Assembly (NCBI GenBank): GCA_038501625.1
Contig: JAZAYU010000018.1
Span: 9,547,171 to 9,611,170, forward strand
Reading direction: 5' to 3'
DNA from: Corbicula japonica
Taxonomy: Eukaryota; Mollusca; Bivalvia; Venerida; Cyrenidae
DNA length: 64,000 nucleotides
Below, in pieces: positions 1 to 64,000 of the stretch; the stretch's first letter is position 1; each line of letters opens with the position of its first letter. The notes beneath the pieces were generated by a model. It was given only the letters and a program-made list of their open reading frames with translations. It ran no database searches and was not told the DNA's origin. The translations under genes were made by a program, and so were the position numbers.

Positions 1-1210
1 TGGCCAGAAGCTTTGAGCGTAGATATTACTATTTCTTTTACAAGTAACGAATTTAAAATGGCATGGGAGTACATGTACAATGTAGCTGGAGCTCTTTTCA
101 TGTGAATTTAAAATTGTGATGGGGAGGGTGTTGGGACCGAGGGAGTCCCTTGTTTGTCCAATAACTCCACTCGAAACGTTTTGAAACAATGGTGCAATCT
201 TGTGCATTGGGCGTTCTGGTGCACGTCAGGTGGATTCACCCGCGTAATTGCAAATACGCGCCTGAATGGAGTGTTAGTTAGTATTTATTACATTAAATTT
301 TGTTTTTGTATAAAATAAATGTGTCGCGTAAAATATATAATTTAAAATTAATTGTTTTTATGGAAAACGCTTCGAATATACACCAGACCAGGCTGTTCCA
401 AGCTCGTAGACGGTTATTAATTTACGTTATTTTCATTAATTGTGTATATTTACACAATGTATGCTAGTTTCATTTCTTCTCTAAGTCAAGTGAGATTGAA
501 TTAAATGAACTAATTTGTCTTGAAATCAATTATAAAATGTATTTTAAATCTTTAGTGATGTTTTCTTAAATGAATCCAATAATGTTTACTTACCCCGTAA
601 GGTCGAAATTAGAATAGTTTTTAATTGAAAGGTCGGTAATTATAAATTGGGTACTTTGAAGGGGGTTTATTAATTAAAACTGCTGCTGGTTAATAAGGTG
701 TCTATGTTTTTTCCTGGAAATGAGGGGTCCTATTAAAACAAAAAAGAAATTTAGACTAATTTTCTAGTTGCTTGGCCTTAAATTGCATAAAATGCATTTT
801 AGCATAATTTAAGATAACTCTAGCTAAACTGTTTAATTATTACAAGCTTAATTTTATACATCGAAGAATCTGGTTGGCAGGTGATCACAAAGAGTTACAT
901 GTTTGTGTAAGTCAATGTTAACGGACAAAAAGTGACCAGAACTTTGGGTGAGTGTAATTATGATAATACAAGTGTGAGAATTGATGCCAGTGCAGCAGTT
1001 TCATTGATGCAGTCTTAGCGAAAGTTGATACCCGCGAAGTAAAATGATACCACTGAAGTAAAATTTCATGACTTCCTGTTGATTATTTGAATTCGACGCA
1101 CTAACGAATTTGTTCTATTTATCTGTTTACAAATGTAAATTGTTTGCATACAATTTGATGTCAAATAAAATCATATATGTTATGTTATGTTATATATGTA
1201 TACCGGTATA
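1..1210. other. Intergenic, mostly dispersed repeat
   Basis: No gene is visible. About 450-950 belongs to a repeat family with related copies at 9440-9840 and 40240-40620 and inverted copies at 21648-22010 and 49078-49440. The shared right-end motif ACTCACCCAAAGTTCT appears here on the minus strand. Confidence 0.6.
450..950 (+). repeat. Dispersed repeat family R1, copy 1
   Basis: Read on the minus strand it begins ACACTCACCCAAAGTTCT, then GGTCACTTTT, and contains a conserved stretch around GCATTTTATG and CAAGCAACTAGAAAATT. The same order recurs at 21648-22010 and 49078-49440. No coding potential; probably a non-autonomous transposon about 500 bp long. Confidence 0.6.
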
Positions 1211-1457
1211 GTCCAACAGCATTGACCTGGCACTCTTAAATTTGACCCTGTAGTCGGTATATTTCGTAAACTGTTTGTAAGGATTCGAACCGGAGACCAT
1301 CAGATCCGTAGTCCGGCATGTATACCAATACACAACAACTCACTGACGTTCGGAGTGTACAATTATATCAATTTGTTCTCTGGTTACTTGAATGTACCAG
1401 TGTTTTTCCTATGACCTTTACGAAATTTAATGAGGTGCCAGGTCAATAATGTTGGAC
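1211..1457. mobile_element. 247-bp TIR element enclosing a tRNA-Arg-like sequence
   Basis: The left arm GTCCAACAGCATTGACCTGG (1211-1270, ending TTTCGTAAA) is inverted at 1416-1457. Between the arms, on the minus strand around 1272-1345, lies a tRNA-like stretch with GGACTACGGATC at the anticodon position (as in tRNA-Arg ACG) and a B box GGTTCGAATCC. The 5' half and acceptor stem are too degraded for a functional tRNA. Confidence 0.65.
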
Positions 1458-1725
1458 AATACATGACCGGTTTCTGACCTAAGCGGCATCTATTGTTTTA
1501 CGATGTTCCTCGTTTAACTTTTTAAAGTCGGATATAAATCAATGACAGTAAATGACCTGATCTTGTCCTTATTTATACGTTTTCAAATCATTTTGATTTG
1601 TTTTAAATCAGTTCGTCTTTACCGACTTTTTGTCCAGCTTAAAAATAAATAATTACAGTAAATAATTACTATGCTCACGTAAATTCCATGTGTAGTATCT
1701 TTTTGTATGACGAGTCATCTAAGTA

Positions 1726-4381
1726 TGGTGGCTGATTTATGCCATTTCGTTTTTTCGTTATTTCGCCGCGAAATAACGCCAAGCGAAAAGACGAAATAAC
1801 GAAAAAACGCCACGCGAAAAGACGAAATAACGAAAAAACGCCACGCGAAAATACGAAATAACGAAAGAACGCCACGCGAAATAACGAAAAAACGCTATTT
1901 TTGCGCGAAATAACGAAAAGTCGCAGTACGAAAAAACGCCAATTTTACTGCACAAAATAGCGTTCTTTCTAGCTTCGCCTGGCGTTTTTTCGTTATTTCG
2001 CTTGGCGTCTTTTCGTTATTTCGCTCGGCGTCTTTTCGCTCGGCGTTATTTCGTTATTTCGCCTGGCGTTTTTTCGTTGTTTCGCCTGGCGTTTTTTCGT
2101 TGTTTCGCGTGGCGTTTTTTCGTTATTTCGTATTTTCGCGTGGCGTTTTTTCGTTATTTCGTCTTTTCGCGTGGCGTCTTTTCGTTATTTCGCTTGGCGT
2201 TTTTTCGTTATTTCGTATTTTCGCGTGGCGTTTTTTCGTTATTTCGTCTTTTCGCGTGGCGTCTTTTCGTTATTTCGCTTGGCTTTTTTTCGTATTTTCG
2301 CGTGGCGTTTTTTCGTTATTTCGTCTTTTCGTGTGGCGTCTTTTCGTTGTTTCGCGTGGCGTCTTTTCGCTTGGCGTTGTTTCGTTATTTCGCGTGGCGT
2401 TATTTAGCTTGGCGTTTTTTCGTCTTTTCGCCTTCCGGTTGACATGCGCAAAGTGTAGCAACAGTAAAGCTGGACATATGGGTAAAAACAACTATTCACG
2501 GACGGAAGGAGGGACGGACAGACGGACGGACGCGGCGGGGGATAGAAATGGAAGGGCAGAGGCGGTACCAATGAATTTTCCCAACCACCACCACCAAAAA
2601 GTTTTGATTGGTTCGAGTTTTGAGAAATAAAAGTCAAAAAAAAAAGAAATACAGGTGGGGTGTGATGGATAGGTGCCTGAATTCCCACCAAATCCCAACA
2701 ACAAAAATATTTGTTGGTTTGAGTTGATTAACAAATAAAATAAACTAGAGCTCCGCGAGTCAGATGTGTCGCCTAACGAAATTTTTGTTAGTTTATTGAT
2801 GTACAGTTATTAGCAATGTATTTGCACAAAATTCACATATAAAATAACCTTTTAATTGTCTGATTGCAAGAAACATGCACAACAACTTAAGTCCTTGGCA
2901 AGAAAGGCACTTTTAAAAAAAATCAAGGGAATAATTTAAAAGAATGACAAGAAATGCTCTATAAAGTCAATCAAAGGGGAATAATTTAACGACATTTATG
3001 GGACAAAATATGAGCAATATTGTCGCAAAGCATACCTAACACTGCTTTTATGAAACAAGCATACCAAGTTTGGAGTCATTTGAACATATTGTGACATTGT
3101 TACGCTCCTAACAAGAAATGCTCTATAAAAATCAAAGAAAATAATTCAAAAACGGAACAAGGTAGAGTTACGGTTCTTGTGCAGTGCACTTCGAGTCATT
3201 GCAAGAAACATGCATACCAAGTTTGGAGTCATTTGAACCTATGGTCACCGTGACAGTTACGCTCCGCACAAGAAATGCTCTGTAAAATAAATCAAAGGGC
3301 AATAATTAAACAACGAAAGAAGGTAGAGTTACGGTTCTTGTGCATTGCACTTTGAGTCATTGCCAGAAACATGCATTCCGAGCGAAGAGACGCCAAGCGA
3401 AATAACGAAAAGACGCCAAGCGAAATAACGCCACGCGAAATAACGAAAAAACGCCGAGCGAAAAGACGCCAAGAGAAATAACGAAAAGACGCCACGCGAA
3501 AAGACGAAATAACGAAAAAAAGCCTCGCGAAAATACGAAATAACGAAAAAACGCCACGCGAAATAACGAAAAGACGCCACGCGAAAAGACGAAATAACGA
3601 AAAAACGCCACTCGAAAATACGAAATAACGAAACAACGCCAAGCGAAATAACGAAAAGACGCCACGCGAAAAGACGAAATAACGAAAAAACGCCACTCGA
3701 AAATACGAAATAACGAAAAGACGCCACGCGAAAAGACGAAATAACGAAAAAACGCCACGCGAAAATACGAAATAACGAAAAAACGTCTGGCGAAAATACG
3801 AAATAACGAAAAAACGCCAAGCGAAATATCGAAAAGACGCCACGCGAAAAGACTAAATAATGAAAAAACGCCACGCGAAAATACGAAATAACGAAAAAAC
3901 GACACGCGAAATAACGAAAAGACGCCACGCGAAAAGACGAAATAACGAAAAAACGCCACGCGAAAATACGAAATAACGAAAAAACGCCAAGCGAAATAAC
4001 GAAAAGACGCCACGCGTAAAGACGAAATAACGAAAAAACGCCAGGCGAAATAACAAAATAACGCCGAGCGAAAAGACGCCAAGCGAAATAACGAAAAGAC
4101 GCCACGCGAAATAACGAAAAAACGCCAGGCGAAGCTAGAAAGAACGCTATTTTGTACAGTTAAATTGGCGTTTTATTGCACGGCGACATTTCGTTATTTC
4201 GCGCAAAAATAGCGTTTTTTCGTTATTTCGCGTGGCGTTCTTTCGTTATTTCGTCTTTTCGCGTGGCGTTTTTTCGTTATTTCGTCTTTTCGCGTGGCGT
4301 TTTTTCGTTATTTCGTCTTTTCGCTTGGCGTTATTTCGCGGCGAAATAACGAAAAAACGAAATGGCATAAATCAGCCACCA
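1726..4381. mobile_element. 2.66 kb foldback-like element with satellite-built inverted arms
   Basis: Both ends start TGGTGGCTGATTTATGCCAT as inverted copies and are flanked by TA (1724-1725 and 4382-4383). The left arm (1726-2440) and right arm (3375-4381) are arrays of 23- and 31-bp units around CGCGTGGCGTTTTTTCG and CGTTATTTCG. Each arm is split into an outer and an inner block of opposite orientation, joined by a sequence containing GAACGCTATTTT. The interior (2441-3374) holds a GGAC-rich tract and about three 158-bp repeats beginning CAAGAAATGCTCT. Long frames in the arms arise only because the units lack stop codons. Organisation resembles Drosophila FB elements, but the TA target site does not match FB's 9-bp duplication. 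Confidence 0.85.
2866..3374. repeat. About 158-bp tandem repeats in the foldback element core
   Basis: AAGAAATGCTCTRTAAA recurs near 2949, 3113 and 3271, and GTTACGGTTCTTGTGCA and CATGCATACCAAGTTTGGAG recur with the same spacing. There is no coding potential. Confidence 0.75.
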
Positions 4382-4383
4382 TA

Positions 4384-6161
4384 TCAAAGGCTTTAATTAT
4401 ACCTTGAATTCGTTTAGATCAATAACTGCTTGATCACAAAAAGAACAGTAAAATTATGTTGAAAGACGCACCCAGTTTGATTAAAATTATCTGAAAATAG
4501 CTAGGTTATCAGTCTCTAAATATTGTTTTATCAACAACCGTACGAACCAATCAGATTGTCGCTTACAAACTCGCAAAAGTACATGATGATTGGCATTATT
4601 GTCGAACCTGTTCAAAACGATATATTGTATATTGTATCAATGTATCACAGTATATGGGAAGTGTTGAAACTCGTCATGAAGTATTCTTTACCGAAGAAAG
4701 GTGTGTTTTATGTGGTACTGCAATTATTTCAGCTGTAATGACATCTTCAGATAATTGTTTGAATCATGATTCCTGTATTCACTGTTTCTTAATATAGCGC
4801 TGTTACGTTGTTTCTGACTTCGATGAGATTGATGAAGCACATTAAATAAACATAAAAGCAAGGTTTGTTCTTTCTGCAGCAGCATGCTTGCATAATATGC
4901 AAATACCTCAGATTCAAAAATGTTATTCCAAGCACAGTTCCATTTTTCATTTTCATTTTTATTCTGCCCTTTACGTCTCAACCAGTTAGGATCAAGAAAA
5001 CTGTGGTAATTTCTACCACAGTTTTCTGGTTTTCGCATCCAATTTAATTCCATCGTTTTCACTGCAATGAAAATGTCCAAACTCGTTCGAGTGTATTCAT
5101 GTATTGTTATAATAACAGTTCAATCTATACAATTATAATTATTTCACCAAAAACCTGTTAAACTAACCAAGGTACCTGCATATTACTTGATTTGATTTAG
5201 CGTAAAAGCCGATGATAACCAATGGTACTTATTAGTTAGATTTTGAACAAAAAACATGTTGAGATTGTAGTTGTTTAGCATAAAAACATACACGTTTCAT
5301 ATTTAGTGTCACACATTTGGATTCTATTTTTCGAGGAAGTGTTTTTAAGGTATTAAGGGGTTGAAAAACCAATTGAAGCCCCCAAAGTTGTCCATTTTCT
5401 TCTTCAAAACTACTAATATGCACCGTATATTTACGCACAAATGACATCCGATGCTTTGTTATGGTCAATCACAAGTCTGTTTTGTTTTCCTTTCTTTACA
5501 TGAAAGACTTTTTTATGAATAATAAAAGGTATCCCATTCCTTCAGTACTAATTTTCGCTTATAACTTATATGAACGAAAAAATGTTTGGGTTATTTTTTA
5601 AAATTTTCCAATCAGTAAAGATCTAATACAACAACCACTAGGCGGTGATAAAATGTTTAATTCAAGGTCACAATTTACAAGAAACAGTACTTTTGAAAAC
5701 GTTAACCTATAAATAGCTTTCATTCATATGCTGCGTTTTAAAATTTTAAAATAATACAAAATTTTGTAAAGCGTTATCATTAAAACATTTTTTTTGGTTT
5801 GTGAAAATATTTTAAAACGTTTTATTTAAATGGTCCGAGGTACATTTGTTTCGTTCAAACTGTAAGGGGAGGTAATTGCTGGTACCAGTAGTTACTTGAA
5901 ATCGGTATTAAATCTGTTTGTTAAATAAAATCCATGCACGAAGCAATAGGGTTTAGCTTTTTAAGTAAACATGACATCGGTTAGTAAAGAAATTCCATAA
6001 TGAAACAATGGTTGGTAAAAAAATATTTCGTCAGGTTTTGTCAAATCTCCTTTCCCTTCCTCTTGAATGACGTCATGAAACCACTCAGCAATTTCTCCTA
6101 TTGGTCACAATAAACAACTCGTGTAACCTGAAAATAAAATGTTTCTCGGTGAAAAGGTAAT
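4384..6161. other. Intergenic, no gene recognised
   Basis: AT-rich sequence. A 118-codon minus-strand frame at 4724-5080 has a composition unlike any family I know and no splice context. The only distinct structure is the hairpin at 4995-5027. Confidence 0.5.
4995..5027. repeat. Perfect 14-bp-stem hairpin
   Basis: AGAAAACTGTGGTA is followed after five bases by its exact reverse complement. It could be a small MITE core or a transcribed hairpin; nothing else is shown. Confidence 0.7.
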
Positions 6162-7535
6162 CAACAAGAGCTGTCAGAGGAGACAGCGTGCTCGACTATT
6201 CGAATCATTTGAAACAAATGCAATTTAAAGATTAAAACAATAACAACTATGGCCATACATTCATGTTCAATCAGCAAAAATATTAACAAGTGAATGGTAA
6301 GAGAGAAATTCATTTCAAATAACAGAAATAATTTCTGTGACCTTGACCTTGGACATACTGGCATGGGTAATATACCCAACACACTGCCTTGTCATGGTGA
6401 ACATTTGTGCCAAGTTATTTTGAAAACCCTCCATTCAAAACAAAGTTATAGCCCGGACAAGAAAATTCTATTTTTAGTTACAGTGACCTTGACATTGGAC
6501 CTACAGGCATGGGCATGGTAAGCAACACACCACATTGTCATGATGAACATTTGTGTCAAGTTATTTTGAAATCACTCTATTCCTAATGAAGTTACAGCCC
6601 TGACAAGAGAATTCTATTTTTAGTAACAGTGACCTTGACCTTGGATCTACAGAAATGGGTATAGCGTGGACATACCGCCTTGTCATAGTGAACCTTTGTG
6701 CCAAGTTATTTTGAAATCCCTCCATTCATAACGAAGTAACAGCTCGGACAAGAGAATTCTATTTTTAGTAACAGTGACCTTTACCTTGGACCTACAGGCC
6801 TGGGCATGTAACAGTGACCTTGACCTTGGACCTACAAGCATGGATATTGTACGCGACACACCGCCTTGTCAAGGTAAACATTTATGCCAAGTTATTTTGA
6901 AATCCCTCCATTCATAATGAAGTTAAGGCCCAAGTGTATATTTTGCTTTACACAAAATGTAAGTGAAAAAGGGGCATAATTTAAAAAATATTGGATGCAG
7001 GGTTATGGGTCTTGTTGGTTATGATGTAGATTTTGATAGTGAAAATATATTTCAAGTTTCAAGGCAATATCTTAAGTAGTATTAAAGTTATGGGCAAATT
7101 GCTTAACACAAAATATAAGATAAAGGGGCATAACTTGAAACATATTGACAGCAGAGTTGTGGGTCTTGTTGGTAATGATGTAGAATTTGATGGTGAATAT
7201 ATATTCCAAGTTTCAAGTTGATATCTCAAGTAGTTTACAAGTTATGGACCAAGTGCATATTTTGCTTAACGCAAAATTTAAGTAAAAAAGGGGCATAACT
7301 TAAAAAGTATTTGTAGCAGAGTTATGGGTGTTGTTGGTAATGATGTAGAATTTGATGGTGAATATATATTTCAAGTTTCAAGTTGATATCGTAAGTAGTT
7401 TTCAAGTGATGGACCAAAGTGCATTTTTTGTTTAACGCATTTGTTTAACGGACGCCGACGGGAACGCCGACGCCGACGCCGACACCGGGGCGAGTAGGAT
7501 AGCTCCCCTATTCTTCGAATAGTCGAGCTACAAAT
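6162..7535 (+). mobile_element. 1.37 kb tandem-core (pearl/Helentron-like) element
   Basis: It begins AACAAGAGCTGTCAGAGGAG and carries the inverted pair GCTCGACTATTCGAA (near 6191) and TTCGAATAGTCGAGC (near 7516). The first core array has a 146-bp period marked by GTGACCTTGACCTTGGA at 6337, 6483, 6629 and 6774. A second array of about 146-162 bp follows, marked by AAGTTATGG and GGGGCATAACTT. Near the right end lie a GACGCC-rich tract and CCCCTATTCTTCGAATAG. No protein is encoded. The layout fits non-autonomous Helentron-type elements known from bivalves (inference). Confidence 0.75.
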
Positions 7536-7574
7536 GGCAAAAAACTTCATACTATACTGTAGTTAACGTGTGAT

Positions 7575-7666
7575 ATATACTTAAAGAAATAAGAATCGAA
7601 ACTTATTGAAACACGAAATTTATTTCGTTTGCAAAGAAGTTGCGTTTCATATTTCTTTAAGTATAT
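7575..7666. mobile_element. Palindromic MITE, family P1, copy 1
   Basis: ATATACTTAAAGAAATAAGA at the left is inverted at the right end (TTTCTTTAAGTATAT). Arms are about 40 bp around a TTTATTTCG centre. Two related hairpins lie at 36885-37070. Confidence 0.7.
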
Positions 7667-8048
7667 TAAAATAATACTGGGTCAGATCCAGAGGGGATTT
7701 AGTGGAGTAGACCGATGTCAGTTTACGGGCAGACCTTTTTCGGTGGTGGGGGAGTTTGGCAACAAAGTTGAACAGAACTATAACTTTCTTCTCAATCATG
7801 TTGTGAATGTTCGCGATTTGTTGTACATTGTACTATTGTCGAAGAAATAAATGTTCTTTAAACCAATTTTGGGAATAATCGCATAACTATTATAAAACTG
7901 CCCCAAATGAACCCCCTTCCTGGAAATCTTACATCCGACCCTATAATATGACAAATAATTATCATAATATGTCTGACTGCGTATAAGAGGTATTTCTATA
8001 AAATATTTCTTGTTTAAAAGGTGTCTGGTCACGTATCAGGTCTGAAGC

Positions 8049-8176
8049 TTATAAAGCTGAGATTGGAAACCAGTCTCAAATCTCAAGCATCTGATTGGCT
8101 GAAATGGCGACTGGTCGCCATTTCAGCCAATCAGATGCTTGAGATTTGAGACTGGTTTCCATGCTCAGTTTTATAA
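8049..8176. mobile_element. Near-perfect 128-bp palindromic MITE, family P2
   Basis: Two 47-bp arms (8065-8111 and 8114-8160) are exact reverse complements separated by only TG. The outer part TTATAAARCTGAG extends the palindrome with a few mismatches. A degraded copy is at 59953-60050. Confidence 0.85.
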
Positions 8177-8896
8177 CCTTGGGCACAGGTCAAAAATGTT
8201 AAGTGTTTTCAAATATCAAAATTTACACGACTTCAATACAATGTCATACGTAACACCTAATTATAATTTGATCATCTTTGCCTGACTTGAAAACTTACGT
8301 AACGATTACCTTATTATTGTATCATCTCTATCGGTCTCAAATATTCATGTAACGATTATTATATAGTACCATCCCTGATACCATTTCTGTCTCCAATACA
8401 TATCATAATTTAATTTAATTTTACCACGATCTGCCTCCAATACTGGTGAAAACAGGGGAAACTAGCTTTAGCTTGCTTTCTGCAGATTGTTCGTAAATGG
8501 CAAAACATCTCAAACATTAACAAACATTGGTAGTTTGTTTACGCAGGATGGTAAAAAAGTACATATTTTCTTTTTGTAGATAATGTTGTTTGCCCATACT
8601 CCACAATTTTCTTTATGTGTCTTCTTAATGAGAAAGAAAAATGTTGTTACACATAGGGTTTAAAACTAAGCACCAAACAAAAGAAGAAAATAATTATATT
8701 CGAATGTGGAAGACAAACTACTACTTCAGGATTCGAGTAAATAAAAAAATAACCAAAGTTCTATCCACACCGATTATATTTTTTTCACTTTCTCGGGTTG
8801 GAATCGAAGTATATTCATGAAAATGTAAACATAATATGATGCATCATTTTACTTCTTTGATTGAAAATAAGATTTAATTTAAATCCTTTCATACTT
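8177..8896. other. Intergenic, nothing recognised
   Basis: AT-rich sequence without a coding signal, repeat or RNA gene that I could identify. Confidence 0.5.
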
Positions 8897-9088
8897 TAAA
8901 ATGATATTGCCTCTACCTGGGAGCGAACCCGCACCGTCACGACGACAGCGTCTAGCCCTGCAATTCCGACAACGCAACCAATTGAGCTAACCGGGACAAC
9001 CCCCAAAAAGGTTGATCGAATAGCCCTGATATACGTTACCATCACTGCATGACATCGGTAACGGGTAATATTACTGATATCAGTACTG
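8897..9088 (-). mobile_element. tRNA-like 192-bp repeat (SINE-like), copy 1
   Basis: On the minus strand it contains an A-box-like TTAGCTCAATTGG and a B box GGTTCGCTCC. It matches 38752-38943 over its full 192 bp, including about 90 bp upstream of the tRNA-like part. The spacing between the boxes is longer than in a tRNA, so this is not a tRNA gene. Confidence 0.75.
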
Positions 9089-10544
9089 TCCATATGTACG
9101 GGGAGACATTTTACGGACGCCACACTGCACAAATAGCGCTACTGTGAAAGAACAAAAAAACACATTTATTATAATCAACGTACGGATTAACACCTGTCAC
9201 AAAATCGTCAGTAGCGGGTTCCGCTATTCTCCGTGAACGAATATCCATGTCTAATTATTTAATTACGTATGTTACATTCTTAAGTAATTATTAACAATTC
9301 AATGCGATTCTGCATTGATTTGATTGCCTAGCTGTTAGAAAGAAGATGTTTAAGCAGTTTAGCCCGTTAAGGTTTATCCTCTGTTCAATGTCTTTTGCCG
9401 ATTTCTTTACTTATTATGGTTTTACCCTCTCCTCGATTACAGTGTTTACAAGTTTCGTTTCTTTCTTAGGTCAAGAGAGATTTTGAGAGGTTTTGTCAAA
9501 GAATCAATTATTAAATGTCTTTTTAATATTTATTAATTGTTTCTTAAATGAATCTTAAAAGAATGAACCGTTTATTTATTACGCAATGTCAAAATTAGAA
9601 CAGTCTTTTATGGAAAGGGGATACTTATAAAAGTGGGTACTTTGATAAAGACTTTTTTTAAACAGAAATGGTGCTGATTAATAAGTGTTTATGTTCACTA
9701 AAGCAACACAAGAAATTTAGAGCAATTTTCTGGTCACTTCACCTTTAAATGCATACAAAAATGTGCAATTTTAACATAATAACTCTCGCCGAACTGTTCC
9801 TGTCAATTATTACACATTACAGCTTAATAAATTGAATAGTTATGTAGGCAACTGTTTACAAATAAAAAAACAACGTCTTTTGTAATGAAAAAATACCGAC
9901 AAATGAGATATTAGAACATTGGTTTAAATCTGGTTATACCGGAATCATAAATCTTAAGCTCAACATTCCCTTTTAAAAAAAATAATCTGCAGCAATTGAT
10001 ACATTAAGGATCCGACAAGAATGTGTAATATATTATGTAATTTACACATATTAAACGAGCTCCGTTTTTTTTTTGAAGAGAGCTTTATATTTAAACTTTT
10101 CCTGGGCGAGTTTAATTTATGCTGTTATTTAAGTGTTACGTGTACTAGACAAGTATTGTCAGAGAAGTTCGCTTGAAAAAGTTTGCGTCGTCTAGGCAAC
10201 GCTGACGTGACATGCCTAATTTAACTTCCAAGAATAACAGCAGTTATTAAATTATTTTCCACGTGTGTAACATACACGAATTCTTATTAATTGTATTTTC
10301 ACGGGAGAAAGTGTTAAGCATTTGATACAAGTTGATTATTATAACAGTATGCAGCAGGTGGGTATCATTCGAGTTGCGTTTGTAGGCAATATCAAGCAAG
10401 ACTGATTTTCGAGCATATGTACACGGTTTACACACGCCACGAGAAATGATACATACTGCAAACTTATGCTCTTATACTATACACCCTTTTCGATCAAAGT
10501 TAATTTAAATGCATAAAACAATGAAAACTCTATCGACAAAGTGG
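9089..10544. other. Intergenic downstream of gene A
   Basis: Apart from the dispersed repeat copy at 9440-9840 I see no gene, RNA or structured repeat. Confidence 0.5.
9440..9840 (+). repeat. Dispersed repeat family R1, copy 2
   Basis: Aligned blocks with copy 1 include TTTCTTAAATGAATC, TCAAAATTAGAACAGT, TGGGTACTTTGA and AGAAATTTAGA-CAATTTTCT. The copies are well diverged with several small indels. Confidence 0.6.
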
Positions 10545-10550
10545 TTTATT
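10545..10550 (-). terminator. Candidate polyadenylation signal for gene A
   Basis: AATAAA on the minus strand lies about 550 bases past the gene A stop codon. The sequence between, 10551-11096, has no other gene signal and is best read as 3' UTR. Confidence 0.35.
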
Positions 10551-11096
10551 ATGTACAAGTGATAACAATAGTACATTTTTGAATAGTGTAAGAATATATT
10601 TATGGTAATAGAAAGTAAATCGATTCAAATTTCCGATATTATTTTGGAGTTCGGTATGTCCGAAGAGTACCGGAAAATTACGATCAGCCTACACAAAGTT
10701 GTTCTGACTTCGCATAGAACAGTAGATAAACGGAATAAGAACAAGCCTGAGAAAGGCATGCCGAATAGATAACTTACAATTATAGACGCACTGCAACCAA
10801 ATTAATTTTTAGAAAAGAATTATTATATAAATTATATCCGGAATGTAATAATAATAATACGGCATGTATTTGACAGATTACTCTCAATTTAGACTGGGAT
10901 ATATATAATTTTTGTGGACAATGAACATAACAAATATTTCCAATTAAACCGAGTAACAGACAAACAAGTCTATGATTGCCAGCCTTTTTCAGGTGTGTCA
11001 TGTTTACTATAGGTTATGAATGTGAGAAATATAGTATAACATTGCATTTGACAAGTCCTATAACTATGACCTAAAACCCATACATGTCAATTACAT

Positions 11097-14000
11097 TTAC
11101 ACTTGTGTTGAGGTTCTCCGTTCAAATTTTGGATGCTCCAACGTAATGGATTCATTATCAGATTCATTTAATGAATCTTCCGTTTGTTCTAAACACCCAA
11201 TATTTTGCATGAAAGCACAGCCTTCCTTTCGGTCAGTGTCTTCCTCAGTCTTTGAGTTATTCTCTTTCTCTCCATTTGATTTATTACATGCAAGCGTAGG
11301 GGATGGTAGATTGTTAATAGGAGGTGAAACTGGTTTATTCCTGGAATTTGGGATAAAAGATTCGAAATAAGGTGTTTTCAATGTAGGCTCAATCCCGCTT
11401 TTATCGAAATTTTCGTTAATGATATTGTCTATTGGACTTGCTTTCGAAACATCGGCAGCAGTATATTGTATTATTTGTTCTTCAGACTTTTTACAATTAT
11501 CGTCATCTTCGCCACTGATTTGACCATCAACATTTCTTCTTGTATTCGCAATTGTGCCTACCTGATGTTCAGAATTTGGTTTTGAGGCCGCAGCTTGTAT
11601 GGATATTGATGTCGTGAGAGAAAATAGGGGTGCGTTAGTTTGCATAGGAATACATTTTGGCTTATCGTCTGTTTTAGGAGTAAACAACGTTACGGTATCA
11701 AAATTTGTATCGGTCTGAACACTGGTATTTATAAATCTTTTACGAACTCGAAAGGGTGCTATTTTATCATTGCTGTTTACGAAGTGACCAGCGTCGTTTT
11801 CATAAAAGACATTTTCGTAAACAATAGAGTCATGATGGTTAACGTTTTCTGGATTCATATCAGTGCTTACAGTAACGGAATCCCGACGTTTAGTCTCCAG
11901 AGTCTCTTCCGTTTCCTGGAGGCTATCCATCATCTTTGAATCGTGGACGTCGTAGCCGACAGGTAGGTTCAGGATAGTTGATAACCGACGGCCGACGGAA
12001 CGAGCAAACTTTATGTTCCTTTCGGACAGGCGTCGTAACGCATTTGGTATTTTTGGTTCGTCTATTCTCTTGTTCACACTCCGCAGCTGAAAATGAAAAG
12101 TATCATTTGATTATTAATTCATTTTAATGACTCCAAGTTCAGTTAAACCCCGCTATTTAGACTAACTCTGAGACTGGGCATATGTTGTCTTTATTCTCGG
12201 ACAAGCTTTTAGCGGTGGTAAATAGTGTAAACTGTAAAAAGGACATTAAAATAGTGGTCTTATAACGGTAGGGGTATTAAAACTCGAGTGGTGTTATGAT
12301 AAGTGGTATCTGATTTAAGATGATCTAAAATAGTAAACAAAACCTGCAGAAGTAACAATAACAAGCCATAAAATACAAAACAGAAAATAGCAATTGACAA
12401 AATAATTAAAACTAGGATTAGCTGCCGCCTAAGAAGTTGAAATGAGTCAACACTTGCAATACAACCTCCCACGTACTATCAACATAAATAACACAAAACA
12501 TGTTGGCTCTAAAGATTGTCAAAACTAGTAATGGAACCATAGAACAAGACGAAAATATTCGAATAAATATGTTAAAGTTTTCTTTTTGAAGTTTCTGTAC
12601 GACAGCTGCCCAAGATCTAGTTCTCATAATGTTTTGATGTGGACATATTTATTGTTTTATCTCATTTACATTTAATACCAATATTTTTAAATAAATTAAT
12701 AGATAATTTGTTACGTACTTTAGATGTGACGCATGCGCAGCCAATCCAGGATACGGTGAGGATGAAGATGGTTACCGCCATGACAGATGCGATAACAACC
12801 TTCTCGGCACAAAGTTTACCTTCGAACTCAGTCTGCAGGCCGCCTGAAAGAACACAAAAAGATGATAGTACATAGAAACATGAATAATTAAAGATTCTGT
12901 TCCCTTTCACACAGTATGTCTCCGCAGCGGACGGACTTAGCTAATTACAAAAATTGCCTATATCACCACAACACTATTCAGGCTTTCAAAATACTTCCAT
13001 CAAAAGAACATTTTTACTCCAAAAACACTATTATACCGTTCTGTTTGCCATTGATATTGTTGTCAAGGCATTAAGGGGATGAAACCGAAAAATTCTTAAT
13101 GTAAACGTTTATATTAATACGAGTTACTTTTTTATAATAAAGAGATAACCGCTTGATTCATAGAAACTAGGTTATCAGCCAAGATACGCACTCCACGCGA
13201 AATGCGGTGATTTTGCAATAATTTCTTAGACAAACAGTAGTGCCTACCAAACATGCCAGTGTCCTTTGGCACAGATCTGACCTTGAGTTTGGTCGCACAC
13301 GTGACCTTTTCATAGACATCATCACTGTCTTCGTCGTCATCATTTCTTTTCTTACGCCCCCATCCAACGATCTCGCCACAAATTTTCTATACAAAAACAA
13401 TATTTATTGTGTATTTCGCATTTAAACTAACTTGATTATATTGTTCATTATATTATCAATGTATAAGAAAATCAACAAATTAAAAATGAAAGCTATTTCG
13501 ATATATTCATAAAGAACAAAATATGTTGAAAAATAAAAATGAATACATCTTTTCCCCATGGCGTGCTCCGGTCTGTGAAATAACTTCGAGCAGACGACAA
13601 ATCTTATGTTTATGCTCATTGCGGTTAAATGAACATTATTAGGTAAAACATGTAATAAAATCACCATTTAGTAAAGAGAAAGTAACAAATTACTAAATAT
13701 GTTTCCCAAATATACTTACAAATAAGAAAATGAAATGTCAAAACTAATTTTGATGACACAGTTTCCCGTAACGTGCCGAAATATCAAAAACATGTACCTT
13801 AGTACATTCTCCTTTGCAGACCTCTACATTACACATAAAGGAAACATCAACTTCTGTTTGTCCATTGAGATTTGTTGGCTGAAAAGCTTGGAAAGCCGAG
13901 GAGATATCACCTTTAGACTTCTGCTCAAAGTTCGGAAACAGTTCTTCATCTTTTGAACATCTGAAAGCATATAACAATTTCTAGTTTATCTTTGGTTCTG

Positions 14001-17000
14001 AACGTATTCTACATTACACTTCCCGACCAATACCTATCTTTAAGTTTTCTCTTCCCAATAACTAATATTCCCCTTACATTAAAGCTCTTTGAAATGCGTG
14101 TCCCTCCAACCAAGCCCTCGTCCCCACCAACCACCACCGCATTATCAATCTCCTTCAAAATCATCTCTACTACCGAACAGTTCTTCTTCTAACCGCGATT
14201 CAAAAATCGCATCATGTAGAACCATCTTCTCATCAGGCACCTCCACCTTTTCCGCTATACACTTAACCAATGTTCTTATTTCACCGATCATAAAATGTTT
14301 AATTATCCATATTCAATTCGAATGTACTCTCCAAATATGACACATGACGAGGAAGAGGTAAAACAAAATGTCACAAAATTGAATGCAGCTTTTGTACTTA
14401 GTCTAATGGTTTACCAAAATCTGCTGAAATTTTGAAACATCTTCTGTGTAACAGATATGTAATCACATTATTTGGGCTGTTTAAAAACGTTCATAAAAAG
14501 TCCAAACTTGTTATTCTGTATTTTTTGCTTATTGAAAATGAATACAGAACTGAAAAGATTTTTGAAATCGGTCAACTGCTTGCTGAGATATTGTCATTTT
14601 GTAAAATGGCAGTGAAGTGAAAAAAATGTAAAGAATTTAAGTTCATAAAAAGTCCAAACTGGTTGGTCCATATGTTTGTACAGTCTTTACAGTGATCAAA
14701 ATCAATCGAGTTATACTCATATATGGCAGAATAAAAATTTTATGGAGCTTTATTGACCAATATTAAATAAATCAAAGAATTTTAATTTATGTACTTAAAA
14801 TACAAGTATTACTGTTTCTTATTATCTAAATGTGTATTTCTGTAAAAATACATGTTGAGGCATCAAATATAAGTGCTTTAGAACTTGTGGTATCGCATAA
14901 AGATAACAAATTCGTATTGTTGAGAAAGTGTGTCACACTCCTGACAACCACATAAGTGAAGTGTACTCAAAAATGTTTCACTAAAGCCATTCCTGTTTGT
15001 TACAATTTAACAAAACATGACATAGACTTCTAGGAAAAACATGCTCTTGTTTTCATGTAAAGGATATGTTGACAGAATATTGCAATATGTGCATAATGTC
15101 ACACTCCTGACAAATTCAGCTGACATTTTCTGAAGGGAGCTGCAGACAAATATAATTTCAATAGAGGTGATAATATTATAATTATTGCATCTAGAAACAT
15201 AAAACTTAATGATACACCAAACATTTCTTATGTACTATTAATCTTTAAAGTCCTATAAATTTAAAAAGCAAAGATGTATTGATTTTCTTGAGGTATTTTC
15301 TAATCTACCACGCTTGACTTAATAGCATAAATTTTGATTACTTTAAGTATAATATGCTTAATTTTATCATTATTTGATGCCTAATAAATGCACATTTTAC
15401 TAAATCAACCCTAAAACTTGTCTTTACTCAAGCTTTTTGTAAAATAATGGTCTGAACAAATGTGATTTTGAAAAGTGTCACACTTTTTTGTCACACTCCT
15501 TACATTATTTTAGAATATTTTTTTAACGGATGGTGCTATTTTGATGAAACTTCACAAATCTTTAAAGGGCATGATGAGACACCTCTGGAAAGTAGGAAAA
15601 TGGAAGTAACTGTTTGTTGTACAGTTTTATAACAAGAAAACCCAAACCAGCCATTTTTATTGAAACAGCCCATTTCAGAATCACATAGAATTATTTCACA
15701 TTTGGGGCGCGTCGCGGGAAAAGGTACCTTCGGACAATTGACGTCAATCCTTGAAATGACGTCATAAAGTGGAGCAGACTACATAAATTATTATGCATTT
15801 CGCTGTAAAAATACTATTTTATCGTCAAAATGACTAACAAAATGACATTTTAGTTATGAAAAGATAATAGAAAGTTGTATTTTCTTTCTAAATATAGTAA
15901 CAACTAAAATGTCACAAAATATGACCGAAGGTACCTTTTCCCGTGGCGTGCCCCATTTATTTAGGAATCATTATTAAAATAAAGAGATGTGAATTTTATT
16001 AACGGAAAATATACCAGCTATAATTGACGGTGTTGTTTCTTTTGTTTTCGACCCTGTCTTGATTAAATGCCAGTGATTTCCGCATGCAGGCATGGAATGA
16101 TTCATCTTAATAATAATATGTTTAAAGTTTAAAGGGTATACTCCAATTCCAAGATGGAAAATTAAAATAAAATTATCAGTGTAGTTAGAAACCTAGTTAA
16201 ATGTATATCTTCTAGTCAACCATCATCTCCTTCTGTCAACATCATTATACACCTTTTTTTTCTCCTCAAACACACACTGACGTCTTCTCTGGCTTGGCCG
16301 TCAACACACCTTCTTGTCTTATTTTCTTTCACTACAAACGTTTCTCCACCACTTCCGTGATATCCATGTGTTTCTTTGTGCTTTACTAGCTCTGTAGGAG
16401 CTCTGTAGGCCGTTAAGCACAATACAGATATACTGAGACCAAATGAAAACTTGACAAAAATAACATGTTAAACTCCTATTACGTTAATGATGTCAGTGAA
16501 TGCGTATATCCCGAGAAATTTGATATGTTCATCTTGGAAGTTCAGTCTCTATCAATTTAAAAAAAGAATAAAAACAAATTACGTAGTTGCGGAAAATTAA
16601 GCGTTGATATTGTTCTTTGTTTAATTAAAAGGGAGGTACTTTTCAAAAACGGATATTCAAATAACTGTATCTTTTTTCTTTTCATCCCTGGGCTTTGAAG
16701 ATTGTGTTTTCCTTCTGTTCATGACATTAACTTCTTAGTTTGATCGTCAAATAATCTGTTTGAGACTTCAATGTTAACAATTATCGATCGCATAATTATT
16801 TAGAAAAGATGAGATAACCCTGACCTCTGTTAAAAAATAACACCATCTTCTAGCTTTATCAAATGTCCACATATGTGCAAATTACACAAATTAATTGAAA
16901 GATAAAATATAGCATCACTTAACAAATTTTTTGAATTGAAAAACCTGTAAGTTTTCTTTTTTTTTCGGTGTTTTTGTGTAAAGATTCAGTTATTCAGTTA

Positions 17001-19521
17001 ATATGCTGCTTATATTTATTATCTTTGTGGGCCGATGTGCATGATACATACTCGTTGGCTTTCAAAGTTTCTTTTTCGTCAATAAATATTACATCTCTTT
17101 GTTGTTCCTAGTCACAGCCTCATGATGTGCAGGACCAATATAAAGGTTTACAATATGTTTTTTTTTCAAAATTTACAACGGCTTAAACTTACCCGTTTTC
17201 CACAAGAGAGATCATTTCCGCTCTGCATTCTTTAACTTTTATGTCAAAATCCTCTGAAAACAAGCAACAAGTTTCGGATATAAAAGAATAATGTAACGTG
17301 AGAAAAGTGTTGTCTTGGTCGTGTTGTTTTTGAAACAATAATCACATGTTTCTTTAAATGTTAACTATGGCTGCCTTTCCGGTTTCAAATTAGTAAATTT
17401 ATGTGACTTTATATATATATATATATATATAAAGTTCGTTTTCTAGTTTAATTTTTACGTATAAAATGTCTTACCGAGGTACTGATCGTCCAGTCTCAAG
17501 GAGAGTTGAATTTGATCATTAAGAGACACTTCCTCAACAGCGTTTACGGCGCCATCTTGACCCGCCATTACGCGCATCTTCACAGAAGGTCTGACAGTTT
17601 TGTTGAGAGCACTGTTGTCCAGTTTTTCCCTGTTTAAGACGAATTTTATTTAACAGAAGAATTCAATTTTATATTTAAAACACCGACACCGAAGCTGAGG
17701 GTTACAGACATCATGTGAATATTTTTATCTTTAACACTAAAGTCGCGAAGAATAATGAATATTTTTTACTTATTTTACAATACATTTATTATCTTTTCTT
17801 ATTTGACATTGATTTAAAGTTGCAGTTTTAAACAGTTTGTATACAGACGTCAACAAAACTTAATGTCAATTGAGTATAATTGAATGATTAACGAAAAACA
17901 GTACAAAACCTCGCATGGATTTATAATCTGACGCATAACAAACATGTGATCTTACTCAGGAAAGACAACTCCGGATACAAAGAGGTCGCTAGTGTCAACG
18001 ATGCACATCACCGGAATTACTTTGTCATATCCGGTTAGGTACATTTGCTTCTTCTGAACAACCAGACGAAATTTTGTGTCCTGAAATGAATATCTAGACA
18101 AATTGAACTTATTACACTGATAACCCAAAAAATAAAGGCAATAAACAGTATATAATGAATCAAATCTCATTATATAAAATTCATACGCTAGCTCCTTTCT
18201 ATTGACCAGAGATAATGGTCACTCAACATTATTTTAGATACAGCTCAATCGTGACACGACATAATAAAACAAACAGATTCGTCTCATGGGATGAGATTAG
18301 TTGTTAATAATCAAAATTCAGAAGTGAGTTTAAAAATTGCACATTAACAACAAAATGTATAGAATACTGACAGGACCTTAGATATTGAAACTGTGTTGGT
18401 TATTGTTTATTTTGAGGCTTGTATAAAATTAAACAGTCAGACCAAACGCAACATAATGATAATTAAGGTTCGGAATATTTGAACAATTATAGTGAAATGT
18501 CATTGCATCAAAAATAATATTAACCATTATAAGCAGAAAACTGAAAAAGATTAAGATATTAACGAAACGTAATTTGCATAATATTAAATTCCAAACACTG
18601 TGTTTCCATAATAATTGAGAGTTGTACATATTTCATGTAATGAGGTTGCATATTAGACTAAACAAGTTGATTTCGTGATGCTGATGCCTCTGTGATCTAA
18701 AAATAACGAGACAAATACAACTGTGTAGCCGCTTGCTTATACTTACATACTGAAGGTTGCAGAGTTCAAAGTCGAACTCGTACTTCCTTGTCTCGCTGAC
18801 TGTTATTTGGCTGCATGATAACCCCCCTCCTTGTATAAAGATAAGACCATCATTTGCGGCATTTTCTAACTGGACCACCACTTTCCGGGATGCGCAGCTC
18901 AGAACAGTAACTGTAACATGAGATTATACGATCGATGTTACTATTACTATAAATAAATTTATTTAGTACTTTCTACAGTTATTACCCAAATACACGATGA
19001 CAGCCACATTGACTAAAAGTTATTGACGGAATGCATTTTCGCAATACAGAGTACTCGTTCTGCCCAGACTTAACGTTTTTTGTGCGGCTTTTGATGAAGC
19101 CCAGAATCCATATTCTCCTTGTCGTCAACCATACCAAATAGTGACTGCCAATAAAAACACGAACACTTTATTTTTGGAATATGTTTGATGCGTGTAAACG
19201 TTTACTTATAATTGGCAAAGGTAGATGTGTGATTGAAATAAATAAGTAATCAATGCAAATTGACTACAAAGTGAACGACGGAATGCATTTTTGCAGCAAC
19301 TGAGTGCTTGTGGACGTCCCAAGACAAAACAAAACCTTTGCAGAAACGAATAGTTTGTGCGCGGCTCTTGTTGTAGCCCAGCCCTCGGTCAAATGTTTTC
19401 CAATGCAAAATGAATAGTAAAGGATAATTGTAAATATTAACTTACCGTTCGGCGCAAAAGTTGTTTGTACGACGGAAGCGCGTACAACTAGGACTGTAAC
19501 CGCAACATTCCACCAACTCAT
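11097..19521 (-). CDS. ZP gene A: zona pellucida-domain type I membrane protein, 665 aa
   Basis: Nine coding exons join in phase with GT-AG introns: 19446-19521, 18747-18910, 17956-18080, 17475-17629, 17193-17253, 13798-13960, 13248-13386, 12719-12843 and 11097-12086 (1998 nt, 665 codons plus TAA). Residues 1-20 form a signal peptide. Residues 26-121 are the ZP-N half and 122-251 the ZP-C half, with ten ordered cysteines as in ZP domains. A basic furin-type site RKKR (259-262) follows the WG motif, then a hydrophobic patch, a TM helix (about 310-333) and a 330-residue polar, Ser/Asn/Glu-rich cytoplasmic tail with no domain I recognise. ZP proteins polymerise into extracellular filaments after cleavage at this site (family knowledge). 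The start was chosen because the ATG heads the signal peptide, nine bases after an acceptor. It is a paralogue of gene B. The specific role (egg coat, apical matrix or hemocyte surface) is unknown. Confidence 0.88.
13986..17192. other. Large intron 5 of ZP gene A
   Basis: This 3.2 kb intron separates the 61-nt ZP-C exon from the cysteine-rich exon. It contains the MITE at 15704-15954 and, around 14370-15660, a block of unclassified sequence in which an 11-bp motif GTCACACTCCT recurs three times. No additional exon fits the phase between the two flanking exons. Confidence 0.6.
15704..15954. mobile_element. 251-bp MITE with 30-bp TIRs and ATTT target duplication
   Basis: The left end begins GGGGCGCGTCGCGGGAAAAG and continues to GGTACCTTCGG. 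The right end is its near-perfect reverse complement (GGGGCACGCCACGGGAAAAG when read inward). ATTT directly flanks both sides (15700-15703 and 15955-15958). The interior has no coding potential. This is a non-autonomous DNA transposon whose superfamily I cannot assign. Confidence 0.8.
17409..17432. repeat. (TA)n microsatellite
   Basis: About eleven uninterrupted TA units lie in an intron of gene A, just downstream of the 61-nt exon's upstream neighbour in genomic order. Confidence 0.85.
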
Positions 19522-19730
19522 TTTCTCGCACTGTGGTTAAAAAGCACAACGAGATTATTAAGACATATACTTAAGGACGGTATGGTCGGTATAAATGCAT
19601 TTAAACAACGATATTATATATCTTATAAATATTTTTTCACAGTTTCATAAAACCGAACGCATTGCGGTCTTTTAGATACCTAAAGTATGACAATTGATTA
19701 CATAAAAAAATATTGCGTAATAAAGACAGT

Positions 19731-19852
19731 ACCCCAAAAATCAAAAGTAACACCTTTTGCTTATTGTGACAATGAATTGGTTCAATCTGTTTCCTGTTGT
19801 TCATTCTCGCATTTAGCCAAAAGTGTTACTTTTGATTTGGGGGGGGGGGGGG
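19731..19852. mobile_element. About 120-bp TIR element upstream of gene A coding exon 1
   Basis: The left end CCCCAAAAATCAAAAGTAAC is inverted at the right end, where the G-strand has expanded to a run of 14 G (19839-19852). Arms are about 27 bp. It sits in the presumed 5' intron of gene A. The G run may be unstable or a sequencing hotspot. Confidence 0.6.
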
Positions 19853-20847
19853 TCTGTCTTTTTTTGCGAAATACTTTTTTTATAAAATAAATTTATAAGT
19901 TGTATATTTTCCATCAGATGTAAAAATGCAATTATCTCGACCGTGCGTTTTTTATTGTCATTCAGTATACATTAGGCAAACTTACATTTGAAATGTCTTC
20001 TAGCCTATCATATTTAATGCTTATGTTAATTCTCTATCGTATTTCATGTTTAAACTGTGAATCAATTGAGGGTAAATAACCCAATTACAAACTCATTACA
20101 AAATATTTTTGAATAGGAATTTAAAACATGTCAAGATTTTTGTTACTACAATACTTTCTCAATTAAAAACAATAAACTCAATGTATGGATGATAATTTCA
20201 GAGCGCATTAAATGTTATGCCGATTATACAGCGGTTTCCTGGCGAATCAGACACTGGGCTCCATGCAGCCATTTTTCAGATCCAGGTTTCGGAGATCAGT
20301 TCTCGCAGTCGGATCAGGCTATAGGTAATCCTTGTTTAGTACTTATACACTATGCTATGGTTTCAGGTTCCGGATAAACTTTATTTTTAAATGCGTGGTA
20401 GAAAGCGTTGCTTTCCATTAGTAAAAAAATGCAGTCCCTCTGACAACCGAAAAAGTGTGGATTTCATAAATATATTGTTCTCGTACAACTTTTAACAGCA
20501 CGCTTATTTATCACCGTCTGCATAAAAACATACCAGCAAAGAGTAAGATAACGGCGAATGGGAAATAACAATAGGTCCATGTTAATATTATGAGAATTTA
20601 CTTGCAGACTATGAGTCAAGTCATGTAAAAACGAACGTTAATCCGTGAAATGACGTCAACAAATGCAAGGACGACGTTTAAATTTGTGCATGTCGCGGTA
20701 ACGTATAAAACAAAATGAGATTAAGTTATAAATTAGTTAATATATAATTATCATTTTATCTTTGTTTCTCCCAAATAAAGTTACATTTACAATTTTCCTT
20801 AGCATGCGGTACATTATCTCTTTTAACTTGAGGAAAATACGTCTTAC

Positions 20848-20960
20848 CTTTGTTGCAAATTGTTCCAACTGAAAACTTTAATCACATGTTTGAAACACGC
20901 ATGTAGTGTCCACTAACAGTTCATGACCATCGTCAATTCTCAACAGTTAACCGCTCAACA
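20848..20960 (-). other. Possible 5' untranslated exon of ZP gene A
   Basis: On the minus strand a good donor (AAAG then GTAAGAC) lies at 20847/20848, 1.3 kb upstream of the acceptor that precedes the gene A start codon. A non-coding first exon ending there would explain why the coding start sits nine bases after an acceptor. The upstream boundary is a guess; no TATA element is obvious. Confidence 0.35.
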
Positions 20961-21647
20961 GACAATCAAACTTGGGTTTGACTTCGGACATGCAAACGCC
21001 AACACAACTTTCTGTGATTAACTAATGCGGCAAAAGGTGTTAACTGAATTATCAACCGAAGAAAACAGGCGTGAAAATATCTAAGAAGGTCATATTTTTT
21101 CATAAATTATTCATGTATTGAATAATTAAAGACGTACAGGGTATATTTAATTATTGAAAATGTTTTCTTCGACACTTTAACGTCAAATGACAAGCAAAAA
21201 CTATATTACACGGGTTCGCAAATCATATTATTTAGACAAGTAACAACAATTGATCAAATTGTCAATAAACGCATGAATAAAAAATATCGAAAACATAATA
21301 AAGACGTTGACAAAATTATGTCTATAGAACATACAGCAAAATTAATGTTAAACAAGCAATAAACGAATTGGACACGATTACGTTAACTTTATAATTCATT
21401 ATACACCATTTAAATAACACTAAGTAATGTAGAGATATTCTAAAATTTAAGCTTGATTTCGAATTACATGTAAGATAAATATAAAAACAAATGTTCTTAT
21501 TAAACTGCAATTGAAACCAGAAAATAGTATTAAATTTTCTTTAAATAAATAAATGTATCAGTCAAGCTCAGTATATGCTGAATTTTAAAACTATCGCAAT
21601 GAGCTTATTTAAAGTATAGCATAATTTCTTGATATTTGATCATACAC

Positions 21648-22010
21648 TCACCCAAAGTTCTAATTGGTCACTTTTCGACCGTATTTTTATTAGAAAAACA
21701 TCGACTTAACTCTTTATTTGTGATCATATGCCAACAACAGTCTTCAGTTTAAGCTTCAATCTTGTAATAATTGACTTTGGAACAGTATTGCAAAAGTAAT
21801 CCTCAATTTTCTAAAATTGCGTTTCATGCATTTAAAGGTCAAGCAATCAGAAAATTGCTCAAAATTGCTCGTTTTGTTTTTACAGGGCCACTCGTAAGAA
21901 GGAAAAAACATAACACTTTATTAACCAGCAGCATTTTTGTAATAAATAAATCCCCTTCAAAGTATCCAATTGGTGTTTATAAGGGGTTTTACATGTAAGC
22001 ATTGTCTTTT
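21648..22010 (-). repeat. Dispersed repeat family R1, copy 3, between genes A and B
   Basis: The sequence begins ACACTCACCCAAAGTTCTAA and matches 49078-49440 along its length. It lies just beyond the gene B stop codon and contains its best polyadenylation signal. Confidence 0.65.
21917..21922 (-). terminator. Candidate polyadenylation signal for gene B
   Basis: AATAAA on the minus strand lies 111 bases past the gene B stop codon. It falls inside a dispersed-repeat copy (21648-22010), so the 3' end of gene B may be supplied by a mobile sequence. Confidence 0.5.
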
Positions 22011-22032
22011 TTTCATAATATTTAACAATATG

Positions 22033-25000
22033 TTATAACGTGGGTTTCGTGATTGGTGAAATGCTAGTATGTTCGTTGTCCGTAGATGATTTCCGTATTT
22101 GTTTATTTCTCTTCGTCAGTTTCCGTGTAACTACGACGTTTGCGCACAATGACGTCACCAGTGCTGCTACTAGAACGAGAAGTCCAGCTATAAAAGCGAT
22201 GTTGTGAAGACAGATGTGGTTGCTGTCGTCTTTATCTGAAAAAAATACGAAAATTTAGACCACTCTTTCGTAAAACGGGAAATAAGTCTAAAAACTAAAT
22301 GAAAAATACAAAAAGTGTCTAAATTTATTTTCGTTTTTCTGCGTTTCTCCGATGTTTAAACTGTCAGAATGTTTACACATAATTTTAATATAAAAGCATT
22401 CGGTTTTTACGCAGTTTAGGTGCAAATATTCTTTTATTATAATATCGATGAAAAGCAGCATGAAAAGCAAAATTCAATTCTTCAATAGACAGATTTTTAA
22501 AGTTTGTATCAGAAGCCTCCAAGTTTATTGATTGTAGATATAACTTTAGGTGAAATCTGGAAGATCTCTATTTCACTACAAACCACGCAAGAAACTCTAC
22601 ATCAGACGTCCAGCACCTCTCTTACAAGTAGCATGACTATATCCGAGCGGTTTTAGATACCAGGTATGTTGGTAAGATTAACTTGGTTATTTACATGCAC
22701 GGTTCTAAAACAGCTATGATTGTTCCTCCCATCCCCATTCTCAGCCTCCCGGAAGGAACTAGCGCCGGCACAATAAGAAGCTTTTCATAGTTTTGGGCCT
22801 AGTTCGGAAACACACACGCCTCCGTGTTGCTCAGCCACTATGCAAGCGACCCGTTACGATTCAATGTTATCATTATACACCTGCAGTACTTTTAGATTGA
22901 CTTACTAGAGTCCCTCCTTTGATAAATTGAAATCACGATAACGTTCATAATGATTAAAAGTACCTAACCTGTCGGTTTAAGATCGATCACGGTACCGACA
23001 GACATCGACGTCCCAACGTTAAGATCCTCGACGGCAATGTCGTCATCTTCAGTGGCACGTTTCTTTCTCCCCCATCCCTCTTCTCCATCAGAACAGGTTT
23101 CCTATTATAGAGTACAAAAATCCGTTTTAATTACAGGTTATTGTTTTAAAACATGTACAACAACACTTAGTTAACCCATTATTCCACTGGTTTTGGCTAT
23201 TATTCCTTATGCGATCAGTTCAGATCCAGATCAGCTGGCTCATCCGTGTTTATTAGAATTGAATCGATAGATGATTGTGTTTACCTGGGTATGATAAACA
23301 TTTGAATTGTTCAAAGTAATCATGAAGCCCTTGAAACATTCCAAACAACCCATTAAATGTTTTCATACCCTAACTGTGAACCATCAAATATCGTACATTC
23401 AATTATTAATTCAAATGGCCCTGATATCACAAATTCTCTTCAATATTTTGTAAGAATTAAGAATACCTTAGGCTATCCACACTAATACAACCCAAATGTT
23501 TTCCATACCCTGATGAAGACGATAAAGTATTGGTTTAATCCTTTATTCTAGAACATCTATTTCGAAGAATACTTACTGTTTTGCAACCTGGATTTCCTTG
23601 GTAACATGAACATTTTGCTTCAGTTTGACGACGTGCTCCTTGTAAGTTATAAGTACACGTTGATGAACTAAGAATTTGAATAAATATGTTGAATAGGAAA
23701 TGGAATTTGAGCGAAAGAAGATGGAGACTGATCTACAATTAAATGGAATTATCACAGTCAACATAAATGTACAATATCTGAACTTACCACAGAACAAAGG
23801 CCTCTACAGACTTGCACCGTACATGTAAATGTCATGTGTACGTAGCCTCCATTCAAATCTGTCGTCCGGAAAGCCCCGAATGTCGAAGTCAAAACTCCCT
23901 GTGTCACGTGATCGAAATTTGGAAATAAATCGGTATCAGCAGCACAGCTGTGAAAAGTTAATAAACAAATTAGACAATATGTTAGTTATTGTTTATTATG
24001 GTTTAGAAATCAACAGTAGATCTATATGAGACGCCCCTTGTGAAAATATGCTTTTGCAGCTGTCTTTAGAATTTTCAGGTTTCGTATTTCATTTTCTGCT
24101 TAGTATTATATAAAGTAAGTTTACTTAGAAGTTTTGAAAAAAAAATCAGCGGAATGCATAAAATCACCATGTGACGTCATTTTAAGGAATGACGTCAACT
24201 TCCCGCATGACGCGGCTCATATGTTATTCCGTTGCTGTGTTCAACATGTATTGTTAACATTTTGGTTTATGGTAGATAGCCTAACTGTTGTGTTGAACTT
24301 TGTTTTTGTTAATTGGTAATTTGCAAAGGTGATTGTAGGATTTGGTATTCAGTATAATGCAGAATTACACAGCAAATGTTTCTTTCACCTAAACATTATT
24401 AAAATACGAACAGAAAAAAGAATGTTTTATTTTTAAAAGATCGAATATTTTTATGCACAAACCACTATTTGAGTACTGAAATTTTGATAGAATATTAAAT
24501 ATTCGGCCATTCTTTGCATTTCCATATTGTTTTTAAACCAATTGAATGATAGAACTTACGAGTACTTACGTTTCCTGAATAATCTCAATGTGATTGGCTG
24601 TACACGCTGTCGCTTTTATGTCGAAATCACCTAGAAATTTAAATACTAAATAATTACACGTATATTAAAAAACGAGAAAAACACTAAATAATTTCATGTT
24701 TGTTTGAAACAAGCCAGTAACGAAAACATATGATGGACAGAATTAAAACCTCACCTTAAAACAATAAACTGGCTCTTTTGGCAACGTGATAAACATAATG
24801 TTTTTGATTCTTAAGATGTTTATTTATTAATAAACATGATAAATGTTCCAACTAAACTTTTTGAAACCATCAATGTCTTATTAATATTAATTCAACATTT
24901 ACAAACGTTCACAATATTGATGGAATTTAATAAAGGACAATTTAACAATTTAACAAATAGTAGTACGAGTATTAAGACAATTTTTCTTGTTAGGATTACT

Positions 25001-28000
25001 TTAAATACGTATTGGTATAATAAAAATGAAAACAAGTGAACAAAGAAAATCAGGAATAGCAAATTCAGAAATCACAGCTTCTCCTTACAGCTATAAAGTA
25101 GAGGCAATATTTCTAAATTTTTTGATTAGCAGATTGTATCTGTGCAGTAACAATAATGCTTACTGATGCAGCCAGTGTAAAAGCATTTGTACTTTAAAGC
25201 TCTTCAATTTCAAAATTTATACTATCATAGTTTATACGTCAAACTATAATTTTCCGTAACGGTTTGGAAGCCTTATCAGCATGTGTCAAATAACGAAAGT
25301 GAGAAAGAGGTCAGGGTGAAAACAAATCTATGTTTCTTCTTTAGAAAGATATGCAATTGCCAAATATTTGAAGACTTGTTGTTATTGTTGTTGTTGTTGT
25401 TTTCAATAACAAAAACATTAGGCTCAGTACGTGTGTATGTTCACACTTACGCCAAGACCAAGATTAATGACTGCATGAAAACGGCAAAATAAATTACAGA
25501 AGATGATTCCAATATGTCTATATGTATGTCTTCTATTTTTATAAATAAAATAACGGATTCTATAGTCTGATAAACCGAAAGCGACTAACATAGTTACAGC
25601 AATAATTTGAATTTGAACAAACCCAAAATTTTTTATTATTGATTTTCAATAATTTGTTAATCAACGGTGATTTTATTGTTATTAAATATCATATAATAAA
25701 TTATAGTATATCTAATTGGTTTCTTTTAATTATAGTCGATTTTCCATTCTTTTAATAAGAAGACAATGTGGAAAACAAGTAAATCTCTGAGCTAATGCTC
25801 ATTAGTGATACCCCCGCTTTAAGAAATATGACTTTCAAAATGATAATTGCCTTTTTCATATGTATAAAGGGTGTCAAAGTTTTCAGAGTATTTCCCTATA
25901 TATAAAATACAAATATATAAATGAATAAAAAAGGTAAGTATTCAGTAAACAGGAAGCTGATGAGCAAGGAGCATAAAATAGCTTTACACCATATGGGACT
26001 ATAGGATAAAGCAATATGCAAAATATCAGGCTGCTGCATGTTATAGTTGCTTAGAAAACTGTGACGGAAATTGTGCATGTTTGTCAACTATGTGTAAAAA
26101 TCTAAGAATTCGGTATACGTGAAGTAGATGAGCAAGGAGCATAAAATCGCTTTAAACCATATGGGACTATAGGATAAAGAAAAATGCAAAATACCAGGCT
26201 GCTGCATGTTATAGTTGCTTAGAAAACTGTGACGAAAATTGTGCATGTATGACAACTATGTGCAAAAAACTAAGTATTCGGTAAACAGGAAGTAGATGAG
26301 CAAGGATCATAAAGTCGCTTTACGCCATATGGGACTATAGGATACAGCAATATGCAAAATATCAGGCTGCTGCATGTTATAGTTACTTAGAAAACTGTGA
26401 CGAAAATTGTGCGTGTATGACAACTATGTGCAAAAAACTAAGAATTCGGTAAACGGAAAATAGATGAGCAAGGAGCATAAATTCACTTTACACCATTTGG
26501 ACTACAGGATAAAGCAATATGCAAAATATCAGGCTGCTGCGTGTTATTAACCAGCGAAGCTGGTTTTACTAATCACAATTCTGAAATCGGTATCAAACCA
26601 AAACGAGGCACTGGCAACCGGCGATTTACGCATTTCAGAGTAATCAGAGCAAGCAAAGTAGTCCAAGTTTCCTGTTACGTGTTAAAGTTGGCTCGTGCCA
26701 CGTTAGTATCGCTAAAAGAATACTTGACTGCTTCACTGCGCTGTCCCTAATTCAGAACACAATCGACAACAGAAAACCAATTTTATCTAGGGGTTGTAGC
26801 CGCCAGGGATTCTTTAGCGAGCCACAGATGTGTTACCTTTAGGTAGAGATATAAACGATATTCCCGATGTTAGGATATTACAATAGCTTAATATTAATTC
26901 TGAAATATTTAATATATCTTTTTCTGCTAATTCGAAGCTCAAAATAACAGTGAAAACATTTTCTTTATTTTGTCATTTTAAAACCATTTCAATATTGGAC
27001 GTTTGTTCCGCTGCTAAACTGTTTGTTTCACGTTTTTTTTTATTTTTATCATTAACAATAACGATAATGATAAATTTCCATCTTAGCATATTTTTCTTCA
27101 ATTGTCCACTTTATGAAATAAATGCGCAAATGCTTTCACTTGAAATTTTCAAGACATATTGCGAACATTTGTTTATTATTTGATGATAGGCGTTCATGAT
27201 TGTTGTAAATCACTGAACATGAAGCAATCATCATTGCTGAATATTTTTATATATTGGATTTCCACATATAAGCGTGAACAGTAAACAGTAAACTATTGAG
27301 ATGTGTAAAATTTTACATATTAAAACTAGTATACCGGATATTATTCGTACAGAAATAGGGACATGTAAGATTTACAGATCTATGTATTCGAAACATGCTA
27401 CGAGCAAGCGCGGTACGTGTCCGGCTATCACGTACGTGGCAGGAGACACGTCGACAATAAGGCCATCAGTGGTCCAAGGAACGGACTATGATTTGTTTCA
27501 GGAATAATGGATAATTTACATTTTTTCCAAAGGTGAAGATGTTTACTAGGTTTACGTTTTCGATTAAGCTAGAGATGACTATTATTTTTGTTCGGAGTAC
27601 ATGAAATCATAGGCGCAGTAACACAATGAATATGCAAATGTCAGTGACGTCACAATTTCCCGCGTTTTGAAGAAAGCCAAATAACAGTAAACGTACGTGT
27701 GAATATAGAGGACAAACCATGATGAAGCCTAAAATTAAAAACGACACATCTGTCTGCTGAAACTGATGTTATATGAACGGATTGTAAGCTAATGGACATT
27801 TATCCCATCTCCTTAACAACCAAAACTCAATGATATGTTTACGAATGTCTTAAATCTGGCACCTTTTTCTAATAATATGCTACATGAAAAAAAACATCGA
27901 GTCCGTTATTATATACAACTTAATACGGTGGAAATTTATGGTATAAGCTATAGTAATTCATTTTCCTCTGAAATTGTCTTCAATTTTACATGTGTGTTAT

Positions 28001-31000
28001 CTAGCATTAAATTCCAATGCTTTCGGCAATGTTATGACTCTCGGTTGTTTTATCTTAATATGTAGGATTCTCAATTCTATGATTTCCTTTACATGTTATT
28101 CACAATGAAGGAAACAATTATATACTTCTTATTTCAAATAAATGCATAATCATTCCCATCGATCGGGTCTCACTTTTTATATCATTTTTCGTGTTCATTC
28201 TGTCTTTGGGATGTCAGTACACAGATTTCACTATTATAATTTCTTGCTTAAAACCCTTTACTCAATATATACGCCTTTCATCACATAGGTGACCAGTTCA
28301 GGTCCCAGTCAGCTGGCACAATAGTGCCATCTGATCTGGATCTAAAATTTGTGATTACTGGTCAGAAAAAAAAGATTCTAAAAGCGAACATTTTAAATCC
28401 AAATCAGATCGCAAAGATGTGCCAGCTGATATGGATCTAAACTGTTCGCCCAAGCTATGAAGGTATATCTATGGAGTAAAGGGTTAACAGAAGCCTTCAT
28501 CCAGATAATACATGGAAACCCTTATTTCCACTATCATATAGACAAGATGAAGGTCTTTGCGAGTGAAACAAGTTATTTTGCTTTTTCGTAAATGGATACA
28601 TGTATGAGAATCATGGCACTGGTTATTCTCAAGAAGCAAAATCGCTTCGCTGGTTTTCTGTACTTTCAGTACTTTGATATAATAGTTGCTAAGAAGACTG
28701 CGACGGAAAATAAAGATGCCCTTTGGTTGATCTAATGCATCTATATGGCGACAAAATTTAAAAATATTCGAAAAACAGGAAGTAGATGAGCAAGGAGCAT
28801 AAAATGGCTTAACATCATATGGGACTATATGATAAAGCAATGTTAAATATCTGGCTGCTGCATGTTATAGTTGCTTAGAAAACTGTGACGAAAATTGTGC
28901 ATGTATGACAACTATGTGCAAAAAACTAAGAATTCGGTAAACAGGAAGTAGATGAGCAAGGAGCATAAAATCGCTTTACACCATATGGGACTATAGGATA
29001 AAGCAATATGCAAAATATCAGGCTGCTGCATGTAATAGTTGCTTAGAAAACTGTGACGGAAATTGTGCATGTTTGTCAACTATGTTCAAATATCTAAGTA
29101 TTCGGTAAAAAGAAAATAGATGAGCAAGGAGCATAAAATCGCTTTACACCATATGGGACTACAGATAAAGCAATATGCAAAATAACAGGCTGCTGCGTGT
29201 TATATAATAGTTGCTTAGAAAACTGCGACGGAAAATAAAGATGCCCTTTGGTTGATGTAATGCATCTATATGGTGACAAAATTAAAAAAATATTCGGTAA
29301 ACCGGAAGTAGATGAGCAAGGAGCATAAAATTGCTTTACACCATATGGGACTATAGGATAAAGCAGTATGCAAAATGTCGACGAAAATTTTGTTACGGAC
29401 GGAATCACGGACGGACATGGGTAAAACAGTATACCCCCTATTCTTCAAAGCGGGGGTTTAATAAAAAAAGTCAACATCTAATATTTTTAAAAACAGAGCC
29501 TGTATTCCTCCGATGGTTAAGTTCCTTATCAATTTATGGTCGGAAAACATTCCGAATGCAATTGTTGTGCTCGAATGGATGTTTTTCTTGAGAATTATGC
29601 CGAGCAATAGGCAAAATGTTATAAATGTTATAAATGTAAGGCAGTTACCATTTTGGCAAAAAACTTGTAGAACTGTAAGAAGATTCCAGAATGCCAAACA
29701 TTCAGCCCATGACATAATACTTAAAAGTGAATTTTAAAAAATGGATTTAACAGTTTAAACTTCATTTTTTTTTTCATTTTCTTAACCTAAGTATTCATCC
29801 TCAAGTTGAATGGACATTGTAACCAAATCAGTGAGTTTGACGTCTCCACCCGAAATATCGACGCCATCTTTGTACAGCCTCATATGAGCTTCAGGCTTTA
29901 CTGTTTTGTTTACACCAGTGTCATCGTCTTTGTTGCTGAAACGCAAAAATATTAGCTAAATACATTGTAAATATTATTTGTTTTTGTTTTTTAAATATAT
30001 AAAAACAAATTTTTACTGATGAAATCAGATTTACGGTTTATAAAATACTCAATTTTAAATAAGAAATCATAAACATTTAATGAAAACGTAACGAAAATAA
30101 ATATAAGAATACACAAATGTTTACCCGACGTTGAGTCCGTTGCCGACGAATATGTCACTGAGGTCATACATACATATGAGAGATTCCTGTAGGTCACCCC
30201 CAGTCTGGTAAAGTGGGTTCTTTTGCACGATTATTGTAAAATACGTCTCCTTGAAAAGAATAAGGCAAACAATATACGGTACATGTATTTATTTTGCCCA
30301 GTTAAAATAAAACTTTTTTTCATGCTCAACTCAGTAAGCATGAATAATACAATGTATATGGCGTCGTATCCTTTCATTTTGGAAAATAAAACATTTTATC
30401 TGAAAATACAACAACTTATACTAGTAACAACTGTAGAACAGAATTTATTTTTTATGAAGTATGCTGTTCTAGACATCTTAAGTTTGAGCGCAACATTAAG
30501 TTGAACATATTTTTATAATAATTGGCTTTGGTTACCGAAGTGTTTTGCATTAAGATATTTGAATTTATTGTTATTGATACATGTATTAATATATTATTAT
30601 TAAACATCTGTAATTATACTTCAGTCTAGAATTATATTTGACTGCGTTTATATCGCATCAGGTCTCGCTGGAAATTGGTATGCTTACCGCTTTCTCGATA
30701 CCACAGGCGTCAAACTCAAACTCATGTGTGGTAGGGCTTGATTTCGTGTCTTGTTTGCAAGCTGACCCGTAGCCCCTGATATATATGATACCGTTTTCAG
30801 CTCCACCGGTTAAGGTCACAACAATACGACTTGGCGAACAAACATCCCAGCTCACTTTTAATAAAATTTCAAAAAAGTAAAGAGAATTACGCCCACGATC
30901 GCGCTGCTGGAGCATTTAGGAAAGGTAAGTAATATACAATGTAGCACTCATTGTAGCAATTTCCATTCTCATAGATAATCAACGCAAAAAGGCTCTATTT

Positions 31001-31583
31001 TTTAAAATCTGTATTATAGTATTATGCGGACATTTTTTTCTCAGACCTGAACTCTAATTTTCGTAAATATGTCCGTGCTTTTTTGTTATTTTACTTAGCA
31101 TCGACAATTACCAACAATGTCAACGCATGATTTTCCGTTGACGTTTGAGGGATTTGGCAGATTTCAGGTTTGAAAGTTAAATACTATTCATGCATCCATG
31201 CGCTCATTGGCCAGTGGTTCAAAATTCTATCCGTTTTAATTTTATCATAATTACGCATGGTTAAGTTTAGCTATCCCAAATAAAATATATATTATTTACC
31301 ATTATGTACACTTATTTACAACAATAATAATAAGAGTCTAATGCCATTTAAATATATTCAAAAATATTTCATCCAACCGTTCTTATCATGCTTATATCTT
31401 TTGAAAATAAAATCCCTGTTTTGTATAACCTATGGATAAAGTAATCAAACAACAACGACAGAGCTGCTGAAAATGATTAAATTTCAACTAACAAACTGGG
31501 CTGTATGCTGAGACGTAGAGGACATGAAAGAACAACACCGATAGCGTACGGTGCCACAGGACAAAGCACTTCGGCCTAAGCAT
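22033..31583 (-). CDS. ZP gene B: zona pellucida-domain membrane protein with short tail, 362 aa
   Basis: Eight coding exons: 31493-31583, 30688-30854, 30125-30249, 29787-29935, 24570-24630, 23788-23947, 22969-23101 and 22033-22235 (1089 nt, in frame throughout). Residues 1-26 are a signal peptide, after a few charged and polar residues. ZP-N spans about 34-127 and ZP-C about 128-254, with ten cysteines aligned to those of gene A. RKKR (263-266) is preceded by GWG exactly as in gene A, so the cleavage site is conserved. The TM helix is about 308-331 and the cytoplasmic tail only about 30 residues, rich in Lys, Arg and Thr. Exons 3 and 5 have exactly the same lengths (125 and 61 nt) as in gene A. 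The donor of exon 1 is GTTAGT rather than GTAAGT, and that of exon 4 is GTTAAG; both are acceptable but weak. Intron 4 is about 5.2 kb because of inserted repeats. Confidence 0.87.
23171..23250. repeat. Fragment of the piggyBac-like MITE family
   Basis: TTAACCCATTATTCC followed by CAGTTCAGATCCAGATCAG matches one arm of the element at 28252-28485. It lies in an intron of gene B. Confidence 0.5.
25930..26548 (+). repeat. About 170-bp satellite units, block 1
   Basis: Four units start near 25938, 26109, 26275 and 26445, each with ATGAGCAAGGAKCATAAA and AACTGTGACG. The last unit is cut after CGTGTTAT. Confidence 0.85.
26549..28655. mobile_element. Candidate 2.1 kb insertion nested in the satellite element
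   Basis: It occupies the break between the two satellite blocks. AACCAGCGAAGC at 26549-26560 is inverted exactly as GCTTCGCTGGTT at 28644-28655, possible 12-bp termini. There is no coding sequence, and it contains the smaller MITE at 28252-28485. The termini are short, so the boundaries are inferred. Confidence 0.45.
28252..28485. mobile_element. piggyBac-like palindromic MITE, about 234 bp
   Basis: AACCCTTTACTC with about 105 bp of following sequence (including CAGTCAGCTGGCACA) is inverted at the right end, which finishes GAGTAAAGGGTTAA. TTAA adjoins the CCC terminus on the right, and TTAAAACCC stands on the left. TTAA and CCC are typical of piggyBac-type elements (inference). Confidence 0.65.
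28664..29395 (+). repeat. About 170-bp satellite units, block 2
   Basis: Units start near 28767, 28930, 29098 and 29293, preceded by a partial unit that begins ATAATAGTTGCTAAG. Two units carry an extra AAGATGCCCTTTGGTTGAT segment absent from block 1. Confidence 0.85.
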
Positions 31584-31613
31584 CAGTCTGTCGCAACACA
31601 AAGAACGTGTAAG
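31584..31613 (-). other. 5' UTR part of gene B exon 1
   Basis: An acceptor (TTTTATTGCAG) ends at 31614, thirty bases before the start codon, so an upstream non-coding exon is likely. A candidate lies near 31650-31680, where the minus strand reads a donor GTAAAG after ATGAAG. The same acceptor and spacing recur in psi-C. Confidence 0.5.
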
Positions 31614-33517
31614 CTGCAATAAAAGAGAAATATATGAAAGGGGAACTTTACCTTCATGCATTAACTCTTCTATACATAGGCTCCAAACAAACAGAACACA
31701 ACTTTTATGACCACGATAACATATCAAACCCTTACCTTCAATCGAATTTTAAGACAGATTACAATACATTAGTTTTAAATTAAACGAACGTAATTTACTC
31801 TACGATTACATTTAACTCAAACATTACATAAAATCATTTGTTTCAATACCTTTTAAGTATGTTTGTAATAAAAATAAAAAAAAAGATTATCCACAGTTAA
31901 TATCCACCGAATAGAAGACTTGCAATAAAAGGAATAGGTACACGAAGGCCTAATATTGACCTAAAATATTTAAAATTTTAAGATTTGTTACAATCCAAAA
32001 GTTTTAATTTCTTTGAATACATACATGGTAACACTAAAGATATCTAATAGTGTTAAATCGACAAGTGTTGAAAAAGTTGAGTACATGTAGTCCGTCAAAT
32101 TAGCATAAACTTACGAAAATAAGAAAAAAAAGATCACAACGTAGCCCATATTCAGAGCAGATTTTAGAGGATTTCATTGTGGGCAAGGATCTCGACCAAA
32201 AGCAAATTTAGATCAAGAAATAAGCATGCTTTAATACAAATAAAACTGAATAAATTAGTTCGCTAGCGGACTGTGCTCCATATTTACATCACCAAATATG
32301 TTGGAAATATGCAAGAAAAATGTGTATTTTGCAACATTTTCAAATTTCAAAACTGTTTTGACATAGATACTTGATCCTTTTATTTTGGTTATTGAACTTG
32401 CCTTCATTTCTGATCTCTCAAAGAAAACAACCAGTGCATATTATAAATAACACATTTTTGTGATGTAAATTGAATTTGAAAATTAAAGATAATTATATGC
32501 CATTTAAGCCTTTGTATATCTATCCTTTAAGTAATAATCCAGATATTTACCCCTAGTTCCAGAAATCATTTTGTCAGTAAATAATAAATCCACTCACAAT
32601 TTCATATACAATTTGTTTGATTAACGTGAATTAACATGTTTATTTGCATCATTTTTTTCAAAGAAATACGTCAACAAGAAAAGCTAATTATTTATTCTGA
32701 CCTTTTCACCTGTTGTTAAAACTAATCGGTTTTGCACTTGCGAGATCATTTAATTAAATTATCGTTTATGGAATAAAAAGAAAGTTCATTTATTATTTAC
32801 AGCTAAAGCTGTGATACAACAAACAGCTCTCCCCCTACCCCCAAGAAAAAAAAACATAATTGTATCAATAAAACGTTTCGAACCAACAATACAGACTAAC
32901 TTGAAATTAGCATTATAAATTTTGTTGAAAGTACAGTATTAGTTATGACAAAGGACGAATGGATTAGTATATTAAGATAATTATATGAGACCTAATTTTT
33001 GCAATTTGTGGACTGTCATATTTTATAATTAAACTTCTGAGCGGAATCATATAAGTGCAAAAATTATTAATTGTGTATTAATTTTCCGAAGAAAAATATT
33101 AAATAGTTTACAAATAGTGACAGTCATTTCGTTGAAAAACATGTTAACCTTTAAATACCCCTAGTTCTTAACGTTTTGTAGAATGGTCAGTTTAATTAAA
33201 ATACCAACTCATAATGACAAAACGGGCACTTCATGTGCGTGTATGCGCGCGTGTTTGTACGTTTGTGAGTTTGTCTTAGCATTATTTCAAATGTGACGGT
33301 GAAGATGAGTTCTTATTTAATTATATTGAATGTAATTCATTATTCTCTTCCCTAAATGAGAATAAACTTTGTAACGTATCCGGGAATAGTTTATTAGTTT
33401 ATTCAAAGTTACTTCCTTTTTTAAACTTATCCATAAGTAATGTGGACCGTGAATCATTTTGAGGAAAACTTGTTATCAAAAGGTTAAGTCATTCGCGCTT
33501 TATAATCATATCTTAAG
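31614..33517. promoter_or_regulatory. Shared 5' region between divergent genes B and D
   Basis: Gene B reads left and gene D reads right from this 1.9 kb gap, so both promoters must lie in or near it. Part of it (about 32690-32930) resembles 59615-59790, upstream of psi-C exon 1, so promoter sequence was duplicated with the gene. No TATA box or known binding site stands out with confidence. A signal-like exon reading MGYVVIFFFLFS near 32120-32160 was considered but does not fit the phase of gene B. Confidence 0.4.
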
Positions 33518-36500
33518 ATGGCTATTTGGAACACTTCGGCATGGATGAGAAACTTGATATTAGTTATCTTTTTAGGATGTGCTTTGTTTTTGTTTGGTAA
33601 GAATTTGTACGTTTTGAAAAAAAATGCTAGAATGATAAATATACATGTAGTTAATAAATTTTATACACGATTTAAAGTTTGTACATTGTATTCAGACACT
33701 TCAAAGTCATGAATATAATTGCAAAAAATCTTCACAAATTTACTGTGAATTTCAGTTCAAGTCAAGTTCTTAAATAGATGAAAAATGAAACTTTGTCGGT
33801 ACACGACACACATCAAAAGATTGCATACTCGGTTTGATTGAGCTTTTTCAAATGCACATAATCAGGGCTAACCCGTCGTTGAGCGCAGTTCAATATTTAC
33901 ACATTGTCAAATAAAATATCGTGATCAACATCCTTCTAAGGGGTACACGACAACAGCACTGATTGAGATTGTAATGATTTTAAGATTGTTACTGGTTTAA
34001 GTTTTAAAGATATATCTACTAAAGTTAAGTTATGGGTATCGTTTCTAGCTGTATTCTGTTATAATGCTTTTTATTAACAAACCTCTTTTATTACATAGAA
34101 AAAACAACAAGCATTCGGTTAACTTTCACAAGTAAACGGTGTTAGATCATGCGTTTTTCTTATTCTTAAATTCATTTTGTTTGTGTTTCATTTCGAGGAT
34201 CGGTTGTTTTTGAAAGTTATTTTCAATTATTTATGATTTTTTACAACTATGCGATGACTTGTATTTCAGTTGAGAGTTGGTCCTGCCTGCCTCCTATCGG
34301 GCGTGTATACAGCAGATCAAACCCTCCAGTAGCTATTGAATTTGATGGCAGCAGAATCATCAGCAGTATTAGTGGCTACCGAATCTACGATCTTTTTAGC
34401 AGATTTTTAATACAGGATAATAATGGACTTATTCTTGCAAAGATAAAGAACGGTTATTTAAATCAAAGATTCGAGGATGAATACAGTGTTAATGGAGTTG
34501 ATGTTAAATATATTGCTGTCGACAAAGTGCAAATGACAATTAACACACAAGGCTACTTAAAAGCGGGAACATACCGTTTATCTTCATGGAATAGTAGTGG
34601 TGATCTAATTATATGTAACTGCTTGTTTTTACTGGGTAAATATTAATAGACTTTACGTATTTTAACTACAGGCATTTTTTCGTTATTACGCTATACTGTT
34701 TGTCTTTACGCCACTGAATTAAGCCTTTGATAAAAGTTTTGTCAACTTAGGAACATAACTTGTTAATCCTGGTTTAAAAAATCTATTTACTCTAACTAAC
34801 TAGATAAACGAAAAAGGATTGGATCAAAATACTTGTAATTTGATTTCATGCTTAATTCAAGTTACACTTAGAACTTTTGTGGACAGTAATTCCTAGCATT
34901 TTACATGAAATTTCTCTTATAACTGATTAAAATCTTCAGAAAACTATACACATGTCTATGCAAGTCCAGCTCTTTAGAGAGTGTCTGATACTTAAACATA
35001 ATCAAACCTATATAAATTATTCTAAAACTGCTATAAGTAATATGAACAATTTCAAAGGAGACCATTTACTCACCTCATTTCTCATTACTTCCCATCTCCA
35101 AGTTTTGGATATTGGATCTTAAAGTCTGCTTTTAAGCTTTAATTTTGATTTCCATCCACACAGATATTACACTTGTTCTAAAGACTTCCATGGCGTCAGA
35201 CCACTATTCCATCCACAAAGATATGGCACTTGCTCTAATGACTTCCATGGCGTCAGACCACTATTCCATCCACACAGATATGGCACTTGCTCTAATGACT
35301 TCCATGGCGTCAGACCACTATACCATCCACACAGATATGGCACTTGCTCTAATGACTTCCATGGCGTCAGACCACTATTCCATCCACACAGATATGGCAC
35401 TTGCTCTAATGACTTCCATGGCGTCAGACCACTATTCCATCCACACAAATATGGCACTTGCTCTAATGACTTCCATGGCGTCAGACCACTATTCCATCCA
35501 CACAGATATGGCACTTGCTCTAATGACTTCCATGGCGTCAGACCACTATTCCATCCACACAGATATGGCACTTGCTCTAATGACTTCCATGGCGTCAGAC
35601 CACTATTCCATCCACGATTAAATTTTTATCCCTGGGGATTGGAAACCGCATTTTCGGAAAGGGTCTGGGAAGTTCTTCAAAAAGATAAATTTGATTTCGG
35701 CGTTACCCTTCAACATGTACACACGAAATATTGAAAAAGAACATATTGTTCAGAAATTTACGTCGACGTTAAGGGTATTTTAATCCATGTGCGTTTGGAA
35801 TAAATGTGTTGGCGGGCTTACTCTTCCTAATCACACTGCATTTAGAACTTGAACAAGATGTGTAGTTTTAATCGTTTAAATACCTTAGCAAGAATGTAGC
35901 TAAAAGCCTCCACGATCACCTGAAATACAAGACAACAATCTACATAAAAATATGTCAATATTTTTCCAGGTGTACCAACCAAGCCAACCATTTCAATGGG
36001 CAACAATCCTGCTGTAGGAGAGAGCGTTACTCTGACCTGTGCCAGTAACTCTACAACAACACCCAGCAACCACACCCTTAATCTTGTGTATAACTGGATA
36101 GTTGACGGTGTGAATAATCCTACTGACTCAAGATTTGCCTATGATTTATTCGGGAAAACTCTTACGTTCTTCAACATTGCCAAAATCGATTCTTTGAAGC
36201 AATTTACATGCACTGCCACCGAAAACGTAACAGATGGCTACACATCTGAGATTAGTGATTCGAAGACAATAGTTGTCTTGTGTAAGTAACAAATAAATAA
36301 CACGTTTATTTAGTAACCATTCGATATATTTAAAAGTGTATCGTGTTAATCACAATACATGTACACGTTTTGTTATTTTTATATCTCATTTCGATATTAT
36401 TTATTGTACTGTATTGAGAGACCATTTGTGGTGAATGAATTATACATATGACCGTTCTAAGGCGGTAACCTCGCTGGTTTTTTTAGCATAATACAGCGTG

Positions 36501-39500
36501 GTTCCTGCAAATTGATATAACGAGACAGACCAGTAAATCCGTATCCAACAGTATGGTTTCTGATTCCTCATTTCCGATGTCATCGAGTGTTAAATGCGTC
36601 TTCATAACAGTTACTACATAATACTACAAATGTACATTGTATTTTGTGATTGTGATTTTCCTTTACATTTCGGTAGATACCAGAACTCCGAAAAAAAAAA
36701 TTTCTGTCGCTGTTCTACAAACATTACTGTAACGATATTCGTACGCCATTCATATTCATAAATTAACTATTTCGTTACTATTGCTAATACTTCTATTATG
36801 TAAACAACATTGTTGAGTGAAATTTTGTTGGTTAGTGTAATTAAATTTGTTTTGAGCGAGAAAGGCAAATAATAAAAGGAATAATATACTTAAAGAAACT
36901 AGAAACGCAATTTCGTTAAACATAACTTATGTTTCGTGATTAACGAAATTGCCTTTTTTAATTTCTTTTACTATATTATATGTGCTTGAAGAAATAAGAA
37001 ACGCAACTTCTTTAAACATGAAATATATTTCTTGTTTAAAGAAGTTTAGTTTCTAATTTTTTTTAGTATGTAAGAAATTGTAATTCATCACAAACATTTA
37101 TCTACTTACCGACTAACATAAGAGGAAGAAATAAACATTTTGAGGTTTTCAATTTAATCTTTAGATGGGCCTGAGAAAATGAGATTTAATTCCGGTGATG
37201 AAAATATCGAGAGAGACGAAAATACATTGCTGCCAGAAGTCCTTTGTGAAGCCGACTGTTATCCTCCTTGTAGCTTCAAATGGACAAAGCTGGAAAGTGG
37301 GTCTGTAGTGGCGAGTACAGCCAGTCTCCAACTTAGGTGGGTCACACGTAGGGCTGCTGGAACATACAGATGTACAGCATCAACATCTTCGTCGGAATTA
37401 GCAACAAAGGATTTTATTCTAAAAGTACTCTGTAAGTATCTACATAGCATGTCCTGCTTTTATGTTATTAAATGTGACATCAGATTTACATCAAATGTTT
37501 AAATGTTCGATATTTATGCGCAGGTCTTTGCACATTTGGCGCACCTTTTAATAAGTATAAGTTAATTAAGTATATCTGAAATGTCGATACATTTTTCTAT
37601 TTGAATATTAGATTACCGCTGTACCATTTATTGCAAATACTTTAAAAATTTCTCCTATGATATTGTTTCATTAATGTTTAATTTTATTTGTCCCCTATTT
37701 CAAATGTCATTTAATATTATTCAGATGCTCCAAGTGTATCTATTACGACTTATCCTTCCCACGCAACTCTCAATCAAGATTTGAAGATTGTATGTGAAGC
37801 CAATGACGGTGTACCAGCAGAATACCGTTACACAGGCATCGTGCATACATACAAAGGTCAACTAATTCAGATCACCTATCCTGCAATTCATGGTAGGCCG
37901 TTAAACAGTTCGCTCCATATACTGTCTGCACAATTACGTGACACAGGAACGTACACATGTTACGCCAACAATGGCGTGAACACCTCTGGAACACTTGATC
38001 AGATAGTGTCTGTAGAAGTAAACATGAAAGGTACGGTTACTTGAGTTACACATTCGTGAAACCCCATTTATCAATTTAATTCATTTGACATTTATATTGT
38101 TTTACACATTCACATTAATAAAACATATTAGATTTTATGAAACTCTATGGTGTTAAAAGATCGAAAATGAATTAATATAAAATGTTTATTATCCAACTGA
38201 AAATCTTTCTAATGCACATCACCATTTAATACATAAATTGATAATAATCAAAATCAGTCGATGCGTATGGTTTAACCAACGTCGTTTCTTGTTTTGAATC
38301 AGAACCATGACATAGCTAAACCACTATAAGTGTTTCTAAACTAAAAAATGAAAATTGTACAACTAGTCATAAACATTTTCAGCTATACCATTGTTACTGC
38401 TTGAAGAAAATATCCTTTTCGGGACAGAAAACGAACCTCTGACGGTCAACATACCATTTTACAGTTATCTAACGGAGAACAATGTTACAATCAAAAGATT
38501 TGATGGACTAGAGATCACTGGATCTAGCAAATACGATTTGATGTACAGCAGATCTTTGGTAGAAAATATGTTCTATCATACAATGGTGGCTTTGAATTGC
38601 ACGGTGGTACGTTTTATAATAAACAATTTAACAAAGGAGGACTTAACAAAGTACGTGGTTTTGGTTGCAAATGAAGTCGGATATAACTCAGTCGAAATTT
38701 CCATCATGCAGAAAGGTAAGTTAAACTTAAAAGTCTTCCCGTACATATAGTCAGTACTGTTATCAGTAAAATAACCCGTTAGCGATGTCATGCAGTGATT
38801 GTTACGTATATCAGGGCTATCCGATCAACCTTTTTTGGGGTTGTCCCCGTTAGCTCAGTTGGTTGCGTCGCAGGAATTGTAGGGCTAGGCGCAGTCGCCG
38901 TGACGGTGCGGGTTCGCTCCCAGCTAGAGGCACTATCATTTTCAACTTAGTATATATAGTTGCTTAACAATACAAATATGTACTTTTTATGATCACAATA
39001 CAATATTTTTCTTAATTAAGCAACGGTGCTTTATTTGCAAACATACAGATGTCATAATAAAACTCTAAACAATAAGTTTACAAATTAAGTGTTTTATAAA
39101 ATGCATGGTGAATATTTGAACAATGCTGAAAATATCATGGTTAAAAGGGTACATGAATAACTGCATGTACCATAAGTTTTGATGGCAATGTTTTAATAAC
39201 AAAGTAAAAGGTCTTAATTTTGAGGTAGAAAATAGTCACTGTATAAAAATAACAAAAGGCGCCTTTTGGTCTTATTAGCGAGGTGGTCTTAATGAGAGTT
39301 TTTACGGTTTCTTATTTCAGGTCCTCCGTTGTCACCTGTAAACTTTAAAGCGTCTACATTTTCTTCTGGTTTTGTCCTGTTGTGGGACAGTAGATCTAAT
39401 GGTGGAGATGAGCAGTCGTTTCTGATACAGGCATCAACAGATAGTACAGGTCAATGGAGTAATATAACACTCGTCCAAGAGTCAGACAAAGAACACCTCA

Positions 39501-42500
39501 TAAGTGAAGGGCATTACATTACCAATGTATCAGGGCTACCTCATGGCATATACCTATGTCGAATTATTGCTTTCAATTCCTTTGGAAATGCTTCCCCTGT
39601 CATTCTGCCAACACAAATCGAAATCAATATAATGCAAGGTACGCACTTATGTACAATAAATTGTTGATGAAATGGCATTTATTACTTGTTATAAGATATC
39701 GAAGAATCTGACAAGTCTTATGATTTCATTCTTCTGTATACTTCTTTTTTAATGTTTAGTTACCAGTGGCATAAGGTCTTTTGACACATTATTGCTCAAT
39801 TTCAGTGACCGACCTTCATTTAACACCTGTTTTGTTTTCAATTTTACTGAAAAGGAAACGTTGTTTTGCACATTTTAAGCAAATATTAATTGATAATGTT
39901 GTCTTATGAGCTGATAACTTTCTCAGATTATCTTAAAGTTTTTAATAAACTTACATAAATCTGAATCAGAATGTTATGTTATTACAGAACAGCATGAGGT
40001 ATATAGTGTCCTTACCATGTGGCTTGTTCAAGATAACAGGGTGATCATAATATGGACTGTTCTTGGCCTGATTATTATCGGTTTGGTCATTTGTATAACG
40101 ATACAATGTGTCAGTGTCAGACGGCCAAATATTACAAAAGGTAAGCTACAGTGTACTCCATAGCATAAGAATATATTAGAGAACAGTCTTACAAATAAGA
40201 CATCAGATTGGTCTCTGGTCTAAAGCTCGAGCAATACGTTGCTTTACAATGTATGCTAGTTTCGTTGATTCCGTATGCTATGAAGACATTTTTAAAAATG
40301 TGTTGTCTTGAAATTAATTATCGATCGCCTTATTATGATGGTATTATTGTATTCCCAAATGAATTCATTACCATTTTATTACAGCGCAGGCACGAACAAT
40401 TGAACTGTATTTAATAAAATGGGAAATAATTATAAAATTTGACACTTTAAAACAGATTTAATAAAGGAAAAGTGCTAATTGAAAGTTTTTATGGCTTTTT
40501 AAGTATGTTCTTTTTAAAACAAATATTTTAGGACAATTATCCTTTCGCATTTCTTTTACTTGCATGAAATGTGTTTTAAGCTAAATTTTAGAATACACTT
40601 GCGTCATTTTTCCAATTCAATTATATATAATAATTACTTTTTTAACACAAGTCATACTAGACTGTGTATGGGAATTAGTGACCGAAAGAGTGTTAAGTCA
40701 ATGTTTATGTCACAAAAAATGTAAACAAAAATAAAGACCTTTATATGAGTGTATTCATAACAAAAAAACCTATCTGGTAGGAAAATATTGAATATTGAAA
40801 ACAATGCTTCATATTTTAACAAAGAATATAAACAACCTAAATATTAAACATACCATATAAATTGATAACATTTTAATTGTATCGCAACGATTTTCAATTT
40901 AGGTGAGGTAATGGCTACAAATCCATCGGGTTCTGGGTAAGACATTTTCTCTTTTCATCTCTATCAAGTGTTAAAATTTTCGAAATACGTGTTTTATTAT
41001 GCGAGCCAGTCGATGCTGCTCATAAAATGAATGGTAATACGAACTTAAACGATGAAAAAGCATAAATACTAGACAATATAATGAACGGAATGGTTGATCC
41101 ATTCAATTCATTTAAGATAAAGTTATGAACATTCATTGTACAAAAGAATTATATTCTTATTGACAAAAGTCTTGTCCGGTCTAAAATATTTAACTCTACC
41201 GCCAGTACTTGCTAAAATTCTTTTTTTTTCATTGAATGCATATAAATGCCTCCTTTCCATCGATACAAAATTTAAAGTGTGCTATAAAAACTTCACGCGT
41301 TTGAAATACAATTACGAAAACCATACAGGACAAGACTTTTGTCCACGAATATATATTCGAGCAGACATTGAACTAAAATTGTTTAAGGCAAAACTAAAGC
41401 CACAAATTCCTGTTTGTTTACAGCTCGTTAGTTCTGACACAACATATTAAGTATCACGTTAATTGTCTAATCCACGTCTGACTAAAATAGCAAGCAGTCT
41501 TTAATAAAAAAAAACAATACAATTTTATTCAGTATACGCTCATAGCTTTCTGTTCATGAATTGAGGATCTCCCTAAAACCAGTAGTGTTGTTAAATGTAA
41601 AAACAAAAATATACGAAGAGGTGTTCATATTTACATAACAATCATTACCTTTACTCTGGTAACAAATTCAAAACCTCACTATTATAATTCTTTAATGCCC
41701 ATATCTTAAACAGTTTAAAATGTCCGATATGTAAATCAACAAATTTCCAAATCGGTCTCAATTAATACAAGGAGTTAATATATACTAAGTCGACCTTAAG
41801 AAAAAGTTTTAAATTTTATTAAAGTGTTTCCTTTGTCGCGCTTTTTTACTATATCTTTGTGGGGTGTGGGGGTGTTGAGTTGATTGCATTATATATTCTA
41901 TATATATAATCGGTTGCTTTTATAAGTTTTGTTTTCGAAAATAATAAAGTCCCGTTTAATGAATTAATGAATATTTACGACTGCGCCATTGAGTCAGTAC
42001 ACCTGATGAAATCATGGACAGGCCAACTTAGAAACTGCAATATTGTCATTTTGACGTCTCCGTTTAATTTCGAAAAATATTGTCCGGATCGTTCATTCAC
42101 CCACTCAGTGTTCTATATATAATTTCAAATATTCTGCACCTCTTATTTGTTAACACTACACAACTCAAAAGTTTACTCATAACGTGTCTTTGGAATAAGA
42201 TTGATAGGTCAAAGATTATGTAATAAAATAGGACAAGCACTAAGCTATGTTTTTAGAGAAGTTTAAACAATCACGAAACCCGCTCTGTTTACTAAGCGTT
42301 GTCTTAAAACTTTGCTTAGTACACACTAACTAAAACACATACAATTATTCAAGTTTTTTATTATTTATTAATTAGAATACAGCTACCGCTTCAAGTCAAT
42401 GCTGCCCTCCAGCAGGACTCTGCTCAACAAGTTGACGCTTCCAGTTATGTATTGCCTATTGCTGTCAGTCAATACAGAACATTAGATGACAGACTGAATG

Positions 42501-42541
42501 ACGACACCAGAGTATATGAAGTTATCAGCACAGATACGTGA
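33518..42541 (+). CDS. Gene D: five-Ig plus FN3 receptor with ITAM/ITIM-like tail, 777 aa
   Basis: Ten coding exons: 33518-33596, 34270-34635, 35970-36281, 37165-37431, 37725-38030, 38383-38715, 39321-39638, 39988-40140, 40903-40936 and 42376-42541 (2334 nt, in frame). Exon 1 is a signal peptide. Exon 2 is a divergent Ig-like domain. Exons 3, 4 and 5 are Ig domains with the Cys-Trp-Tyr-x-Cys pattern (for example AAGTYRCTA and DTGTYTCYA). Exon 6 is Ig-like without the canonical cysteine pair. Exon 7 is a fibronectin type III domain. Exon 8 holds the TM helix (about 679-699). Every extracellular domain is one phase 1-1 exon, the mark of shuffled modules. The tail contains SQYRTL (754-759, an ITIM hexamer) and YEVI (770-773), spaced as YxxL-x10-YxxI. 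It is a single-pass surface receptor, probably adhesive or immune; orthology is not assignable. Confidence 0.88.
33828..33930 (+). repeat. Dispersed repeat R2, copy in intron 1 of gene D
   Basis: CTCGGTTTGATTGAGC and GTTCAATATTTACAC are shared with 43958-44060 at similar spacing. Confidence 0.55.
35150..35616. repeat. 57-bp minisatellite, 8.2 copies, in intron 2 of gene D
   Basis: The unit contains ATATGGCACTTGCTCTAATG and TTCCATGGCGTCAGACC, and copies are nearly identical. Because 57 is divisible by three and the unit lacks stops, open frames of 134-158 codons appear on both strands; neither has coding context and the array lies within an intron. Confidence 0.92.
36885..37070. mobile_element. 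Two tandem P1 palindromes in intron 3 of gene D
   Basis: Two hairpins, about 36885-36983 and 36984-37070, each have arms like AAGAAATAAGAAACGCAA inverted around a central AAACATRAAAT. They match the element at 7575-7666. Confidence 0.65.
38752..38943 (+). mobile_element. tRNA-like 192-bp repeat (SINE-like), copy 2, in intron 6 of gene D
   Basis: A-box-like TAGCTCAGTTGG is at 38851-38862 and a B box GGTTCGCTCC at 38911-38920. The unit begins CAGTACTGTTATCAG and ends CACTATCATTTT, the same limits as copy 1. The pol III-type promoter lies in the right half of the unit rather than at its left end. Confidence 0.78.
40240..40620 (+). repeat. Dispersed repeat family R1, copy 4, in intron 8 of gene D
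   Basis: TGTATGCTAGTTTC at the left and the CTTGAAATTAATTAT and AAATTTGACACTTTAAAA blocks match copies 1 and 2. Divergence is high and the boundaries are approximate. Confidence 0.45.
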
Positions 42542-42924
42542 TTACACTGTTCACCTTCAACGATTTTGCTGTGTGGGTCAAGGGCAAATTGTTTAATTAA
42601 TTCGCCGATGTATGCATGGATAATTAGAAAATACTGTAGAACGGAATGTCCGTGATAATTTATGATTGTCAAAACAATAGATCAAGGAAAGTATTATTTT
42701 ACTAACATCTGTTGCAACACAATGTACACGGAAGAATTTATTGAATTATAAAAGATGATAAATATTACAAGAAATCTATGACTAACGCATGTCTAATACA
42801 TGAAGCTATAGTCATCGTTTTTGAGCTGTTTAGTTGTAATCAATGATGCTTGTTTTTTATATTATTGCGTAAATGTAATATAAAGCCCTTGCCTTACCAT
42901 TGATCTTAATTGCATATTGATGTT

Positions 42925-42930
42925 AATAAA
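42925..42930 (+). terminator. Candidate polyadenylation signal for gene D
   Basis: AATAAA lies 384 bases past the gene D stop codon. The intervening sequence has no other gene signal. Confidence 0.55.
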
Positions 42931-44199
42931 CAGTATTTAAAGTATACTAAAAGAATTGTTTGGTCCTTTTTAATATTTTTAATATTTTGCTTGTAAGGGC
43001 CTGTAAGTTTAAAAGTAATCGTTATCGTTTCAACTAAGATTTTATTAAATATAAAGCCGTGGTTTTTTTTTTTTGAATTTAAAGAAAATTAAAGGAAAAT
43101 CACTTATTTAATATAAAATGCATACAGTTTGTCTATTACTTCCGGTTATGAACCAGAGCCGGTTAACTTTTCTATTTCCTATCCCATGATAGAAATATTT
43201 CAGTAGAACGAGTGAAAATGCTTATTTATTCGCAATTAATAACACATGAACTGAACATTGACGAACTCAAAGCTTTGATACATTGTTTACTTCTGGCCAA
43301 GCGCCTAATCGATAAAGATTATTGCAGACGCTCGTGTGCAAAATTTGGCAACGCGTGGCAGTTAAGCGTTAGTGTGGATTCAATAGTTGGAATTCTAAAA
43401 GGATAAAATTGGACATATAGCTGATGAAAAGAGACAATCAAAGCAAGAGGATGTGGCTGGTTAGCCTACTGGTCATTTCCCAGGGTCATTAGCATCCTAA
43501 TTGAGAAATATCCAAGACAAAGATGGGAAAAATCTTGTAAATTTAAATGACTTTTGGTTGTATACGGGATATTTTCGCGCGGACATAATTTCGCGCAGCT
43601 GTATTATTCTCATAAGATTAAATATTCAAAGGTTTAATTTCGCCGGGGTTTTATTCGCGCAATTTCTAAAATGGTTCCTTCCTTCCTTCGTTCCCGCCTT
43701 TTTTCCACACTAAGAATCGCTTCAGAAATTTCGGGTCTTGTTGGGAGGTTGAACTAATGCATCTCCATATCGCTTTATCGCTAGGCCGACGAGCCTTCAC
43801 GATTCATAATTATACAATTTTGTCAGACGTATCTACTGTTTCGAGACAAAAAAAATCATTTAAAGATAAATATATGAAAAAAAAGGTGAAATATGCATAT
43901 CAGGAAAAGTGAACTTTGAAAGCAACCAAACACGATAAATATGAAAATATTGCAGGCTCGGTTTGATTGAGCCTGTTCATGGACAGTAATGGAAATGCAT
44001 GTTACTGTCCACGCCGCCTAGCCCCTGGTTGAAGCGCAACTCAATATTTACACCAATAAACTGTACAATTTCGATCCATCCCAAACGATGGTAAGCATAT
44101 GGTGGTGAACATATAACCTTCAATTTTCAGATTAATACCATTCAGTGTTCAGTGACGTATTGTCCCCACATAAAAGAATGGGTTTGCCCTAATCGAGAA
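42931..44199. other. Intergenic between gene D and the LINE
   Basis: No gene is recognised. The stretch 43570-43680 has several TTTCGCG motifs typical of degraded mobile DNA, and 43958-44060 is repeat R2. Confidence 0.5.
43958..44060 (+). repeat. Dispersed repeat R2, copy just upstream of the LINE
   Basis: CTCGGTTTGATTGAGCC and CTCAATATTTACACC match the copy at 33828-33930. It may be old DNA into which the LINE inserted. Confidence 0.55.
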
Positions 44200-47100
44200 A
44201 ACAATGGGCGGAACTAAACAAAATATTCTATAATTTTGATAGGGAATCTGAGAATCGGTTGGTGGTGTATGACCTAGAGAGGGTTTTTTGTTTACATTCC
44301 AAAAGTTATAAGATTTTGTTAAAACAAGGACGTCTTCATCACACACATAGAAACAGGATGATTATTAATATATTGAGGAACCTTTTTATCGCTATAGTTT
44401 TTACCAGTCGTGTCTTACATCAACAAGGAAATGAATATTTTAAAGTGGATGTATATCCGGATAATTTTATTTCGGACAGTGTATCCGTGTTGCCTTTTAC
44501 CTACGGACATCTCACATATTTTAATACTTTTATGAATGTGAATTTTACAGTCTGTGAAAAGAAGAAATTCTCATGGCCTTCCACTCGGCGAAATAACTTA
44601 CTAGTGCCATTTTGTCTTATGTTATGTGGTGATATTCATCCATGCCCTGGACCTTCCACTGAGGAGCCTACATTTAACATGTCCAGTGACAATGTCTTCA
44701 AAGTCTTCCAGAAACGTGGTTTGCATTTTTTACACATCAATACGAGGAGTTTGTTGCCTAAATTGCATGAGTTAGAAATTATAGCTGATAGATCTAAAGC
44801 TGCATGTATATGTGTAACAGAAACATGGCTTGATAACACATTTCCTGATTCCGAGGTGTCCATCAAGAATTACTGTATTCTGCGCAAAGACCGTAACAGA
44901 CAAGGCGGAGGAGTGTGCATTTATATTAGGAAAGACTTGTCTTTTAACCATAGAACTGACCTGGACCATGATGGCATAGAAGCTTTGTGGATTGAACTTT
45001 TTTTACCCAAGACCAAACCAATTTTAATTGGAGTGACCTACAGACCTCCTACACAGCAGGACTTTTATTCTATATTAGATTTTGTGTTTTCTTCTAGCAA
45101 TGACTTTTTACAATATGAAACTATTTTACTAGGTGACATGAACACTGATGTTTTATGTTCCAAATCTTACCCTCTTTTACAGTGTCTTAATTCATTTATA
45201 AACATGTTTAATCTTACACAAGTGATAAAAGAGCCAACTAGAATATGTTCAACCAGCTCTACAGCTATAGACCTTATCCTTGTTTCAGATAGTGATAAAA
45301 TATCTCAGTCTGGTGTTATTCACACAACTTTTAGTGATCATAGTATGGTTTATTGTACTAGAAAACTAACAAAATGTTTTTTTGGTTCTCACAATACTGT
45401 TACTTTAAGGTCTGCTAAGAATTACAACAAAGAAAATTTTCAAGCCAGGCTCCTATGTATTGATTGGACTCCAGTTACTCTAAGTGATAATGTAAACAAT
45501 GCATGGGTTTGTTTTAAGCAATTATTTTTATCAGTTTTAGACAGTATTGCACCTGTAAAGCAAATAAGAATCAAGCAAAGGTCCCAACCTTGGATGGATT
45601 CTGACATTCTCCAGGCTATAGCAGAAAGAGATAAAGCATTTCATAAATATAAACATGATAAATGTCAGGACAATTTTGAAACTTTTAAGTCTTTAAGAAA
45701 CCATGTACAGCAGTTAGTGCATAAAGCCAAGAAAGAATTTTTTACCAATAGCATTGAGCAAAATAAAACTGACTCTAAAGCTTTATGGAAAACTCTCAAA
45801 AGCCTTGGTTTACCTTCTAAAAAAGCATCTACAGACTCAAGTTCAAACATTTGTTTAAAGATAAATGACAATATTTGTTTTGAAAAGAAACTGATTGCTG
45901 AGACTTTTAACAGTTTTTATACTACTGTAGCCTGTAAATTAGTAGAAAAGCTTCCTAAATGTATACAAAAGTTTGGTTGTAATTTTGTGAGCAGTTTTTA
46001 CTCAAGTAAAGGTGTTATTCCTAACAGTTTTTCATTTAATTTGGTAAGTGAAACCAAAGTATTAAAATATTTACAGTCTCTAGGTTTAAACAAAGCGACT
46101 GGACTAGATGGCATTTCCTCTCGTTTCCTAAAGGATGGGTCACCTATTATTGTTGGTCCTATAACACACATTATCAATCTTTCACTTATTCAAGGTATTG
46201 TTCCAGATGAACTCAAGTCTGCTAGAGTTGTCCCCCTTTTTAAAAAGAATGATAAATTATCAGTTGGTAACTACAGACCAGTCTCAATTTTAAACATAGT
46301 GTCTAAAGTTCTTGAAAAGGTGGTCTATGATCAGGTTGAATCTTATTTCAAGGATAAAGATCTGTTGTATAAATTTCAATCTGGCTTTAGAGGTGGATTT
46401 TCCACTGACACCTGTCTTATTTACCTGACAGATTTTATTAGAAAAGAAACTGACCAAGGTAACTATGTAGGTATGCTGCTACTGGATTTACAGAAGGCCT
46501 TTGATACAGTGGATCACTCAATCCTTATCATGAAGCTGTCAGCCTCTGGCCTGGGTAAGAACATTGTTAGGTGGTTCAGCTCATATCTTTCAGATAGACA
46601 GCAACTCGTTGATATATCTGGTACTTTTTCATCTACAGCCACTGTAACCTGTGGTGTGCCACAAGGCTCTATTCTTGGGCCACTGCTTTTTCTGATTTAC
46701 GTTAATGATATGTCAGCAGTGATAAAAAACAAATTGCTACTTTACGCTGATGATTCAGCTATTTTGGTGTCTCACAAATGTTTGTCCAGAGTGGAACAAG
46801 CTCTGACTGAAGATTTGCACTTAGTTAGTCAGTGGCTTATTGACAATAAGTTATCATTACATCTCGGTAAAACCGAGTCCATTGTTTTCGGGTCAAAGCA
46901 CAAACTTAAGTCTAAGTCCGTTCTTGACATTAATTGTAACGGCACCTCCATTCAACCTACAAAGTCAGTTAAATATCTTGGGGTTACTCTAGATCAGCAT
47001 TTATCATTTGCCGTTATGGCCGATGCTGTTCTTAAGAAAGCAAATTCACGTCTTAAATTCCTTTACCGCAAAAAAGAGTTTCTTACAGAATTTACGAAAA

Positions 47101-48026
47101 AGCTGCTTATTATGTCTTTGGTACAATGTCACTTTGATTATGCCTGCTCAGTATGGTATAATGGTTTATCCCAAAATTTTAAAAACAAGCTACAAACCAC
47201 TCAGAATAAAATGATAAGATTTGTACTTAATCTGGATGCCCGAGCCAGCATTCGTAAAGAACATTTTAATCATCTTTCTTGGTTACCTGTTGAGAAAAGG
47301 GTTCATCATTTGATGTTATGTCATGTTTTTAAGGTTAGGAACAATTTGGCTCCTAGTTACATGGGTGAATTTTTTGTATCTCAAGACTCTGTTCATAGCC
47401 ACAATACCAGGTTCAGCAATAAAGGTGGATATGGTCTCCCTAAGGTAAAAGGCTCCGGCTCAAAATCATTTTGTTTTTTAGCGTCCAAACTTTGGAACAG
47501 TTTACCCTCATTTTTAACAACAATAAAGCATCTTAACAATTTTAAAGTCTCCATTAAAGATTTCTTAATGAAAAACTTATAATAATTATTTTAACTTTTT
47601 AGCACGCATATTTATGAACTTATTTTTTGTTTTACTTATCTATTTCGGCGTAGGCGAATTCTGCTGTGACAGAAAGTTTTTAAATTTACAAAGTAGATTA
47701 TCGTTTTACTTTATATTGTTAACAATACCCACTGTGATAGTTTGATAATAACAATGTGATACTTATTTATTATTATTTAACTTCTTACTAGTTTGCCTCT
47801 CTGGGTCATGCAACCAATACAAAGGACCGCAATGGAAATAAGTGCTTGCACTTTATTGCGTTATCCTTGGTATTTGAAGCATTCCATGGTTATCTCTGCT
47901 TCTAAACATTTTATATGATTGTTTTTTGTTGGTAATATTTATTTTTATTGTTCACATGTGTAAAAAATTATGTAAACCATTGTATGTTTCCTATGCCGAA
48001 ATAAATCTATCTATCTATCTATCTAT
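44200..48026 (+). mobile_element. Non-LTR retrotransposon with (ATCT)n tail
   Basis: The element comprises the EN-RT frame, a roughly 430-bp 3' UTR and a short tail of about five CTAT units ending at 48026, the kind of microsatellite tail seen in CR1/L2-type LINEs. The 5' end cannot be fixed; a start somewhere in 44060-44250 is likely. I found no clear target duplication. It lies between gene D and the truncated end of psi-C, on the strand opposite psi-C. Confidence 0.85.
44259..47582 (+). CDS. LINE ORF: AP endonuclease plus reverse transcriptase, up to 1107 aa
   Basis: One uninterrupted frame encodes a non-LTR retrotransposon polyprotein. Residues 155-360 carry the apurinic endonuclease motifs (HINTRSLLPK, TETWL, GDMNTDV, SDH). 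Residues from about 620 carry the reverse transcriptase: YRPVSIL, DLQKAFDTVDH (about 743-753), GVPQGSILGP (about 799) and the catalytic YADD (829-832), followed by thumb and C-terminal sequence. The order and the absence of an RNase H domain place it in the CR1/L2/Jockey-like group (inference). The true start is uncertain; the ATG at residue 34 is a plausible alternative, since the first 33 residues look non-coding. Residues 119-132 resemble a 2A-type segment (GDIHPCPGP). The intact frame suggests a recent insertion. Confidence 0.92.
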   Translation: MVVYDLERVFCLHSKSYKILLKQGRLHHTHRNRMIINILRNLFIAIVFTSRVLHQQGNEYFKVDVYPDNFISDSVSVLPFTYGHLTYFNTFMNVNFTVCEKKKFSWPSTRRNNLLVPFCLMLCGDIHPCPGPSTEEPTFNMSSDNVFKVFQKRGLHFLHINTRSLLPKLHELEIIADRSKAACICVTETWLDNTFPDSEVSIKNYCILRKDRNRQGGGVCIYIRKDLSFNHRTDLDHDGIEALWIELFLPKTKPILIGVTYRPPTQQDFYSILDFVFSSSNDFLQYETILLGDMNTDVLCSKSYPLLQCLNSFINMFNLTQVIKEPTRICSTSSTAIDLILVSDSDKISQSGVIHTTFSDHSMVYCTRKLTKCFFGSHNTVTLRSAKNYNKENFQARLLCIDWTPVTLSDNVNNAWVCFKQLFLSVLDSIAPVKQIRIKQRSQPWMDSDILQAIAERDKAFHKYKHDKCQDNFETFKSLRNHVQQLVHKAKKEFFTNSIEQNKTDSKALWKTLKSLGLPSKKASTDSSSNICLKINDNICFEKKLIAETFNSFYTTVACKLVEKLPKCIQKFGCNFVSSFYSSKGVIPNSFSFNLVSETKVLKYLQSLGLNKATGLDGISSRFLKDGSPIIVGPITHIINLSLIQGIVPDELKSARVVPLFKKNDKLSVGNYRPVSILNIVSKVLEKVVYDQVESYFKDKDLLYKFQSGFRGGFSTDTCLIYLTDFIRKETDQGNYVGMLLLDLQKAFDTVDHSILIMKLSASGLGKNIVRWFSSYLSDRQQLVDISGTFSSTATVTCGVPQGSILGPLLFLIYVNDMSAVIKNKLLLYADDSAILVSHKCLSRVEQALTEDLHLVSQWLIDNKLSLHLGKTESIVFGSKHKLKSKSVLDINCNGTSIQPTKSVKYLGVTLDQHLSFAVMADAVLKKANSRLKFLYRKKEFLTEFTKKLLIMSLVQCHFDYACSVWYNGLSQNFKNKLQTTQNKMIRFVLNLDARASIRKEHFNHLSWLPVEKRVHHLMLCHVFKVRNNLAPSYMGEFFVSQDSVHSHNTRFSNKGGYGLPKVKGSGSKSFCFLASKLWNSLPSFLTTIKHLNNFKVSIKDFLMKNL

Positions 48027-49077
48027 AAATCCTGCTTATCACAGACAACGCCAAAGGCAAAATTTAAAAAGCAGGAAGTATATCCTTTGGGTGACTGAAC
48101 AATATCCGAATCTATATTTGCTGGGATATTGAAGATATCAATACCTAATAATGGCATACATGGAATTGAATTTCTGTCTATAAAGTATACATTTTACACA
48201 ATTCCTGATTGTGTAGTTCCATTCGAATATAGATAACTCACAGGCGTGTAGTGCTTGAAAGAAACATAAGGTACCACTGAGATCATATATACATATCAGA
48301 GACTCCTGTAGGTCACCACCAGTCTGGTACAGAGGGTTCATTTGGACGATTATAGTAAAATAAGTCTCCTAAAAAAAGAAACGTTTGTATTTATATTTTC
48401 TATTTATTGATAATAATATATATGAATCGTACTTAATTATATAAGATGAATCAAAAATTTTGCGTTGAGGAAAACAGTGTAACATGTCAACATTACTTTT
48501 AAAAAAGGTAAAGATCTCCTGATTTTTATGTTTTCATATTGAGCTCCGTATAAAATAGACCATAAATGTCCCTTAATTGCACAAAAAGATCTTAAATAAA
48601 AAGAATATTTTGTCCCCAAAACCCCCCAAAATTTACACGTTCCATCAGGTTACACCTATGCTGGAGAGTAGAGAGTTTGTAATGCTTACTCTTTCTCGAT
48701 ACCACAGGCGTCAAACTCAAACCCGTGGGTGGTAGGACTTGATGGCGTGTCTTGTTTGCAAGCTGACCCATAACCCCGGATATATATGATACTGTTTTAG
48801 CTCCGCCTGTTAAGGTCACAAAATGCGACTTTGCGAACAAACATCCCAGCTCACTGCATTGAGAAAAATGTCTGTATGAAGTTCAGTTAATCTGATTCCA
48901 CTTATATGCACCACGGACAACATCGATGTAGTGCAGACTGTTTTCACATTTCACACTATTGTTCAAAATCTGAATAAACGTGAAAGGAATAGCTTAATAG
49001 GAATCAATTGTTTTTATTTAAGAGGCCCGACAATCATTTTAAACACAAGCTCCATAAAGTTTTTGATTTGGATACAT

Positions 49078-49440
49078 ACACTCACCCAAAGTTCTAATTG
49101 GTCACATTTTGTCTATAATGTTTTTATTAGAAAAACATTGATTTGACTCTTTATCTGTGTTTACTTGTCTACAACAGTCTTCGATATAACATTTTCACGT
49201 CTAATAATTGATTTAGAAACAGTTTTTCTTGAGTAATCCTTAATTTTGCTTGAAATGCATTCCGTGCAGTTGAATGTCAAGCAACCAGAAAACTACTCTG
49301 AATTACTTTTTCTGTTTTTAATAGGAGCCCACGTAAGTTGAAAATCAGCAATCATTTTTCTTGTAATTAATCTCTGTTTAAAGTATACCATTGTGTAAGT
49401 TCATCGCTTTAAATAAAAGATAGTCCAAATTTCAGCCTGT
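49078..49440 (-). repeat. Dispersed repeat family R1, copy 5, in psi-C intron 1
   Basis: CACTCACCCAAAGTTCTAAT and the following 300 bp match copy 3, including TTTTTATTAGAAAAACAT and CAACAGTCTTC. Confidence 0.65.
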
Positions 49441-50320
49441 GATTTCAGTAAATGGTCTTGCATTGATTAAAGAAAAAAACAATCAGAATAAAAACAAACA
49501 TTAAATAACTGACTCCTAATAACAACATACTAGTATTCAGTTTCCAACCCTATATTGAGATAAAGAAGAAAAGAAATAAGCATACATTGTAAACTTATAC
49601 AATCCATGAACAGTTCGAACTTAGGATGAGTGTATAACCATAAGTTTTACACAGACCGATGAAAAGTAATATGCAAACCAAAATAAAAAAAAACAACATA
49701 AATAACCTTCAAGTTGGTTAATTAATCTTTATAGCAGTGAAAAATAAGAAATGCTGATGTATGATTCTGATATTTATATGAACTCAGTTTTTATACTGTA
49801 CTTTTGTAAGCTACCATTACTTTTATATCATGCTTTTCCAATGTCTGCTAGTGTCATATGTCGCCATTGCAAAATGTTGTTTGGCTGTGAACATTGTTTG
49901 TATGTCTACTGCGAATAAAATTTTGAACTGACTTGACTATTAACCAGTTTTCAGCTTGATTGCAGCTCGTGTGGCATCCATTCTTTTTTCAAAAGTCCGA
50001 TACATGGTTTTGTTAAAATACACAACAATTCCATAAACATCGTTAACGGCCTCTTCAAAATGATAATAGTCACATTTTGAGGACAATGAGTGAAAAATGT
50101 GAATTTAGGAAATGCCTCATGATAACTGCTTAAATTTTGTCACGTTCTGTTTTGTATATAACGCACGAGATTTATCAAAACGGCAGTTGAAAGATTGCAA
50201 AAATGAAAGTAGCAACGTTCTGCATAGTGTTTATTGCTCTCTTTGGTAAGTGGCAAAATACTAATTTACTTTTATTTGCTAATACTTTAATAATAAAATT
50301 GAATTTTAGTTGACTTTACT

Positions 50321-50770
50321 TAGGGATTGAATCTATATTTGATGGTGTTCATCTCGGTATGGAAAACATTTGGGTTGTTCAAAGTTCAAAAGGCTTCACG
50401 CGTACTTTAAACTGTCATTCTCAAATGAACACCATCAGACATCAATTCAATTCTGAATCAGCTTATTTTTTACAGACATTACTCTTATTTTTATCGATAT
50501 TTTTAGAACAAGTCGTGATATTAGGGCTTTTTGAATGGCTGTTGGAACAGCACATTGACAACTCTGAGAATGACTGTACACTTTTCCGCAGCAAATCCTG
50601 GTAAAACGTGCGTGCTCATCGACGTCACAATTCAAGATATTTATGTAGCCACACCGAATGAAGTATTAATACGTCGCATTGCGAACCATTAGTAATAATG
50701 ATTTGTTCGGTGAATATGACTTTATCTTTTAGGATGAAGTTAAGGTGTAAATATTAAATGATATTTGTTT
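50321..50770 (+). repeat. Palindrome P3 with adjoining unit, copy 1
   Basis: GGATTGAATCTATATTTGAT begins a degraded palindrome ending near 50452. The next 300 bp match 56010-56335 (GGCTTTTTGAATGGCTGTT; AAACTTGCGTGCTC-like block; GACGTCACA). It lies in intron 1 of the Cvsi-like gene. Confidence 0.65.
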
Positions 50771-51757
50771 TTAACAGTGTAAGATAGAAATATATTTTAC
50801 CGAGTGTGCTCCGGAATTCGTATTTTAACGACTAGCGATGCCACGAGTGAATATACATTATTCCGGAGATCATGAGTGAAATATAAATCTATCTTTCACT
50901 GGGATAAAAAAAAATCTTTTATTTTATGCTTTTTGTGCCCAATGCGTTAATTAGACAAAAACGTGCCTTAAATGGCGCCAAACAAAGCTATGTCGTGACG
51001 TCATTTAACAAGAACTCGTTTTCTAAACGTTCTAATTTGTCACTATATGTATGTTTGGGTACTTTCATGAAAAAACAAAACAAAATCAGTGACAATAATA
51101 ATGGTTTTCCAATGTTTGAAAACAGTGAAATTTTAGCTAATATTATTACACCGGGAAAATTCTATAATTTAATGGAAAGCATAAAATAAAGAACGTTTAA
51201 CATCTCCTGGACAGAAAGTGTCAAAACAAAAACTTCTTTCAAAAACGTACTATGTAAAAGTAAATTCGTGACTCAAGCAAGTCGATGTATTTGATAAGTT
51301 ACTACAATTACAAAAAAAAATCTTTAATACCACGAAACACTAGTTTCCCTGATGCATTTCGGAGATTTTTCACTTTATCAAAACAACAATATCAAAATAA
51401 CCAAAGGCAACAATTAAAATAAAACTTGTTGTTGAAATCAGCACAAGTATCACCGAAACAAAACTAAAATACCACCATAAATATACGATCAAATTATGTA
51501 GCGAATAATGTTGCTCATTCGGAACTCATATATTTTTCTTAATTTCATTTAAATAAGTTTATAAAAAATGTTTCTGGCATAAAGATATTATTATAAAATA
51601 TATGTTAATATTGCAACTAATGTTGTATTTATCACTAAGAAATCCAATTATTATTAATGATATGTTTGAAAAATATTAATTGAAATATGTAATACTTTTA
51701 GCATGAATATTATTGTTATCATGTACGAGTATACTATATATGTATGCCGATTTATTT

Positions 51758-54700
51758 AACAAGGGGTCTAACCTAAAGTAAGAAGATCGATGCTTTAAGA
51801 CGGCCATTTCATGGAGAGTGATGTCAATTGGTGATAAAACAGCATTGTTTTGTTTACATCGACCACTAATTCAGTAAAGTAAGTACATTTTCTTGTATTA
51901 TAGGTATTGTGTATGAGATAACCACCTAGCCGCTTGTTTCAGACATCTGCTTTTGGTCCGTTTTTGTCTGTCCATGCAGTGGTTGAAGCGTGAAAGAAGG
52001 GATAGCGACATAGGGGTCCAAACTCTGCAATGTCTGCAGACTGATTTTGGGAGCTTTAGAGAATTAGATTTCGCCTTGCTGTGTTTGCGGGGTGCGGCAT
52101 ACATTATTTAACACTTTAGAACGTTTCCTGTGCTAATAGGAGCCTCTGTGTTCTTTTTTTTACATTTAAGACGATTTCATGGAGAACTGTCTCACTTTAG
52201 GACAATTTCATGGAGAGCTATAAATTTTGGAGAGGTTAGACACTGATTAGTTTATAATGACCAGAAGTATATCTGTAATTTTTATTGTAATTGTACCATG
52301 TATTGAACATGATTATATTGGCAAGTCAAGAACTGCACCCATTAAATGCAATGAGCACAATTAAGACCAGTATATCATTGCTTGTTAAGTATCCATGACT
52401 GTACTATACTTTAGTGCTTAAAACGGATTACGCGACACAATTTCACCTTAAGACATCCCATTTTAACGTATGCACCAGTCGAAAAGTCATATGAATCCAC
52501 TCTCCCACCCCCACCCCCTTGTCGGAAGTACGGGCGGGAAAAGCCATGTTTAACCATTCGGATGTCTCGGCACTGCGAGGCAAGTGTGATGGTTTTGATT
52601 TAGCGCCAAAGTGTCCTTGATTTTTATTATTTACACTAGTCAAAAGTTCTAAGTGCACACTTGATAAATGTTAATTTTTCCAATAATTTGATTGAATCTT
52701 TCAAAATAATGTAAATTACAATGAAGAAGAATCAATATTTTATTAAAGCACACCAAAAATTTTAAGTCTGCTTAACCAGATTAAAAAATAATAATATTTT
52801 AGCTCACTTGTTCTCAGAAAGCAATTCTCAAGTTAATTATCATTGCATCGGCTATCATTTGTGATCGTTTTCTCATCTCTGTATAATTTAAATTTCATGC
52901 AGATTTAAAGGAAATACTGTAGTTTGCCATTCCATTGCACTGAAATAGCTTTCTGTAGCTTTGTAATGGTCTGCTGGGCACGATGAGCCAACACACTCAA
53001 CTTTATTTTATCCATAACGTTTTTACAGGATTTCAAGGAGAAAATTCCATTTTTCACACAATGTTTTGTGCCAAAAGTTTTTGAATTGTCTAGCAGTTTG
53101 GGATGATACAATTTTCTATTATAGATAAACAGCCTTTCCAAACGAAAAAAATGTATTCATTTCGATAAAATTGACAATACGGATACGCCTTTTGACCGAA
53201 TAAGCGTCATTTTCGAATAATTCGATTTTGAAGTTTATTGAATTTCTATAAATTTTAGTTTTAAATTTTATTTATTGGACACTTATCCAACAAATGTTAC
53301 ACTAATTTTTTCGAGTTTACGTTGTTTTACGTAAATATTTAATGACGTAATTGAGTAACATCAGCGTTCAACGTAAGCAACGTAATCAATCTAGAAAATA
53401 ATATCGTTTGATTTTCTTCTTAAATTAATAAAATATGCAAAAATAAGGTATTTCTTTTGCATTTACGAAAACCGTCAATATTTGTTTACACCAAATTTGA
53501 AGTTGTGCCTGTGAAAAGAATTTTGACGGCAATGTCGTTGTCTGCTGATGTCAACCGTTTCATGGTTACAATTTGTTGGTGTGTTATTCGTGTTTGTCTT
53601 GAGTCGATGAACATGTGAAAAACAAAAACGATTGTAAAAAAATAAATTTCGCTTGCCGCACGGGGATAATGCATAAAAAGCGTATGCCGACGTGGATGAC
53701 GTAAAACGTAAAACATATGCACAGTTTTCAAAAAACTATTGTTGTTTGATCATTATTAACATTAAGTCAAACTTTCATTCAATTTGAATAAGTTTACTTT
53801 AAGATATTAAAAATTGAAAAGTGTGCACTTAGAACTTTTAACCAGTGTATTTAGCGGTAATTTTACCATCAGGCTGTTCCCACATGGTGGGTATATTACA
53901 AGGTATCTGCTTGGGCCAAAAGCAAAGTGTCTGCTAGTCTGCAGGGTTACGATCCCCTGCCTTTAATACCATCTTCAGATATAATCAAGTTCTGATTAAA
54001 ATAAATTTAATCAGATATTTTTAGTAGGTGCACTTAATCCCTACTGTTCCCAGTGTTATTGGCTTGTTTGCTGAAACTTTCAAAGTTTATATAATTTCCA
54101 ATCGACCAGTATTTCGACATTGTGTTAAATTGACTACATGCAAAACATATTTATTATGATGATTTTAGTACACGCATTTGTTCTCCTCACCTTTTTTATT
54201 TTTATGTGGATGTATTCTTTTTAGAGATGGCAACGAATAGCAAAATTGTCATTAGAATATTTTGATGTACAAGTATTGTAATATTCGATAGTTATTTGTA
54301 TTTGCGATCTCTTTGCTGGAGTATGCCGTATGTGTCTGTCAAACAACACTTCCGGCTTAATAACGACTTTCCAATTATAATAACGTTTCACATCAGGTCA
54401 TGCTAAAGTAAGATCAAATCACGATTTCTAACATTTAATGATCATGTGCTGTCCGCTTACTGATAAATAACATTAAGTTACTATAAAAGAAGTCAGTGTA
54501 CTTTCGTCGTCTTTTGTACGTGCATTTACGGGACATAGTAATTTTAATGTGATACCGTTGTCGTCACGGCAGTTACGGATGTTGAATTGAGACGATAACT
54601 GCATTAAACTTTTAAGTTTCTAACTATTGGAGGAAGCAGAATGAAATCCAAGTGTTGTTAGCATATTTAGCATTTCACTTGTTTGAGTTTGCACGTGACT

Positions 54701-55866
54701 GCAATACCGATCGGGATTGGATGCGCGTGATACTGATTATGCAAATTATCTTTATTATGACAATCATTTGATAGGGCTTTTTACCTTTTTAGCTTTACCC
54801 AATGGTAAAGTTTTGAATTAAAACATACACCGGCATTAGTGAATTCACACCTCATGGCAAAACTCTTTATTAAACACCGGTCCGTATTGTTATCAAGAAG
54901 CCCTGATAATTGATATTAATGGTCACTCAAACTGCCAATCACTGTTAATTGGTGGAAGTATATTGACTATGACACTTCTTATAATAACACCAGGTGTTTC
55001 TGTTCATTGTACGTCGAATTTAGTGGAAAATTAAATGTCCTGACCAGAAATAATTTTCATTTATTCGCTTTTCTTTGTATTTCGTTTAACAGAAATTAAT
55101 ATTCGAACACTTAAAAGTATTAGAATGTCTCGTTTCACAGATGTTGATCTAGGTGATAATAATTTCAGCGGTGATGGAGACGTAAGACGTATTTTTTTCT
55201 TTGTCGTCTTCAGTGGTGAGGAGATATGGGATATTTTTCTTTTTCTTTCGGTTTCCTTCCATTTTCTTCTTAGATTCAACACGGGTTTTCTTTTTCTCAT
55301 GTTTGGAACTAGACCTAAAAAATGAAAACAAGAGTTGGTGTTAAATCCATTAACAATGGCTTTCTTATGTAAGTCTCCATGAAATTGTCCTAAAGTAAGG
55401 CGGTTCTCCATGAAATTGTCCTAAAGTGAGACAGTTCTCCATGAAATCGTCTTAAATGTAAAAAAAAATGAACACAGAGGCTCCTATTTGAACAGAAAAA
55501 CGTTCTAAAGTGTTAAATAATGTATGCCGCACCCCGCAAACACAGCAAGGCGAAATCTAATTCTCTAAAGCTCCCAAAATCAGTCTGCAGACATTGCAGA
55601 GTTTGGACCCCTATGCCGCTATCCCTTCTTTCACGCTTCAACCACTGCATGGACAGACAAAAACGGACCAGAAGCAGATGTCTGAAACAAGCGGCTAGGT
55701 GGTTATCTCATACACAATACCTATAATACAAGAAAATGTACTTACTTTACTGAATTAGTGGTCGATGTAAACAAAACAATGCTGTTTTATCACCAATTGA
55801 CACCACTCTCCATGAAATGGCCGTCTTAAAGCATCGATCTTCTTACTTTAGGTTAGACCCCTTGTT
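51758..55866. mobile_element. 4.1 kb element with about 460-bp terminal inverted repeats
   Basis: Both ends start AACAAGGGGTCTAACCTAAA. The arms (51758-52215 and 55390-55866) are nearly identical and contain repeated TTTCATGGAGA motifs and a 68-codon frame that differs at only two residues between arms. The interior encodes no recognisable transposase. It holds a Tc1/mariner-like insertion (52634-53847) and a Lys-rich exon-like segment near 55130-55320. Superfamily unknown; it lies in intron 1 of both the Cvsi-like gene (plus) and psi-C (minus). Confidence 0.82.
52634..53847. mobile_element. Tc1/mariner-like 1.2 kb element nested in the long-TIR element
   Basis: The left end CACTAGTCAAAAGTTCTAAG is inverted at the right end (CACTGGTTAAAAGTTCTAAG read inward), with arms of about 28 bp, and TA flanks both sides (52632-52633 and 53848-53849). 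The minus strand at 52905-53010 reads TITKLQKAISVQWN, faintly like a Tc1 transposase C-terminus. Otherwise no intact transposase remains. Confidence 0.75.
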
Positions 55867-56335
55867 TAAGGATTGAATCAATATTTGATGGTTTTCATTT
55901 GGGTATGGAAAACAGTTGGGTTGTTTAAAGAGTGTGAAGCGCGTACTTTAAACAATCCAACTATTGTTCATACCCAAATGAAAACCATCAAATATGGATT
56001 CAATCCTTATATTTACACACATTAAGACTCTCTTTAATACAAAAATTATTAGAAGAATTTGTGATATGACGGCTTTTTCGAATGGCTGTTAGAACAGCAA
56101 CATTGACGACAAAGTGAATGACGGCACGCTTTTTCGCAGTAACTCGTGGCAAAACTTGCGTGCTCGGCGACGTCACACGTCAAAATATTGTGCGACGTCC
56201 AATAAATTGTGAACGGTTCTACTATGGCACGCCTTTCAAATTATTACGTCACACTGTTTACTATCTTAAATAATGATTCTTTAGATGAATAAGACTTCAT
56301 GTAGAGGACGAAGTTGAAGTGTAAATATAAATAAA
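55867..56335 (+). repeat. Palindrome P3 with adjoining unit, copy 2
   Basis: TAAGGATTGAATCAATATTT at 55867 is inverted at 55989-56009, giving a 143-bp near-palindrome. The flank to 56335 matches copy 1. The palindrome abuts the right end of the 4.1 kb long-TIR element exactly. Related fragments lie near 23290-23560. Confidence 0.7.
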
Positions 56336-57731
56336 TGGGGTGTCCCGTTACATGGGCCTGAAACTAGAACAAAACACTTATTTTACAATGAAGAGATATA
56401 GAGGAAACAACAAAAAATCAGACAAAACAAACAACAAACAAAATAAGACACGCCTAAAACTTCTCTTTAAAATTATTTATAAATGCAATTACGAAAAAGT
56501 TGGCATAAATTTTAATTTTGTAAACATAACTTGGTCTCAATAAATTAAATGGTACACCATTTAAAAGTAAATGATGGAAAAGCTGTGCGATTTATTCTCA
56601 ATGAAAAATCTTTCTAGTTAATTAGAACGTGTTATATTTCTGTTTTATATTTCTATAATTAGCTCTGTCAAGGGGAGAGGAATGTCAGAATGCAGGGGAC
56701 TGTCATCACGTGACTTGCCCTGACTCCGGTTATAGACTTGAGTGCCATAACAGACAATGCACATGCTCACAAAGTAAATGTCTTTTTAATTTTGTCATAG
56801 TATTTTAATAGCAAAAACAAGTATTTGGTTTAAACGAAATAATATTTATATATCAGTGCAAAGTGTCACACTACATACCAAGACATGGAGCCGGTATTTT
56901 CAGACTGAACATTGCGAATGGTTGATTGTATAGATTATTCCAATGATTATAATATTCACTCTCTTACACTATCGGGTCATTACATTCACCTCTGTTATAG
57001 GCTGGGACTACTTTCAACTACTTTTACTTTAACTCAAAGAAATAGTTCAACTATTACATTTACAATAACTTGGGTTTCTTCTGTTTTAATGAAAGCTGGT
57101 TAAGATTTCTGTCATTTGTTTTACCTCAAACTTTCAAATTCATGATTATGACTGTATAAAATAAAACTGTTGAGTTTGGTAAAAAAAATCTTGACATTGA
57201 GCCTTTCGCATTGATGTAAAGTGAGTGTAAGGAACGACAACTCTGCGAAGGAGATTGATAATACGATAGAGTCGGCAATGAAGACAACGCCAGATATCCG
57301 TCGAATAAATGCAAAATTGCCATGGTAACACCTGTCAGCGTGACTGGCACTGCGTAGATGGCACGTGTCGTTGTGGATTCGGGTTCGGTGGACGCGGCGG
57401 CGTTGGAAAATAAGCTTACATTTTGAACTTTATAAAGAAATGAATGTCTGGTAATTGCAGAATATAAAAACAAATCATTAGTGCGTTGTAGTCCTTACCA
57501 AGCAATGTTAGAAAATGTCTTTCTGGTCATAGTCCTATCAAAACAATGTCAGAACATGTCTGCCTGGTTAAAGTAAGGATGATTGGAATTACTGACAGTA
57601 CTAAAAACCCGTATACTTAATTCTGATTAAGATTTATTGTTATCTCTTTCGTATTTGTAATATTCAGCCACTATTTCTTTTAGATTATCAATAAATAACA
57701 TGGGTACATGTATAATTATGTGACTTTGTGT

Positions 57732-57737
57732 AATAAA
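57732..57737 (+). terminator. Candidate polyadenylation signal after the Cvsi-like gene
   Basis: AATAAA lies about 320 bases after the last recognisable coding sequence of the Cvsi-like gene. Confidence 0.3.
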
Positions 57738-58236
57738 AATAATACATGTAGCAAAGACGCCAGCTCCGATTGAAACCATTTTTCAGGCGTCAGTTGTCTG
57801 AGCTAGTTTTTTTTCACCTAGATTTTTAACGAACGTTTAAGGGATCTGAACCCTTTTCAGATTTGAAGGATACGTGTATCATATTCACCATATTCATGTG
57901 TCCACGTTTACACACGCCGCCAACTTGAAAGGGGTCTCTGGTTTTTTTTACGTACACTGTTACCATACAGGGACGTGTGTACACCAGAATAACAAGTTCT
58001 TAATAACACGAATGTATGTCTTTTAGAAATGTAACTTTGTTTAGTTTAACCTGCTTATAAAATTTTTAAACAACCGATCCCAGCTGCTGTAGAAAATAAA
58101 ATTTCAACTTACAAACTGGGCTGTAGGCTGAGGCATAGAGAACATGAAAGTGCAACATTAATAACGTATTGTACCAGCAGACACAATACTTTGGTTGTGG
58201 CATCTGGCGTCTTTAGAAAAACAAAACTCGTGTAAG

Positions 58237-59952
58237 CTGCAATAGAAAAGAGTCATTACTAGTATTTGACAGTGAAACGAGATTGATTTAGCCAGCATTT
58301 TTTCATAGTGTTTAATATGCGTGCCCCATGTTCGTGCCTCTTCATTCTATTGATATATACTGAACAACAATTAAATTTATCCCCTTTTTTACTTAAATTC
58401 TCGTTAAGATATATATTAATATTAATATGAGGCACGCTCTGAATGATGATTAGTAGATAATATCATATGTTTGTTATTTTAATTGCTCAAAAGATAATTT
58501 TCCACGCCAAGACCTGAGCATCTGAATCCATCAAAAACAATCGATTTATTATTTCAAAACGCTAAATTTTCAGTTGAAATGAAGGTATTATCAAATTGTT
58601 GGTTTTTCCAGCGTAATGTTGTTTATCGAGGAATAGCTTTAAATGAATAATTTGTCATTCTGTTAATAAGAATTTTATTTTGATTCTTATATATGTGAAT
58701 ATCTTTTAGAAAAAGTGACTTTTTCCTGAAACCTAAAATAACAAAGAGAAGGGTAACTAAGTTGAGACTTAAGATTTTCAAGAACATGTTCTTTTTCTTA
58801 ACAGAATAAAAAATAGTTTTAAGAACGAATTTTGAAATATAAAATTGTTCAAAGAAAGAATTTTGAATTTTGGTTTTCTAATTTTACAACATTGAAGTTA
58901 GGAAAGTGGATACTTTTTTATTCTTGTCGATATCATGTATTTCCCATTTTTTGAAGCCCTGAAGCATGAGAACTTAATTTATTTCTTCAATTAAATTTTC
59001 CAATAAGAAGTTCAATTGTATTCTTACTGTGTTGAACACTTATTAATTGACAAAATAAAACGAAATATGTCAATAAACAACTGATTAAACTACAAAGGGC
59101 AACTGAATAACAACCTTTGGAGTCATTACGCGTTTACAGGGCCCAGTTTAGATGTACCTTTAGTTTGCAGATGTATAAAATACTTTCTCTCAACTAAATA
59201 CAGTAAATTTTCATATTTTTTGTGTTTTCCACTTTATCTTTGTAAAATCTGAGTGAGTCAAAAGAAAGAAATACAGCTAAGGATTTTATTATAATCACAA
59301 ATTTGTATAAGCCAGTAGAAAAAAAACTATTTAACAGAAACCTCACATTATATCAATTTGTTCTCAAATGACTGATATTAGAAAAATAAATTATCCACCT
59401 TTAATGTTCAAATATCCATCAAATGGAAGGAAGTAACAATAAATTCATTGAAGACCCAGAAATTTTACCTGCTACATGTATATGTAGTCCTATAACTTTT
59501 ATCTGTTAATTTTATAAATCCGAACTGGGCATAACTCCACTCATAATTTACATGTTTCTTTCCCCCTTCTTGAAAGACAAACGCACACAAGGGAAAAAAG
59601 TTATTCTGACCTTTTTGACCTGTTTCCTTCGCGACATCAAATAATAAGGTTATCGTTTATGGAAGACAAATAGTGCTGATTAATTATTTATATCTAAAAA
59701 CAAGTATGTGTCCGGATTAACATCATTGTGTCAATAAACATGTTTTTTGCAAAGAAAACCCTAGGCTGAATAATTTGAAATTAAATATTTAATAAAACTT
59801 TTAGATTTGTTTGTTAAAATAACAGTTTCTGTATTTGTTACGTGTATGAATAAGAACCTAGGTCGGAGGTTACAAAACTTGAAATCGAATTCCACGCTTA
59901 AAACTTAGTTTTATTCTTTAAGGCTAGAATGAAAGTACTTACTGGAATGGAG
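58237..59952. other. Region upstream of psi-C exon 1
   Basis: No gene is seen. Around 59615-59790 the sequence resembles 32690-32930 upstream of gene B exon 1 (TTATCGTTTATGGAA and TGTATCAATAAA-type blocks), so psi-C was duplicated with its 5' flank. A 5' UTR acceptor TTTCTATTGCAG ends at 58237, as in gene B. Confidence 0.5.
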
Positions 59953-60050
59953 ATTATAAAACTGAGATTAAAAACCTGTCTTCAATCTCAAACATCAGCC
60001 GCCATTTCATCCCTGAAATTCGTGACGGATTGCCACGCTCTGTTTTATAA
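59953..60050. mobile_element. Degraded P2 palindromic MITE, copy 2
   Basis: TTATAAAACTGAGATTAAAA at the left and TCTGTTTTATAA at the right match the ends of 8049-8176; CAATCTCAAACATC and CGCCATTTCA match its arms. The palindrome is eroded. Confidence 0.65.
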
Positions 60051-61731
60051 TCTTGGAGCCTGATTTAAGCTGCTTTATTCGATTGATTTGAATTTCTCAA
60101 ATCACTAACAATATTGTAACGAAATAACTAAAAAAACATATTAAGATTCTTTTTCTTATAAAGAAAGAACAAAAATATGAATTTTGAGTACAAGGTTTGT
60201 TAACGCGGGAACTGGACAAAAAACAGAGATAAAGATAATAAGGAGTACTATTAGGTCCAGTCAACTCGTTGTACTCGGCTGACTGTCGTATTAATATATA
60301 TTTTACAACTTAAAATTATTAAAAGGTGGATGGGCTATTACAAAAACCTTGTATTTAATGCATCTTATTCATTCTTGAAGTTTAGCATATTTACAATGTA
60401 ACTATCTGTGAGATATTATTAAAAAAAGTTGTTGTTCATTATTTATTTGTTAGGCTAGTTATTGATAGTGAAAATTTTCCGGATTCAAATATTTTTTAAA
60501 ATTTCATCAAATTGTTGGATTTCTAAGAACGCATTAAAAATGTCAAAGAAATGTATAGAATTTTCAAACATCATACTCGTACATTTATCAACGAAGTAAA
60601 ATATGCACATCAGAAACAGTCACACTTAGAAAACGCAGCCTTCAAAACCGAAGGTAATAAAGGTAAAAAAAAAGTTAATGGGTAAACCCAGCGATAACTT
60701 TAACTAAGACCCTAGAACATGCATCCATTGCAGTCTTGCTACAATAACTATGATCCGCTAAATTGTAAACTAAAAGCCCAGGGCTCACATATCGTGCTGC
60801 CTGAATTGATAATATGTTCAAGTGACGTTTCAATTCTTTTGTTTAAATGTATTATAATAACAAAAACACCAAATATTAACAAGAAGAGAGCCCGTAACCA
60901 AATAGCCCTACACACAACGCAACAAAAATGCAGAGTAAGTTTGATTTATTTCTTCAAACTATGCGTTCTGCAACATGAATTTAGTAGTAACTGTAATAGC
61001 AGTGACATGTGATGAAGATACATAATTGTCCTGCCATGATACTTTTATTTATAATTCTTGTTATTACAGGTTCAGTGCGATCAAGTCGCATATTCATACC
61101 AGTAAAAGATAGAGCTCCGCCGTAGCCATCGAATTGGGCAAGGGGCTTAACGTTCACAAGGATCATGCGTAATCTTTCAGTTGTAAGGTCACATGTATTG
61201 CTGCATGTTTGAAAACTCTGACGCTGTTTAGATAGATGACTGCAAGATATTGTAGATAAGTGTTTATGCAATGTCAGTCTTGTCTGTATTATTTTATAGA
61301 ATATTTCAACAGAAGTTCCGGAGATCTCAGCAAACGCCGTTTTCTTTTGTGTGTGGCACATCTATGTTATTATGGTATTCTTGATTTTAAAATGATCAGG
61401 TGAACGTAAAGAAGGCTTATGGATCTACATGTACGTATCTTTTACTAATATTCGTCTGGCAATGAGAATCAATGTCAGGTTTGAAGAAACACAGCACAAT
61501 GTTTTTGCTTAATATGTCATCATCTTGAACGAGTTAATTTGTGAAAACGAGAACTACTGTTCACGGTTTTGTGAGTAATTGGCATAATTAAAACACGAAG
61601 GCGACTCAAATAATTATCATAGTATGCGAATAACAGAATATTTGGACAGGTGTAACTACGACAACGACGAACATGTAAAAATGTACAGTGTGTATATATA
61701 TATTGGATACAACATGAGTGATCATTTTTTA
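60051..61731. other. Intergenic, nothing firmly recognised
   Basis: A plausible acceptor near 61070 (TTGTTATTACAG) is followed by only 17 open codons, and no partner exon is visible. Confidence 0.45.
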
Positions 61732-61823
61732 CTGAAATTATTAAACGAGTCGTCTAAATCGATATAAAACGAGGCTTTTGCCGAGTTTTATATCGATTTA
61801 GATGACGAGTTTAATAATTTCAG
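61732..61823. mobile_element. 92-bp palindrome
   Basis: CTGAAATTATTAAACGAGTC is inverted at 61804-61823, and the centre GGCTTTTGCC is itself symmetric. The stem is about 40 bp with two or three mismatches. Probably a MITE. Confidence 0.75.
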
Positions 61824-61849
61824 TATAAAATGAACACGAATGGTGATAA

Positions 61850-62570
61850 TTGATAGTTTATTAAGCAAAAGACCATTATGGTCCATCAGCATATATACAT
61901 AAAACAAATGAAATACATAAATTGACATGGTAATACTATATCGAAGCAGTGTAAATATATCATGTCTTAGTAACTGCAAACATACATCACATTTTCTCCG
62001 GGAGAGACAGAAGAATATGAGTAAACGTATCATTTCTGTATATAAAGAAAAAAACACATGTACATTACTTTAAGTTTTCTAACAGATTGCATATAATACA
62101 AAAAAAACAACAACAACAACCAAAAAAAAAACAACAAAAAAAACAACAACAAAGAGTTATATACTATAATTGATTGTAGAACAATGCTAAACATTGATAC
62201 AGAAAATAAATTTGTATATGTATATTTGGACTATAAATACCGCTTTAAGAAAGTTTTCCGTTGAAATGCTTTATATGCATAAATTGCTAAGGTCTTTATA
62301 ACTTTTTCATTTACTGATGTCATTAGTTCAACAAATTTTACAAAATTTGGACGTTTCAAGTAATATGGTTTTATATATTGTTTACGAATTTCGAAAATAA
62401 TGGACATTCAAGTACAAAATGGAACTCATCTTCTAATTTGTTGCAGTGTTTACATTTTCTCTGGTCTAAAGGGATAGTAATAGGTTTATTCCAACGGCCG
62501 ACTTCTATTTCAAGCTTATGAGATGATACTCTGAGTCTGGTTAATGCAGTACGATATTTTGGTATGATGT
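61850..62570 (-). mobile_element. 5'-truncated LINE: C-terminal zinc-finger end and 3' UTR
   Basis: On the minus strand 62386-62570 reads LTRLRVSSHKLEIEVGRW, then CKHCNK, EDEFHFVLECP and a stop. This is the C-x2-C...H...C tail found at the C-terminus of many LINE reverse transcriptases. A roughly 530-bp 3' UTR follows, with a TTG/TTTG-rich tract (plus-strand CAA and A runs at 62096-62155) and AATAAACTATC near 61855. It is a different family from the LINE at 44.2 kb. Confidence 0.7.
62096..62155. repeat. (CAA)n / A-rich simple sequence
   Basis: Runs of A alternate with CAA triplets over about 60 bp inside the 3' UTR of the truncated LINE. Confidence 0.8.
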
Positions 62571-64000
62571 ATTCTATTTATCACATACCTTGAAAAAACA
62601 AGCAAAATCCAAGAATTGCCCCTTTCTATCGCCTATTAGAGCGAAATTAAAACGTGTGTAATTCGGTCGTATCGGGTGATAATTAAGCTAGTCCCCAAAT
62701 AATTTATTCTATCGTTTTCCCATTTGCAAAAATAAGTAACAATAAATAAATAAAATTAACTGCACTAGAGTCTAGATAAAAGAATCTACCAGTTATAGGC
62801 TTCTGAAGTTGTGTTTAAATAAATCGATTTACTGTATGACGTCATTTGTGTAAACTTTCATAGCGGCATATGACAACATTGAAATTTGCTGGATATAAAC
62901 TCATAATTTGGATTGAAAATGTGCTTCTAGTTTTTTTTATTTTGCTTCGGGGATGTTGAAAGATCACACCGACGATGTTCTGAAAACGATGTCAGCATCT
63001 GGGTCATTTTGTTTTCGATTTAAACGAAATGAAAATGGCTTTGTTGCTGTTGTTCAATTTCATCATAGACTTTCGGCATATTGCTATCTTACGGAGTAAT
63101 CAAGATGTCAGAAAGTTATATTTTCCGTGGGTATTATCAACATAAGGGATGCTAAGCTCCTAATAGAAGTTGATTGCTTGCCTGTAGTGGTCAGATTGCA
63201 AAAGTAAGTCATTTTCTTAAATTTGTTTTGATCGCTGATAACGCGGATGAAAAGTTATTCGGCTACGATATATAACTAGTTATATATCGAAAATATATAA
63301 CGGGTGTTATTACACTCCCACACCGGAAGGTATGTGATAAGTGTATTTAGGTAACGTCTGCAACATCTGTACCGCGCCTTCCGTTTATGTCGATTTATCG
63401 CCGCCTAAAACTATATTTTATCTCAAGAAAATTATGTCGACTTTTCCATTAAACATTGCAAAACGCGCCATAATAGTGTCATAAACGTAAAATTATCACA
63501 ACTTGTCGACAACATTTGTTGGTATTTTGAAATATTTGTGTCAACATTCGTAATATTATCACATCTGCAAGTGGCCAATAAACGTTTCCGTAGCTAGTTG
63601 CCAATAAACGTTTCCGTAGAAAACACCCAGCTTGATAGAAAGCTTAGAATAATTTTATTGTGATTTTGAAGAAGTTTTAAGCAGTATCGCTAAATTTTGA
63701 GCTTTTTATTGTTATCAAGAGTATCAAGAAAAAAAAACGAAAACATATCCTGGAAACTTAACAATTTTATGGCGATTCCTTATTCAATATCGGTACTAAT
63801 ATAGACTAATCAATAAGGAAGTTTTAAAAGATTTTTATAATATAACGTTAAATATATCAACTGGACAAAGAAAAGGTGATTTTAACATTGTGTATCGGAT
63901 ATGCTTATTTCTCTTTTGGTAAGATTAAGAAATGTGAAAAAACAGAATCGACGTAATGTAACAACGTCGTATCGAATGTTACTAACATTGTCTGTTTAAA
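62571..64000. other. Intergenic to the end of the window
   Basis: No gene is recognised. The 20-bp sequence GCCAATAAACGTTTCCGTAG is repeated exactly at 63574-63593 and 63600-63619. Confidence 0.5.

Follow-up and report, generated by a model that had tools for sequence, protein, structure and literature searches.

A conserved signalling-type tyrosine pair in the tails of a bivalve IgSF receptor family

Related receptors in bivalves and other animals

Relaxed ITAMs of the Draper/MEGF10 and Fc-gamma-RIIA types place a pair of YxxL/I units, separated by a long spacer, on a one-chain receptor. This is the arrangement found in gene D of Corbicula japonica, although the ectodomains of those receptors are of other kinds. 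Among bivalves, the oyster Crassostrea gigas has receptors (CgIgIT, CgIgIT2 and a ‘BCR-like’ receptor) which, like gene D, combine several Ig domains and one transmembrane segment with a tyrosine-based tail; gene D differs in its additional FN3 domain, and the likeness is one of description only. The passage of PMC11999971 that deals with CgIgIT2 gives it five Ig domains, a transmembrane segment and an ITAM, yet a title cited there calls it an inhibitory receptor, and oyster papers in its reference list have titles that deal with inhibitory signalling by IgIT and with BCR-like signalling. A sialoadhesin-like protein of Saccostrea echinata (P0025) has Ig repeats and an FN3-like stretch before the transmembrane segment (BLAST E 4e-9 to exon 7 of gene D), and several YxxV/I units in its tail; it differs in its scanned pair, YSVV-x12-YAEV, in lacking the LDD core and in having further tyrosines.

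Further afield, Hydractinia Alr and Botryllus FcoR are invertebrate receptors with ITAM, ITIM or hemITAM motifs: in the relevant passage of PMC12065747, FcoR has an ITIM and a hemITAM, and Hydractinia candidates have ITAM/ITIM motifs. The initial annotation had likened gene D to Alr, and the comparison holds for the general domain style. Kinship is another matter, for no Alr- or FcoR-like protein appeared among the 13 matches of our whole-protein search or the 50 of our profile search, both of which are word-dependent; the only cnidarian match we noticed there, to a VEGF-receptor-like protein from a coral (P0041), was of a generic Ig kind. Kinship with Alr, finding no support in these searches, was set aside.

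On the cytoplasmic side, Syk/Zap70 homologues are reported only from invertebrates with CARD-CC/Bcl10, molluscs being counted among them, and a 2018 survey infers from gene distribution that ancient ITAM-bearing receptors lay upstream of Syk and CBM (PMC5978004). The relevant passages of that survey name no such upstream receptors; oyster receptors have been proposed since (PMC11999971).

Architecture and relatives of gene D

The window analysed here is a stretch of 64,000 nucleotides, across which Rfam and tRNA scans found nothing. Gene D occupies ten exons on the plus strand (33518–42541; Table 1); its contig is C18, in an assembly of 1.07 Gb. Its nine introns are all GT...AG, the first eight in phase 1 and the ninth in phase 2. 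The 777-residue product runs from a signal peptide through five Ig-like modules, an FN3 domain and a transmembrane segment to the tail. It thus has the signal peptide, Ig domains and single transmembrane segment of a type I IgSF receptor, the signal peptide and transmembrane segment being assigned from hydrophobicity rather than by a dedicated predictor.

Table 1. Features of gene D and last-exon tails of its paralogues
Feature	Position	Strand	Description
Exon 1	33518..33596	+	Start codon and signal peptide (MAIWNTSAWMRNLILVIFLGCALFLF); phase 1 end; leader aligns with that of P0006
Exon 2	34270..34635	+	N-terminal V-type Ig-like domain, family-specific (D1); no Pfam call
Exon 3	35970..36281	+	Ig domain 2; conserved stretch STTTPSNHxL
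Exon 4	37165..37431	+	Ig domain 3
Exon 5	37725..38030	+	Ig domain 4
Exon 6	38383..38715	+	Ig-like domain 5, without the usual disulphide
Exon 7	39321..39638	+	Fibronectin type III domain; Pfam silent
Exon 8	39988..40140	+	Juxtamembrane stretch, transmembrane helix, first basic residues; hydropathy 3.16
Exon 9	40903..40936	+	34-nt micro-exon; phase 1 in, phase 2 out
Exon 10	42376..42541	+	Cytoplasmic tail and stop; tyrosine pair YRTL-x10-YEVI
Conserved core	42473..42526	+	YRTLDDRLNDDTRVYEVI
Paralogue tail, C208			EQYSELDDRLRDDSKAYDVI
Paralogue tail, C43a			GQYSTLEDQLRDDHKLYDVI
Paralogue tail, C992			EQYTRLNDRPKSDIDAYDAI
Paralogue tail, C43b			EQYTSLDDRLKSDIDAYEAI

The Ig/FN3/transmembrane architecture of the initial annotation is borne out, as is the bivalve origin it had suspected, the closest relatives being proteins of Ruditapes and Mercenaria. 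Its count of five Ig domains and an FN3 is reasonable. Pfam calls three Ig stretches, which we assign to exons 3–5, the best being residues 347–424 in exon 5; the other two Ig domains, seen as modest fold matches, and the FN3, seen by BLAST, are weaker. Exon 2 was modelled as a V-type Ig with low confidence (pLDDT 65; best Foldseek E 0.012; TM 0.40–0.55 among the PDB matches listed), and almost every PDB match listed is an Ig domain of antibody, T-cell-receptor, CD8 or CD96 type. For exon 6 the model, built on a two-row alignment (pLDDT 76), shows an Ig without cysteines; it has 23 matches at E ≤0.001, the best to DIP-alpha (E 9e-5), and the exon also matches Pfam I-set weakly, under the cut-off (E 0.036). 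For exon 7 Pfam makes no FN3 call; in a two-sequence BLAST comparison the exon matches the Pfam-called fn3 of a Haliotis protein at E 9e-5.

Of the 13 proteins that the whole-protein search returned at E ≤10, six belong to two clams, Ruditapes philippinarum and Mercenaria mercenaria; the profile search, which scored only the 7995 candidates sharing most words, returned 50 at E ≤1e-5, 15 of them from Ruditapes or Mercenaria clams. Sixteen clam proteins were read, and the six with neither a transmembrane segment nor a tail (P0001, P0002, P0004, P0005, P0014 and P0015) were excluded from the tail count. By eye, the seven clam relatives whose tails carry the tyrosine pair (below) share the N-terminal D1–Ig2 pair of gene D, apart from P0017 and P0029, which are N-terminally incomplete.

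Within the Corbicula genome, the Ig2 exon of gene D finds four more loci at E <1e-24, one on C208, two on C43 (C43a and C43b) and one on C992; these locus counts are lower bounds, and seven weak Ig3 matches stand outside the tail count. All four paralogues have stretches matching the Ig5 and FN3 of gene D. That of C43b matches Ig5 as two pieces in different frames, so this copy may be broken or mis-assembled.

The tyrosine pair and its conservation

Exon 10 opens at 42376 after ...aattag, is entered in phase 2 and ends with a TGA stop at 42539–42541; it encodes (G)IQLPLQVNAALQQDSAQQVDASSYVLPIAVSQYRTLDDRLNDDTRVYEVISTDT. The motifs SSYVLP, SQYRTL and YRTL-x10-YEVI are present as first described. 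The pair resembles the on-switch of vertebrate immune receptors.

All five loci in this genome that have the Ig2 exon, gene D and its four paralogues, carry the pair in the last exon. In each paralogue an open last exon lies downstream on the sense strand, with a spacer of exactly 10 residues, and in all four the acceptor AG stands one base before the first whole codon, the phase 2 entry also seen in gene D. These shared acceptors support the predicted exon 10 junction. A search of the genome with the C43b tail recovered itself, C992 and C208 at E <0.01, plus three further matches at E 3.3; since it missed gene D and C43a the search is not sensitive, and a search with the gene D tail found gene D alone.

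The strict pair, Y..[LI].{6,12}Y..[LI], arises in 0.8% of 200,000 shuffles of the 75-residue gene D tail, and in 2.5% of 200,000 if valine is allowed at +3. The ITIM hexamer [SIVL].Y..[LIV] arises in 22% of shuffled tails, so an ITIM match alone means little. The tyrosine pair means more than the ITIM match, and it is the conservation of the pair that counts. The loosest expression, Y..[LIVM].{6,12}Y..[LIVM] within 15 codons of a stop, gave 32 matches on the sense strands of four 20-kb paralogue stretches, of which 28 are unrelated open frames; such an expression without homology therefore proves nothing.

The pair singled out by the initial annotation is conserved, being present in all four own-genome paralogues and at the end of seven of the ten clam relatives with a transmembrane segment or tail: P0006, P0016, P0017, P0018, P0021, P0022 and P0029. 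These Ruditapes and Mercenaria proteins, named as CEACAM-, hemicentin- or contactin-like, have the tail pattern in common with gene D. The other three (P0003, P0019 and P0020) have different C-termini, without the pair. Two of them, P0003 and P0020, carry the label partial; compared by eye, they track their paired siblings (P0017 and P0018) before diverging abruptly, as would be expected from an alternative exon or an error in the model. All three endings could reflect gene models that are partial or faulty, or tails that are real alternatives.

When the gene D tail was aligned locally with the clam tails, the score was reached by 1 of 5,000 shuffles for each of P0006 and P0016, and by 14, 18 and 24 of 5,000 for P0022, P0029 and P0017. 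For P0018 and P0021 the figures were 1026 and 1100 of 5,000, no better than chance, so these two join the family through the shared pattern. A search of the tail region with P0006 found only P0006 itself among 25 candidates. P0016 differs from gene D in that its model has no transmembrane segment. BLAST aligns P0006 with gene D over residues 13–340 only and finds nothing beyond 340; because the tails nevertheless align, the tail pattern has persisted while the membrane-proximal ectodomain either differs or has diverged beyond recognition.

We aligned the 12 tails from three species (five from this genome, seven from clams) and counted by eye. The first unit is YxxL and the second Y(E/D)x(I/L) in every tail, so that the +3 residues, leucine and then isoleucine or leucine, give the two YxxL/I units of a canonical ITAM throughout. 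The spacer is 10 residues in nine tails and 11 in three, all from Ruditapes (P0017, P0018 and P0021). A glutamine precedes the first tyrosine in 11 of 12 tails and an aspartate holds the second spacer position in 11 of 12, P0022 having the pair without QY and LDD. A better signature, QYxxL(D/E/N)D-x8/9-Y(E/D)x(I/L), fits 11 of the 12.

Upstream of the pair a YxN motif, which is a Grb2-type site, occurs in nine of the 12 tails (five of the seven from clams) and is absent from gene D, P0018 and P0022. At the place where the paralogue C43a has LYGNLAY, the sequence of gene D is LQVNAAL, and both tyrosines of that stretch have thus probably been lost from gene D. SSYVLP, pointed out at first as a third tyrosine, is confined to gene D; it is absent from the other 11 tails, YxN being what nine of the 12 have instead.

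The 19-codon core shows an excess of synonymous change. Between genes of this genome pN is below pS in all ten pairs (pS 0.36–1.15, pN 0.09–0.39, as uncorrected proportions over few sites), the C992/C43b pair giving pN 0.09 against pS 0.36, likewise uncorrected. In amino-acid identity the core averages 57%, the linker 28%.

Candidate readers of the tail

The core, close to the C-terminus, is best read as a relaxed ITAM, which would make the last exon a dedicated phosphotyrosine signalling module. Canonical ITAM spacers are of 6–8 residues; at 10–11 the spacers of these tails exceed that length, and the match is to a relaxed ITAM, YxxL/I-x6-12-YxxL/I in a receptor cytoplasmic tail. We give somewhat better than even odds to a small germline family of Syk-coupled relaxed-ITAM IgSF receptors, with at least five loci, gene D among them, in this genome. 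Phosphorylation, Syk docking, cell type, activating output and ligand are elements that we infer, as is signalling itself. Clustering of the ectodomain by ligand would lead a Src-family kinase to phosphorylate both tyrosines, and the tandem SH2 domains of a Syk-type kinase would then bind the pair in its doubly phosphorylated form and set off an activating cascade, its output perhaps phagocytosis or an NF-kB-type response in haemocytes. In most relatives the YxN would offer an additional Grb2-type site upstream of the pair; gene D, having no YxN, would signal through the pair alone.

A candidate reader is at hand. Scanned for SH2 domains, the genome yielded 50 exon matches, including on C63 an N-SH2 exon whose best PDB match is SYK (E 4.5e-14) and a C-terminal SH2 exon matching ZAP-70 and SYK. 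The catalytic-loop exon of C63 matches SYK after a first match labelled EGFR, and a second kinase exon was judged by eye. These SH2 and kinase exons lie in order on one strand, so a Syk-type kinase gene is likely to be present. Counted against the preferred reading of Syk-coupled receptors are the 10–11-residue spacer, the other tails of three in ten clam relatives, the chance-level scores of P0018 and P0021, the absence of QY and LDD from P0022 and the split Ig5 of C43b.

The tail could instead belong to an inhibitory receptor, recruiting an SHP-2-type phosphatase on phosphorylation and working in the manner of an ITIM. SQYRTL does fit [SIVL]xYxx[LIV], as do both sites of P0006, and gene D thus has an ITIM hexamer as the initial annotation had it. 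The genome also contains a single SH2 exon on C31 that matches SHP-2 entries best in PDB, a joined SH2 pair on C319 that matches SHP-2 and Grb2, and two SH2 exons on C21 (L033 and L039) that may be SHP-2-like. A C70 exon (L037), ambiguous between PLC-gamma, ZAP-70 and others, was not used. SH2 fragments of this size (C31, C319, C21 and C70) do not settle identity, and the genome may offer a phosphatase reader no less than Syk. The title cited in PMC11999971 that calls the oyster IgSF member CgIgIT2 an inhibitory receptor is a precedent of a kind. Against this stands the residue at −2 that defines an ITIM, which at the first tyrosine is S, E, G, E and E in the genes of this genome and S, P, P, T, T, T and K in the clam tails; the hexamer fits two of 12 tails at the first tyrosine (gene D and P0006) and two of 12 at the second (P0006 and P0029). 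It is not conserved in the relatives, and the ITIM was rejected as the main reading. A gap of 10–11 residues between units is also close for tandem ITIMs. What has been kept is the pair with its spacing and not the hexamer, which speaks for a reader with tandem SH2 domains, of the Syk kind, rather than a phosphatase that reads single sites, and we regard an inhibitory receptor as unlikely.

We find it comparably improbable that these are adhesion or scavenger receptors, whose tyrosines serve as YxxPhi signals for AP-2 endocytosis and as general SH2 (Grb2) docking sites with no immune role. YRTL and YEVI both read as YxxPhi, nine of 12 tails have YxN, and many distant ectodomain matches are to adhesion molecules, contactin, NCAM and CEACAM for instance. 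To our knowledge, however, sorting signals require neither a held spacer nor acidic residues beside the units, and the spacing here is 10 or 11 in all 12 tails.

The micro-exon raises a further alternative, compatible with the others and to our minds rather doubtful, in which the tail is optional and skipping of exon 9 would swap it to give signalling and decoy forms. Because exon 10 has to be entered in phase 2 whereas exon 8 leaves off in phase 1, skipping the 34-nt exon would change the frame and remove the tyrosine tail, with a stop after about 35 codons of exon 10. C992 has a 34-nt candidate micro-exon of the same phases and C208 a 25-nt candidate, and three clam models have other C-termini; a micro-exon scan of C43b, however, found no candidate. 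Finally, the pair could be a coincidence in a tail under no constraint. One might cite for this the three tyrosines in 75 residues and the many unrelated frames matched by a loose expression, but it is very hard to reconcile with a pair that keeps exon, phase and position at five loci of this genome and with a pattern and spacing shared by 12 tails from three species.

In conclusion, the signalling-type tail of this bivalve IgSF receptor family is real and conserved; the tyrosine pair and the architecture first noted are right, whilst the ITIM and the Alr comparison are unsupported. In a wider and decidedly tentative reading, these genes would be upstream receptors, in bivalves, of the invertebrate Syk–CARD-CC/Bcl10/paracaspase pathway, a clam-wide family whose tail module (YxN plus an ITAM spaced by 10 or 11) is entered via a frame-setting micro-exon and was kept while the membrane-proximal ectodomain changed. 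Neither the clam family nor a tail with YxN and 10/11 spacing was found among the matches listed from open-licence literature, at the level of titles and the starts of abstracts. This clam-type family, its pair conserved and its spacer defined, supplies further named candidates for the receptors upstream of Syk and CBM, and gene D offers a natural variant without the YxN site.

Paralogues of gene D on one contig

Two of the four paralogues of gene D, the ten-exon IgSF receptor gene, lie on a single contig of the Corbicula japonica genome (G000 C43), at 831306 on the minus strand and 858874 on the plus strand, and this pair, with about 27 kb between its opposed members, is a small cluster. In one of them, C43b, the stretch corresponding to Ig5, the Ig-like domain of exon 6 (C43:862244-862577), matches as two pieces whose frames differ, perhaps reflecting a frame break.

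Repeats and other open frames in the window

The 1129-codon frame 3′ of gene D is a non-LTR-type retrotransposon. The minus-strand frames, for which Pfam returned nothing above cut-off, are possibly pieces of another gene on that strand. ARAGORN and Rfam made no call on the SINE-like intron stretch. Long frames are produced on both strands by the 57-bp repeat, and the 31/85-bp arrays likewise give rise to spurious long frames. The two 168-bp arrays appear to be built from one common unit.

Additional features of the window
Feature	Position	Strand	Remarks
Minisatellite arrays, 31/85-bp	1769-4338		both orientations
337-codon open frame and separate frame with hydrophobic stretch	11097-12940	-	
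Two separate tandem arrays, 168-bp unit	25928-26547 and 28766-29234		
Tandem repeat, 57-bp unit	35150-35615		gene D intron 2; 8.2 copies, 97% matches
Candidate tRNA-derived SINE head, gttagctcagttggttg...gggttcgctcccagctag	38840-38935	+	intron; judged by eye
Open frame, 1129 codons, endonuclease and reverse transcriptase domains	44193-47582	+	downstream of gene D

A similarly spaced tyrosine pair in a fish

A titin-like IgSF protein of the fish Neoarius graeffei (P0028) carries a tyrosine pair, YAALNPAGRTSDDVYHTL, at residues 493-510, and a second copy with one residue changed at 1102-1119. The spacer of the fish pair is 10 residues long, as in gene D.
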